Of a DNA stretch of 64,000 nucleotides, positions 1 to 64,000 are shown in pieces. The notes below the pieces were generated by a model. The model saw nothing but the letters and a program-made list of their open reading frames with translations, was not told where the DNA came from and ran no database searches. Both the position numbers and the translations under genes were made by a program. Position 1 is the stretch's first letter; the number at the start of each line of letters is the position of its first letter. This DNA is from Polytrichum commune (lineage: Eukaryota; Streptophyta; Polytrichopsida; Polytrichales; Polytrichaceae), in contig OX485808.1 in assembly GCA_950295325.1 (NCBI GenBank), positions 6,326,501 through 6,390,500 of the forward strand, in the 5' to 3' direction.

Positions 1-10
1 CCTTGACTAG

Positions 11-140
11 AGAAAAGAAAAGAAAAATCATTGGTGTTCATACACCAACATGGATGAGAGCTCGTTATCCAATAAACTAATTATGGGTTTAGCAATGATG
101 TAGTATAGTCATTTGGAAGGTGGGCTCTATAAGACAACCC
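11..140. repeat. Dispersed repeat copy, partner at 36148-36280
   Basis: A purine-rich GAAAAGAAAAGAAAA tract is followed by a stretch (GAGCTCGTTATCCAA, then GGTGGGCTCTATAAG) that recurs in the same order and orientation near 36.15-36.28 kb with many substitutions. This is a diverged interspersed repeat of unknown class. No open frame of note overlaps it. Confidence 0.5.
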
Positions 141-1002
141 TGACCAAATAATCAATGTGGCCTACAATACATTAATTATTTCCACACTTTTAGGACAATT
201 TAGTGCACCTATTTTTCCAACTTAGAGTTTACTATACACTCCAAGACAAATGACTTTTGGATTTGGTAATTGTAAATGGCTATCGTGATAATCATGTTCT
301 CCAACTTCTACCAATCATATGTACGCAACAAAACTTGTGTTGCTATACCAAATCTAAGATGAAACATCAACAAAAATTGGATTGAAGATCAAGCGTCCCA
401 TGTTTTAGTTATGGTTATTGGAAGTGCATGTTTATTGATTCCTTAATTGCATGTCTTCCCAATTGTGTTCAATATTGATGTGTGGATATATGGAGTAGTT
501 GATGAATTCGATGATATGTGCCTTCATAATATTTGTTCTTCCTCACCTAACCATAAACCAATCAAATATAGGTGTTCGATTAAGAAAAGTAACCAAATAA
601 CACCAGGACAGCTTAAACAGTGTAGTAATTCCGAAGCTGTCTATGGTCACATGGACAACATCACAGTCATCACAACAATCAATAGAAGGTCAATCCAGCT
701 CAGTTCAACATAGCTTCAACACACACGAGATTTTGATTTAGTGACTTTGGTGCTTGAAAGTGGCGGTATATCTACTGCACCAACAATTTAGTATACACAT
801 ATCCAGTATTCTACCAGTCACTTTATTCATGTGACCTTATTTTTCACCAACAAACCCAACTCTCTATTCACATGCACTCATCACTACAATTCCGGCCGAC
901 GCACTGCAATTCATTCAACAACACTGGTCAAGTCTTCGACTTAGTCCTACCACATGGAGAAAAACAAGGTAAGGCAAGGTAAGGAAAGGAAAGCTCGAGC
1001 TT
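141..1002. other. Gene-free stretch left of the SBP1 remnant
   Basis: No convincing coding region is visible; the open frames are short and start on non-ATG codons. About 70 bases near 540-610 recur in inverted orientation near 3090-3165 (shared core AAATATAGGTRTTCGAT), so the SBP1 remnant is bracketed by an inverted pair of dispersed repeats. A related piece sits near 14075-14130. Confidence 0.5.
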
Positions 1003-1189
1003 CTAAAGCCAGATATCTGAAGTGCAGTCACCGCCGGGATAACGCATCTCGTGTGCGAGGGCAGGCCCTTCAGGTTCTTTGCCAAAATCAACAAAGAAAT
1101 CGGGGTTGAGAGACAACCCGCCTTTTACATTATCGACGTCGATCTGAATCATGTGCGAGCCTTTCTCGACCATGGAAGGGTAAAATTGC

Positions 1190-1600
1190 CTCGGGGAGTG
1201 CACTTGAAGTTAAGACTAGGACTCACGTGAGTGCGTACTTTTGACCCCCCCTATGTATGTACTAAAAAATCATCTAAAAATTGTAAAAGAAATATGAAGT
1301 TGTTAAACACAATCTAAAGTTCTTGTTGTATAAATTTCAAAAAATAATCAATTACAAATATTTTTAAATTGATTTTTGAAGCAAAAAACAGTGCATTTTA
1401 GTTCAAACTCCTATCATTTTTTAAAAAAATTAAAACTTTTTGTTCTAAAATTTATACCAAGTGATAGATATATACGTAATGATTTGGCACTTAAAAAATC
1501 TTAATTTAAAAACTATTTTAAGGCCAAGTATTGTAGGGGGTATGCCATTAAAACGCACTCACGTGTATTCCTAATCTTAACTTTAAGTGCACTCCCCGGG
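1190..1600. mobile_element. MITE (CTCGGGG type, 8-bp TSD) in the SBP1 last exon
   Basis: The element begins CTCGGGGAGTGCACTT and ends in the inverted equivalent (CCCGGGGAGTGCACTT on the other strand). The terminal inverted repeats extend imperfectly for about 50 bases, including a GTTAAG..TAGGA..CACGTGAGTGCG block. It is flanked by an exact 8-bp duplication AAAATTGC (1182-1189 and 1601-1608), which points to a hAT-like transposase source. Removing the element and one TSD copy restores the SBP1 reading frame at this site. A related element lies at 20839-21176. Confidence 0.85.
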
Positions 1601-2557
1601 AAAATTGCTGGTCCCATGCATTGAAGAGGGAGTTGGAAGTGTAGAGGCGCTTCCCATCTAGACTCAATTGGATCATCTGTGGTCCGCCTCTCAACTTTGT
1701 GCCCTACACAGAAAGGAATAGAACATAACTTAGTTCATGCTAAGCTTGAGATTAGAAAATATCCACGTATAATGGGCACTTTATGCTAGAGCTTGAGGGC
1801 CCATGACCATTGGCATCTGAATCCCTCATAATGAATTTCGAGCCCTCATAATTTTGTGGTCAATGCCCTTGGTCAGTGTAAAGTGGCTGTAAGATTTTGA
1901 TTGCAAATAATCACAAACACTCCAAGGTTTAATATAATGAATGCTTGTCCTAAGGCTCAATACTAACTTATGAGCAACACAAATTGAAAGATGTAGAACA
2001 ATCCAATCACATGTAGAAACAGTGGCTCTAAAAACTAGATATTGCATAGAAAGTGTACATTGTATTCCTTCATACTCTTGACAACCGCAAATCCTCAATG
2101 GACGAATAAAGCTAATTTGAGAAGGGTTACATTTCTAAGAATGACGAAACATGAAGTTAACAACAGGTTTAAATCTCTTTATCTGTCAAGCGTTAGTGCA
2201 AAAATACAATAAATATGTTTTAGGTCGATAGCAGCCGAGTAATTTAGTTCCTAACACTCAGTTATAAGAGAGTCAGCCATGACAATTCTAATCCGTACAC
2301 TTTTCAATATAATGAACAAGTGTTGAACCATTACATAGCACACAGTAGGCCACATGTAATGTATTTACCTGGACATGAGAAACTGTGGATTGCCATTTTT
2401 CACCCGAGTCTTTCTCCACATAGACTTCACCCCCTTCACGAACCAAACCGCCAACCCAAACCTGGCCAGTGAGGACTGGCTTTGCAGGGTCCTCAATATT
2501 GTACTGCCGTATATCACCGTGGAGCCAGTTGGAGAAGTACAAAATATCTATCATCTA

Positions 2558-2886
2558 CACTAGATATGATATTTAGTGTTTGATTATATTTAGTGTTGTT
2601 ACCACCCTATCCTGCTCAACACTAATTTTCAATTCCTTGATAATTAGTGTTAGACATAAATGCGCCACCACTTTCCCTACTGCCACCTCCCTTCTCCTTT
2701 TATCATTGTTAAATTTTTGTCATATCCTTACTTACACTAAATTTGTGCATGTAACTTCCACATATTACCATAGTTGATATTTAGTGTTTGAGTTTCCATT
2801 TATTGTTATTTACTTTCATCGGGTTAGTGATATTTAGTGTATGCGTTCGTATTTAGTGTATCAAACACTAAATATCATATTCAGTG
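2558..2886. mobile_element. MITE with TA target duplication in an SBP1 exon
   Basis: The terminal inverted repeats of about 27 bases start CACTRRATATGATATTTAGTG at both ends and are flanked by TA (2556-2557 and 2887-2888), the Tc1/mariner (Stowaway-like) signature. The motif ATTTAGTGT is repeated several times internally. Collapsing to one TA rejoins SBP1 codons reading Ser-Leu-Asp-Asp. Elements with related ends occur at 35123-35337, 44015-44457 and 49760-49981, and the first ~95 bases recur inverted at 52310-52404. Confidence 0.85.
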
Positions 2887-2996
2887 TAGTGAGATGAGGA
2901 AATCGGTTATGAGTCCGGGCATTTCAGGCAAGGTCCAATTCTGCACCTTCAGTGCAGGCACTGTGATGGCCACCTGGTCATGTGAGCACGTAGCTT

Positions 2997-5900
2997 GATT
3001 TAGTTATTGAAGAGCAAGAATTCCAACTCAACTTTGAATTTAGGAGCGCATTTATTTACCTTTAGCGCCTCAGATCCACGGAAGGTTAGTGGGCCTAATT
3101 CGGTTACTTATCTTGATCGAATACCTATATTTGAGTTGTGTGTGGTTAGGTGTGGGTCTAAGAACAAATACATGTGTAAGACATGTATTTAAAGAGATTG
3201 GACTACATGGACAAAATTTGTCCACTATTCTAGGCACAGGAGTCAACATAATTGGGGGCACCTATATGTTCCTTTCAGAAAGAGAATTTACACTTTGATA
3301 ATGAAGACATCCATGAGCTGAAAATTATAATGAAGTTGGCTATCACCTCGATTTGGATTTGATAAGCATTTGGTACTAATCGCAGTCTCCAAGGAGAAAT
3401 GGATGCAGAGCTAAAAGTGTCCTTTTTGGACCCACTTACCTTACACCTCACATGTACGATCAATTTTACTCTAATTACATAACCTTCCAACAAATGTGAT
3501 GGAGGGCAATAGGTTTTGGCATTGAGATTCATGAGAGTGCAATAGGGGCCCAACATCCCTTGAGATCCTAGGCGAGATCTCACAAGTGATTTCATCCATC
3601 ATTCAATTTTTCACAAAAATCAAGAGTCATTCATTCATTCATTCTCCTTAATTGAAGTGCAAGGTATGTGCTTTTTCATATCTAGCCCCGTGGTGCTAAT
3701 TTCTGTTTTGGTTAAGCCAAAATAGGATCCAAATGTGAACATGACTTCAAATGAACTAGAAAAGTCCAACTAAGTAAGTATGAATAGGCTATTGTCTCGA
3801 GATTCTAGAAAGTAGAGATAAGAAAGACCATAGCCCGATAGGAATGGATATGAACTTTTGTTATCTACACATGCGTTTTAGAAAGTATTTAAGGCTAGGA
3901 ATTCAAGAAGAGGGGGAGCCCAAAACTTACCCTTTTGTAATATCGGAACTCTGCCAAATTTTCAATTGGAATTGAAATATAAAATACAAGTGCATTTTGA
4001 AGTATTTGTGTGTGATACCTATTTGTCCAATCAATTTCATGGTGCTCTATGTAATTAAATTGAATTCAAGGTGCTTGTATTAGATTGCAAGTATTTTATC
4101 TTCTCATTGGGATTTTGGTTCAATCTATGATGAAGGGGTGATTCCTTTGTTAGAAGTACGCAATTACCTCACTAGTGGTTATTAAGAGTTCGGTTTATTG
4201 AGTTCTCATTATATGTCTATGGCTAGAAAATATGAAAGATCGGTAAACTCAAAAATCAAGCCGGAGTGATAAGGCGGAACTTGTAATCAAGTGTGTCAAC
4301 AGGGAGTGAGTCATTGACGATTGACTATAACATTATTTATATGAATTCTTGCTAAAGCCATAGTCTCTCTATTGGTGAATTAATAGGGAAATTGGTATAT
4401 GTCCAAAACATAGTTTGTGATAAGGGAGACTGAGTGACTTGTTTTTTGTGAAGGAAGCTAGAGGGATTGTGATGTTCTCATGAAATTAATATTAAGGAAG
4501 AGGGGTGAGTCTTCTATCCAAAACAAACGACTGTCAGAAGGCGAATATACGATTGGCATAAAATAAGGATGTGATTTCCAATGCAAATTTTGTCTCATAC
4601 ATATTTTCCAAGTTGAGTGCTAATTTGAAATTTAATTTGGAATAGCTCCATAGAAAACTACAGTGTCAACCCTTGAGAGAAGAGCATAACAAATTGATTG
4701 CAAGTCACAGTCTTGTCCCCGAAGGATAGTAGCAACATAATCAAAGTATTTGTGCCAATTAATTTGTTGGTCTCGCTTCAAGAAAGCTCGCCTAGGCCAT
4801 AGTTTGATTCATAGTCTCAAAGAAACTAAGATTGAACGATGCATTCAGATATAGAATTGTAAAGTTGGATGTTGTTGATCAATCACTTAGAAGATTGATA
4901 TTTAACAGAAATTGAAATGCACTTATTGAATTGAGGAACTATATGTGCTCGTTGTAATATGCGGTGATAACTTCTTGTCTAACGGAAGAGAGACAAAGAA
5001 TAAGGACATCTAGAAGATGAAGAGGCTATCAATTCAACATTTTTCAAACCTCCCAAGACCATTGACTACAAAGAGGCCAAGACGATGAACAATCTTGGTA
5101 GTTGGAACTTTAGTAAGTATTGCGTGCTTATGTAATATATTAAAGTGATCTCACTCTCAAATGCTAGAGTGGTAGCCTTGAAAGCAATTAATACATGGTA
5201 ATTGAACACTTAGCCAATAGTCTTGAGTTATAGGAAATGGAGTGAATATTTAAATGAATAATGGACAAGAGAGTTAGAGCGTATATCAAACCTAAAATTA
5301 ACTATGATAAACTAATGAACCATGCCATGATTTATTAACCTGCATATGTGGTTTGTCATATGGTTACAATTCATGGATATCATCATAACTCTTGCCAAGA
5401 CCAAGTAAAAGACAATTGCTGGACAATGTAACTATTAAGATCATGTTTAATCAATGAAGACTGAAACTCATGTAAGGAGAACTGCATTACAATTTCAAGT
5501 TGCATTAAAAGGGATTAATTAATACGAGATTATTGACTAGTCCAACAAGCCCCTTGGCTTTGGTAACGAGACTCAAATGCAAGACTATTGCAAATAATCG
5601 TGCCTATGCTTGTGCACCGTACTTGGTTGAATTAAAAAGAAATCACTGCCATAATATTGCCTTGGGAAATAATGTAAGTTGATAGACAACCACAATCGCA
5701 TGTATTGCTGTGAGAGTTTGTAAGACTTTACCCCATGAATCATCATTCAATTGCCGGTTCAAAACCATTTTTTTTCTTCGAAATAATCATAATTGTCTTA
5801 ATAAAACTACTCTGAGACACCCAGATGATAGAATAATCATCTTTTAAGTCTTTCATGAGTGTTTCCCCGGTTTTTTTTTTTTTTTTTTTTTTTTCTCCTT

Positions 5901-6493
5901 TTTCATTTAAAAAAATCCAAAATCCTAACTACAAGCCCCTTATGTTCATGCTATTTTATATGTATAAGTTCAATAATTTATGATGTTATGTCAAATGCTA
6001 CACTATATATAATGATTGCACACCTAGAGCAACATGAATTATATGTAACCATTTTATAAATATTACTCGCAAATAATATATGAAACCCTCTATTTTATCG
6101 CACGGAGATACCATGTTTTATGCTAGTGCCTCCTCCCAGACTCCATCCATGTTGACCAAAAACTAACCAAAACTTTTCAAGCGTAATGGCTAATGACAAA
6201 TATTTTTCCAATTGTGTTGGCTATTAGTTGTTACTAAATTTTTTTAATGCTATTGGATAATGGCTGATATAATTTCACATATATTGGCAATTCGCCAATA
6301 CTCCCCAATTTTATCAGCTAACAGCCACTACATTTGCATTTGTATCGGCTCTTGGCCGATACAATACCACATTTTACTAACGGCAGATAAAATTGCACTT
6401 TGTAACCATTGATTCTTTTTCAAGTCTTATTGACTACCAGATAGTACGCATACTTTTGCTACAAGACATTATATACTAGATGATTTGCCTCAT
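2997..6493. other. Gene-free AT-rich stretch
   Basis: Short open frames only, none resembling a protein family I recognise. It contains the inverted partner of the 540-610 repeat (about 3090-3165) and a long poly-T run at about 5871-5893 that could be a retroposon tail on the minus strand. Nothing else was identified. Confidence 0.5.
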
Positions 6494-6665
6494 AACATTA
6501 TTAAGCAGTCTAGGTTTGTTCATGTGGGCTCTGAGAATATAACCATGGGATGCCCCAACCTAGTGAAGGGAGATTCATGTTAAGTATACATTTGCACTAG
6601 GTTGGGACATCCCATGATTATATTCTCAAGACCCACGTGAACGAACGCACACTACTTATTAATGT
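6494..6665. mobile_element. Foldback (hairpin) element with 72-bp arms
   Basis: The left arm (6494-6565) and right arm (6594-6665) are near-complete inverted repeats separated by about 28 bases. Both outer ends read AACATTA and both inner ends read CCCAACCTAGTG. The arms differ by scattered substitutions, so this is an older foldback MITE rather than a fresh insertion. A transcript would form a long imperfect hairpin, like a small-RNA precursor, but nothing shows it is transcribed. Confidence 0.8.
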
Positions 6666-7472
6666 TATGCTAGTCTCCATGTTCTACATATTTGTAAATA
6701 CTTAGGTAAATATATTTAGGGTTTTCCATATTGTGGTATTGGTGTTTGATTTTTTTATATATATAATTCTATGTACCATGCAAGACCCTTCCTATGTAAA
6801 TAAAGTTACCCTAGTATTGTCACTATGATACTAGAATGGTATCAACCCAAATAATGACTCATGTTGAAAAGATTCTTTTATCATCCTATGCCAATATTTG
6901 ACTACTGTAACAATCTGATGTTGGTAAGGCAAGTTCTTTGAAACCATAATGAATTTGCAAATCTCACTTTTTAATTGTTACCTTCCTTTTTCTTTATGAA
7001 ATATATCATGTAAATCTGGGATGGGACGTAAATCCTTTGCCGTTTTCTGTCCCATCCAAATTAAATGCGACGGGCGGGATGTGGATGGAAAAACCTGTAA
7101 GAAAATTGTTCATCAACTTGTCCACCTAAAAAATCAGGTTGAAGGTCATAGGTGACTGCTTGGCGTGGAATTTCAGGTCATCCACTCACCTTGATTGTTT
7201 TTTTTTTTGGTTTGGAGGTTGAGTGGCTGAGCTAACATGGAATGAAAATTCAAGTCAACTTGACAATTGATTGGTTGGTTAACAAAGCTTTTTTTGAAGC
7301 TAACGGAATGGTCTATTAAGATGGACTATTTCAATTGGCAAAAAATACCCCAACGATGGGCATGATAACGACAAGATTTTTGTGGAAGGATTGGCACATG
7401 TCAGTGATAAGACTCAATCTACAAGACCTGAACTTTTGTGTAGTACACTTAATTCATTGTTATCGTGATACT

Positions 7473-7610
7473 TAACATCATTCATATCCATAACAATGTT
7501 TTGTGGGATTGACAATATTCCATGGAATATTCCCACATTCAATTTGATGAAAATATTCCGTGAAATACTCTCGGTCTCACAAAACATTGTTATGGATCTG
7601 AATAATGTTA
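7473..7610. mobile_element. Foldback MITE, family member 1
   Basis: The terminal inverted repeats of about 36 bases begin TAACAT and contain TCCATAACAATGTTTTGTG; the centre has two ATATTCC..GGAATA half-palindromes. The same element, diverged, is at 34187-34322, and its left part is at 57473-57545. Confidence 0.8.
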
Positions 7611-8263
7611 TATAGAGGTCTATTAGTCAAATAGCATTACCATATCCTCAGTGATCTTTATATTGGGAAGAGGCTTGCTGAACAACCTGTCACTGGCCAA
7701 TTAGAAACCGTTTAGAAAAGGGACTAGTATAAGATCAAAACAATGTCGTCAAGTCAAAGCCAATGTCTTATTGCGACTTGATGTGTTTGCCTTACTTTAG
7801 GACATCAAAATTGCTCTTGGATTTGATGTATCAATGGAATGTGATATGATATACAGTGGATTCAATCACAACTCTAACTGGCTTATGTCTGCAGTGCAGG
7901 AAGAATGAATGTGAATATTTGCAAACTGTCACACAGTTTGAATACAATGTGCGTTGGAAGTTGCAGCTGAAGGGTGATTGTTCAACTTCAAAGCTTAGTT
8001 GGAAGGCAAACATGGAAAATTTTCATTGAGTTAGTTCAACCCATAAGATGTATGATCAGACTTTTCCATGGGAAGACGCGCAACAGATTTGCCAAAAATA
8101 TCATCATGCTTCCTTTGTGACGTAGAGGGAACAATGCAACACGACACGTCTTTAAAATCTACAGTTTCTTCCTTCAGGAGTTCCTCTTACTCCACCTGCC
8201 ACCACTACTCGCGCTTAGATACACACAAGCCTACGTAAGAAGAAGCCCACCACCTCGGTCTCA
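7611..8263. other. Gene-free stretch downstream of the LRR gene
   Basis: No supported coding region. Composition rises in GC toward 8.2 kb, where the sequence becomes the 3' side of the minus-strand LRR gene. Confidence 0.4.
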
Positions 8264-8530
8264 CAAAGAAGGACTGAGTAGACTCGCTATTTTTGAGCTC
8301 GAATGTCCACCGAAGTGCAAGCACAAAGTCTTGAAGCGTCGTCCTCTTCCACTGCAACGTCAATTTCGTGTTACTTTAAAACACGCCTTGCAAAGAAGGA
8401 CTGAGCAAACTCGCAATTTTTGAGCTCGAATGTCCACCGAAGTGCAAGCACGAAGTCTTGAAGCGACGTCCACTGCCTCTGCATGCTACCAACTTCCACT
8501 GCAACTTCAATTTCGTGTTAGTTCTAAACA
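8264..8530. repeat. Tandem duplication, 127-bp period
   Basis: Two head-to-tail copies begin CAAAGAAGGACTGAG at 8264 and 8391, and share TTTTTGAGCTCGAATGTCC and GAAGTGCAAGCAC at the same offset. Copy two carries extra bases near its end. It lies just beyond the 3' end of the minus-strand LRR frame. Confidence 0.8.
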
Positions 8531-8767
8531 CGGCTTGCGAAACTCCTTTCTAATCTGCCTCGTCAACTTCAAGACACCCTGACGACTCCTTCTACCGCCG
8601 CCTCCTCCTCTTATTGCTAGACCAAACGCATCCGCTTCCAATTTTTCCATCCGCCTTCTAGTGCATCTTGGAGCACCAACGACGAACTTCCAGTGGCAGT
8701 CTCGATCCGCAACCTCCCACAAACTCTTCTCAAACTCGTACACTGTGCACGCCGCAAGGATCAGCTT
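8507..8767 (-). other. In-frame extension beyond the LRR stop codon
   Basis: Directly after the TAG that ends the LRR frame, 86 further sense codons follow in the same frame up to a stop at 8507. The translation is not LRR; it contains YEFEKSLWEVADRD and a glycine-arginine-rich stretch. It could be a C-terminal domain cut off by a nonsense mutation, or simply 3' UTR that happens to be open. Confidence 0.3.
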
Positions 8768-11221
8768 CTACGGTAATGTTGTCAGGCTCGAGCAATGGGG
8801 CAAACGGAGGGTTGTCAAAGAAGTTAAGTTAGCGAATCCCTCTGGTGTTGTTGTCAGGCTCGAACACCATGATAAATCTAGGGTTGTCAAAGAAGTCATG
8901 TTCACCAATCCCTCGGGTAATGTTATCAGGCTCGAACATGATGCTAAATCAAGGGTTGTCAAAGAAATCAAGTTCCCCAATGCCTCCGGTAATGTTGTTA
9001 GGCTCGAGCAATAGGACAAACGGAGAGTTGTCAAAGACATCAAGTTCCCCAATCCCTCTGGTAATGCTATCAAGCTCGAACAATGGGACAAATCCAAGGT
9101 TGTCAAAGAAGTCAACTTCCCCAATTCATTCGGTAATGTTCTTAGGCTCAAGCAATGGGACAAACGAAGGGCTATCAAAGAGGTCAAGTTCCCCAATCCC
9201 TTCAATATTGTTGTCAGGCTCGAACAATGGGACAAATCAAGGATTGTCAAAGAGGCCAAGTTCCCCAATCCCTTCGGTAATGTTGTTAGACTACAACAAT
9301 TGGACAAATTGAGGGTTGCCAAAGAAGTCAAATTGCCCAATCCATCCGGTAATATTGTCAGGCGCCAACAGTTGGACAAATCGAGGATTCTCAAAGAAGT
9401 CAAATGGCCGCATTCCTCCGATAACTTTGTCAAGCACCAACAATTTGACAAATTGAGGGTTCTCAAAGTGGTTAGGTTTGCCAATCCCCCCGGTGATGGT
9501 GTAAGGCTTAAACAATGGGACAAATTGAGGTTTGCCAAAGAAATCAAGTTCCCAAATCCCTCCGATATTGTTGTCAGGCTTGAACACTGGGATAAATCAA
9601 GGTTCGTCAAAGAAGTCAAGTTCCGCAATCCCTTTGGTAATGTTGTCAGGCTCCAACACTGGGACATATGGAGGGATCTTAAAGATATCAACTTCCCCAA
9701 TGCCTCCGGCACTGCAGTCATGCTCGAACAATGGACCAAATCTAGGGTTGTCAAATAAGTCAAGCTCCCCAATGCCTCCGGTAATGTAGTGAGGCTTGAG
9801 CAATGGGACAAACGGAGGGTTGTCAAAGAAGTCAAGTTTCCCAATCCTTCTGGTAAAGTTATCAAGCTTGAACAATGGGACAAATCCAGGGTTGTCAAAG
9901 AAATCAACTTCCCCAATGCATTAGGTGATGTTGTGAGGCTCGAGTAATGGGACAAAGGGAGGGTTGTCAAAGAGGTCAAGCTCCCCAATCCCTCTAGTAA
10001 TATTGTCACGCTCAAACTATTGGACAAATCAAGAGTTGTCAAACAAGTCAACTTCCCCAATGCCTCTGGTAATATTGTTAGGCTCCAACACTTGGACAAA
10101 CGGAGGGTTGTCAAAGAAGTCAAGTTCCCCAATCCCTCCGGTAAAGTTATCAAGCTTGAACAATGGGACAAATCCAAGGTTGTCAAAGAAGTCAACTTCC
10201 CCAATGCATTAGGTAATGTTGTCAGGCTCGAGCAATGAGACAAACGGAGGGTTGTCAAAGAGGTCAAGCTTCCCAATCCCTCTAATAATGTTGTCACGTT
10301 CACACAATGCGACAAATCCAGGGTTGTCAAAGAAGTCAAGTTCCCCAATCCCTCTGGTAAAGTTATCAAGCTGGAACAATGGGACAAATCCAGGTTTGTC
10401 AAAGAAATCAAGTTCCCCAATCCCTCTGGTAAAGTTATCAAGCTTGCAATATGGGACAAATCCAAGGTTGTCAAAGAAGTCAACCTCCCCAATGCATGAG
10501 GTAATGTTGTCAGGCTCGAGCAATGGGACAAACGGAGGGTTGTCAAAGAGGTCAAGCTCCCCAATCCCTCTAGTATTATTGTCACGCTCAAACAATGGGA
10601 CAAATCAAGGGTTGTCAAAGAAGTTAAGTTCACCAATCCCTTGGGTAATGTTATCAAGCTCGAACAATGAGACAAATCAAGGATTGTCAAAGAAATCAAG
10701 TTCCCCAATCCCTCTGGTAATGTTGTTAGGCTCGAGCAATGTGACAAACGGAGGGTTGCCATAGAAGTCAAGTTACTAAAATCCTCCGGTAATGTTATTA
10801 GGCTTGAACAATGGGACAAATCCAGGGTTGTCCAAGAAGTCAAGTTCTTTAAACCCTCCGGTATTGTTGTCATGCTTGAACAATGGGACAAACATAGGGT
10901 TGTCAAAGAGGTCAAGTTCTCCAATCCCTTTGGTAAAGATGTTAGTTTCGTACAGTTGGACAAATTGAGGGTTGACAAAGAAGTCAAATTGGCCAATCTC
11001 TCCGGTAACTTTGTCAGGCGCCAACAGTTGGACAAAACGAGGTCTCTCAAAGAAGTCAAATTGGCCAATCCCACCGGTAACTTCATCAAGAACCAACAAT
11101 TGGACAAATTGAGGATTCTCAAAGTGGTTAGGTTTGCCAATCCCCCCGGCAGAGGTGTCAGGCTTATACAACATGATAAATCCAGGGTTTTCAAAGAAGT
11201 CAAGTTCCCCAATCCCTCCGG
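8768..11221 (-). CDS. Leucine-rich-repeat protein, partial at the assembly gap
   Basis: One uninterrupted minus-strand frame of about 817 codons consists almost wholly of ~34 tandem 24-residue LRRs with consensus LTSLTTLDLSHCSSLTTLPEG. This is the cysteine-bearing LRR type found in plant NB-LRR receptors and abundant in early land plants; it usually forms a ligand- or effector-sensing solenoid. The frame is still open where it meets the N gap, so the start and any N-terminal kinase or NB-ARC domain are missing. It ends at TAG (8768-8770) straight after a repeat motif. The same frame then stays open for another 86 codons to 8507 with non-LRR sequence, so the TAG may be premature. The near-identical repeats suggest recent unequal exchange or gene conversion. 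Plus-strand open frames here are mirrors of the repeat. LRR identity is certain; receptor role is inferred. Confidence 0.85.
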   Translation of the reverse strand, partial: PEGLGNLTSLKTLDLSCCISLTPLPGGLANLTTLRILNLSNCWFLMKLPVGLANLTSLRDLVLSNCWRLTKLPERLANLTSLSTLNLSNCTKLTSLPKGLENLTSLTTLCLSHCSSMTTIPEGLKNLTSWTTLDLSHCSSLITLPEDFSNLTSMATLRLSHCSSLTTLPEGLGNLISLTILDLSHCSSLITLPKGLVNLTSLTTLDLSHCLSVTIILEGLGSLTSLTTLRLSHCSSLTTLPHALGRLTSLTTLDLSHIASLITLPEGLGNLISLTNLDLSHCSSLITLPEGLGNLTSLTTLDLSHCVNVTTLLEGLGSLTSLTTLRLSHCSSLTTLPNALGKLTSLTTLDLSHCSSLITLPEGLGNLTSLTTLRLSKCWSLTILPEALGKLTCLTTLDLSNSLSVTILLEGLGSLTSLTTLPLSHYSSLTTSPNALGKLISLTTLDLSHCSSLITLPEGLGNLTSLTTLRLSHCSSLTTLPEALGSLTYLTTLDLVHCSSMTAVPEALGKLISLRSLHMSQCWSLTTLPKGLRNLTSLTNLDLSQCSSLTTISEGFGNLISLANLNLSHCLSLTPSPGGLANLTTLRTLNLSNCWCLTKLSEECGHLTSLRILDLSNCWRLTILPDGLGNLTSLATLNLSNCCSLTTLPKGLGNLASLTILDLSHCSSLTTILKGLGNLTSLIALRLSHCLSLRTLPNELGKLTSLTTLDLSHCSSLIALPEGLGNLMSLTTLRLSYCSSLTTLPEALGNLISLTTLDLASCSSLITLPEGLVNMTSLTTLDLSWCSSLTTTPEGFANLTSLTTLRLPHCSSLTTLP

Positions 11222-11421
11222 NNNNNNNNNNNNNNNNNNNNNNNNNNNNNNNNNNNNNNNNNNNNNNNNNNNNNNNNNNNNNNNNNNNNNNNNNNNNNNN
11301 NNNNNNNNNNNNNNNNNNNNNNNNNNNNNNNNNNNNNNNNNNNNNNNNNNNNNNNNNNNNNNNNNNNNNNNNNNNNNNNNNNNNNNNNNNNNNNNNNNNN
11401 NNNNNNNNNNNNNNNNNNNNN
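11222..11421. other. Assembly gap of exactly 200 N
   Basis: The gap sits at the junction between the homogeneous LRR array and unrelated transposon sequence. A round 200-base length is typical of a gap of unknown size, so its true length is not known. It removes the 5' part of the LRR gene. Confidence 0.95.
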
Positions 11422-11520
11422 GAACGATCGGACAGATTCAACGGGGATCGAACCCGGACCGTCTAAGTGTAGTACAAATTTCCTCCCTCAACCAACCGAG
11501 GAGACATGACTTGGCGACCA
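11422..11520 (-). mobile_element. tRNA-derived SINE remnant
   Basis: On the minus strand a Pol III B box (GGTTCGATCCC, about 11443-11453) lies some 30 bases downstream of an A-box-like TGGTTGAGGG (about 11484-11498), the spacing found in tRNA-derived SINEs. No cloverleaf tRNA can be folded convincingly, so this is not called as a tRNA gene. The 3' end is cut by the gap. Confidence 0.55.
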
Positions 11521-11717
11521 CCAACGCAACAAACCACAACTTATACCATTAACCAAGCGTAATTACTTGCTAACGATTATGGTGGGTTACTCTTATTTTC
11601 CTATCTATTTATCTATCTATGAGTTTTATCTATCTATGGGTCTAGGGGGAGAAGAAGTCAAGTGAGGAAGTGGAAAGTGGAGTTTGGAAGGGCGAAGGCC
11701 AAAGGAAGAGGTCTTAA

Positions 11718-11769
11718 CCCGTTTTTTCTCGGGTGGCCCGAAATATGCCGGGCAACCCGGGAAAAAAGG
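11718..11769. repeat. GC-rich hairpin in the left flank of the Harbinger element
   Basis: The arms 11718-11740 (CCCGTTTTTTCTCGGGTGGCC) and 11748-11769 are imperfect inverted repeats with a loop of about 7 bases. Possibly a subterminal transposase-binding structure. Confidence 0.6.
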
Positions 11770-12303
11770 AGAGGTTGGAGGGGTCTCGGGAGGTAGGAGG
11801 CAAGGAGCTCATTATGCAAGTTTTGGGAGGAGAGAGAAGGGCTGGGCACATGAGAGGCAAAGGCTGCCCTGCAGCCAAAAATGGCTGCCTAGGAGGCAGG
11901 GCAACCACTGGGAGGCTGCAAGGTGCAGCCTAAATGTGGCAACCGCCCAGGCTGGGCAGCCGTGAAGGCTGCCAGTGTTTTACCCGCCACAGTAAAAACT
12001 GCACTGCGTTTTACCCTGACGCAGTAAAAGCGTAGTTTTTACCGCATATTTTTACCGCATATTTTTTTACTCAGTTTTTTTACTGCTCTGAGTGGACACA
12101 GCAGTGTGTCTGCACGGCATAGTTAGGGATTCCAGGAGCTTTTTGTCAGTTTTAAGTCAGCTCTAGAATTTTGCACGTGTTCGGACATTTGTACGCCGTT
12201 TGCTCAAATTTCCATTGTTTTTTGTGCCGTACGTTGCGTTGGCTTCTTAGCGTCTTTCCCGTTGTTGGGTTGTGGACCAAATTTTGTGACTTTTACGGAA
12301 TCA

Positions 12304-13302
12304 ATGGAGGGGCCCATTGGAGATGGGTTTGTGCCCACCGTTGCCCCGGTTGCTCATCCCGATGTTTTTGGGGCGCCACCTCCAGTTGTGGGACCGGTTG
12401 TTCAACGTAAGAAGTACGTGGGGAGGAAGACATCTGCGTTGGGAGGTGCGGATGTTCATTCCGGTGGGAGGTGGAGCGATGCCGCCATAGCTAACATTTT
12501 GGACTTGTACGAGGCAGAGTGGCTGCATTGCAGCATGGGGTTACTAGCCGCCCGTCATTGGACCCGCATCCGGATCGAACACACAAGACAAATGCCTGCT
12601 GAGCTCCGGCGGGCGGATACTCATATCAAGGACAAGATTGAGAAGTTGAAGGCAGAGTACCGGCGTCAAAAGACCCTACCGGAGGAGCAAACTGGCGGCA
12701 GTGGCTCTACGTGGGTGTGGTTCAAGCACATGAAACATATCATGGGCGGCACCGCAAAGGGAGATGGCTTGGTGGGGGGGTGTAACCAAGGTCGTCCCTC
12801 TTGGGGGGAGCCTGCACATGGCGAGAGTTCCGTTCCCATGGCACATGCTGAGGATATTGGAGGATCTCATATTGGTCGCGTACCGCCTACACCGGACCAT
12901 CTTGTCGATGTGGACCCCGAGACTGTGGACACTCCCGACATTGCAGGTTCACAACATGTGCGTGGTAGCTCGACGCATAGCCCTCTTTCGCCGAAGTCTG
13001 CTTCGTGCATGCGACCTGGCGTTGCAGGGAAATCGAACGCTAAGAAACGCACCCTCACTGACACCATTTCCTTGGCGAACGCCATCAGTAGCTTCACGGA
13101 GGGCACCACGAAGGTGGAGCAACACAAGATGGAGTCCGCTGAACGCATGACACAGTTACTGATTGATTCTAATGAGCGCATGACATTACGACTTGCGGAA
13201 ATTGAGACGGAGTCTCGTCGCGAGGCGAGGACCACTCAAATGGCTATTGCAATTTTGTTCTCCACGATGATGGCCAACAAAGCCCCGCATACTTCGGAGT
13301 GA
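12304..13302 (+). CDS. Harbinger Myb/SANT-like (trihelix) DNA-binding protein
   Basis: A 332-residue protein starting at the first ATG of the frame (MEGPIGDG); the open frame extends 42 bases upstream only on a TTG codon. Residues about 55-145 form a Myb/SANT-like trihelix domain: GGRWSDAAIANILDLYE starts helix 1, followed by a charged KIEKLKAEYRRQK helix and a WVWFKHMKHIMGG third helix. In Harbinger elements the companion Myb-like protein binds the transposase, carries it to the nucleus and helps it find the element ends. The C-terminal 100 residues are helical and glutamate/methionine-rich (MTQLLIDSNERMTLRLAEIE), a likely coiled-coil interaction segment. It is uninterrupted and looks intact. 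Convergent with the transposase at 15484-16491. Confidence 0.8.
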   Translation: MEGPIGDGFVPTVAPVAHPDVFGAPPPVVGPVVQRKKYVGRKTSALGGADVHSGGRWSDAAIANILDLYEAEWLHCSMGLLAARHWTRIRIEHTRQMPAELRRADTHIKDKIEKLKAEYRRQKTLPEEQTGGSGSTWVWFKHMKHIMGGTAKGDGLVGGCNQGRPSWGEPAHGESSVPMAHAEDIGGSHIGRVPPTPDHLVDVDPETVDTPDIAGSQHVRGSSTHSPLSPKSASCMRPGVAGKSNAKKRTLTDTISLANAISSFTEGTTKVEQHKMESAERMTQLLIDSNERMTLRLAEIETESRREARTTQMAIAILFSTMMANKAPHTSE

Positions 13303-15483
13303 ATGGATGAGTATTTTGATGGATTGTATGCATGGTACTGCGACTTTTTCCTCTTGTGGTGTATTTGATTTTGATTTGGTTTTCTTTTTTTTTGCCACAT
13401 GCGTGTGCGTTTCTTGAAAGACTATCAATAATTTATAAATATATATATTTTTGCATATAAAGGTCACTAGGAAATGTAAAGATATTTCGCAATATAGGTG
13501 ATGGTGTCATCACATTTGGAATTTTGGGTTTCACTATGTTGGCATTATTTCAGCTTCTTATGGGCTCTTACCTTATTCAATACCGGATTTGGTTTTGTTA
13601 TTCTGTTGTTCTCTTTATTTGTACTATGTAATTGTTGGTATTTGTGTTATGAACAAGAACGTGTTCATCGACTTACTTTGTTGGCCCACCATACACTTGA
13701 GCTCATCGTCAAATAATTTTGTGGACATTCATCGCATATAATGGTTAATATGTTTTCAGAACATAGTCCAACCTCGTCGTAACATGTCATCCAAGTTTTC
13801 TTTCTTAACTACAAACTTGCCATGTACCACTCCAATATAGGTGTCACAATATGTGGCGTGTTTTTGCCCTCGACCAACCAAATTAAGAAAAGTGAGCACA
13901 TAAGGTCCACACTTTTCATAGAGGGTTATTTCTTTCCGCTCTTTGCATGTCAATATGTAAATTTCCATGCAAAGGTTTGTCAATGGTTGTGATAACACAC
14001 CCATGTAGTAATCAAATGTTAAACAAAAAGTAGTGAGATGTCAAGTGACTATGGCATGAAGGCCACATGTGGTCCTTGTCTTAATTGGGCACCTATATTT
14101 GAGTGTTATATGGCAAGGCATGTATTTAACAGTAAACACCAAGAAAGACATGTGTTATGCCGTGATTGAAATTTTGGCTCAAAATACACAAACCATTCTA
14201 CTATATGATAACCAAGAACAAAATTGGGAGAACTTCGTAATCAAGAATTTATCATTCAGAGAGTAAAAAAAAAAAAAAAAAAAAAATCTGGATTCTTGTA
14301 ATTTCCACATCTTTTTTTTAATTGTAAGACATGAAATAACAATCTTCATATCCACAAGTAATGATTGGATGTGACCAATCCTAAACTAATCCAACAATCC
14401 GTAATATATGTGGAGATGGAAGTGCCCACAATAGGGCCACATATCTTACCATTCACTTGACATTTTCAAACCCACATTCAATTGATTTCTGTTGAAATCA
14501 TATTGTTTGATTAAATGTCTGGGATCAAAGAGAGTATGAAGGGTTTGCTCTTGAGTTGTCTCGGTCAATACTGATAGGAGCACACAAAATACACTATTTG
14601 CAATACACTAGGATCAAGAAAGAAGCTTTAAGAGTCTTTGTCTCAGGCCACATATAAATGATGTTTAGTATTTCCACTAACACGTGGTACATGAATGGGC
14701 ATTTCTTCACTTGCAAGATTCAAAAAATTAGTGGATGCTTGTCACTTTGGTTGTTGCAACCACAAAAAAGACAATGCCTGGATGTTTATGTTTTGATGTT
14801 TGACTAGCGGGAACAATTGGGAAAAAGAATTTGCTTGCGCTAAGGAGGGAACCTTGGATCTTATATTTTAAAATATATCGTTAAAATGACCACAAACACC
14901 AACGCTTTTCAGCAATTGTTTTATCTTTACATTCATCCATACAAGTGCGATTATAATATTTATCAAGATACATGATTCGTTATATATTTGAGTCATGAAA
15001 GTGAACATGTGATGGACAAGTTTCATTTGGCCTCCGCCTTCCCAATGGTAAATGTGTCGCAATATTAAAATAAACAACTTACCACTATATTCGTTGATTT
15101 GGGATTTTTTCGGTATTTTGAGACAGCTACAAATATAAGAACATGGATAAAATCACATAGATATTGGAGAATGTTGTAAGATGCAAATACTTTGAAGCAG
15201 GTGTCCATATCAAGAGCCCAATGAAGAACTCATACCAAGAGGGTTTAGGTAGGACGACCCAAACATTAGACTTTGTTGTTGTGGCCCATATATTAATTCG
15301 AGACAAGATAGTCATACTTATAGATATTCATCATAAGTTTTTTACAGAAGCTGCCAATTCACCAAGCAAAATAAAACAAGATAATAAATAAATTAAAATT
15401 AAATAATAGATAAAGATACATATATTTATTCATTTATACATAACACACAACACATAATGCATGACATAATGTAAGTGTCACCA
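13303..15483. other. AT-rich interior of the Harbinger element, no gene
   Basis: About 2.2 kb separate the two transposon genes. Open frames are short. The stretch has a poly-A run at about 14267-14286 and a piece (about 14075-14130) resembling the dispersed repeat at 3090-3165, so a secondary insertion is likely. Confidence 0.45.
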
Positions 15484-16491
15484 CTATGGTATAGCTAGGA
15501 AATCTGAATACAAAAGCTTACGCAGTGCCTCACCCGCGAGGGTTGTTTGGCGACCCTCACGATGCCTAGGCAATTGTCGGGCTAACCCTATGTGGGGATC
15601 GATACAAACTCCTACACCATCGCAAGGTTCTCCAACTTTCATCAGCTGGCAGAAGTTGTGCAACACACAACATGCAGCGACGACCTTCGGAAGCCGAAAT
15701 ACAGAACAATTTGCACGCTTTAGTATCCTCCACCTACCCTTCAACAAACCGAAGGCATTCTCAACAAACACACGTCCAGTATTCATCTGCAGGTCGAAGC
15801 GGATTTTGTTGACGTTGTCATCCGCAGGCTTGAAATTGCGCAACATATATTCACGACTGGGGTAACCTGCATCTGCAAGAAGATACGGCCGCACCCTCGT
15901 ACCTCGGACCAAAACCACAGGCTCCTGCAATATGCTGCGGTCCACAAGCTGCGCATACAAAAAAGAAACCTTCAGTGCGCCACTGTCAGCTGTACCACCT
16001 GGCATCGTACAACACACACTCCAAAATAAGAGGTCAGTATCACAAACGCCTTGGAGGACGACGGAGTTGAACCCCTTTCGTGCGTAGTAAAAGTCCGCCG
16101 GAACACTTGTATCGCGTCGGCTTGGCTTCGACTCCATGGGAATATGAGTGCCGTCAATAGAGCCAGCCACGTTGGGAAGCCCGCACACATACTGGAATCT
16201 ATCGATAATATGTTGCAATCGTGGTCCGTGAGGTATAGATATATATCTAGCAAAAAGTTTGTGCTCATAAGATAAAACGCCAACAACTAGATCGATGTAC
16301 TTACGAATGGTAGACGCCCCGACTCCGAATCTATCGGCCAACAATCTAGCACTTAAACCATGAGCCAGACGGAACACAACTATACCCACAATCATATCTA
16401 CAGGCAGGGGCTCCCGTACGAACATAAGAGATTCGGGTCTAATCCAAGGTTCAATTTCTGTGACAAGGAATCGAAATGCCGCATAAGACAT
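15484..16491 (-). CDS. PIF/Harbinger DDE transposase (HARBI1-like, DDE_Tnp_4)
   Basis: A 335-residue frame. The N-terminal ~75 residues contain a helix-turn-helix (GLSARLLADRFGVGASTIRKYID). The RNase-H-like catalytic core follows with all three acidic residues visible: GSIDGTHIPM (first Asp, about residue 113), LLADAGYPSREYML (second Asp, about 206) and VENAFGLLKGRW (Glu, about 245). The chemistry would be cut-and-paste transposition with a TWA target. Upstream of the ATG the same frame continues: codons reading KFRDEKYKLAYR, then a single TGA at 16561-16563, then 67 more codons to 16764 ending REWWKEPRQCTHW, which look like the family's usual N terminus. So the real protein was probably over 400 residues and has acquired one nonsense codon, or it starts downstream at 16491. 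The catalytic domain itself is uninterrupted. Confidence 0.87.
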   Translation of the reverse strand: MSYAAFRFLVTEIEPWIRPESLMFVREPLPVDMIVGIVVFRLAHGLSARLLADRFGVGASTIRKYIDLVVGVLSYEHKLFARYISIPHGPRLQHIIDRFQYVCGLPNVAGSIDGTHIPMESKPSRRDTSVPADFYYARKGFNSVVLQGVCDTDLLFWSVCCTMPGGTADSGALKVSFLYAQLVDRSILQEPVVLVRGTRVRPYLLADAGYPSREYMLRNFKPADDNVNKIRFDLQMNTGRVFVENAFGLLKGRWRILKRANCSVFRLPKVVAACCVLHNFCQLMKVGEPCDGVGVCIDPHIGLARQLPRHREGRQTTLAGEALRKLLYSDFLAIP

Positions 16492-17140
16492 TCGATATGC
16501 TAGTTTGTATTTCTCGTCACGAAATTTTGTGCTTGTTTGCCAAACATTGCCCTCGATCTCTCACCAATGTGTGCACTGGCGAGGCTCCTTCCACCATTCA
16601 CGTCCGGGACCCCTCACTGTATGCGCAACCATCGACAAAATGATGGGTAGCACCCGAGACGCAAGAGATGTCTCGGAAAAAGAGCAAACTCCATCGAGAG
16701 TTCTCAATCTCTTAACACGCCGAAGAAGACTTGTATCCGCCTCTACGATAAAAAAAACATACAAAAAAAGATCACAATGTCCATATCATGCATCGCGAAT
16801 AAATCGATCCAAAACCCACAAATTATTCGCATAGAAAACAGAACAAATCTAAGTTGTGTTTGAAAGCCACAAAAAACCTAAAGTTCTAAACTCTTTAAAG
16901 GCTCCTGGTCCAGCAGAGAAAGGCTTCAAACCAGCAGAGAAAATATCAAGGAGAAAAAAAGATCAGGGGGGAAAAAAAAATTTACCTTCGGGCCCAGCCA
17001 CCGCCATGTGGCGGCCCAGGCTGTGCCGCCGCAGCCATGTGCCCGGGCGGGGCCGGCTGGCAGTCTGGGTGGCCGAGCCCCCAATTTCCTCGCGGCGGGG
17101 CCCGCGGCTTCACAGGGCCGGGCCAAGCCCCCATGTGCCC

Positions 17141-18960
17141 AGTACTAGAGAGAGATAAGAGGCGAAGCCCTGCCTCATGGGGGACTGCATGCAAAGGAGA
17201 CATAGGTAGGAGACGCAGGTAGGGAAGGCGAGAGGAGGAAGCTCTGCCTCAGCCTCGAACTGTTGGGAGCGAGCACATCGGTGTCGATACGACGGAGGCA
17301 GGACGGAGAGAGAAAGGGAAAAGCGAGAGGGGGGTGCCTGGTATAATCTCGTCCAAATGATGCAGTCAAAGAGGTGGTGCCACTCGCTGCAAAGCGGTGA
17401 GAGAAGCAGCACGGGAGGGCGCTCCCGGGGAGGAAGATCACTCGCGGCAGGGAGACACGGTAGCATCACAATTGAGATACTGAGATGCGGATGAGTTAGA
17501 GACTAAGTGGCCACGAGAAGGAGGGGATGTGGTGATGCAGTGAGGGAGATCTACGTCAATTGCGGCTGAAGTTGTAGGAGTTGCGGTGAGGGAGATCTCG
17601 GTGGACAGTTGAGGACGGGAATGCACAGGCGACTGTGAGATCTAAGCTAAGTCTGGTGACCCGGATGCAAGGATTGGTGTGCGCAAGAGAATCGGCTGAG
17701 TGTGAGGGTGAAGATCGTTGTGATCATCCCTCGGCGGATCGATGCAGTTCCTTTGCATTCTCGGATGCTCTGCTCGCCTGGAGCCGGGTAACCCTCTTGT
17801 TCTTCGGCATGATGGTGTCACATTAATCAACGGATGTGGTAGAAATACAATATTGGATCTCCACTGTCTATTGGGGGTTATGGTGGCAGCAGTAGCCTCG
17901 TGAAAGGCGTGTTCTTGTTGGGACATGGGAGGCAGCGATAGCATTAGTAGCGTATGGGTAAAAGTTCCAGTAGGCAAGCTCGTCCGAGTAGGGATGGTTC
18001 AGTTGCATTGACAATGGGGATTACATTGGTTAGAGAAGTGGATGCGAGCTCCGTTGACACATGAGAGGCAACATCGAAGGTAAACATTCTTCTGGAGACT
18101 ACCGCAGGGTAGGGTGGCGCGCACCAGAGAAAGTCACAGTGAGAGGGGTGGGAGAGCTATTGATTTGATTGCAGCTAGGTTGACGAGGGGAGAGCGGCGC
18201 AGCTGAGGATCACAAACGATCCCAGTTGGAGGCAATGTCACGGACCTGCACCGTGTGGATCCCATGAGGCTACTGTGGAGGTTGTGGGAAGAGGAGTGCG
18301 ATCGATGGCTCAGGCTGTCGGAGGATGCGGTACCCACCTGAAGTTAGGAGGGAGGCCAGAGAGCGAAGGCTTCTTGAGGCTGCAGGAGGAGTCGACCGGT
18401 GACGTGACTTACAACTCCTTTGGGTGCTATGGTGTTACTGCTCGAGGCTGGAATTGAAACCGCAACGAAGTAGCGGCAGAGGGAAAGGAGAGTGAAAGAG
18501 AGCCGAAGCTGGGAAGGGGCAATCTGTTGGACGGCTCCGAGAGTGACAAAATCGGTGGCAGGGGCGTCGATGATGTGCCACCGAGCGCACTCTAGCACGA
18601 ACCTTAGCTCAAGAATATTGCAACTCAGGATGGGATTAAGATACGGTTGACAGAGTAGCAATTGTTCTCAAGTAATCACTATGGTGGTAAATGCAGTGAT
18701 TGCAGAAGTGTGTGGCTAGTCTGTGACAGTGGCCGAGCCATCGGCTTAGTGAGAATGCAGGGCGTTAAATTGGGTGGGGTTGTTATGGGATGTAGGAGAT
18801 GAGTCAAGGAATCTGAAGTGGGGTTGAGGCTGTAGTCAACAGAGGGTGCTAGGTAGGTGTTAAGCCAAGGCCCCGCGGGTGGGGAATGGGTGAATTTAGG
18901 GGAAGGATGTGAAAGAAGGGCAAGCATCTAGAGATCAATTGGCATTGTACATGAGTGAGC
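17141..18960. other. GC-rich, purine-skewed stretch without a recognisable gene
   Basis: GC content is visibly higher than the surrounding AT-rich DNA and the plus strand is purine-rich. Several open frames of 60-119 codons occur on both strands, but all are low in complexity (Ser/Pro/Leu/Arg) and none resembles a known family. It could be a promoter and 5' UTR region, the remains of a retrotransposon, or diverged transposon DNA. Confidence 0.35.
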
Positions 18961-20838
18961 ATTTGTGAATGCTCACATCTTCTAATAAATAAGAAGGTGT
19001 TATACACACCACTTCTCCCAACCCTTCTCTTGCTTGTGTATGAGAGTTGCAAATTTGAATGTACCTCATGATCCCTCACCCGGACTAGGACGCAATTGAA
19101 GGGTGGGGGTGATTGAGGCTTACAGGACCTTAGAAGATGATATGCAAGAAGTATGAAAAATTAGTATGATTTGAGTCCACAATTGAATATAAAACTCCTT
19201 ATTCATGTTTAGAGGGAACATAACATGCATCTTCAATATTACACATTTGCATAAAATCAAAGCCACATTGCTTTTGCTGAACTATAGTTTGTATTAACAA
19301 CCAATCGATATCATAATAAGAACCCAAGGCAAATGGGATTAGTCTTTGTAATCCCTATTAGGGTCTACAACAATGCCTAGAGACATTAGGTTTTCCATCA
19401 CAACATTCACAAACACTTCAAGGATCAAATGCGTTGAACATAACCTTAATTTTGCATAAGATGACATCCTATTAGAGAATAACGTAGTGTTGCAAATGGG
19501 AAGGGGTGTCTCTTTTGTCAATTGCCTCATCCAACATTCTCTAGCAATGGCCCTTTTGCCTTCAATTTTCCCTTACAAAGAAGTCCGCCATTGTACTATA
19601 AATCTTCCATAATTAACCCCCTTAATCAAATCAACACAATTTGACACTCGTCCCATCCATATTGGAAGCTAATTTTTGTTATTTGGAGGGTACAAAAGAA
19701 AGTCATTTGATAAAATATATATGTAAGGATTGAAAAAGGCCTTGGTCTTTCTTTAGTTGGACCACAAAAAATAAGGTTTTGGTGCATCATCAAGAGTGAC
19801 CTCAACCACATTCACAAGTACTTGATTGTCTAATCAATTGCATACATGATCAAAACATCATCCAATCAAAGAACACCCATAATTCTTCTTGTAACACTTA
19901 AGAGATTATGCACCAAGTCTAGAGAGAAGTATAAGGCGGTGCAAAAACTTTCCATGTAGGAAAATAGAAATCATGAGGACTACAAATATTCTGCTAAATT
20001 CATTCCTTAAATTGAAAATACTATGGATTTTTGAAACCAAAATTTGGCTCGAACATATTACCAATGTCTAGAGTTTATCATAATCATTAATTCAAGCCAC
20101 CCAAAACCAAGACATGTGTCATGTCACTATTGGTTATGGCATGATTGAAATTGAGTCCCAACATGATTGGAATTACAAGACCCTATAGATTGCCGATGGG
20201 GTGGTGATCATAAATAGGTACCTTTACTATACAAGGATTGGATGAAAAGCAGGGATGGTCTTTTGGTTGATTGGGGAAACCCCACCGAAGTCTCAAGGGG
20301 TAAAGTTTCGTGACACATGCTTGTGGGGGAGGGTGAAACATGCAAAGCAACACTACACTAAATATTGTATGTAAGGTCGAGGGATCCAAAGTTGACCAAG
20401 TCCATTTAATTGCTCACTAGGGTTATGTAATATTGACATAGATGAGATCTAGAGTACAACATGGGTGGTTCACTCAGTGCATTTTAAAAACGATGTATGC
20501 CACAATGTAGGGAGGATTAAGACACCAGTTTTGTTAAAAGTGCACATAAGAATGTGCATTTTTTTGGAAATAATCTTAAACATTTTATTCTTACATTTTG
20601 AAATGAATATGCAATAAATTCATACTTTGGCATAAATACTTTTGAATATTATTAGTTTCAAATAAATCCAAAACAAGCCTTGTACACTATATGACCGTCA
20701 TGTTTATATTGTGATTCACCATTTTAGTCAAATTTTTAAAGTTTTAAAACAAAATCAAAAGAGTAAAAAACATATTCCTTTGTGCACAACTTAAAATTTA
20801 TTGTTTGTGAATTGCATGAGAAGTGCGACACATGCACC
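18961..20838. other. Gene-free AT-rich stretch
   Basis: No supported coding region. It includes one dispersed repeat copy at 19898-20235, listed separately. Confidence 0.45.
19898..20235 (+). repeat. Interspersed repeat, copy 1 (others at 25935-26290 and 33295-33530)
   Basis: Shared landmarks run in the same order in the copies: TAAGAGATT, TTCCATGTAGGAA.ATAGAAATCA, ACCAATGTCTAGAGT, CACTATTGGT, then CCTATAGATTGCCGATGGGGT. Copy 3 keeps only the second half. A fragment of the first half is at about 26425-26530. No coding potential seen. Confidence 0.7.
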
Positions 20839-21176
20839 CTCGGGGGGGGGGCAGTGTGTTAAAAAGTTAAGGATATAGGTGCGAACAACCACTATTTTAT
20901 AGGGGGGTATTACTTTCAATTCTCTTCTTTTTTTCACATGCTATCATTATGTAAATTTCTACTTTGGGTCAATAGAAAAATGGCTTGCATTACTTATATT
21001 TTCAGATTACCTATTATTCCATACCCTATAGTACTTTAAAGATGTCCAATGCCATTTTTGATACCCTATATTACTCTTAAGCCCAATTATAATTTTTTGC
21101 TCCCATATTTTTAAAATACCCTATCATTTGTTCGCACGTATATTGCTGCTCCAACCAATGACTACCCCCCCCCGAG
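20839..21176. mobile_element. MITE (CTCGGGG type), related to the SBP1 exon insertion
   Basis: The left end reads CTCGGGGGGGGG and the right end is its complement CCCCCCCCCGAG. Inner inverted blocks (AGGTGCGAACAA on the left, TTGTTCGCACGT on the right) confirm the pairing. The flanks CATGCACC (20831-20838) and CATGCACG (21177-21184) match at 7 of 8 bases, consistent with an 8-bp duplication. Subterminal sequence (AAGTTAAG.ATA..GG) resembles the 1190-1600 element, so both belong to one superfamily. Confidence 0.75.
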
Positions 21177-21344
21177 CATGCACGTCACCCTTTGGTTAAA
21201 CATATGAAAATGAATTGGAACTAAGTGGCACAACACATACTTCACCATAAAAGCAATAACATTGAAGTTGATGATTCCAAAGAAAATAACGACATACTTG
21301 TATCACCTTATATTTAAAAATATAAAATCAATAAAATAAAACAA

Positions 21345-21735
21345 AGGAGTAAGGCATGTGCCTCATTCTCCATAAATATAATTTTAATTTTTTAAAATTG
21401 AAACAAACACTAGTAAAAACATATTAAGTTGAGGTTCTCATAGACATGGTGGTAAACTTAACAAATCCATACAATTAATGAAAATAATTTGGTATTCAAA
21501 AAAAATTCAAGTTTGTTAATAAGGGTGAGGCATGTTCCTCACTCTAAAAACCTAAGCTCAAAAACACATAGATTTTTAAACAAGGATGAGGCATGTGCCT
21601 TACTATGAAAACCATAAATAAGTTTAAATTAAATCAATTTTGTTGACAAGGTTGAGGCATACGCTTCTCTTAAAAAATCACTAATTTGAAAGAAATCAAG
21701 ATTTGTCAACAAAGGTGAGGCATGTGCCTCACCCT
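21345..21735. repeat. Degenerate tandem array around a GAGGCATGTGCCTC palindrome
   Basis: The near-palindromic core occurs at about 21348, 21525, 21585, 21649 and 21714; the last four are spaced about 60-65 bases apart with AT-rich spacers. A separate array with the related motif GTGAGGCACATG is at 24860-25165. Confidence 0.7.
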
Positions 21736-22879
21736 AAACCACAAGTTCAAAATTTTAGAATGACTAATTAGGGGTGATATGGTAGTTTTTAATTGTAGAT
21801 GGGAAAAAGAATTTCAAAGTTTTAAAAATGGAGACGAGAGATATTGATTTCAAAGGTTTAAAAAATGAAGGTGAGGATCACATATTTCCGAGTTTTCAAA
21901 ATGAGGATAAGGTAATTATAACTAAAATTTCATATTGTGAACTACATATAATAAGTATACAATGTTTTTAAAGTAATTTATAAATTATGTTATTTTTAGA
22001 GAATGCAATTCATATTCAGATCTGAAACTAAAGGACTATCAAGAACTAGGTTTTTTTTCAATGACGGTGTTGAATTGAACTATACTTTGAGTTTGATTGA
22101 GAGTCAGTGTGGAATGCAATGCTAATTAGATCTTGATATGAGATTTGGAACTCAGGCGTCTATAGAAGTCAAAGGTAGAATCGAAAGTTAGATGAGCAAC
22201 AAATGAAGATATTGGAGTTGTTTGTTGAAGTGCATTTGTGTGAGAACCGTCGAGGCCACCTTCAACCCTCAGGCTTAGATGGTGTAACCCGATGCTGACC
22301 GGTTTACACAGACACTGCACCTATCCAAATTAGCTTACTCATAAATCTCTAATCTTGAAGGTGGTCTAATGCATATTGCTCCTACCATAATGTTTCCTCT
22401 CAGTGAATCTCTGAGGAGGAAGTGCCCTAAGTTTTCAAGCTTATGTTTCCGTAAATCCTAATGTCGAGGTTAAGTGTCTCAAAGACACTTCATTCTTGTA
22501 AACCATATCTTTCATGGGTTGAATACTTAGCCTTATTCTTATCTTCTCGAATATTCCAAGAATGTTTATTTAAGAGAGTATGTAGCTTTGAAAGATCTCA
22601 AGCATACTTCCTCACTAATGCAAGTTCATTCACTTAGATAGTATTCGAGTATAAGAATTTTCTCATTCATTCATCATGAATTCTTCCATCAAAGAGTTTG
22701 TTCCATTTCCTATTCATATTCTCATTCCTTAATCAAAGTTCACAATCTTTTACTTTGCAGTTCGAGTGTTGTTATTAATCACATCTAGCAATCCACCTAG
22801 ATTGGTATAATAACTTCAATGTAAGATTTGGCTACTTGATGGTCTTCAAATTTTCTTATTCTCAAATGATGGCTTTTAA

Positions 22880-23520
22880 CTTTGATGAAGCCTTCTCATT
22901 GTCTTCAATGACTCCGGGAACTTAGAGATTCTTTTGTCTGGTTTCCCTTGAATTCTCTAATTATGGGTTTTAATTCTTCGGTCTTGAAATCATCCTTCGG
23001 TCTTCATTCTTCAAGAGAATATTCCTCCAATATTCTTAGTCTTCAATCTCGAAAGAATCTTCAATCACTTTAAAATGCCTTCATCTTGAAGGAAAACTTT
23101 CTTAGTCTTGAAAAGAATTTACTTAGTCTTCAAAACGATCTTCCTCAATTAGTCTTTGTCTTCTAAATGCCTTAGTCTTCAAAAGTTCTTCTTCAATTAG
23201 CCTTCGGCCTCTTCAATGCCTTCAAAATGCCTTTGGCCTTCAACGAATCCTCTTCGGATCGCCTTAGTCTTCAAGAATGCCTTCGGTCTTGAAAGAATCT
23301 TCAGTCTCGCGGGCCTCCATTCTCGTGGTTCTTCAGTTTCCAAGCTCAGCCTTCAGTCTTGAAGCTCTCCGGACTTCGAGTCCTTCAAAAAGTCTTCAAG
23401 TCTTCTCGCCTTGCGGTCCTTTGGTTTCGAAACCTTCCGTTCTTCGAGTTCTTCAAAAGGTCTTCGAGTCTTCGAGTCTTCAAGCCTTCGGTTTCGCGGT
23501 CCTCCGCTCTTCGTAAATTC
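22880..23520. repeat. Simple degenerate repeat of CTTCRRTCTTCAA type
   Basis: Dozens of irregular 11-15 base units built from CTT, TCTTC and TTCGGTC cover about 640 bases. Both strands therefore show low-complexity open frames (Ser/Leu/Phe or Glu/Lys/Arg), which I do not call as genes. Confidence 0.7.
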
Positions 23521-24859
23521 GCTCCCGATAAACTCCAATGACGCTCACGTTGAATAGTCGTATTTGAAAATGAGGTGCTTTAGGGCCCCTTTGTGCCCCT
23601 TTATATAGGTTCCAAAATATATTGATTTGTTGAAAGGGCGGTTAGGTCCTAGTCCCCTAATGCCACATGTATAAATCGGCTATTTTAAGCCTGAAATGTA
23701 GATACAGTCTAATTTTAACCAGACGGATCTATTTACAGTAGCACTCACGTGCTAATTTTAGATGTACTCATGAGATGGATTGGTTGTCATTCATTTGATT
23801 TCCTAGATGTGCCGTGTGGATACGGTTTCCTTCCATATGCTCCGTTCATTCAAAATACCAATATTCATTGCCAGTGGTTGGAATAGTTATGTTCATCCAA
23901 GGTGCACGTATTCATTGAAGAGGGTGGGAATAGTTTATATTCATCCCAAGGGATTTTCATCCTTGGGCATGTCCTATCACTTATTCTTCCAAAAGACAAC
24001 TAAATGTTCACTAATTCCCTAATCCTAGTTTACTAATAGGTCCTTCCATGTCCCCACTACGTCCCCTACAGCTCCAAGCCCACTCCCGGTTCCATGTGGC
24101 CTCCCACGTGGCATCTTCTTACTCGCCGGTTTTCCCTTATAATGGTTCGAAGCCTTTGGTCCCTTCAGCTCCCGCCGGCAATCAGTCTCATCTGTTTCCC
24201 GCTCGGGCTCTCAGCTTCCGCCCGGTCCCGCAGTCCCCGCTGTCATCCCGGCTCCTCCTGGCTCTCTCTTTCCGCTGCTTGGTTTTCTCCTCTGCCGCTC
24301 ACATGTTCGCTGTCCTTGTCGCCCCTCAGTTCTATTCTACTTCGATGCTCATTCAACCCTTCAGTGGCATGTACAAGAACGCGCAACAAGATGATAGAGT
24401 TGAGGTAACGAGAATCTATGGCAACAAGTTAGTTGATTAGTACTAGTGAAACACTCAAAACTTTATATTACACATCAATCAGATCAAGGGATGAGTGCGT
24501 ATCAAGGAAAACAATGTTGAAGTTGTAAATCATTAAAGCGAGAGAAAGCAAGCGCCGGAGTAGACATGCGTTGGAAAAGAGCGCCGTCGGAGAAGAACGG
24601 CAACATAAAAGAGAAGCGGGTAGACAAAAGCAACAGAACTTGACCTAAACCTTAAGCGGCATTTTAGGTAAGTTTGAATGTGCAAATTTTAATCTTATAT
24701 GTGTTGACCAAGTTTGTATTGTTCTACCATGCACATATTTAGGAATTAAGACTTAAACTTTTTTGAGTGCGCCGGTGGCACCATTCCACTTGTACCTAAA
24801 TCCTTTATAATGGTATTTAGAAACATCCTCTATAACAATAATTAGCTTTGTTCGGCTAA
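23521..24859. other. Gene-free stretch with a short GC-rich patch
   Basis: A 130-codon plus-strand frame starting with ATG at 24048 covers the GC-rich patch (24048-24440), rich in Ser, Pro, Leu and Ala. It matches no family I know, and a second frame is open over the same interval, so it is left uncalled. Confidence 0.35.
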
Positions 24860-25165
24860 TGTAGGGGTGAGGCACATGCCACACCCTCAATATCTGTAAT
24901 TATGTTCGTGGGGGTGAAGCACATGCTACATCATCTTTGACGGTAATTGGATTAGCCCGGGTTTGAAAGGGTGAGGTACATGTTACAACCTCTATAAGGG
25001 TAATTACTTTTGTTCAGGTTCGAGGGGGTGAGGCACATGTCATACCCTCTATATTAGTAATTAGTTTTGTTCGGGTTTGAGAGGGTGAGGCACATGTCAC
25101 ATTCTTTGAATCAATAAGTAACTTTCTCTAAGTTTAAGGGAGTGAGGCACATTTCATACCGCCAA
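24860..25165. repeat. Tandem array, about 57-bp period, GGGTGAGGCACATG motif
   Basis: Six units begin at about 24866, 24909, 24968, 25026, 25084 and 25141, each carrying (G)GGTGAGGCACATGYCA followed by an AT-rich spacer with GTAATTA. The core is the left half of the GAGGCATGTGCCTC palindrome seen in the array 3.5 kb to the left, so both arrays probably share an ancestor. Confidence 0.75.
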
Positions 25166-25934
25166 CTACACGCAATAACTTTATCAAATGGATTGTCAAT
25201 CGAGTCTTACCTCATTATAATTTGATTAATGACCAAGCACATTGATATAAATATACCCATATTTAAATTTTCATTATTTATAATCAAGATAATTATAATA
25301 TGGTCATATTTTCATGGAAATTTATGCATTTGCAATTTGTTCATGTGCACTTTCACATATTGAATTGCACTTTTAACAAAACCCGTGTTAATAAAATTTG
25401 TTTGACATAAAAACTATAAAATAATTTCAAATAATGAAGGGTCCATTAAAAGTAGACAATCCCATTACAAGTAAAGTAGATTGGTATAAATTGTGGAGCA
25501 TTTTTTTTGTAAAAATAATATAGGGGCTCAAAATAAGGATCCTAGGATGTATGTTTAGTAGGATCAATTTTGTACGCATGCCTCATGTGGGATGGATGAA
25601 ATTGTAAGCCTAACTCTCTTCCATACTTCTCTTGGTGGCTTCTCTCCCTTTTTTGCCATGATTTTCTCCACCACTTTTGCATTGCATACATCTTTGAATT
25701 AATTTTTTTTGACTAAAAATAATAAAGACTACAAAAAATTACAATGATATAGGCATCATAAGATAATGGTAGGCTGCAAAAAATTGGACCATTTTAGAAA
25801 ATTAACTAATTATACAAAGCGTCTAATTTGTGCCTCGGAGGTAAGTAGCCCCTAAACAAATACCCCTTCGCCACACGTGGTGCACAAAAATCTTGTAGAG
25901 TGACCTAACCGTGGAGTAGAGGCGCCATAATCAA

Positions 25935-26290
25935 TAACTTAAGAGATTCTATGCCAAATTTGGGGAAGTATATGGTGCAATTTTTCCCATGTAGGAAGAT
26001 AGAAATCAGAAGGATTGCAACATTTTCAATAATTTTATTCCTTGAATTGAAAATATTTTGAATTTTTGAAGCCAAAAGTTGGTCCACACATACCACCAAT
26101 GTCTAGAGTATGCCATAACTCCTCATTCCTCCTCACTTTAGCACTCAAGGCCATGGCATGTGACATGGCACTATTGGTCCTAGCCCTATTGAAATTAGTC
26201 CCAGCGTGATAAAAAATTCAATCCTAGCATGATCGAAATTGTAGTCCCCTATAGATTGTTGATGGGGTGATGATTGGAAAATGGTCGCCT
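25935..26290 (+). repeat. Interspersed repeat, copy 2
   Basis: Best-preserved full copy of the repeat at 19898-20235, with the same landmarks (TAAGAGATTCTATGCC, TTCCCATGTAGGAAGATAGAAATCA, CCAATGTCTAGAGTATGCC, CCTATAGATTG.TGATGGGG). Non-coding. Confidence 0.7.
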
Positions 26291-26529
26291 CTACAATATT
26301 TTTTTTGGCAAACAAAGTGAAAGTTTATATGTATTATTATGCAAACTCTCTTATTTTATCCGTCATACTTCTCCTAACAAATGCAAACTCACTTATTTCA
26401 TTGGTTATAGAGTAAAGACACCCATGACCTATCAATTAAGAGCTTATGCGTTGGATGTGGAGAAGTGCGAGGCCGTGCAAAATTTTCCCATGTAAGAAGA
26501 TAGGAATCTAGAGGCCTGCAAGTTATGAG

Positions 26530-29500
26530 CGGAAAATATTGATTTTGTATTGGAATAGAGAGCCCTCTACGGTAATCCCCTCGTGCATGTTGATGTGTAG
26601 GCAAGCCTTGTGGGGGCTATGGACACATGCGAGAGAACAACTTCTCATACAAGTGTGCCTTTTCTTGGCAAGAGGGAATCACCACAAACAAATGCAAGAG
26701 TTTCATCCATCTATCATGAATGAGAAAATCATTCACACTCCATAACTCCCTTCGGTTCACCTCACTGTGCATCCATCCATTCATCCATCTATCCATGCAT
26801 CCATCCATCACGAGATCGCATTTCAATCAATTTGAGATCATAATTACTTTTAAAGAACCCGAATGAGTCTAGTCCAAGTCATTTGAAATGAATCGTTACA
26901 AACCTGTACATTGGACACATGGATGGATGAGAAATCGCTTGTATGCGAGGGATTTCTTCATATGTGGCCCCAACATGCCTTGCCCCAAACATATTGTGAA
27001 ATGTGCCAGGATGACGTCCCCGAGCTTGTTACATGGGCCGAGGGTGCCAATGTTTTGTGTGCCCAGGCGGTAGGATAGAGGAATGGATGAACCGCATCGA
27101 CGAGTTTCTATCGTGGAGAACAAGTAACCATGGATGAATGAAAGGGAGGATGGGGGGATGGATGATGGGGCGAGGACATTGTCAGTCAAGAGGCTTGAGC
27201 TTTATGTATTATATGTGGCCACCTCACCTTTTCCTTGCGTCCACAATGAGCGCTCTTCCTTGCCTTGTCTCGTGCATCGGAGTGCATGCCAATCGGCTCA
27301 AGCATCCGATAGCCAAGGCCAAGAGCAACGATTCTAGTTGCACGTAAGAGTAGACGGAGAAGCTAGAGGTGGAGAGAGAAAGGTCACAAATACACGGAAT
27401 ACATGGAGATGAGATTGAGGTCTGAGACCTCACAAAATTACCCAACCTAGATTGCCATCCGTTTGGTGAAGTGTTACCACACGATTTGTTAACCTACCTA
27501 GTACTTAGTGCCAGTGGGGCACACAACACGACTAGATAGGGCAACCCCCATCCCCATGTAAACAATGGCCCAAGCTAGACATCGACTTGTTGATTACATC
27601 ATTCTCTCTCTATATATATATATAGATGAATGACGTACTGCTTGGAAACCAAAGGTGAGAGCAATTTTTTTACTAATAGTGTACCTCTCATTCATCCAAC
27701 ATGAAGCCCTCAAGTAGTTTGTAATTACTTGTGAGCAAGACAAGTAGTATTGGTGACAATAAGGTGGAGGTATGTATATACAACCATGAGAATCAACATA
27801 TACGACCAAAACATAAAATATCTACTCGTTACTAGATTTTCCTAAAACTGTAACATTCTATTTTAAGTATCATGAGAGAAATGTATTTATGCTCATTGAA
27901 GGGAGTAGAAAGAGAAGAACTAATTTGAATACTTCCAAGTTATAAAACTAAGATACACTTATTGGAGAATTATTGTAGTCATGCTTTGGATAGCCCACCC
28001 CACATGTGGTCATATCCTTGAGTCATTCTCTTGAACCTAATATTTTCTCTTATTTTATCAATCCTCCTTATAAGATAGCCTCCTTCTCATATAATTTACA
28101 TTTAGTATTCTATAATTGCCATTATATGTGATACGGTTTATTTTTAGCACAAGCACAACACTTGTATTACATTCTCAGCTGTAAATGGATTGCACTCTAT
28201 CTTTAGTATGATACCTTAATTTATGGTAGTTAATTTATAAATAGACATAGTCTATATTCATTACATTCTATTCTAGTACATACCTTAGTTCTATGAAAGT
28301 TCGAATGTAATAGGTACAGTCTATTTTTAGAAGTATAAAATACAATAAATAGTTTTGTCAATATAATCGTATACTCATTTCATCATAATAAAAATCATGT
28401 CATAACACCTTTTATGTTCATATGACTTGTTGTATTTAAATTCCCAAGGCAATCAATCACAATTTTGAGTCTTAAATAATACAAGATCAAGTATCATTAT
28501 AGAATGAAGAATGAGAGCGTAATGAAATAGACATGTATGGAATTAATTATGATTTGGTTCATGTTGAGCATTTGACAACTCTAGACTCATAGCGACATTG
28601 ATTTAGGAAGATACATGCGTTCAATTATCAAGCGTCCTTGCATGCAACCTTATAAATTCTCATTCCGATATTCTTTAGTTTTCCTTAATGTCTCTAAAGT
28701 ATCCAACTCCACTCACCAACTTTGTAATGCAACTATTCTCACCTCATCTGAGCTTCTATGGTCTCTCATTACACAACTGCCTTTCAACACTTACAATAAT
28801 AATTTCTCAATCACACTCAACTTCCAACTCATGTGACTATCTCACCTCACGCGAGTTTTTATTCATAGCACTTGTCAAATCTCTCATTACACAATCAATT
28901 TGATGATGTCTACGTTATGAATTACTTTGCCTCTACCTTAAATAACTAAGAAGAAAGTTTGAGCTTGAAGCTCTTGTAAACATAGAGGTAAAGATACAAA
29001 GGACCTAGCTCTAATGTAGCCTATCGTCGTGAATAAAGGTGTGCTAACATTAATCCTAACTCTACATTAATCCTAACTCTATATATAGGAGGAGATGGCG
29101 CCTCACATGTGCCCACCTTCCTAGATGGCCAAATCTCCTACGACTTTTACGAAGATGACGAATGGCCATTAAGAAGTCATTTCTTGGCTCTAATTCCTTC
29201 CATACACCGGGTCCTTCACCTACATGGTCAAAACATCATTGATTCCACATAAGGTACACTACTTCTAAGTGGCCTTCTTATGAGGCTTACTAAGTTCTTT
29301 AATTTACTAATGTTCTACTTGCCTCCAACAGTAGCCTACAAGTCCAAAGTGATTCACTAATTGCAACCTCTTTCAATACCTCTTGCAACACAACTATCAC
29401 ATCAGCATTTGAGGTTATTGTTGTATAATTGCCCAAATTGCATCGTATAGAGAGTGCAGAAATCTACCTACTAAACGTTGGGATTGCAGAGAGCTGACTA

Positions 29501-32500
29501 ATCTTGTCATGATCAGACTCAGGTTACAATAGGTTATGTTCCTCATATTGTAGAGTCATGTTATGTTATAATAACATACAACATACATCCCTGTTTTTAA
29601 CAAGGTCCTGATAATCTTGAAGGTACCTATATTGTTGTGACTGTCTCAGTTCACAAATATATGTTAAATCTTGTTTTGATATGATATGAATCCATTCCGT
29701 GAGTCTATCAAGACTTCGTACCCTCATAACACATTTCATCAGCCTACTGTATTCAATCCTTCCGGTCATCCTTTAGACAAATCATTCGAAAGAACGCCCA
29801 TAGAAACGAGCTTTTCTAATCCAGTGCACACACCCTCCTCATATTCCTCATATTCCTGCTGTATATGCTTCCTCTAAATCTGTCCCTTATGTTATTAGCC
29901 GGTTCATATGTATTGCGAGTACCCAGAAAAGGTCACTTCTCTTTAGTGTTTTTATTAGACACTTCCTATCATCATAGTAAACAACTTCTGTGCGGTATAA
30001 TCGCTTTCAGTTTATATGGTCCTGAGACCTCTTATTCAAGGTATCTCTAATCCATATGAGTCTGTCGAAAAAACTTTTTCCGGAAAAGACTCTTAATCAA
30101 CTACTCCTTATTGACCAGTATACGGATGTCAGTTAGAGAAATTGTGTGTTAAGGGACATTACGCACCTTAATGACTTTCTTCTCAAATGGTCACTCAGTG
30201 GCCATATAAGGCCTGGGTGAAGTCAGACTTATTTCATTCTGACGATAAAATCATTATACTATTTGTCCCATTGGACATAGCATCACCACGTGGTGTAAGT
30301 ATAATTTAGTAGAATCCAACAATACTTCCCCTATTCAGCAGAGCTCCAAAGGGGAATGATAAGATTTCGACAATCTTTCTAATGAATCTCTCAGGTAGTT
30401 ATGCTCCTATATTGGAGGAAACTGTGATATTATAGATCGATTTTTAAGAAACTGGAATCAAGTGGTACATCAAGATACCCACCTGTGGATTTCGATAGTA
30501 TCTTATGATCTCAGTAAAGACATATAATTACATACTGAGTGTTGGGTTACTTATGTGGTCACTGACCGTATACAAAGAGTAGTGGCAAGCTTCTATAGCA
30601 TTTCACCCTTGTGGTCATAAGTCATATGAAGAATATATGTAATTGGTTACTTCAGAATGATAGTATATACTTTTTTTTGTAGCTTATGCAGTTATATAGT
30701 CGAGAGAGATAACCAGGACTGTGTGTCTTCGTAAATAGTTTCATCAGAAGATCACATATATGTGTAGACATCCCTTGTATGGTCAATACCTCATCGGTAA
30801 GTAAACGAAATACTGTATATATACATCTCATAGTTTGTTTAAATCAGACAACTCTCTGAATAACGGGATTAGTGCAACAGAATTCATGTTTAACACTAGG
30901 ACCGATGATCATATCTCGATCAGTTCATACGACCAAGGGAACTGGATATTTTCCACCTTCCTGTATTATTATGTATCTGACTAACCTTGTCAGTGGTACT
31001 TTGTATAGAATCAGAATTTCGGTAACTCCTGTATTATTATGTATCTGACTAACCTTGTCAGTGGTACCTTGTATATGATCAGAATTTCGGTAACTCAGTT
31101 CAGCGACAGTCAAGGTCAGCGTATTAGCAAGGAAGTAGGACTTCTCTGTTGCTAAAACAATGTTCACAATGTAGGAGTATCACCTGATTGTCTTGCTAAG
31201 AAAATAGAAGCAGGTGTTCATCAGTTTGTAGAGTATTTTAGAATAGAATTATCAAGAACGATAATACTCATTATCAATCTTCTTGGTTTCAAGAAGCTTC
31301 TAGAAAGATCATAATGAGTGGACGATTTCTTCGGAAGGTGCGCGGCACTTGTAGAAGAGGTCCTCACCTGTGCCCATGCTCCCCAAATTTACCAAGAAAT
31401 AAATTAGTAGAGCGTACAACAGGTGTAGGCGGACCATCTTACTTGTTATCGATGTCAACAAGGCAAGGCTACTTCCAAAAATATGGATATATAAAAACAA
31501 GACTTAAAATAAGACTTAAAATACTCATCATATGATTGCATAAGAAGGAAATATGCAATACTTCTCATCAAGGAAAAGCTTGAATGTAAGTGAAAAAACT
31601 GATAATCCCTTGTAAGCAACTTAATCAACCCATGTAATCATAGAAGACTCATCCGCTCCTGATTTACACCTTAAATTCTTCCTGTGATGAACCTTTCTTG
31701 GTCATCTTGAAAATGCTTGTGGGATCCTGGGTTACTGTGAAATGAAGTCTGTAGATACGAACTGTCTCCCGAAGGTTTCCAGACTAAGCAGATACTATGT
31801 CAAAGTATCGAAGTGACTCAGTACAGCTGATCTACAGTGGTGATCCTCACACGATGGCAGGAACTACTCATTATGTTACAATGACCTCACTGCCGGAACC
31901 CAGAGTATAGCTCTCGAGCTTCCTATCCCGTCTACATGAAAGAAGTATAGGGTAATTCACTACAGAGGTGCAATCTGGGACCTCAATACTTTATTTTTAT
32001 AGTACCAGTTTTTTCCGGGCAGCCCGTAGGTTTTTTGCAAATGTAGCCCATAAAACAAGAAGTAGAGAGAGAGAGAGAGAGAGAGTTGGGCATTTCTTGA
32101 GAGAAGCTAAGCTTACTTTCAAGCATAGTTCTTTTTCACATAACATCCTCTTGGCAAGAGGCCATACCATTCTTCCATATATCTATGTATCTATCAAAAC
32201 ATGGGAGGGTGGGTGGGATCATTCCCCCATCCCATTGCAATGCAAATGCTAAAACATAACACTTTGGAGCTTCTTACAAAGATCTCTGTTACAAGTAAAA
32301 CCTTGGAGTATTCCATAATACTAAGGTTTTCCAATGTAAACCCTATCATAGTCTCCTTACAACTGAGCTCCAATAAATCAAATGTAAAAATGGTAACACC
32401 AATCAAATGCTCAATAACTTGCAATGTAGACTAAAACTGGTCATTGCATATATTATATGTAACCTTCATCTACACACACTATTTTGCAATCAGATGGTAT

Positions 32501-33055
32501 ACAAAACCTAATGTGGCCGTCATATTTGTGAAGGGTCTGCCTCACCTGTGCCCATGCCACCAACCAAATCCACGGAGAGGGTTAGTAACGTACACGAGGT
32601 GAATTACAGCAGAACCCAATTGTTATCTATGTCACACAAACTTATACGGCATAATCAAACATTTAGTATCCCCATCATACACAATACTCATTACTTTCAA
32701 TGAGTATTTTACCTGTTCTTTAGCCATTTGCTATCTTTGACGTTCAAAGCTTGAAGTCAGTCACTTCCACTTCCTACAAACTCACGTCACGTTTACCCTA
32801 ATCCCAGAAGTTACTTAGAGTAAACTGCTAATGTGGTTTACTCTTGGAAAGGAAGTACTGAGGTTGGCTTCCTCTTATTATACGATTAGGTAAACTTTTA
32901 GGACCTTAGATGCAAGTTCTGGATCTACGGCTGAGTTTTTTAACCTCCCTTTGCTGGGCCCTTAAGGTGGAACCTTATATAGGGTCATTTATACAAAGTG
33001 TTATAGTCTTTTAATGGCCTGCCAAGAACTAAGTAGAGAGAGAGAGAGAGAGAGA
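26530..33055 (+). repeat. Large interspersed repeat, copy A
   Basis: Direct-orientation counterpart of 44774-49470. Colinear blocks: 26530-29160 with 44774-47100, 29355-29460 with 48388-48490, and 32067-33055 with 48521-49470. Identity is high in the first block and lower in the last. Copy A carries about 295 bases (28742-29036) that copy B lacks, and about 2.6 kb (about 29490-32065) of unrelated or nested sequence. Microsatellites (GA and TA runs) sit at shared positions. No supported gene lies inside; the class is unknown (possibly a non-autonomous retroelement). Confidence 0.75.
30960..31095. repeat. Tandem duplication, 68-bp period
   Basis: Two nearly identical copies contain CTGTATTATTATGTATCTGA, CTAACCTTGTCAGTGGTAC and CAGAATTTCGGTAACTC. 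Only a few bases differ, so the duplication is recent. It lies inside the sequence that splits repeat copy A. Confidence 0.9.
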
Positions 33056-33294
33056 CGTCATAATGATCTCGCAAAAAATTGTAAAATAAAGAAAACTGAA
33101 TAGTTGGGCGAATATGGTAGGGGCAACATGCAAATCACCAAGACTCCAAGATTGAATAAAACGTGTGTTATGAAGAAGCGGTGCTCAGAATAAACATACA
33201 TGTTGGAGATGATGATGTCGGAGTAGAGAAGTCACCGAAAAATGAGAAGCCACAAGAAAAATGAAAAACGAGAGTCGACCAAGAGATCATTGCG

Positions 33295-33530
33295 AATTAT
33301 TGAAATCAAAAGTTGTCATGATCACATAACCAATGTCTAGAGTCTAGCATAATGGCTCATTCCTCCTCACTTTAGGACTCAAAACCAAGACACGTGTCAT
33401 GAAACTATTGGTCCCGGCCTAACAAAATTCCAATCCCAACACGATCGAAATTCAATCCCAGGCTGATTGAAATTTCGCTACCCTATAGAATGCCGATGGG
33501 GTCATGATCGGGCTTAGCCGCCTCTAGCTG
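33295..33530 (+). repeat. Interspersed repeat, copy 3 (5' truncated)
   Basis: Second half of the 19898-20235 family: CCAATGTCTAGAGTCTAGC, GACACGTGTCATG, CTATTGGTCCC, CCTATAGAATGCCGATGGGGT in order. Confidence 0.65.
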
Positions 33531-33832
33531 TGTGTCCGTCATAATTAGTGTGAGGGTCAGGGAATTTTATTGTGAGGGGTTTAGAGTTAAGCTTGTGCTA
33601 ATTGTTTTCACCTGTTCACTCGCGAAGGAAAGCATTGACGAATTCGGCTTCTTTATGACGCCTCCATAAGGGATTTTGAGTGTCCCGGGTGTCGAGTGAC
33701 ATCAGTCGTGTATGCGTCACAAGGGACGCCCTCGGGTCCCTTCTCACCCCACTGTGTCATCAATCGTTGGAGTGGTAGTAGTAAGGGGGGTAACTCATGG
33801 TTTGTGGAACTTGAAAAGTGCCCCAAAACTTT

Positions 33833-34058
33833 GATCAGGGAGAACCGGCAGTTGGTTACAGACGAACCGGTTGAGTTTGAGAAATAAGCGGTTGAAGTTC
33901 AAGACTGCAGGGGAATTAGGGATCGTTTTATAGGAATCTATAGAAGAATATACCCAATTTAGTAAAAGGGAAACCAAAGGATGTCAACATGTAACCGGTT
34001 GGACTTGCAAACACTAAGGACCTCAACCGATTAGTATGCCCAAAAATCTCCCCCGATC
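33833..34058. mobile_element. MITE with GATCRGGGAGA ends, copy A
   Basis: The ends are inverted (GATCAGGGAGA on the left, TCTCCCCCGATC on the right). Internal landmarks are AACCGGCAGTTGGTTACA, GAACCGGTTGAGTTTGAGAA and AACCGGTTGGACTTGCAAAC. A second intact copy is at 44204-44430, a diverged inverted dimer at about 56893-57288, and a fragment of the far end at about 34350-34440. Confidence 0.75.
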
Positions 34059-34186
34059 ACGGCCCAAAAATCGCAATGGTCGCCCCAAAATCGTCACATC
34101 TATGAGACTGTACACCCTTCAATGTCCTTGGATCCAGGTGACCGAATTTGGCTTTCAAGAATGCAGAGATGCTTGTTGGGGCAACA

Positions 34187-34322
34187 TAACATTATTTAGA
34201 TCCATAACAATATTATGTGGCACTGATAGTAGTCCATAGAATATTCCCCACATTGAGACTAAATATGAAGAATATTCTATGGAATAATATCATATTCATA
34301 TAACATTGTTATGGATATGAAC
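34187..34322. mobile_element. Foldback MITE, family member 2
   Basis: Diverged copy of the 7473-7610 element, with ends TAACATTATTTAGATCCATA and its complement and the same paired ATATTCC..GGAATA centre. Confidence 0.75.
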
Positions 34323-34440
34323 AGCCATGCAAATCAAGGTGACTTAAGCTAGAGATGTAGTGGCCAGGAGATTTATGGGCATGAACGGTCAAAATCCTAG
34401 TGTTTCCAAGTCGCTGGTCACATGTTGTGAGCTTCCAGCA

Positions 34441-36388
34441 ACCTCCATGGTTGTTAAAATTTAAGGCGCACCCGAACTACACTTTGAACTCCGTAGTATC
34501 ACGCCTGTGGCAACCAAAGTGCACGTCATGTTACAAAGTTTTGTAGTGTTAACATGGATGCATGATGCTAGAGAATTAGTGGTAGCATGTGACATTATGG
34601 AACAACACAAAGGAGATGTGAGGACAACTTGAATTTGTACTCCCGTCACGTGCACTAGTGTGGTCCACTCCGCTTGGCCTTCCCTGGATGATGTGGCGGA
34701 CGCATGCACCAACATTCAACAAGTGGCATAAGAGGAAGAAGAAGAAGAATAAAGATTGAGAAGGTGACACTCCACATGTTGATACATGACGCAATGCGAG
34801 GGCGTGGGTTGACTTCTTGGATGATTTGCATTAATGACAAATTTCGTGATATAAAGGAGAGAATGTGACACTAAGGAGTGAGATTTGAACCAAGAACATC
34901 CGTTTCCTAGGGTTTCGGGATATTAGAGAGTGTGTGACATTATGGGGGGTTGATATTACGGAGTTTAGGGTGTATTGCCGTTACTTTAAACTTGGCAACG
35001 GCCAATCATATGGCTAGGTGAGAGCAGCTTTAGCTTTCCGGGAGTAGTTGGGTGCGAGGTGCCGGAGGTAGGCTTGGTGTTTTATACCTGCCACATAGTG
35101 TGCCAGCTCGATTCAAGTGGTACACCAAATACAATATTTAGTATGGCTTACTATTTGGATTTGCACGGGGCTATATTGTTTTACTATTAAATTTATTTTA
35201 TTATGTAAAGTTTTCAATGTTCTATAATGTCCAAACTGCCAATTTAACAATTGTTGGTAAAATATGAAATGTATAATAAATAGGTATAGCATTGCGTAAT
35301 TCCACATAGTAAGCCACACTAAATATCATATTCAGTGTAGTTGCATGCGGTGGTGGGTGCAAGGAGTAAATAATAAACCCTAAACCACCCTAAAAACCCC
35401 GAGATAAAGTTAGGTGGGGCAGGCCCTTCTGGTTGTGCAAGTAATGCCCCCTCCCCACCCGACTTTAGCTAAGACTAAAAGTTGGTTCTAACAACCCGGC
35501 CTTCACACCATCAACATTATCTAGTGCCGAGCCTAGTTGGCAAATGATGTGGCATGGCTTACAAGTGGAGGTTTTAAGCCTCCAACACCGACCCTCCCAT
35601 CGGTACCTAAACATGAGGCAAGAACGTAGGACCTTTAAAAGTGTCACCTCCCACCCGTGCCATTGGGTGCGTTTTAGTCTTAGCTATGAGGGCATGAGGA
35701 GCTGCATTAACAAAAACTAATGGTAACATAGATGAGTAGTAAGGGATTTGGGGATGGGACAAAAACTTATCCAACATTTATTGCTTGGTAGATAAAACCA
35801 TGAACATGTGTGAAAGCTACTTAACTAAAACCTAGTTGAAAATCTCCGGAACAAGTTCTTGTAGGTGCATTGGGATAGCCAGATGCGTCCCCTATAACTG
35901 AGGGAGCTTTACTCGGTTTTTAGGAAAGACTTTGGTTATTTGGTAAAGTCAGGTGGGGAGGGGGCATAAGTATGGTAGTCTTTTGTTTGCTGATACTAGC
36001 CCCACCAAACTTGAATATTGAAAGTAATACAAGAATTTCTTCCAGTTAGATCGGTTCTATCATAGAACTAATGATACCATGGATTCACTTGCATTCCAAG
36101 TTTCTAACCTTCACTCTTTGTGTGTGCAAGTGGAACCTAACGTAAAAGAAAAGAAAAGAAAAAATTACGCCCGTACATTGTATCGGCATGAATATGAGCC
36201 CGTTATCCAAATGCTTAACGCGGTATACCATGTTGTAGCATGAGGGGTTATGCCTCTTTTAGGAGGTGGGCTCTATTAGTTAAAAGGTTCAATCCAATTT
36301 TAGGGTGGTGCGAGAGTAGTTTGGTTGTCGTCGAGTTTCCTTTTGTTGTGTACAAGATAGATATGGTATTTAATGGCATTTTGATTTC
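34441..36388. other. Gene-free stretch
   Basis: No supported coding region. Contains the MITE at 35123-35337 and the partner (about 36148-36280) of the repeat at 11-140. Confidence 0.4.
35123..35337. mobile_element. Short MITE with TA target duplication
   Basis: Flanked by TA (35121-35122 and 35338-35339). The terminal inverted repeats of about 45 bases pair CACCAAATACAATATTTAGT on the left with the complement of ACTAAATATCATATTCAGTG on the right, followed by GGCTTACTAT.TGGA in both arms. Same ends as the SBP1 exon insertion at 2558-2886; internal sequence matches the 49760-49981 element better. Confidence 0.8.
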
Positions 36389-36743
36389 ATGAGAGTCTTG
36401 ATGTTATTCTTTGGAATTTTGAGGTCAATTAGTTTTTCAATGGATTGTTCGTGTATAACTCCTCTTACTCCTGCTATAATAGTGATAAGGGGGTTTGTTT
36501 TTCAGCCTTTGTTTCGTATATTATTGATTAGTGGGTTGTATTTTGCATGTTTTTGTGTGAGGGCATGTTCGGGGAATATGTCGTGGCAGTATGTGAATTC
36601 AATGAATTGTATTGTGTATGTGTGTGTGAAGGTAGTAATGGGGTTGAAGTGTGGTTTGGGGCGCCTAGTATGCAAAGGATATCTGGTCTTAGTCTGGCTT
36701 GACATTGGCAACTTGTTTGTGGGCATGTACATTCTATTAGCCA

Positions 36744-36956
36744 TTATGGGACAGTTTGTTCTTGGTTCATGTTATTGAGGTTGCCTGCGTTTGTCAGAGT
36801 GTAGTATCGGGTGTGTTTGTTGGCTTGTAGTGTCTGAGTGATGAGCTGTACCACCTTATTGTGGCGAGCTATTCTTAGGCCTTTCAAATAAAAGTGCTCG
36901 CACATTGATAGTAAGTGGGGCCATGTATCTCTGTCGTTTTGTGTCATAGTGTACAA
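36744..36956 (-). pseudogene. LINE C-terminal segment after RNase H
   Basis: The translation includes NDRDTWPHLLSMCEH, then KGLRIARHNKVVQLITQTL. A 'His-Leu-Leu..Cys ... Arg-His-Asn ... aliphatic' pattern after RNase H is characteristic of LINE polyproteins and may be a zinc-knuckle-like nucleic-acid contact. It overlaps the end of the RNase H frame in another frame, showing a frameshift between them. Confidence 0.6.
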
Positions 36957-37773
36957 TTGGGGTTTTGGAATTTAAGGGGCCAAAAGATGTTTTTCCTATG
37001 GCTGCCCATGTATTGGGCATATGTAAATTTTAGTGTTTGGGTGATTTGGGCATCCGTTACTTCTTTATTTTTCCAAAAATGATTGGAGAGTTTTTGATTT
37101 ATTTGTTTGTTAGTTAGCCATTTTTCTATGTATGGGAATTTGTTTTGGGCATTTGCTAATTTGCGGTTGTCGTGTGCTTTTATTATGAATTTGTGTATGT
37201 TTCTAATGGCTCCATTGTGTGTGGATGTTGGGCAGCTTCCTAGCCAGTAGGGTGAGGCATGTGCTAGGTGTATGTGGGATATGGTTGATGGTTTTTCCTT
37301 AAGCGTCCCCTCATTAGCTAATGTATCAGCTATTTCATTTCCCATGATGCCCGTGTGGGCCCGTACTTTGTGGATGTGGATTAAATGTGGGGTCCAGTAT
37401 ATTTGATGTATTATGGCTGCTATAAAGAGTTTATTAGGGTGGTGTAGTATGTGATTATTGATTAAATATATGTTGTTAAGGTTGTATGTGAATATGTGTG
37501 TGTCAATTTGAGATTTTTGTATGGTTTTGATGGCGATGAGTATAGCGTTTAGTTATGCCCTTAGGATAGTTTGCTATCCTGGTAATCATTATGATATGTG
37601 GGTGTTATTGTTGGGGCTATATATTCCAAAGCCTGCCATGTTGCCTTTTATTTGTCCTTCATAATTTTTAGAAGGGGGGATAAATGACCCGTTTGTGTAT
37701 ATGCAATGTTGCGGGTGATATTTGAGAGGTTGTCGGTGATAGTATTTGGTTGGTAGCGTTATTGGGGGGATGT
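36944..37773 (-). pseudogene. LINE RNase H domain, inactivated
   Basis: Motifs in order: HCIYTNGSFIPPSKNY (first active-site motif, normally with Asp where this copy has Asn), GNMAGFGIYSP, LRA-stop-LNAILIAI (the catalytic Glu codon is TAA), IFTYNLNNIYLI (the DS motif lost) and HKVRAHTGIMGNEIADTLANEG (the well-preserved last motif, with Asp). RNase H removes the RNA strand during reverse transcription. With three of four acidic positions lost and an internal stop, it cannot be active. Confidence 0.8.
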
Positions 37774-37810
37774 TTATTGTTGTGGGGGTATTATTTTTGG
37801 GTGTATTTTT

Positions 37811-38383
37811 TCATGTGTTTGAGAATTTAATGCGATAGTTTGGTTTTGTGGTTTTAATGAGATATGTGTCTATGTGTGTGTTAGTGGTGTGTTTTAATAT
37901 GTGTGCTAGTTCGTGTGGAGTTTGTAGGTTGGGTGTTAGGTTTGCTTGGCTATGTATGCAGATTATTGATGTGAGCGATGATTCTATATATTGGTAGTAT
38001 TTTGGCCATTCCGGTGGGGGGTTATATTGTATGGTATGTGGGGGGATGGTGGCCATTGTGTGTATGTCAACATTTGTGGTTAGTGGGATTTGTTGTGATG
38101 ACCAATCTTTGTGATTAACTATGAGGATGGTGATTATATTTGTATCTTCTTTGGCTGTTGTGATGGCCCATTGGATGGCTTTTATAGTTGTGTTGTGGTC
38201 TGTGGGGTATGCCAGGCCAATGCCTTGCCATTTGGAGGATTGCACATGTCCCATGGAGCCAAAAATGTTGTCCCGGTTGTGAGGTGAGTAGTATTGTGTG
38301 AGTTGTAGGGGGCATGTGAGTGGGGATGAGTAGTACGAGTGTGTCATTTTAAAGGATTCTATTAGTATTTTAGTAATTGCCAA
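37811..38383 (-). pseudogene. LINE internal domain, resembles Dam-like adenine methyltransferase
   Basis: A 190-residue frame lies between reverse transcriptase and RNase H. The order is YYSPHNRDNIFGSMG, then SKWQGIGLAYPTDHNTTIKAIQWAITTAKED, then ITILIVNHKDWSS, then IPPHTIQYNPPPEWPKYY. This parallels phage-type Dam N6-adenine methyltransferases: a 'TP..fd.l...fg' start, W.G..(N)PPY, helix, aliphatic strand with P/H.DW, and an R/F.F strand. The catalytic (N/D)PPY position reads AYPT here, so this copy would be inactive. The frame ends at a stop just before the RNase H fragment. The start used is an ATG, but the domain continues from upstream sequence. The assignment is by motif order only and is uncertain; it may instead be an unnamed linker domain of this LINE clade. 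Confidence 0.4.
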
Positions 38384-38514
38384 GTGTAGTGTGTGGTGTA
38401 GGTTTTTTGGTTGTATTTTTTTTGGTTTTTTCTTGGGGAGTATAGTTATGTATCTTTGTATAAGCCATAATATTTATGTTTCAAAGTTTTGGGGAGGGGG
38501 TTGTAGGGAATTAT

Positions 38515-38763
38515 TTAGGTGTGTGAGGTTATTATGGGAGAATTGATTCCGTAGCCATTGTAGACGTTTGGTAGTGACGGTGGCCATGTATTTCCCTCTA
38601 TGGTCGTATATGTTAGCTTCGGAGTTTTGTATTTGGATGGTTGGTTGGTTTGTATGTATGTCTTTGTCAGGGTTGCACTCTTGTGTGGATAGTTTGAGGT
38701 TGGTGTCAGGCCAAACCCACCACCCTTAAGCGTCCTAGTCCGAGTGATGGGTTTGGAGATCAC
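38515..38763 (-). pseudogene. LINE linker fragment
   Basis: About 80 codons (TLKGGGFGLTPTSNYP; TTIEGNTWPPSLPNVYNGYGINSP) continue the LINE polyprotein between the linker at 40.3-41.1 kb and the methyltransferase-like part. Its start is where an insertion with 8-bp repeats CACATGTG splits the element. No recognised domain. Confidence 0.5.
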
Positions 38764-38768
38764 ATGTG

Positions 38769-40258
38769 TAGCATGAAACTTGTAGTAACATGAAATGTAC
38801 GTTCCACCTTGATGGACTCACAACTTACTTCAGGTCATGCCATTTTATTAATGTGATCCTCTTGCATAGGTACATCCTTGGCTTTCTCAAGAGTCCACCC
38901 CACCGCCTTTGTCACGCATGCCCTCAAGGATTTCCCCCTTGCGAGCTTGGTCCTGGCTGACGATTCTTCACTAGTGCATGACACCTCGTTGAGGCTTTGG
39001 CGTGTTGATTCCATGAGGCACGTTAGTCTTTAATACAAGTGTTAAAAAACACTTCTATAACTTGTCGTCGTCTTCTTTTCCATGATTTCCCCACAACTCT
39101 TTCACAAGTTCACACCTTAATGCGACCACTGACCAACTAGCTTGACCCAACTAGCTTAACAATCTAGTCTAACTATCTGACCTAACTAACTAGCCTCTTA
39201 ACTAGACTAACCGCGCACCCAGTTTAAACTAGTCGTAACTTAATTGGCCGAACCCAGATTAGGCACAACAGTAACAGGGCTTCGGCCACAAGAGTAGTAG
39301 AGCTTCGGCCCACAGTAGTAGGGCTTCGGCCACAACAGTAGCAGAGCTTCGGCCAACAGTAGCAGAGCTTCGGCCCACAGTAGCAGGGCTTCGGCCACAA
39401 CAGTAGCAGGGCTTCGGCCACAACAGTAACAGAGCTTTGGCCACAACTGTAGCAGGGCTTCGGCCACCACAGTAGCAGAGCTTCGGCCCACAGTAGCAGG
39501 GCTTCGGCCACAACAGTAACAGGGCTTCGGCCACAACAGTAGCAGAGGCCGAAACCTAGCTTAGGCCTAACCCAACTTAAAACCCACAAAATCAAGTACT
39601 AATAATCCAACATAAATCTAAATGCCATAAATCTAGATACCATGAGTCTAAACGCTATAAATCTAAACACTATAACACTAAATGCTAGAAATTGAACACT
39701 ATGAGCTAAGCTCTTGTTTCTAAGTGCCTTAAATCCAAGACTACATCCAACAATGTGAAGCTAACTTCAAGACTAATTAGTCTTGGTTCTTCACCTTGAA
39801 ACCTTGCACACACACGTGCTCCTCTTTTGCTTCCCACACACCCACACTTATAACACATGGGGTGCCAAGGAGCACGAAGGAAAGAGGGAGAGAGAGAGGG
39901 GAGAGTGAGGGTTATATAGTGAGGTGAAAGGAAGGAGGTGAGCACCCCCAAGGCTCAAGATAAACCTTTTGATCCCTTCCTACTTTGTAGGCTCTCATCC
40001 TATCCTTTAAGCCTTCAACTCTTAAACCAACAACATAGATCCTAATTCAAACATTTAACTCAAGGAGCTACCCTTGGTTCACCACACACTATGCTCACCT
40101 AACTAAGGAACTTTCTTCACACCGCTAAACTTCTAATCAACCACTCCACATGAGCCTAAGGCCTAAACATAACTTCACTCAAGCCTCACTCTTTTTATAT
40201 TTTTGTGAATAATCATAAAATATTAAAACATAACTTCTAATAGTTTCAAAGGGTTAAG
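38769..40258. mobile_element. Insertion in the LINE, flanked by CACATGTG
   Basis: The 8-mer CACATGTG occurs on both sides (38761-38768 and about 40261-40268), and joining the outer sequences restores a continuous LINE context. An 8-bp duplication would fit hAT, but terminal repeats are at best weak (GAAACT..TAG near both ends). The interior holds a minisatellite (39262-39550) and a degenerate series of CTAAACACTATAAAT-type units (about 39590-39710). No transposase frame is present. Confidence 0.5.
39262..39550. repeat. Minisatellite, 21-24 bp unit CAGTAGCAGRGCTTCGGCC
   Basis: About 13 head-to-tail units alternate between CCCACAGTAGCAGGGCTTCGG and CCACAACAGTAGCAGGGCTT forms, differing by a 3-base step. 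Because unit lengths are multiples of three and lack stops, three minus-strand frames stay open for 90-120 codons (Ala/Leu/Pro/Cys-rich). These are artefacts, not genes. Confidence 0.9.
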
Positions 40259-40279
40259 AACACATGTGGGCACCATTTT

Positions 40280-41141
40280 GGGTTCACATTTGGTGATTTT
40301 TAAGGGGGGGTGTATATATTTGTTGTCCTTTGATTGGGTGTGGTTGATGAGATTAGCGTATGTTTGGATCATTTTCTGTTCTATTTGTTTTTTGTGGTAT
40401 TATGTTATGCATAGTATATTATGTTCCAATAGTATACTATCCGGGTGTGGTAGTTCTTCTTCTTTGTGCCATTATTGTGTGGTCCCTTGTGGTAATTGCC
40501 ATTGGCATATGTACATTCTTTGGATTGCTTGTGCTCCCCATTTGTCTCTTTTGGTATTGATTTTTTCATCGATTATGGTTTGGAATGTTTGTCCTAATGC
40601 TGCTTGTGGGGGAGGGGGGGCGTCTTATGTATGTGTATTTTGTGGGGGTGTCTGTTGTGCATGTTAAGGGTGGTTTATTTGTGTTGTGGGTGTTGGTGGG
40701 ATAGGGAATACTATTGAGGCTTGTTGAACGGCTTCTTTGATAGTTTTACGTATGTGCTTGCATGTGGTTTGGAATTCTTTTAGTGTGAGTATGGCTTTAG
40801 TATCTGGGATTTAGATTTGTGGTAGTGTGGTAGTGTGGTGATGCCAGACATGTATAGTTTGTCTAGGTATTTTTGGGTTTTGGTTTTGGAGTTTTCCGTC
40901 CGATTGTCGTAATTTGTGTTGGTTCTCCATGCTTTTTCTAGTGGGGTTTTTTAATGGGGAATGCGCGAATCACAGTGGTGACGAGTATTTCATATTCTCT
41001 TTCTAGAAGAAATAGTGTTTTGGCTATGGGTGATCGTATACACGCTTGTTGTTTGAATTTAGGGAGGTAAAGTAAGCCTCCGTATTTGTCCACTATGTCA
41101 CTACTAGAGATTGTGTACAATCTAGACATGTAACATGACAT
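40280..41141 (-). pseudogene. LINE linker between reverse transcriptase and methyltransferase-like part
   Basis: The minus-strand translation reads IRSPIAKTLFLLEREYEI, then after frameshifts LTLKEFQTTCKHIRKTIKEAVQQAS and FPIPPTPTT. The style and order match the polyprotein fragments on either side, so it is assigned to the same LINE. No catalytic domain is recognised. Confidence 0.5.
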
Positions 41142-41499
41142 GTATTGAAGTAAACAAAGACGTGACTTAATAACATATATTACTAGAAATTGTGTTGTCT
41201 ACGACATGTTTTGGAGGACCATGCCCTACACCCCCATGGATCGTTGCTTTGGACATATGTTTAGGACCATTGCTTATGATGTCTGAATATACTAATTGTT
41301 TTACGGGCTCCACACTAAATTATTACTTAACGTTAAAACGTGCATGCATGTGTAGGGCTATCATTGGTTGATATGCTGAATAATGCGTACACCAATTTTT
41401 TAAAAGAGATATCCATCATTAGTAAGTCCAATCCTCACCTCCCGAGCCTTGCCATCTATAAGCACCTATAGTTCTAAGTCCCTAGCCACTTACCTAGTA

Positions 41500-42412
41500 C
41501 AGTCCACCCTCTATAAGTGTTACCTCTATAAGTGTTAAAATTTCATAAGTGTTAACATTTTTTCTACTCCCTACTTGGGAAGACTACAATAACGTTAAGT
41601 GTTAAGTGTTAACTGATTGGCTACTCCCCTCTTTGTAATTTTGCCCTCTATATCTGTTAACTTATTATTATACTATATAATACCATACAATACAATATAT
41701 TGTAACATAGCACATGTAATATACTGTAACATACTGTAACATACCCCCCATTTAGAAATTATTAGGGTTTAGGATATTGACTGCAAGTCCCTCCTTCGTC
41801 AACTCACTTTACCCTAGCAGGTTGAGCCAGTCTACTAGCGTTCGAATTTCTGAGAATGTTGTTTTCGAATTTCAGACTTGTAGGGCAAATCACATACCAT
41901 TAGAAAGCTATTGAGGAGAATTTGACTTGAATAATCCTTACCAACCATCCAATGAGGAATTGATGGAGATGTTCAACCCATATTCCTTTGTTGAGGAGGA
42001 GGATGACACTGAAACTCTTGCATCTGAACCTATAGCCCTTGTGTGTTACAAGGATGTGCTGTCTTCACTTCAAACTTTACGTCATTATCTTGAGCAGAGG
42101 TCTACTGATGTTATGCATTTGGTCAAGAAATTAGAAAAGTTTGAGAAAGAGATTGATCACCTACATGTGAATCAGCTCCAACAGACCTCTATAGATGCCT
42201 TCTTCCATCCTAGAGGAGTGTAAATGGAGGAGTGAGACTCCTCAATTGTATTTTGGAACTTCATTTGGTATTATAACAATATTTTACTTGTGTTACATTT
42301 ATACGTGTTATGTTTTGATTTGTTAAACTCTATATTTCTATAAGTGTTAACACTCTATAAGTGTTAACAATATTACCACTCCCAATTGTTAACACTTATA
42401 GAGGGTGGACTG
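41500..42412 (+). mobile_element. Non-autonomous pogo/Tigger element, complete with TIRs and TA TSD
   Basis: Perfect 23-bp terminal inverted repeats (CAGTCCACCCTCTATAAGTG plus TTA) occupy 41500-41522 and 42390-42412, flanked by TA (41498-41499 and 42413-42414). The CAGT start and TA target are those of pogo/Tigger. Subterminal CTATAAGTGTTAAC copies at both ends are likely transposase-binding repeats. The interior keeps only the 3' end of the transposase gene. The perfect termini suggest fairly recent mobilisation. It inserted next to, or within, the SINE at 42415-42505. Confidence 0.92.
41927..42223 (+). pseudogene. Pogo/Tigger transposase C-terminal tail with PIP box
   Basis: About 95 codons remain, with no good start codon (the frame opens at a TGA at 41912, and the listed start would be TTG). 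The tail is acidic (FVEEEDDTETLAS), then helical (DVLSSLQTLRHYLEQRSTD), and ends QLQQTSIDAFFHPRGV. The segment QTSIDAFF is a perfect PCNA-interacting (PIP) box, Q-x-x-I-x-x-F-F. Drosophila pogo transposase is known to bind PCNA through a C-terminal PIP motif. The DNA-binding and DDE domains are deleted. Confidence 0.75.
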
Positions 42413-42414
42413 TA

Positions 42415-42505
42415 GGCTAAGCCTAGGGCGGGGGCCAAGGGGTTTGATCCTTGAACCTCTTAGCTCCCACATAGAGGCCTTAGCCACTAAGCCACCACTC
42501 CGCGC
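42415..42505 (-). mobile_element. tRNA-derived SINE remnant
   Basis: The minus strand has a canonical Pol III A box TGGCTTAGTGG (about 42484-42494) and, about 35 bases later, a B-box-like GGTTCAAGGATC (about 42446-42457). The sequence downstream is not tRNA. The pogo element abuts it directly, so the original SINE probably continues on the far side of pogo, below 41498. Confidence 0.6.
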
Positions 42506-42529
42506 ATGATACATTAGATGTATTTAAAA

Positions 42530-43130
42530 CATTTGTATATAGAGGCCCCAAGTTACTCTTCATTTTTTATTTATTGTATACAATATAATATCAACTATAT
42601 ACGGCATAAATTATTTACTGTCTCTTATTTATTGCTTATAATTTATAGTATAGTATTTGTTGTATACATCCTATAATTTACTATTAAATGTCTCGTATTT
42701 ATAGTTTATATTATCATATTTACTATGTACTGCCTAATATTCCATGTTTATAGTATAGTATATAATATATTTATAGTATATAATATATTTATTTTAGTAT
42801 GTTATTATTATCTACTCTATATAGTATTTTATTTAATACTTATGGTATGATATTTAATATTTAATATTTATAGTATATTATTACTATTAATGGTCTGATG
42901 TTTATTATTTATATTTTAAATATTTTAAATAGTATTTTTAAACTTTCAATATGTTATTTTTATCTATTGTATATAGTATATTATCTACTATTTATGATAT
43001 TATGATATTATTTTATTTCTATTAATGGTGTACTATTCTTAGTTACTATTTATAGTATATTATTTTACTATTAACGGTCTTTTATTTATTATATACTGGA
43101 AACTATCTATCGTTTACTGTGTACGTGATT
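42530..43130. repeat. Low-complexity TAGTATATTATTTA-like AT-rich tract
   Basis: About 600 bases of irregular TATAGTATATTATT and TTTATTATTTATA units with very few G or C. No gene. Part of the DNA that splits the LINE. Confidence 0.7.
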
Positions 43131-43369
43131 TTCCACATACGCCTTAAAAATTACCGACCAAATTTCACACAATCTATTGGGCAAATTGTTTGATGTTGAT
43201 GTGAGTCATCCTATAAATACTATCGGGGCATCAATGTGTTAATAATGACTATTTTCCAACACTTATACTAGAAACATGTCGATTTTTTTTTTTAATGAAG
43301 TGTTGGTCCAATTAGCACATGCGTGCTAAAACACTGTACTAAAAACCATTGTTTCTCTTGTAGTGTGTG

Positions 43370-43810
43370 TTTGGCTAGTCCTTGGTAGATGATGCCTAAT
43401 TGTCGTGGGTCATAAAGGGCATGTATTAATTGTTGTCCTATGCAGCGTATGTAGTCTGGTAGAAACGAGGTTACATTAATGCCGAAGTTTTCATGGGGGA
43501 GGTGGATGAGGATGTTGGCAGTGCTTTTGGGTATATTGCATATTTCCTTGGTTAGTTAACTGATGATCTTGTCTAGTTTCTGGTTTGGAGAATGAAACAG
43601 CGTAGTAGGCATATGCGATTCGGGGCTTGATAACAATGTTTAAAATTTTAATTTTTTGTGTGGGCTAGCCGGTGAGTTGGTTAGTAGTTGGCTTTGTTGT
43701 TTGACCTTCTTGAGTGTTGTTTCCTTTTGTAAGTTCCATTTTAATGATGGGGTTAGGTGTATTCCTAGGTATATGTATGGTTCGTTTTGGGTGAGCACCT
43801 AATGTAAGTA
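43370..43810 (-). pseudogene. LINE reverse transcriptase, C-terminal part
   Basis: The minus-strand translation starts NEPYIYLGIHLTPSLKWNLQKE, the YLGI motif that closes the RT palm in LINE polymerases. It continues QSQLLTNSPASPHKK, ICNIPKSTANILIHLPHENFGINVTSFLPDY and QQLIHALYDPRQLGIIYQGL, a thumb-like region conserved in LINE clades. A few in-frame stops occur. The catalytic FADD box would lie upstream but is missing, because the LINE sequence stops at about 43810, as expected for 5' truncation. Confidence 0.75.
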
Positions 43811-43884
43811 GGTGCTAAGATGATTGACTTGGGTGCACAAACATCTCGTGTCTGGTAATACCCACCACACAAACCAATAATTCA

Positions 43885-43938
43885 CATAACATTACTCAAC
43901 ACCCACTCTTTGATCAGTGGGTGATGAGTAATGTTATG
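43885..43938. repeat. Perfect-ended hairpin, CATAACATTACTC arms
   Basis: CATAACATTACTCAACACCCACT pairs with AGTGGGTGATGAGTAATGTTATG around an 8-base loop. It is a short foldback just left of a MITE, where the LINE ends. Confidence 0.75.
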
Positions 43939-44014
43939 CAGCTAGTATTGTAATAGAAACATTCAGCTACAGAAGGCCTTTCATTAAATTACATATATTG
44001 TATCGTATTGACTT

Positions 44015-44457
44015 CACTAAACATTGTATTTGATCACACTTGCTATTTGGAATGCCAAAATTCTTTGTTGCATATATTCTTTCTTTTTCGACAAAGGTCG
44101 AATTGTTTGTTTGGACATTATAACTTTCCTTGGTTAAAACATTACATTAAAAGCAAAAAGATATAGCATATTGTAACTCCATCTAGCAAGTGACACTACC
44201 TATGATCGGGGAGAACCGGCAGTTAGTTACAAATGAACCGGTTGAGTTTGAGAACTAACTGGTTGAAGTTCAAGATTGCAGGAAAGTTACCAATCATCAT
44301 CGATCATTTTAGAGGAATTTATAGAATATACCCCAATTTAATAAAGGAAAACCGAAGGATGTCAACATGCAACCGGTTGGACTTGCAAACACTAGGATCT
44401 CGACCGATTATGCCCAAAATCTCCCCGATCATTGGACACTACATACAATATTTAGCG
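44015..44457. mobile_element. TA-type MITE carrying a nested MITE
   Basis: The left end CACTAAACATTGTATTTGATCA is followed by CTTGCTATTTGGAA as in the 49760-49981 element; the right end is ACTACATACAATATTTAGCG followed by TA (44458-44459). The second MITE (44204-44430) sits inside, splitting the right arm. The left flank is not a clean TA, so the left limit is less certain. Confidence 0.6.
44204..44430. mobile_element. MITE with GATCGGGGAGA ends, copy B (nested)
   Basis: Exact 11-bp inverted ends (GATCGGGGAGA and TCTCCCCGATC) with the same interior as copy A at 33833-34058. Inserted inside a TA-type MITE, giving a relative age: this family moved after the TA-type copy. Confidence 0.8.
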
Positions 44458-44773
44458 TAGTATAGGCCCATGCCATCCTGACCTTTTCCATCCGTGCATA
44501 TGACCCATCATTCTACTGTTAGTCCCCCCACCTTCCGGAAACAATGGGAAATGTTGGGAAAAGCCACCCATCCCCACCACCACGTTGTCCGTTGTATACC
44601 TAAAGACCACTCCAACATCATGCCCCTTGAGCCCTCTGTGTGTCGAAGCTCGTACTACAAGCCCGTGAGGTTTCTGTAGAGGGCTCTCTGTTGCATATTC
44701 ACAAGTGCTGGTACTAACTAGTTTCCACATGGGATATAAGTGGGTCTTGGTGAATGTGAGCATGACACGTGGC

Positions 44774-47700
44774 AAGTTATGAGGGGGGAATATTGATTTT
44801 GTGTGGGAATAGAGAGTCCTCAACGGTAATCCCCTCATGCATGTTGATGTGCGGGGCAAACCTTGTGGGGGCTATGGACAGAGGCGAGAGAAAATCTTCT
44901 CATACAAGTGTCCCTTTTATTGGCAAGAGGGAATCACCACAAACAAATGCAAGGGTCTCATCCATCTAGCATGAATGAGAAAATCATTCACACTCCATAG
45001 CTCCCTTCCGTTCCCCTCACTGTGCATCCATCCATTCATCCATCTATTCATCCATCTATCCATCCATCATGAAATCGCATTTTAATCGATTTGAGACAAG
45101 AATTACCCTTGAAGAACCCGGATTAGTCTAGTGAGAGTCATTTGAAATGAATCGTCACAAACCTGTCAATTGCAAACTTGGATGGATGAGAAATTGCTTG
45201 TATGCGAGGGATTTCTTCATTTGTGGCCCCAGCATGCCTTGCCCCACACATATTGTGAAATGTGCCAGAATGAAGTCCCCGGGCTTGTTACATCGGGTGA
45301 AGGGTGCCAGTGTTTTGTGTGCCCCGGCGGTAGGATAGACCAATGGATGAGCTGCATGGATGAGTTTGTGTCGGGGAGAACAAGTAACCATGGATGAATG
45401 AAAGGGAGGATGGGGGGATGGATGATGGGGCGAGGACATTGTCAGTCGAGAGGCTCGAGCTTTATGTATTATATGTGGCCACCTCACCTTGTCCTTGCGT
45501 CCACAATGAGCGCTCTTCCTTGCCTTGTCTCGTGCATGCCAATCGGCTCAAATAATCCGATAAACAAGGCCAAGAGCAAGGATTCTAGTTGCACGTAAGA
45601 GTAGACGGAGTACATGGAGATGAGATCGAGGTATGTAACCTCACAAAATTACCCAACCTAGATTGCCATATGTTTGGTGAGGTGTTACCACACGATTTGT
45701 TAACCTACCTAGTATTTAGTGCCATTGGGGCACACAACACGACTAAATAGGGCAACCCCCATCCCATGTAAACAATAGAATGGCATGCGCTTGACATGGA
45801 CTTGTTCACTGCATCATTCAATATATATATATATATATATGAATGACGTATTGCTTGGAAACCAAAGGTGAGAGCAAATTATTTCATAATAGTGTACCTC
45901 TCATTCATCCCACATGAAGCCTTGAAGTAGTTTGCAATTTGTTGTGAGCAAGACAAGTAGTATTGGTGATAATAAGGTGGAGGTATGTATATACAACCAT
46001 GAGCATCAACATATATGACCAAAACAGAAAATATCTACTCGTTACTAGATTTTTCTAAAACCACAACATTTTATTTTAAGTATCATGAGAGAAATGTATT
46101 TATGCTCATTAAAGGGAGTAGAAAGAGAACTAATTTTAATACTTCCAATTTATAGAACTAAGATACACTTTTTGGAGAATTGATATAGTCATGCTTTGGA
46201 TAGCCCACCCCACATGTGGTTATATCCTTGAGTCATTCTCTCGAACTTACTATTTTCTCTTATGTTATCAATCCTCCTTATAAGATAGCCTCCTTCTCAT
46301 ACTATTCACATTTAGTATTTTGTAATTGCAACTATATGTGATACGGTTTATTTTCAGCACAATCACAACAATTGTATGACATTCTCAGTTGTAAATGGAT
46401 TGCATTCTATTTTTAGTATGACACCTTAAATTATGATAGTTGAGTTATAAATAGACATACTCTACATTCATTACATTCTATTTTAGTACATCTCTTAATT
46501 CTATGAAAGTTTAGATGTAATAGTTACAATCTACTTTTAGAAAGGAAAAATATAATAAATAGTTTTGTCAATATCATCATATACTCAATTTCATCATAAT
46601 AAATATAATGTCATAGCACCTTTTATGTTCATACGACTTGTTGTATTTGAATTCCCAAGGCAATCAATCACAATTTTGAGTCTTAAATAATGTAGGTTCA
46701 AGTATCATTATAGAATGAAGAATGATATCGTAATGAAATAAATACGTCAGGATTTTATTTTAATTTGGTTCATGTTGAGCATTTGACAACTCTAGACTCA
46801 TACCGACATTGATTTAGGAAGATATATGTGTTCAATTATCAAGCGTCCTTGCATGCAACCTTATACATTCTCATTCCGAGATTCTTTACTTTTTTCTTTC
46901 TCTCAATAATTTCCTTAATGTCTCTAAAGTACCCAACTCCACTCACCAACTTTGTAATGCAACTATTCTCAAGGTGTGCTAACATTAATCCTAACTCTAC
47001 ATTGATCCTAACTTTAATATAGGAGGAGATGGCGCCTCACATGTGCCCACCTTCCTAGATGACCAAATCTGTTATGACTTTTACGAAGATGAGGAATGCC
47101 CCTTTATAATCTAGTTCAAGAAGAGATCAATTCCCTTTATCTTCATTTACATCTTCTATGTGGTAGATATTTTGTACCGATATCTTTTGTACCAGATTGA
47201 TACCTCGGGGTTGGTTGATATCTTTTGTGCCCGAGTTGATGCCCTTAGGGCTGGTTGAAAACTGGCAAGCCCAAGCTTGGGACCAGGTCAATATCCGCCA
47301 ATATCTCTTGAAAAGGGGTCTTGTTCCCCCCCCCCCCCCACCATCTACAAGACACGCGAAATCTTTAGATGGAACGGAGTAGGCCTAGAATACCGTACGG
47401 ATCACAACACAACCTTAGAATCATTCCTATCTAGAGTATACACTTCATTTGTAGAATTGTGGCTCATGGTTACAATAAATATTGTGTAATTTTCACCAAT
47501 CCATTTGGTAGCCTTGTAATCATACTTAAATTTATTACGGCCTAGATGTTTTCTGTAATATTGCAACATTACTTCGATGTGGGGATTGTTAGGATTTCTC
47601 CTCCCTAATTCCTCCGTTCGAGCAAGTAGGTCAACCGCATGCCTTAATACCCCAAATTGTTTCCCATTGCGCCTCCGCATAGCCTACACCCTACCCACCC

Positions 47701-49470
47701 ACCATGAATTGGCATCTCTTCCGTTCAATATGTTAGTAGCATTTTCAACTTTAACAACAGTTGTTATACGTCTTTTTTTGTTTGACAACGGATTTTACAG
47801 TTGACAATACCCTCGTCGTGCTCAGTTGGACAAAATGCACCCCACAATGAGATCCTATAGGTAACAAACTTGATCCACATGAAGATCTTGCTTGGAGACA
47901 ATTATCATGGTTGTTGAATTGAATGCTATGCTTAATTCTCGCTAATCTATCTTTGGATAGAAAGGTATTACCATTAAGTTGCAAAACAAGTGTTGACTTG
48001 TAAATAGAATGCCCATCAACTTCTACGGTTGGCAAAATCTTTTCGGCTCCTTGTACCAAGGTCACTTGATCCTCCGTCTGATTAAGTAGGTCCGTTCTGA
48101 CATCACGAGTCTCTTCTTCTACCAAGGTGGATAGCTGCAACCCATCAATCTTCCATTTGGGGTGAATATACAAAATCCATTGACGTCACAAATTTTGTAT
48201 GTAACCGGTTCCTCAATATGTTGGAGTCCCCATCCTCTCCTGACACCGGCCTAGCAGTAGGTTTGTAAGCAAAACTTGTTGGATCCGCTTTCTCCACTAG
48301 CCACTGCTTCTCATACCATTTTTGTTTTTTTGTTTTTTGGCTAGGCGTTGTGTGCTTGAAACCATGTTCAAAGGCCGGAACAAAGCATGGGCCTCTTTCA
48401 ATACCTCTTGCAACACGGCTATCACATCAACATTTGAGGTTATCGCCGTATAGTTGCCCAAACTCCATTGTATAGAGAGTTCAAAAATTGTCCTACAAGA
48501 CTTTGAGATTGCACAATGAGAGAGAGAGTTGGGCTTTTCTTGAGATGTTCTATGCTTACTATCAAGCTTAGTCCGTTCTTATAACATCCTCTTATTCAGA
48601 GGCCAAATCATTCTTCAACATATCAATGCACCTTTTTTGAAAACTTGGGAGGGTGGGTGGGAGCAAGCCTCATGACCCAACTATTTGCAAAGCTATCCTC
48701 TTACCATAGTCATTATCTCTACATTGCTTGCATCTAAGAAGGTGTTACGACCTGGAAGTAGTCTAAACAACTTACAGTGTAACTTTTCATTTCACTCTTG
48801 TAGATTCTTTACATATCCATATCAAGCTTAGAAAGGTAAACGACTAGCTCAACAAAAACTTCAAAGTTTTACCAACAATCAGATTATGTTATGCGTTCCT
48901 CATACCATTGGAGTACATACGCATAAGTATAATCATAATGCACATACTATTTTTGAACAAAGATACTATGCAAAACCTAAAGATGTCGTCAAGTTTGTGA
49001 AGGGTCCGCCTCACTTGTGCCCATGCCACCAACCAAATCCAAAGAGAGGGTTAGTAACGTACACGAGGTGAATAGCAGCGGAAACCCAATTGTTATCTAT
49101 GTCACACAATTTTGTACAACATGAAAATACATTTTGCATCATTGAATACACATACTATCATAGAGTATTCTACCTGTTCCTTAGCCATTTGAACCTTGTG
49201 TAGTCGAAAAAAGATGTAACTAACACACCCTCTCCACAAGACTAAGTATGCACAACTTGCACTAATCTTGTGAGTTACTAAGGGTAAACTGCCATATGCG
49301 GTTTAACCTCCGAAAGGAGGCTCTCTTGGCCTCTCACTCTTAATATAGGATTAGGTAAATGTTTGTGTCCATTGATGTGAAGCCCACGATCTATGGTTGA
49401 TATTTGTTAGGTAACACTGGCTTAACCCTAAAGCATTCTTACCCTGGGGTTAAATAAAGTTACTAAGCAG
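44774..49470 (+). repeat. Large interspersed repeat, copy B
   Basis: Colinear with copy A (26530-33055). The block 44774-47100 is the most similar, lacking about 295 bases present in copy A at 28742. Copy B has about 1.28 kb (47110-48387) with no counterpart in copy A, holding two unrecognised frames. Between 48388 and 49470 the two copies realign (AATACCTCTTGCAACAC; GGGAGGGTGGGTGGGA; CTCACYTGTGCCCATGCCA). Confidence 0.75.
47402..48173 (-). pseudogene. Unrecognised coding remnant in repeat copy B
   Basis: Two minus-strand frames, 47751-48173 (140 codons, with KILPTVEVDGHSIYKSTLVLQLNGN and LSKDRLARIKHSIQFNN) and 47402-47680 (92 codons, with RRNGKQFGVLRHAVDLLARTEE and MLQYYRKHLGRNKFKYDYKA), lie close together in different frames. 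Their amino-acid composition is protein-like and unlike the low-complexity shadows elsewhere. I do not recognise the family. The place inside a repeat suggests a transposon-encoded or captured gene fragment broken by a frameshift. Confidence 0.35.
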
Positions 49471-49759
49471 GTTCGTCTATGGGCAAGGAATAATCAAAGT
49501 AATTAATGATACCATGGATTCACTTATGCATAAGAGGTGTCATCTGACACAAACTACCATATGTCACTAACTATCATATTTAGTGTACTTACCATACTTG
49601 ATTTCAAACAATGTGCACAGTGTGTTATCATATAGGGTCATATGTCAAGCATATCATTTACCGATCCACTTCTCGAGCTTGACACGTGGCTCTTGGCAAT
49701 GACCCAACATGTCAACATGCAATGTATTTATCCCCCCCCCTCTTCCACAATAAGCACTA

Positions 49760-49981
49760 CACTAAATAGCATATAATTAGTGTCACTTACTATTTGGAAC
49801 TACACAATGTTATATCTATTTATTGCATATCTCGTATTTTTGCCAACAAATGTCAAATTGGGTGTTTGGACATTATAGAACATTGATAGCTTTACTTGAT
49901 AAAAAGTTGCATCAATAGTAAAATATATATAGCGTTGTGTAACTCCAAAAAGTAAGTGACACTAATAATATGCTTTCTGTG
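49760..49981. mobile_element. Short TA-type MITE
   Basis: Flanked by TA (49758-49759 and 49982-49983). Both arms share GCATAT.ATTAGTGTCACTTACT.TTTGGA; the interior (ATTGGGTGTTTGGACATTATAG) also occurs in the 44015-44457 copy. Confidence 0.75.
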
Positions 49982-49983
49982 TA

Positions 49984-51044
49984 TGAAATTGGGCCTTCGG
50001 AAATAGTGTGATATTCCACACTAATTAACGATTGAACTTGTAAGGAGTATGTCAAATGAAAATGCAAGTAGAACAGATCTGCAAGTAGTATGAGTCGTAC
50101 AAATGTAAGATTTACCAATTTTAGCACACATATTATATTCTATCAAATGAAGGTGCCACATGTCGCGCATTGGTTGGTTGAATCATGTGAAAAACGACAC
50201 AGCATGGAACAAAAATTTGATTTTGGCAAGCCAGCTGGCTTATTCAATAAAGGTACGTTCTATGGTACAAAGGTCCAACCACACAAACTTTTGAGCTCGA
50301 GTTTATATCTTTGATGGGCCAAAGCGAAATGATTCGAACCCTTCCGTGTGCTTAAAACGATGGAGCTCTGTATCATCATGCATTTGATTTTCTCTTCTCA
50401 AAGTTGAAGCCCAAACTTGAACTTGTAGATATGGACTTTGAAGATCCTCCACATCGAAACTTGCTAGGGCTTAAACTCAAGAACCAATTCAAAAAAAGAA
50501 GGAATCAAGGGACGATCTTGAGCCAAAGCTCCACTATGTAAGGGCTCATAAGCTTGCAAAGGATTATGGGGCAAGGGCATAAGAGCATGTTCACTGGTTC
50601 TCCATATGATACTCTGCAACAAAATAGTGTCAGGTTTAGTCCACACGTTGGACGCACAAGTTAGGCTCAACCACTATTACATCATTGATGGGGCATGGAA
50701 TAGCAGCCGTGTTCCTTTTTTTCCGCTTCATATGGAAGTTAGATTTGAACTCAATTTGTTGCCAACATTAAAAGTTGGGCCTCCCATGCTAGAATAGCTT
50801 CGGTACATTATGGCCCAACTTTCAACTCCTTTATGAGAGAATCAACTATCAATACCTCGTATTGTTTGACCAAATAGAATCTTAGCTTCAACTCCTTCAT
50901 TGTAAAGCCTTGTGTATTGTAAGATACTAGTTTTGATGATGGGACCCGCAACTTATGAAACTCATATCTAGTGAACGTGTAATACATATAAGGAGATGAC
51001 TCCCGTCTTAAATGATGTTACATGATTTAGCACCCTTTGTGTTA
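49984..51044. other. Gene-free stretch
   Basis: Short frames only; nothing recognisable. Confidence 0.4.
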
Positions 51045-51555
51045 GGGGCGGTTTACACTATGGACCAAGAGCCATGACCATTTAATTCTAAAATATGTGA
51101 TTGGAGAGTAAAGTGCTCTTGGTCCCATTTGGCTTTACACTACCTTGAAAAAAGGAGAATGACCACTAACTTTGAGGTCCCCAAAAACTACTAAAATCTG
51201 CCATTTGGATAATGTGCCATGGTCCAACGGGTTTTCCGTTGAGGTGAGGCAAAATGCTTGACTCAACGGAAATCAAGGGAGCCGTAAGGCTGAAAATCAG
51301 CCATTGGCCGATTTTTTTTAAATATTTTTTTTCCCGATTTTTTTTGACGTTACTATAGATCGTTGGGATAGAAATATTAAAAAATCAGCCCAAAGTTGTC
51401 CTGGTCCAAATCCACTTTACACTACAAGAGTGACCAAGCCACTCAAAAATCCATTTTTGATTTTTCATGGTCACGGCTCTTGGCCAAGAGCTCTGACCAT
51501 GAAAATGATTTAATTTTCTTGGTCATGGCTCTTGGTCCATAGTGTAAACCGCCCC
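51045..51555. mobile_element. Tourist-like MITE (PIF/Harbinger ends, TTA TSD)
   Basis: The terminal inverted repeat begins GGGGCGGTTTACACTATGGA and continues CCAAGAGCCATGACC, matched by its complement at the right end. It is flanked by TTA (51042-51044 and 51556-51558). TTA plus a GGG-starting terminus is the PIF/Harbinger hallmark. The arms show almost no divergence, suggesting recent activity. No coding capacity. Confidence 0.93.
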
Positions 51556-52143
51556 TTAGTGTTTGGTGTACACTACAACGTGTGATCATGCTTTAAGAAT
51601 GAAGTTTAAATAATGTTGCGATGTTCCGCATATGCGCCCCCCCCCCCGCCCTCCTTTTTCCCAACTAAATAACATCTTTTATGTTAGTTAGGGGCGGTTT
51701 ACACTATGGACCATGAAGTTGGACCAGGGCTCTGCAAGGCAGCTGATTGGCTGTTGAAGTTCTCCCGGGACAACTTCGGTTTACACTAAGGAAAAAATGG
51801 CAGAGGGACCATGGAGGTCGAGGTCCCCAAAATATAATTTTAATGGCCTAATAAATGCACTGACATGGTCCAACGGGTTTTGCGTTGAGAGAGGCAAGAG
51901 AGGTGGTCTGGTAGGAAAAGGCAAGGGCCCATGTCAGAGAAATACCATTTCAATAAATTTTTAATGAATCTACCTTTTAAGCGCCTTAATTATACCATAG
52001 CCCATGAGACATACCAGCACTACCTTGCCCTACCCCTTAAACCGGCTCACACATGTTTCACCAAACAACGCGGGACATCTAGAACTCAAGAATTCAAGTG
52101 CAGATTTGGTTTTTTGGTCTACCAAATGTAATGTTTGGAATTT

Positions 52144-52209
52144 TGGGGCTTATAATATACCGTTGGAAAGGTCTTGAAAATACCTTTCCAATGGTATATT
52201 ACACACCCC
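52144..52209. repeat. Hairpin inside the larger Tourist-like element
   Basis: GGGCTTATAATATACCGTTG..AAAGGT is mirrored by ACCTTTCCAATGGTATATTA..CACACCCC around an 8-base loop (TACCGTTGGAAAGGT against ACCTTTCCAATGGTA). It may be an older foldback insertion. Confidence 0.75.
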
Positions 52210-52309
52210 AATATGCTTACAAAATTCAGTTGCAAAACAAAAACAAAATCTGTAGTGGTTTAGTGATTGTAGATCAGGGTAGTCAAAAGAAGTGCAATGG
52301 GAAATCTTC

Positions 52310-52404
52310 TAACATTAATTATCAAAGAATTGAAAATTAGTGTTGAGCAAGGTAGGGTGGTAACAACAATAAATATAATCAAACACTAAATATCCTATTT
52401 AGTG
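52310..52404. mobile_element. Truncated TA-type MITE, inverted relative to 2558-2886
   Basis: This is the reverse complement of the first ~95 bases of the SBP1 exon MITE (GTTGAGCAAGGTAGGGTGGT matches its interior), ending CACTAAATATCCTATTTAGTG and TA (52405-52406). The other half is missing. Confidence 0.8.
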
Positions 52405-52999
52405 TAGTGACAACACAAGGTACATGTCACATGTAAATTACATTGAGCATGTACAAATTAAATTTCTCGTTTTATTTTATTTAAAAAAAATTGTTGTGAG
52501 AAGATTTGCAAGCCACATCTTCGACACATTTAACAAGAAGTGAAGACAAGTGAAGCCCAAGAGAAGACAAGGAATGATCAAACTTAATTTTTTTTCAAAA
52601 TTGCCCTTTTTGGGCATGTATTAAAAAAATCAGCACCTTCACTTTTTGGTGTGTGGTCATTCCTCTTGGTCCACATTTGGTTTACACCTAGTGAAGGGCC
52701 CATGAACCATGAAAACTAATATTTTAATAACTCGGACCATGGAAGTCGTCCCATGAAGTCGTCCCACGCAAAATAGGCCTCTTACGTGGGACGACTTCAT
52801 GGTCCATAGTGTAAACCGCCCCTTAGTGAACCGAAAGTTGGAAATAGAAGGAGCCTCCCCTAGCATGCGGGACCCCATCCTCTATAACGAGCGTGGGAAG
52901 GCTTGACTCAAAACAAAAACCGTCGAGGAATAATCATAAACAAGAGGGCCCAAACTTGGTAATGGTCTTGGTTGAGCTCCCCTACCATAGGGTCCTCCA

Positions 53000-54130
53000 A
53001 TGAGGCTCCAGTTCTCTTTCCCTCCTCTTTCCCCCCAGATTGCCAAAATTAACGAAGGCCGATCCGGTCAAAATCCATGTCCCCAAAGCCAGGTCGCTAG
53101 GTCATTTGGCGCCCGCCCGTACTTTAACCCACGTCCGCAACCTGCCACCCTCCACCTGGCGCTAAACTCCAAAATCCAGGTCCCCATACCACTTTCGTCA
53201 TCTCGGCCGTGCGGGGAGAGCGGGTTTGACGGGGTCCCGACTTCCCCCGTCTGGGCCTACGTGGAGAGGTGAGGCCCACGAAGCATGGGGCCCACTCTAC
53301 GAGGCTAGAATCGGCATGCGAAAGCCGTCTAACGTTGAAGTTCTCTTCGCTTGCCTGCTCCGCTCCTGCTCCCCTCTCGGTGGCTGCATGTTTTCCTCCC
53401 ATCCCAGCATCCACCGACGAGCCCCATAGCTCCTCCGAATTGCGTCCCCGCAACGGCTTGAGCTCCACCGACCGACTGGTCTTCGCCGTCTGCAAAATCG
53501 TGCTCTGTGGAGCGTGTGGCAAGAGTACTAGGGTTCGAAGGTGGGAGTCGGTGCGCGAGACAAAGAGTTCGAGAGTTCGAGAGTTCGAGAGAGAGAGCTG
53601 GAGCTGCGGCGGAAGGTTTTGTGGTGTTGTGGAGTTGGGAGATTTGGTTTCAGTGGTGACAAGCAGAACAGGTTGACGGTCAGGGGAGGGTTTGCAAAGC
53701 GGGCAGGAAGGAAAGGAAGGGAATGAAGGTGTGGAGGCATCCAGGTCTGCGGAGGAGTGTCGGTACAGAGTGCGGGAGGAACATTGGTTGGCATTGAGAT
53801 GGTATGACCGAGATCACAGGGCAAACAGCTCGGTGGAGGAGGGGTTTTTTTTCGAGGAGGGCAGCACGAGGATCTAGAGACAGGTTTGGTTTGTGGAAGT
53901 TCTCAGGAGGTGGAGGGGCCGGAAGATTCCTTCTGGTAGGGTTCTTCGTGGCTGGCAAAGAAGCTTGCGCGGTCATTTGAGGAGCACGGACAGATCTGTT
54001 GTGGAGAGAGAGAGAGAGAGCTCCTCTGGTCACAAGAGCCTTTGGTGTGGGTAGCAAGAATCAACAGAGATAGAAGGCTTTCTGAAAAAAATGTTCTGGC
54101 GAGTACCTGGCTTATCGACCACTTCTCCGG
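53000..54130 (+). promoter_or_regulatory. Possible promoter and 5' UTR of an unidentified gene
   Basis: GC rises sharply here against the AT-rich surroundings, and the stretch ends at a textbook plant splice donor (CTTCTCCG then GTAAGTTTT at about 54131). Open frames are short and low in complexity. GAGA repeats (about 53572-53600 and 54003-54021) resemble plant core-promoter GA elements. Downstream lie a 457-bp tandem duplication and, at about 55664, a polypyrimidine tract with AG. This would fit a 5' UTR followed by a long intron. No protein family was recognised, so the gene call is tentative. Confidence 0.3.
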
Positions 54131-54280
54131 TAAGTTTTCGATACGGGCAGTAGCTTAGTCACTCTCTCCCCCCCGGTCTGCATGTATATCTTATGATACA
54201 AGCTGCAGCTTGTCGAGTTTCTTGTCTCTTCACCTTCTGGTTTTATTTTCACCGGAAGAATAGAATCATGTGTCTGCAAT

Positions 54281-55170
54281 ATGGAATGGCGTAAGTTCGA
54301 CAGAATTTCATTCTTCCAACTTCAAAAAAAATGGTGAACGGTGTGTTGTCTGTGACCCCTGCCCGCGGCCTTAAAGCGAGGCTGGAAACTATTGTCGTTG
54401 CGATACCCGACTTCTCAGCATGATGTCATGAAGACGGTATCCATTAGCTTGGAGGTTTTTTTGATTTATCAAGTTTTGCTATTTTCTCCGAATGGCCATC
54501 TCTGTACGCTATCTGCAAGAGCTGTAGCAGAGATTAGTGTTTAGTGTTCCAAGAGTCCCTTTTTGACCTTCGTTGGTTTGATGTTAAGTATGTACCACTT
54601 TTTGTGTTACCAAGGTTTTACATTTGGGGGAATTAGTTTTTACATGAAATTATTATCAGACGAAAGGTTGAATTTCGGTATTAAAATGGTTTCTGCGTCT
54701 AAAGTCCTGTGTCCTTGTTCATCAGCAAAGAACTAAAATGGAATAGCGTAAGTTGGACCGAATCTCGTTTTGAACTTCTTAAAAAACTATTGATTGCTTT
54801 GTCTGTGACCCGTGCCCATCGTCTTAAAGCTAGGCTCGGAAACTATTCACTCTGAGATACTTGAGTTCTCACCAGTGAGCTGGTATCATGTCATGAAGAT
54901 GGTATCTATTTGCTTGGAATGTTTTGGGTTATGGGGTTTCGCTATTTTTTTCAAGTGGGCATCGCTCTACGCTATCTGCGAAAGCTGAAGCAGTGTTTAG
55001 TGTGTTAGAAGTCCCTTTTTGACCTTCTTGGGTTTGATATTAGGTATCTACCTCTTTTTATGGTACCAAAGGTTCCACATTTTGGGGAGTTAAGTTGTTT
55101 ACATAGAATTATCATAAGTCAGAAGCTTGAACTTCGTCTAGAATGGTTTCTGGGGTTCTGGATTTCTGAC
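54281..55170. repeat. Old tandem duplication, 457-bp period
   Basis: The unit starting at 54281 (ATGGAATGGCGTAAGTT) is repeated from 54738 (ATGGAATAGCGTAAGTT). Shared landmarks keep the same spacing: GTCTGTGACCC, AAAGC.AGGCT.GGAAACTATT, TACGCTATCTGC.A.AGCTG, CCCTTTTTGACCTTC. The copies have clearly diverged and carry small indels, so this is old. No matching open frame exists in the two copies. Confidence 0.88.
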
Positions 55171-55704
55171 TTTTGGTACGGAACTATGCTGCTAGTTGTT
55201 TCGGCCTTTACATGATTTTGTTAATGTTAAAGATCTAGTCTAAAATCTCTGAGAATCAATTAGCAGAAGAACATGGGGTAGTCCAGATAATCTGGGTTTT
55301 ATTGCTACTGGGCCAGTTACAGTGCACAGAGAACGTGGAGAGTGAATGTCTCCTGCTTGAAATGGCATTTTGTTAAATTTATCATGTAACAGTATGTATA
55401 AAAATTGCACTGAACATGGATTTGAGAGATTGTGCTTTCCTCTACTTCAATTTCATTGGTGAAGGTCCAATGCGTGTGGTCAGTATGACAAAGTGATCAC
55501 TTAGACAATTGTTGTGATTAAAAAATATATTCTGAAGAATTTGACAATGTTTTGTGGAGCCTTGTAGTTTGGAAGTGTGTATTTCGTGGATTGTCCTTGA
55601 TCCTTTTACTTGTCCTGAGGAAATGTCTGTGATGGTGTTTGTCATTAGATTTCCCCCTTCCAGACCTACCTCCCGTACTCCACTACAGAAAAGTACTTTG
55701 GGCC

Positions 55705-55860
55705 ATGGCAGACTGTTCTTTGCAGATTGTTACTGATGATATTGGAAATGCAAGTGCAAATGTGGAAATGCTCGCTCTGCATATGCAATTTAGTTTTTGT
55801 GGAGACCAACAGCTGGATGTATACAAAGCAACATCTGCAGATTTGTGGATATGGCTTTAA
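55705..55860 (+). other. Tentative short coding exon
   Basis: After a candidate acceptor (TTTCCCCCTTCCAG, about 55663) an ATG in an ideal context (GGGCCATGGCA) opens 51 codons (MADCSLQIVTDDIGNASANV ...) ending in TAA at 55860. It matches no family I know. It might be the start of the gene whose 5' part lies at 53.0-54.1 kb, or chance. Confidence 0.2.
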
Positions 55861-56021
55861 TCATGCTTACTAAGAACTTAACACTGCAATGCTGAGTTTT
55901 CAGCATCCCCCTTACTTTGGATCAGTCTCTTCTACTTATTCTGTTGAATGAGAAGATGCTGCAGACATTGTGTTCATGACAAAAGTCAGGCTTTAGGTTG
56001 TATGACAGTGACATGCCACAT

Positions 56022-56324
56022 ACCCACATACCTTAAGAGGAAGAAAGGGTTGCTCTTGGGACAACCCAAGGGTCATTGGTTGGTTGATGGTAGTCATTAC
56101 TGCACAATGAATAGGGAATACAGTCGGGAGGACCTATGTTTCATTTAAGGAATTGACAAGCATTCAATTCTAAAATGTGTTATTTGCTTATGATCATCGA
56201 AAATTTGTTAGTTGTTATTTGGTTCGAAGTTGGAAAACATGAAAACGAAGCAATTAACACCCACATACCTTAAGAGGAAGAAAGGGTTGCTCTTGGGACA
56301 ACCCAAGGGTCATTGGTTGGTTGA
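56022..56324 (+). repeat. Two identical 66-bp direct repeats, 237 bp apart
   Basis: 56022-56087 and 56259-56324 are identical over 66 bases (starting ACCCACATACCTTAAGAGGA, ending CATTGGTTGGTTGA). Perfect identity in otherwise unique sequence implies a very recent duplication or an assembly artefact. Confidence 0.92.
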
Positions 56325-56892
56325 GGAAGTTAAGGATGGAGTGTGTTGGTGGTATGATTAACAACTTTGATAGCTAAATAATAGGATTTGTCATCAACAA
56401 TATTCTACAGAAACTCAGAAAGTAGGTTTGTTATGTATCTTCAATGGTGCATCTTATTGATGGCTTTGAACAAAATTATGTGATTGTCTTTGTGAGCTCC
56501 TTCGAACATCAAAGTTCAAACATTTGAGAAACCGAAAGGAATTGAAGAGGTTATTTCAAATTTGTCATGTCATGCTAGCTCATAGTATGAAAATGTCATT
56601 CGATGAGTCACATTTACATACGTCACATTAAGAGTCACATTTACATAAATCCACCGGCATGGTACTGATCTTCCACTTAAGCCTAACCCTTAAAAACCAT
56701 AAGGTCTCAACGTACGGCCAAATACACAAGTTTTAGTAGCCTTATCAAGTTCACCACCGCCTATTTCCAATTATGAGAGCACCCTAAACACCATATAACT
56801 ACATACATTGATGATATTTTAATGACGAAAACACCGACATATGTTTTCGTCATTAAACGAGTTGAGATCCAAGTGTTTCTAGGTTAATATCC

Positions 56893-57288
56893 AGGGAGAT
56901 TTTTAGGCATGATTGGTTAAAATTCCGGTGTTTCCTAATTCCAATGGTTGTATGTTGTAATCTTTTGGTTTTCCTTTATCGATTTGAGGTACATTCTATA
57001 GATTTCTTTAAATGATCGATAAATAATGTGAAGTTTTGAACTTTAATAGGTTATTTCTCATACTCAATCATTAAACTCAGAACTAGCAACCGATTCTCTC
57101 TGTTCATTGTTTTAAGTCCAAGCGGTTACATGCTGATATATTTCGGTTTTGCTTTATCAATATATTTCCATTTAATTATAGATTGGCCTAAAATGATTGG
57201 CAACGTGCATAAAGTATTGACCATGAACTGGCTATTTTTTAAACACCACTGGCCCATCTGTAACTAGCAGTCAGATCTCCCCATTCTT
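56893..57288 (-). mobile_element. Diverged inverted dimer of the GATCRGGGAGA MITE
   Basis: Reverse-orientation relative of 33833-34058: it begins CCAGGGAGATTTTTAGGCAT and ends CAGTCAGATCTCCCC. Two successive units (about 56930-57100 and 57110-57288) each contain GGTTTTSCTTTATC and a copy of the AACTCAGAACTAGCAACCG or CATCTGTAACTAGCAGTC block, so it is a head-to-tail dimer. Confidence 0.6.
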
Positions 57289-57472
57289 AGCCCTTTGACT
57301 TCTTAACCATTTGTCAATATCTAGCCTTAAGGTAGATGATCCCACTTGCGAAAGTGCGACATCTACCAAAATCCTAGATATCATGATAAAGGCCATGAGC
57401 TGCAGGGCCCTATACATGCATACATCGATCATGTACATTATGATAATACTAACTCTATTGATACTACGGTCA

Positions 57473-57545
57473 TAACATTATTCAGATTCATAACACGGTT
57501 ATGTGGGACTGTCAATATTTTGTAGAATATTCCCCACATTTAAAC
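57473..57545. mobile_element. Foldback MITE, family member 3 (truncated)
   Basis: Left half of the 7473-7610 family (TAACATTATTCAGATTCATA, then GTAGAATATTCCCCACATT). The right arm is missing. Confidence 0.65.
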
Positions 57546-60500
57546 TTTGTGCCTTGAAAGTTTATTGATTATCTTATGAGAATTGTGGCAAAATTCATCC
57601 CCCCCTATTTCACTTGCACAGTCATCAAGATCATATTGCTTCAAATTATTTCACCATGTTTGTTGGTGCATGTCCGTTTATGGGCATGGTGAAATACGGG
57701 GTTTAACGAACTGTGTACTAGGTGCTAGAATTTGAGCGAGCCTGCATGCATAATTTACTGAGATTTGATTTGCCCCCAAAGCATCATCATCCAAAGTTGA
57801 GGGTGAGTATTTGGGAAGCTTCTTAGCCCCCAAATGCTCAAGGCTTCACATTCCATTTTCAGGCACCTCAAGCACCGGTGCTGAATTTTTTTGTTATGTA
57901 GCAAAATAGGCTTTGTTTTCTTTAGATCCAAATATGCAATCTAAAAATTTGAAGTCAATCGGACCACATTTGCTAGGTCAACTCGACATATTGAACATAT
58001 CCTTCATCCAGGGGGCAGCTAGAGAAAACTCTGATTTGTTTTTGCCTTGTGACCATTACAGTCATGCCATGAATTTTAGAAAGTTAGCAAGTTTGCCATA
58101 ATACGTTATGTGAATGGCAAATGAGCTACTCCCAAAACAATTGGGTGTTTTTGAGCAAACTTAGATAAAGTATGTCACCCTCAAAGTTAGGAGGGGTCAC
58201 ATGAGGTCATTTTGGGAGATTTCCCTTCTTTCATAGAACAAACAACTTGTGCACTAAGATTTTTCCAAATTCATGCAGTCAAGTTGTGCACAACTATCAC
58301 CTTGTCCTATGGAAGAAATAACCCCACCCAAATTGGGCATTATATGTGAAAAATATTGGCTCCTACATTTTGCTTCTGTATTTGAGCATGCAAGGATCCC
58401 CTTATAAGTTCATTTCCATTCAGTTGTGATCTAGAGGCGTTGGTGCATTAGTATGCAACTCGGTTTTTTCAACTTGGAGTAGACATTCTTGATGAATTAG
58501 AGATCTAAGATTGCTTCATTATCACCTAAATTAAAATGACAAGAGAGATTATGGATCACATCAACGACCGGTTTAGTAGAAAGGTGCAAGCATGGTAAAG
58601 TGGACCGAGAAATGCTTTGGTATACTAATACCCTTTTCTTTTTTCGGATCAAGGGCTTGAAAATAATAGCAAATTGTTGTTTAAATTGGAGTTGTTTTCA
58701 CGATGACCTCTACATTTGTGTTGAATACACAAATGTAGGATACAAACTTGAGATTTTCAACACTTAGTATCAAAAGTCATGTTCAAAAGCAAGTGGTTGA
58801 ATCTAGTTTTCGACATAAATTTCATGACCTTAATTACTTGGAAGTTAGATGTTTTTTTCAAATTCCTTGAGTTCATTGTAGTTTTGAGGGCATCATCACA
58901 AAACTTTATAAAAAAAAACCATCAATTTAATGTTATTTTATCATATTTCAAACAAATTTTTGATAGTTACTTGTTCATCATCACCTACTTGAACACCACT
59001 TGCACCATCTTTTTAAATATGTAACCTTTTCTCGGCGATAATTGTTGTTTGTGTTGGTAAAACCCGTCCTTTCCTCGTCAATAATTACCAAGTTTGTTTG
59101 AAACATGTTGCAACCTAGTTGGAGAAGATTAAGGTGGGCTACGCATCAATAGATCTCATCTTAGTTGGTAATTAGAAGCGGTTGTTCTCGTGGATCTTGG
59201 GAGAAGGAAGGAATCTCCTAATTTTTAAGTTATGTGTTTGTACAGTCCAACATTTCACCTCTCCAACTTAGCCCATATCAGTGTAAAGTGGATATCTAAT
59301 TCCTATTCCTATATAGTCTTGCCAACACAAATGGGAGGATGCACATGATGAATGATGAATGAAGTGTACACACGAAGAGGCAATTTGGTTGAAGGGCTCA
59401 AGAAAAGGCTTTCGCGTGAAGCTTTTGCAGTGATAGACTTATCTTGTAGGTTTCAAGCTTCATGGTTGTGTTGTCTTTCAGAATGGGCGTGAATGTTTGT
59501 TTATGAGGATTCTTTTTAAGACTTTGGTTCTTGTCAAAGTGCTATCCATCTCCAACCGACATGTGGAAACATGTTTGTTTGCCATTTTTGTGTGGTGACA
59601 TTTTTCTCGTGGGTTCATAATAACCTTATGTAGGTTATGATAAATTCGTTCCTTTCTCTATGATGTTCATAGTTAGGGAGCATAATCAACTCCAGGCAAG
59701 TTGGCAAGTTCTATATCTCTAGGTGTATGACCTCTTTGCATGGAATGAATATACATATATATATATATCATCTCCTATCCTATGAAAGCTACAATGTAGG
59801 ACTAGCTTTTGGACCTTCTCAAAAGCGGATGCTATGAGCCAATATTTGTCAAAGAAGTAGACACATGTTATTCATAGATTCAATAGTGCCATCGACCGTC
59901 TCTCAATGTTGATGTGTGAAACTCATTTATTTCAATAAAAAACCATTGACATGGTATGGCTATTTGTGTTTGTCTATACACATGGTCTACCTACCGGACT
60001 ACCATGATGTCATTGGATGAGCACATGTGGGTGTGGTTATCCAAGTGAACATAGAAGCACAATTGGTAGATGTCGTTCTTGAGTGAAAACGTTTGTTTTT
60101 GAGGAGTATGAAGTTTATTTACTCCACAGTCACATGTTATGAAGGGGATGTTGATAAGTCATTTGGATTGGTTGTATTTCAATGACTGGAATGCACATGG
60201 ATTGTTAGTGTTCAAATTATTTTTTGCATATCTTGTTGTCCAAGGTTGCTCGTATGGAAGTTTTGGGAATCTTGATGTGTTATTTTGGGAGTGTTTGGTT
60301 CTTTGGCGTTCCAATTGCAATGGGTTTGAAGTACACACTTTTGAATTTGATTGAGTGCTTGGAGGGAAGAGGGGGAAATGATATTTAGGGTTTATCTATG
60401 AGAGTTGGAAGTTCATTACCTATGTATACATCGTTCCTAGTTGGTGGAGCTTATGTAAGCATCCACCAACTTAGAGTGAATAGTTGGTTGATATGTGTAT

Positions 60501-61320
60501 GCTTGTTTGGCATTTTTTGAAGGATTAATAACAACAACATTGATCCAATGAATTTTATCTTCCTCTAACTTGTCAAATGTTAGATTATGGCAAGGATAAA
60601 GATTGAAGTTTACTCCACAAAGGAATGAAGAAAGGATTATTAAAAGGTGGAACAATGGTATTGTTGAATCGCATCAATCGCCACTTGGACAAAGTTCAAA
60701 ATCTTTATGTGAGAGTTTCTTACTTGAATTAAGAGGGCCATGAAGATGCACACGTTTTTACTCATTGTATGGTCCACTTGATGCAAAGTTTGTTTGTGAC
60801 TTGTTTCTTGGAAGAATTGGAGGTTTGCCATGCATTAGTTCAATACATGGAGTCATAGTTGGGGCAAAGAGATCACGTTGGTGGCACCAAGATTCAAAAT
60901 TGTCATCTACTTATTTTGTTGGTTTGTCTAATATAGTGTAGAAACCTTAGTTAGTTTCCACTTTGTAGTTGGATGGAACTTAAAATTCAAGAACCTTCTA
61001 GGTGTTTCGGGTAGTTGACCAAGAAAATACTAGATTAGGCCTCTTTTAAGGCATAAAACCATGAGTTGTAACATTAATTAGCAAGATGCGCTCGATTGTC
61101 ACATTGCTATAATTCTTTATTGCGAATGGAAATTTTTACCATGTCTATTCTTGCATATTACTAGCAGATTACATATTAATTTGCTTGTTAAGAATTATAG
61201 CATTTAAAATTAAATTAAAAAGTTGTGTCATGGTACATCAAAACATTTATTTTGTACTTACAAGGTTATGGTGTGCACAACAGGCAGCTATATAAAGGTC
61301 CTCATGTTGGGTTAAATATT
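57546..61320. other. Gene-free stretch upstream of the kinase-NLR gene
   Basis: Only short frames, none recognisable. A TA microsatellite lies at about 59752-59768. The last several hundred bases before 61321 would hold the promoter of the receptor gene, but no clear TATA box can be chosen in such AT-rich DNA. Confidence 0.45.
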
Positions 61321-64000
61321 ATGTGTTCCATCATGGCCAAGATCTTGCGGTGGGTTTTGATTTGGGGTTTCATAAGTATTATCTTTTTAAAGTTTTGGAC
61401 ATATGTGCGAAAAAGACAAGAACAAAATAAGCGTGGAGATATTTTGGAGTGGCAAAGCAAAGAAGTAACGAAACTTCATGAGGTTCTTAAGACAAAGCAA
61501 GTGCTTAATAAGAGACAATGTGAAAATCTTCTCAACAAACTCGACCGAGTTGTGTATCATGTCAATGGGATGATCACGTCTACAAATGAGACCTCCAATA
61601 TCGGGCTTGTGCTTGAGGAGTTATGTCGAATTATTCAAAGAGTACGAGTATTGGTGGAAGATTGTGGGAAGCAAGAATGGTGCCATGCAGCTGCATTCCA
61701 AATGAACAATAGGGAGGCCTTTCGAGAACTTGTGTACGATTTGAGATGTTTTTGGGATGCAATATGCATAGCAAATTCACTTTGGTGCGTGGAGTCACAA
61801 CATGACATCCCATGCATTGATTTTAAAGTGGCCACTTATGACGAAATTCAAGGTGATGAAGAAGACTTGGAAAAACGGCTTTTAGAATGCGTTCAAAGAA
61901 CGCCCAATCATAAGTTAGCAAAATATTTGTTGAAGAGAGTGCAACACGACTTGCAACAAGTGAAAGGTGCAGAATTGGATGCTTCGGAGATTTCAGAGGA
62001 TTTTATGAAACCGGACTTCTTGAAAGAAATAGGTTCGGGAGCAACAGGTGAAGTGTACAAATCAAGTTGGATGGGACTTCAAAGTGCAACAAAAGTAATG
62101 AAAGGTTCTCCAAACTCTCTCAAAGAAGCCAAACTCTTAGCAGGCTTGAGCCATCCGAACATCATCAAATTCATTGGTTGTGGAACTAATGAAAACCTTG
62201 AGGACAGTCTTGATGAAGCAAAAGAACTATATTTAGTAATGGAGCTCATGGAGATGAGCTTGGGTAGTTTCTTGAAAAAGCAAAAGAAACCCTTATCATA
62301 TATTGTTGCAATCGATATAATGTATCAAATTGCAAAGGGCATGTGTTATCTTCATGACATGTATGTTGCCCATCTTGATCTAAAGCCAGACAATGTGCTT
62401 CTAAGCTCCATGAGAATTGCAGGAGTAGAGGGAAATTGTGGCCATGGTTTTGTCAAATTGATGGATTATGATACTTCCAAAATGGAGGTTCAAAGCAAAC
62501 CAGAATTACAAAGACACACTATTGGTACACGAAAGTATATGGCACCTGAGATGGGGAACAAAAACAAAGAAGACCCACCTTGTGCGGCATGTCCTTTCCA
62601 AGTTGATGTATGGTCATTTGCAATGACATGTTCAGAGATTCTTTCTCTTAAGCAACCATTTTGGGACACGAAAGACATCTTACAAGACATAAAAGATAAT
62701 GTCAGGCCAGACCTACCTATCAATTGTAAGGACCTTACCGTGTTGCTCGAAGAATGTTGGGTTGAAGATCCTTCACAAAGGCCAACATTTTCTAACATTT
62801 GTAAACGACTCACAACCTTGAAGGAGTTCATGATTGGAACGTATTCGAATGATATACCAAGGTTTGATAAACACCGGTCTATGACCCAACATATGGAAAG
62901 GAAATCGGAAGCCTTGAAGCATGTCAAAAACTTCCTTGCTACAAAGAAGGTATGAACTTAAGTTTACTACAATGTGCTTATTGCTTACCTATGAGATGTC
63001 ATGTTTTTATTGTTATTAATTTAATTTGCTTGAAATTGGATTTTGATTATTGAACTCTTCATAGAGGATCCTAACGTGTGTGTTCTTTGTTTAGGCGGAT
63101 GAATTATCAACACAAAATGAAAAATTGGTGGGTCTTGAAACCAAACGTCCTCAAGTGAAAAATCAGCTTAAACAAGTGAATGTGTTGGGTCTCACCGGTA
63201 TGGGTGGAATAGGGAAGACCACCTTGGCTAAGGCTATATTTGATGATGTGAAATCCACATACAATGCATCATGCTTTATTGAACAATTGAAAAACAAAAC
63301 TTCACATGAAGTCCTATGGGAGATTATAGAAAAACTTGAAAGCTTGGACAAAGAAAACAAGCCTAATATGGTGGATGCTCAAGAAAAGGTGAGGGAGTTG
63401 TTGGCCAACAAGAAAGTCATTCTTATATTGGATGATCCACTAGATCAAGATCAAGTGCGTGATATAATTCCAACAAATGCTGAGTTTGTCAACAAAGGCA
63501 CCAATATTATCATAACAACCCGTGATTGGGGCCTACTAAAGGTTTTTGTGGAGGAGAATGGTAGGATAGATGTCAGGGAGTTAGATGGAAGTGCATCAAT
63601 ACAACTGTTTAATTCTTATGCTTATTCGGATGAAGGACAATTGTCACCAGAGTTATTTGATATACGTGACAAAATTGTGGAAGGTTGCAAGGGCTTGCCT
63701 TTAAGCTTGAAAGTCATGGGTGCATTCTTGCAAGGAAAGGAGAGGATTCGAAGTTGGGAAAGGGCTTTCCAAAGGATGAAAAGAGGCAGATGTTTGGATG
63801 GTGATGAAGGGCTTTGGAGTACCTTGAGGGTTAGTTTTGATGCATTAAAAGACGAAGAGAAAAAGTTGTTTCTAGACATAGCATGCTTCTTTCCCATGGG
63901 ATATGAGAAAGATACAACCTTGCGCACATGTGCATCTCCAAGTCATGTGCTTGATGTGTTGGTGGAGAGGTCCTTGGTGAAGATAAATGTACGCGGACGC
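61321..64000 (+). CDS. Protein kinase-NB-ARC immune receptor (PK-NBS-LRR type), 3' partial
   Basis: Exon 1 (61321-62949, 543 codons) starts at the first ATG of the frame; a second ATG lies at 61333. Residues about 8-30 (LRWVLIWGFISIIFLKFW followed by YVRKR) look like a membrane anchor. Residues about 60-190 are helical, possibly a four-helix RPW8/MLKL-like bundle. A protein kinase follows: GSGATGEVY (about 238), ATKVMK lysine, HLDLKPDN (351), MDYD (381), MAPE (407). HRD is HLD (a non-RD kinase) and DFG is DYD, so activity may be weak or lost. A 145-bp intron leads to exon 2 from 63095, open to the window end. It encodes NB-ARC: P-loop GMGGIGKTT (about 579), ILILDD (652), TNIIITTRD, CKGLPLSLKVMG (742) and LFLDIACFF (TIR-NLR-like RNBS-D). 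LRRs are expected beyond 64000. Kinase-NBS-LRR fusions are known from mosses. The likely role is an intracellular pathogen sensor; membrane tethering is inferred. Confidence 0.88.
62950..63094 (+). other. Intron joining the kinase and NB-ARC exons
   Basis: The donor AAG then GTATGA at 62950 and acceptor TTGTTTAG at 63094 join codons AAG and GCG in phase 0. Without splicing, the kinase frame stops at TGA (62953-62955), giving a kinase-only protein that ends KKV. Both the splice sites and the seamless NB-ARC frame after it support removal. Confidence 0.85.

Follow-up and report, generated by a model that had tools for sequence, protein, structure and literature searches.

Retrotransposons carrying methyltransferases are already known. 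SymbioLINE-Dnmt, SymbioDIRS-Dnmt3 and KnitGypsy-Dnmt3, one of them a LINE, have captured cytosine methyltransferases, and Dam-like N6-adenine methyltransferase domains occur in DIRS elements, as described in parts of PMC5890265. The Polytrichum commune element studied here likewise appears to be a retrotransposon with a captured methyltransferase. In SymbioLINE, according to the same parts of that paper, the cytosine methyltransferase is located upstream of the reverse transcriptase (RT) ORF, whereas here an adenosine-type domain lies between a linker and RNase H. The DIRS domain is also of the N6-adenine kind, but it is Dam there and CAPAM-like here. Dualen/RandI and R2-type LINEs resemble the element in other regions: RNase H is common to Dualen (PMC4640811) and the element, and the Cys/His-RHN tail of R2-type LINEs weakly resembles the element's tail. 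Unlike for this element, no methyltransferase is mentioned for either group in the main text of PMC4640811, in which no word starts with "methyl".

PCIF1/CAPAM, the cap-specific adenosine-N6 methyltransferase that acts on the first adenosine of capped mRNA (PF12237; structures 6irv and 6irx), gives a significant profile match to the element at the end of the helical region and in the methyltransferase domain's first half, with SPL and D..FGS.G in register. PF12237 is misnamed "WW"; it is a CAPAM-like family and not a WW domain, as stated in an excerpt of PMC7641849. Unlike in PCIF1/CAPAM, the domain described here sits in a retroelement polyprotein, has YPTD in place of NPPF, and is accompanied by no WW domain in the remaining sequence. 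The jumbo-phage Dam family of AMM43637.1 is a stand-alone small phage protein, unlike this polyprotein domain. It matches PF05869 and not PF12237, and no relation to the element's domain was obtained with hhalign. No report of a LINE with a CAPAM-like domain was found in the open-access literature searched, which does not establish priority.

The element occupies about 36250-43800 of the window (the 64,000-nucleotide stretch analysed) on the minus strand. It is decayed and broken, and is probably a 5'-truncated LINE-type retrotransposon. It consists of three A/C-rich islands with inserts between them. The strand bias of the element is 0.432, a value reached by 0/545 windows outside it (maximum 0.198). 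The 3' island (36250..38690, minus) has a continuous A/C-rich composition, with A at about 0.40 and G at about 0.11 on the minus strand, and contains the methyltransferase-like domain, RNase H and the Cys/His-RHN tail. The linker island of the polyprotein (40250..41090, minus), delimited by composition, is frameshifted and without a convincing profile match in Pfam. At the 5' edge of the copy, 43300..43800 (minus; YLGIHLTPSLKW) is a probable remnant of the RT C-terminus, judging from a YLG motif seen by eye and from base composition; this segment gave no Pfam match, no PDB match (phmmer) and one chance-level NCBIfam match. The minus-strand order given in the original prediction stands for the linker, the domain of about 190 residues, RNase H and the HC..RHN tail, and lacks profile support for the RT end. 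A count of 6-7 stops in 594 codons corresponds to a decay of about 0.08-0.09 changes per site. The search for a target-site duplication returned a single 9-base match, which is not convincing. A tblastn search of the window for further copies gave no match within the coding pieces of the element; two short matches, at about 49.8-50.0 kb, correspond to the 5' flank.

The methyltransferase-like domain and the last portion of its helical region were located at 37811..38725 (minus). In-frame stops are present internally at 38474-38476 and next at 37811-37813, leaving an open part of 220 aa (37811-38473) in the same frame as RNase H. When the 1782-base stretch was simulated 3000 times with a first-order Markov model, about 0.1% of the runs produced a sense-strand open frame of such length. 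The first dozen or so codons of 37811..38725 may derive from the neighbouring insert. With the internal stop read as X, the domain matches PF12237 at E 1.2e-8 (35.1 bits, above the cut-off of 31.1); the open 220-aa part alone scores just under this cut-off (E 5.1e-7, 29.9 bits). The match covers profile positions 13-101 of 176 and residues 74-166 of the 37811-38725 translation (38228..38506, minus), while the human PCIF1 methyltransferase segment matches positions 24-176 of the same profile. Against an HMM of human plus zebrafish PCIF1, the LINE domain ranks first of 1002 sequences (itself, its reverse and 1000 shuffles), with a score of only 8.5 bits compared to 6.9 for the best shuffle. By hhalign, the domain and PCIF1 align in a single register across 107 columns (E 0.0026, with a probability of only 11.5%). 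Aligned with human PCIF1, the domain is 21% identical. In the alignments to PCIF1, SSPLT (38315..38329, minus) is placed over ASPLN of PCIF1 and FGSMG (38249..38263, minus) over FGSRG. On these tests, the inserted domain is best matched by PCIF1/CAPAM, and not by Dam.

The significant PF12237 match stops 6-8 profile positions short of the catalytic motif, and PCIF1 support for the C-terminal half of the domain comes from hhalign and inspection by eye only. In this half, past the end of the Pfam match, YPTD (38198..38209, minus) lies at the site of the catalytic NPPF of PCIF1, which is not present in this copy. Because of this replacement, and of the stops and frameshifts, this copy is very probably inactive, and the domain is classed as PCIF1-like rather than as an active CAPAM. 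The original prediction of an N6-adenine methyltransferase relative inside a LINE-like polyprotein, with a degenerate catalytic site, is borne out, and the motifs read by eye (SSPLT, FGSMG, AYPT, VNHKDW and YNPPPEW) are all present in the translation. Other searches with the domain were negative: phmmer against the PDB returned nothing, PCIF1 included, and there was no match in NCBIfam or PHROGs. No relative was found in the viral contigs or genome contigs searched, leaving a single copy, and tblastn of the domain and of PCIF1 against phages gave no relative. AlphaFold, run on the single sequence of the domain, reached a mean pLDDT of 35.2, too low for a usable model.

The domain had originally been assigned to the Dam type, with an element that would methylate DNA or its own cDNA. 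In favour of this reading are the Dam-like domains reported for DIRS retrotransposons in parts of PMC5890265, and the placement of the phage Dam family of AMM43637.1 closest to the PCIF1 clade in a portion of PMC7824862. The Dam and PCIF1 kinds may be distant kin, so the substrate cannot be read from the family alone. The profile search proposed with that assignment, run to a limit of E 10 with filters that remove most matches above about 0.1, listed no match to Dam (PF05869). In control searches, phage Dam and human PCIF1 each matched their own family only. The domain aligned to the phage Dam alignment over 5 columns (E 0.26) in hhalign, and when it was scored alongside 1000 shuffles against a single-Dam HMM, its rank was 582nd. 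The Dam-like methyltransferase domain of DIRS was not found in the element, nor was a tyrosine recombinase, another DIRS feature, in the Pfam-scanned pieces of this truncated element. The domain order of DIRS differs from a methyltransferase preceding RNase H, which counts against a Dam/DIRS reading, and the C-terminus differs as well. Only one narrow phage family, with five sequences (four of them 82-93% identical to the first), stood for Dam in this contest, and it is the family that PMC7824862 places closest to the PCIF1 clade, so the contest may be a poorer discriminator between the two families than it looks. PCIF1 and phage Dam themselves showed no relation in hhalign at the depth used, so a deep kinship of the two is beyond the reach of these tests. 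The Dam assignment was rejected on Pfam, the control searches, HMM ranking and hhalign, and a DNA-methylating element of this type is very unlikely. The suggested bearing on 6mA in early land plants does not follow either, since the likely substrate shifts from DNA to RNA 5' ends.

A second possibility is that a processed copy of host PCIF1, or an unrelated gene piece, dropped into the LINE by chance and lies outside the element's protein. Only one copy is available, and the same element has received two other inserts. The A/C-rich signature is nevertheless found in the methyltransferase stretch and is absent from both inserts. The domain is in the RNase H frame and shows the same codon-position composition as RNase H (no difference, p 0.56-0.66). 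A weak three-base periodicity is present in the domain and in RNase H (p 0.020 and 0.013) and absent from the two inserts (p 0.75 and 0.15). A fallen-in gene piece was rejected on composition and frame, and is highly improbable. It might also be argued that chance, or the biased A/C-rich composition of the coding sequence, produced the Pfam match, as the bias is strong and the same pieces also show sub-threshold matches to Peptidase_M78 (E 0.012) and Pro-kuma_activ (E 0.0047). This hardly seems credible at all with E 1.2e-8 over a curated cut-off, and two shuffles and the reversed domain protein matched no Pfam family.

It is likely that a LINE lineage took up a CAPAM-like domain, that of an RNA cap-adenosine methyltransferase, which acted on the lineage's own transcript RNA; the copy described here is very probably dead. 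The polyprotein order would be (RT end)-linker-PCIF1/CAPAM-like methyltransferase domain-RNase H-Cys/His/RHN tail. The domain would originate from a eukaryotic CAPAM-type gene of a cell, would be present throughout the family, and would have resided in the lineage long enough to acquire the A/C-rich composition of the element. In the living family, it would most likely act on RNA, recognising the cap-proximal adenosine of the element transcript, and probably N6-methylate it. Since NPPF is absent here, methylation by the family is something we infer. This would favour the stability or translation of the element RNA, or its selection by the protein that it encodes. That a plant LINE lineage encodes its own CAPAM-type enzyme, writing N6-methyladenosine at the capped RNA 5' end and so equipping the retrotransposon with an epitranscriptomic writer, is put forward tentatively. 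Less likely than the favoured explanation is that a catalytically dead CAPAM-like domain became fixed in the LINE family, where it would bind RNA 5' ends or caps as a module and help the protein to select its own full-length transcript. Such a module shares homology and capture with the favoured explanation and differs in the last step, and the likelihoods given to the two are not exclusive. The change from NPPF to YPTD needs at least 4/12 nucleotide changes, with a chance of 0.0096 at 0.075, 0.026 at 0.10 and 0.11 at 0.16 changes per site. The motif may therefore have gone before this copy decayed. However, the calculation depends on an uncertain motif alignment, assumed ancestral codons and a decay estimate from few stops. 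If the capture of a CAPAM-like enzyme is true, an RNA-cap adenosine writer would have entered a mobile element, and whether cap-adenosine methylation aids a selfish RNA would become testable. Caution would also be required with PF12237 matches in plant genomes, which may be transposon-derived and not host genes.

The RNase H domain (37307..37705, minus; residues 36-168 of the 36944-37810 minus-strand translation) is degenerate and matches PF00075 at E 3.2e-9 (37.5 bits, cut-off 25.8). It lies within the same polyprotein, a trait of some LINE clades only. In the PDB, human RNase H1 chains match at E 3.6e-5. By eye, it is of the D-E-D-H-D kind and has lost 3/5 residues in this copy: the first Asp is changed to Asn, Glu to a stop and the second Asp to Asn, while His and the last Asp are retained. 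In archaeal-type RNase H, Arg is found at the place of this His, according to a part of PMC4640811. In NCBIfam, the element pieces showed a partial match to RNase HI besides the chance-level match of the RT end, and no relative of the RNase H ORF was found in the viral contigs searched. The stretch with Cys/His and RHN (36810..36932, minus) resembles the zinc-finger/endonuclease junction of R2 retrotransposons. Its only two PDB matches, both weak (E 0.048), are 8gh6 and 8ibw ("Reverse transcriptase-like protein"), which we take to be R2 reverse transcriptases; a longer hand-joined tail query gave no R2 match in the PDB.

Scanning the whole window against Rfam and for tRNAs returned nothing. 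The two large inserts within the element were absent from the original description. The first (38700..40250, no strand assigned) is delimited by composition breaks, with approximate ends, and contains a tandem array at 39264-39547. The second insert region (41100..43300, no strand assigned), also recognised by composition, contains a 917-bp DNA transposon (41498-42414) with 25-bp exact inverted termini.

The minus strand of the window from ~43800 to ~36250 carries a broken retroelement, probably of the LINE type. Three minus-strand islands (about 43300-43800, 40250-41100 and 36200-38700) stand out in base composition, being A/C-rich and G-poor (A ~0.40, G ~0.11), a signature absent from the intervening sequence and from the flanks of the element. 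A single frame, from 38725 to 36944 (-), encodes a methyltransferase-like domain (37811-38725), followed by RNase H, with seven stops in 594 codons, counting the closing stop. The RNase H matches PF00075 (E 3.2e-9) and RNase H1 chains in the PDB (E 3.6e-5). The domain order of the original prediction is thus supported for RNase H, which follows the inserted domain in the same frame, but not for the RT end (43300-43800), to which profile searches gave no support. Past frameshifts, the tail contains a Cys/His stretch and RIARHN. A tail piece (36744-36971) gave just two PDB matches, both weak (E 0.048): 8gh6 and 8ibw, each named reverse transcriptase-like protein in the PDB listing, which we take to be R2. 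The longer hand-joined tail gave no PDB match of this type.

The methyltransferase-like domain shares its reading frame with RNase H, and their codon-position composition does not differ (p 0.56-0.66). They also have in common a strand bias of 0.432; of 545 windows outside the element in the 64-kb stretch, not one comes that high (maximum 0.198). Since these three properties match the element, while neither of the inserts interrupting it (~38700-40250 and ~41100-43300) carries the A/C-rich signature, we conclude that the domain is a long-standing part of the polyprotein.

This domain had been assigned to the Dam family, an assignment that the searches do not sustain. Its open 220-residue part matches PF12237 with 29.9 bits (E 5.1e-7), slightly below the cut-off of 31.1 bits. 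With 84 upstream codons added and the stop read as X, the match reaches 35.1 bits (E 1.2e-8), spanning residues 74-166 of the translation and positions 13-101 of the 176 in the profile, of which the human PCIF1 methyltransferase segment covers 24-176. PF12237, called PCIF1_WW in Pfam, is described as a CAPAM-like methyltransferase, not a WW domain (PMC7641849). Among the Pfam controls, phage Dam hit PF05869 and human PCIF1 hit PF12237, neither matching any other family; no family was hit by two shuffles or by the domain in reverse. Against a two-sequence PCIF1 HMM, the domain ranks first of 1002, with a modest 8.5 bits versus 6.9 for the best shuffle, whereas it ranks 582nd against a one-sequence Dam HMM. 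Alignment by hhalign covers 107 columns with PCIF1 (E 0.0026, probability 11.5%) and five with Dam (E 0.26). On this sequence evidence, the relationship of the first half to PCIF1/CAPAM is sound; for the second half, collinearity is the sole support. The Dam yardstick consisted of AMM43637.1 and four relatives at 82-93% identity, and the contest ranks the two families by nearness to the domain without speaking against a kinship between them. The phage family of AMM43637.1 has been called the closest to the PCIF1 clade (PMC7824862); at this alignment depth, hhalign saw no kinship between PCIF1 and phage Dam.

The catalytic site is degenerate, as originally predicted: in both domain-PCIF1 alignments, YPTD (38198-38209 (-)) lies under the NPPF of PCIF1. 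Because this motif is described as key for activity (PMC11345611), the domain of this copy is very probably dead. The 6-7 stops in 594 codons imply a decay of ~0.08-0.09 substitutions per site, and the change from NPPF to YPTD needs at least four of 12 bases. The probability of so many changes is 0.0096, 0.026 and 0.11 at 0.075, 0.10 and 0.16 substitutions per site, respectively. At most, this is a hint that loss of the motif preceded the death of this copy.

As a LINE transcript serves as template and mRNA alike, the simplest role for a captured CAPAM domain would be to modify or bind the element's own RNA at its 5' end. PCIF1 itself is reported to write m6Am at the mRNA start (PMC11345611). 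DIRS elements that encode Dam-like methyltransferases have been described, as have retrotransposons carrying cytosine methyltransferases (PMC5890265). DNA methylation is a less likely role here, since the nearest family is not Dam.

Searches of a library of open-access papers turned up no report of a LINE with a PCIF1-like domain. The domain is known from one copy, its relatives not being found in searches of viral contigs or phages. A prokaryote scan yielded none either, in agreement with the description of PCIF1 as reported in eukaryotes only (PMC8868631); candidates were confirmed by tblastn, so distant relatives may be missed.

Nested in the LINE is a 917-bp DNA transposon (41498-42414), probably mariner-like, with 25-bp exact inverted termini (TACAGTCCACCCTCTATAAGTGTTA) and TA at its outer ends. 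It is adjoined by a stretch that looks tRNA-like by eye (42440-42530), perhaps a SINE; ARAGORN called no tRNA anywhere in the 64-kb window. Perhaps a solo LTR, the insert at 38700-40250 (ends approximate) contains a TATA-like word along with tandem repeats (39264-39547). Beside the LINE, a dispersed repeat occurs at 26518-29164 and 44772-47098 (~2.6 and ~2.3 kb), its longest aligned pieces being ~89% identical. Further away, a tandem array (8771-11221) comprises 34 copies of a 72-bp unit, and each of its strands contains long open frames. Two other ORFs are a Harbinger-like (DDE_Tnp_4) transposase, open over 358 codons (15487-16560 (-)), and a Myb/SANT-like one (12127-13299 (+)). At the right end of the window, a protein kinase ORF (61219-62952 (+)) lies directly upstream of an NB-ARC ORF (63095-64000 (+)), an arrangement indicative of a land plant, and the two may form one kinase-NBS resistance gene. 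Such genes have been reported for mosses; the kinase/NB-ARC pairing is moss-like.
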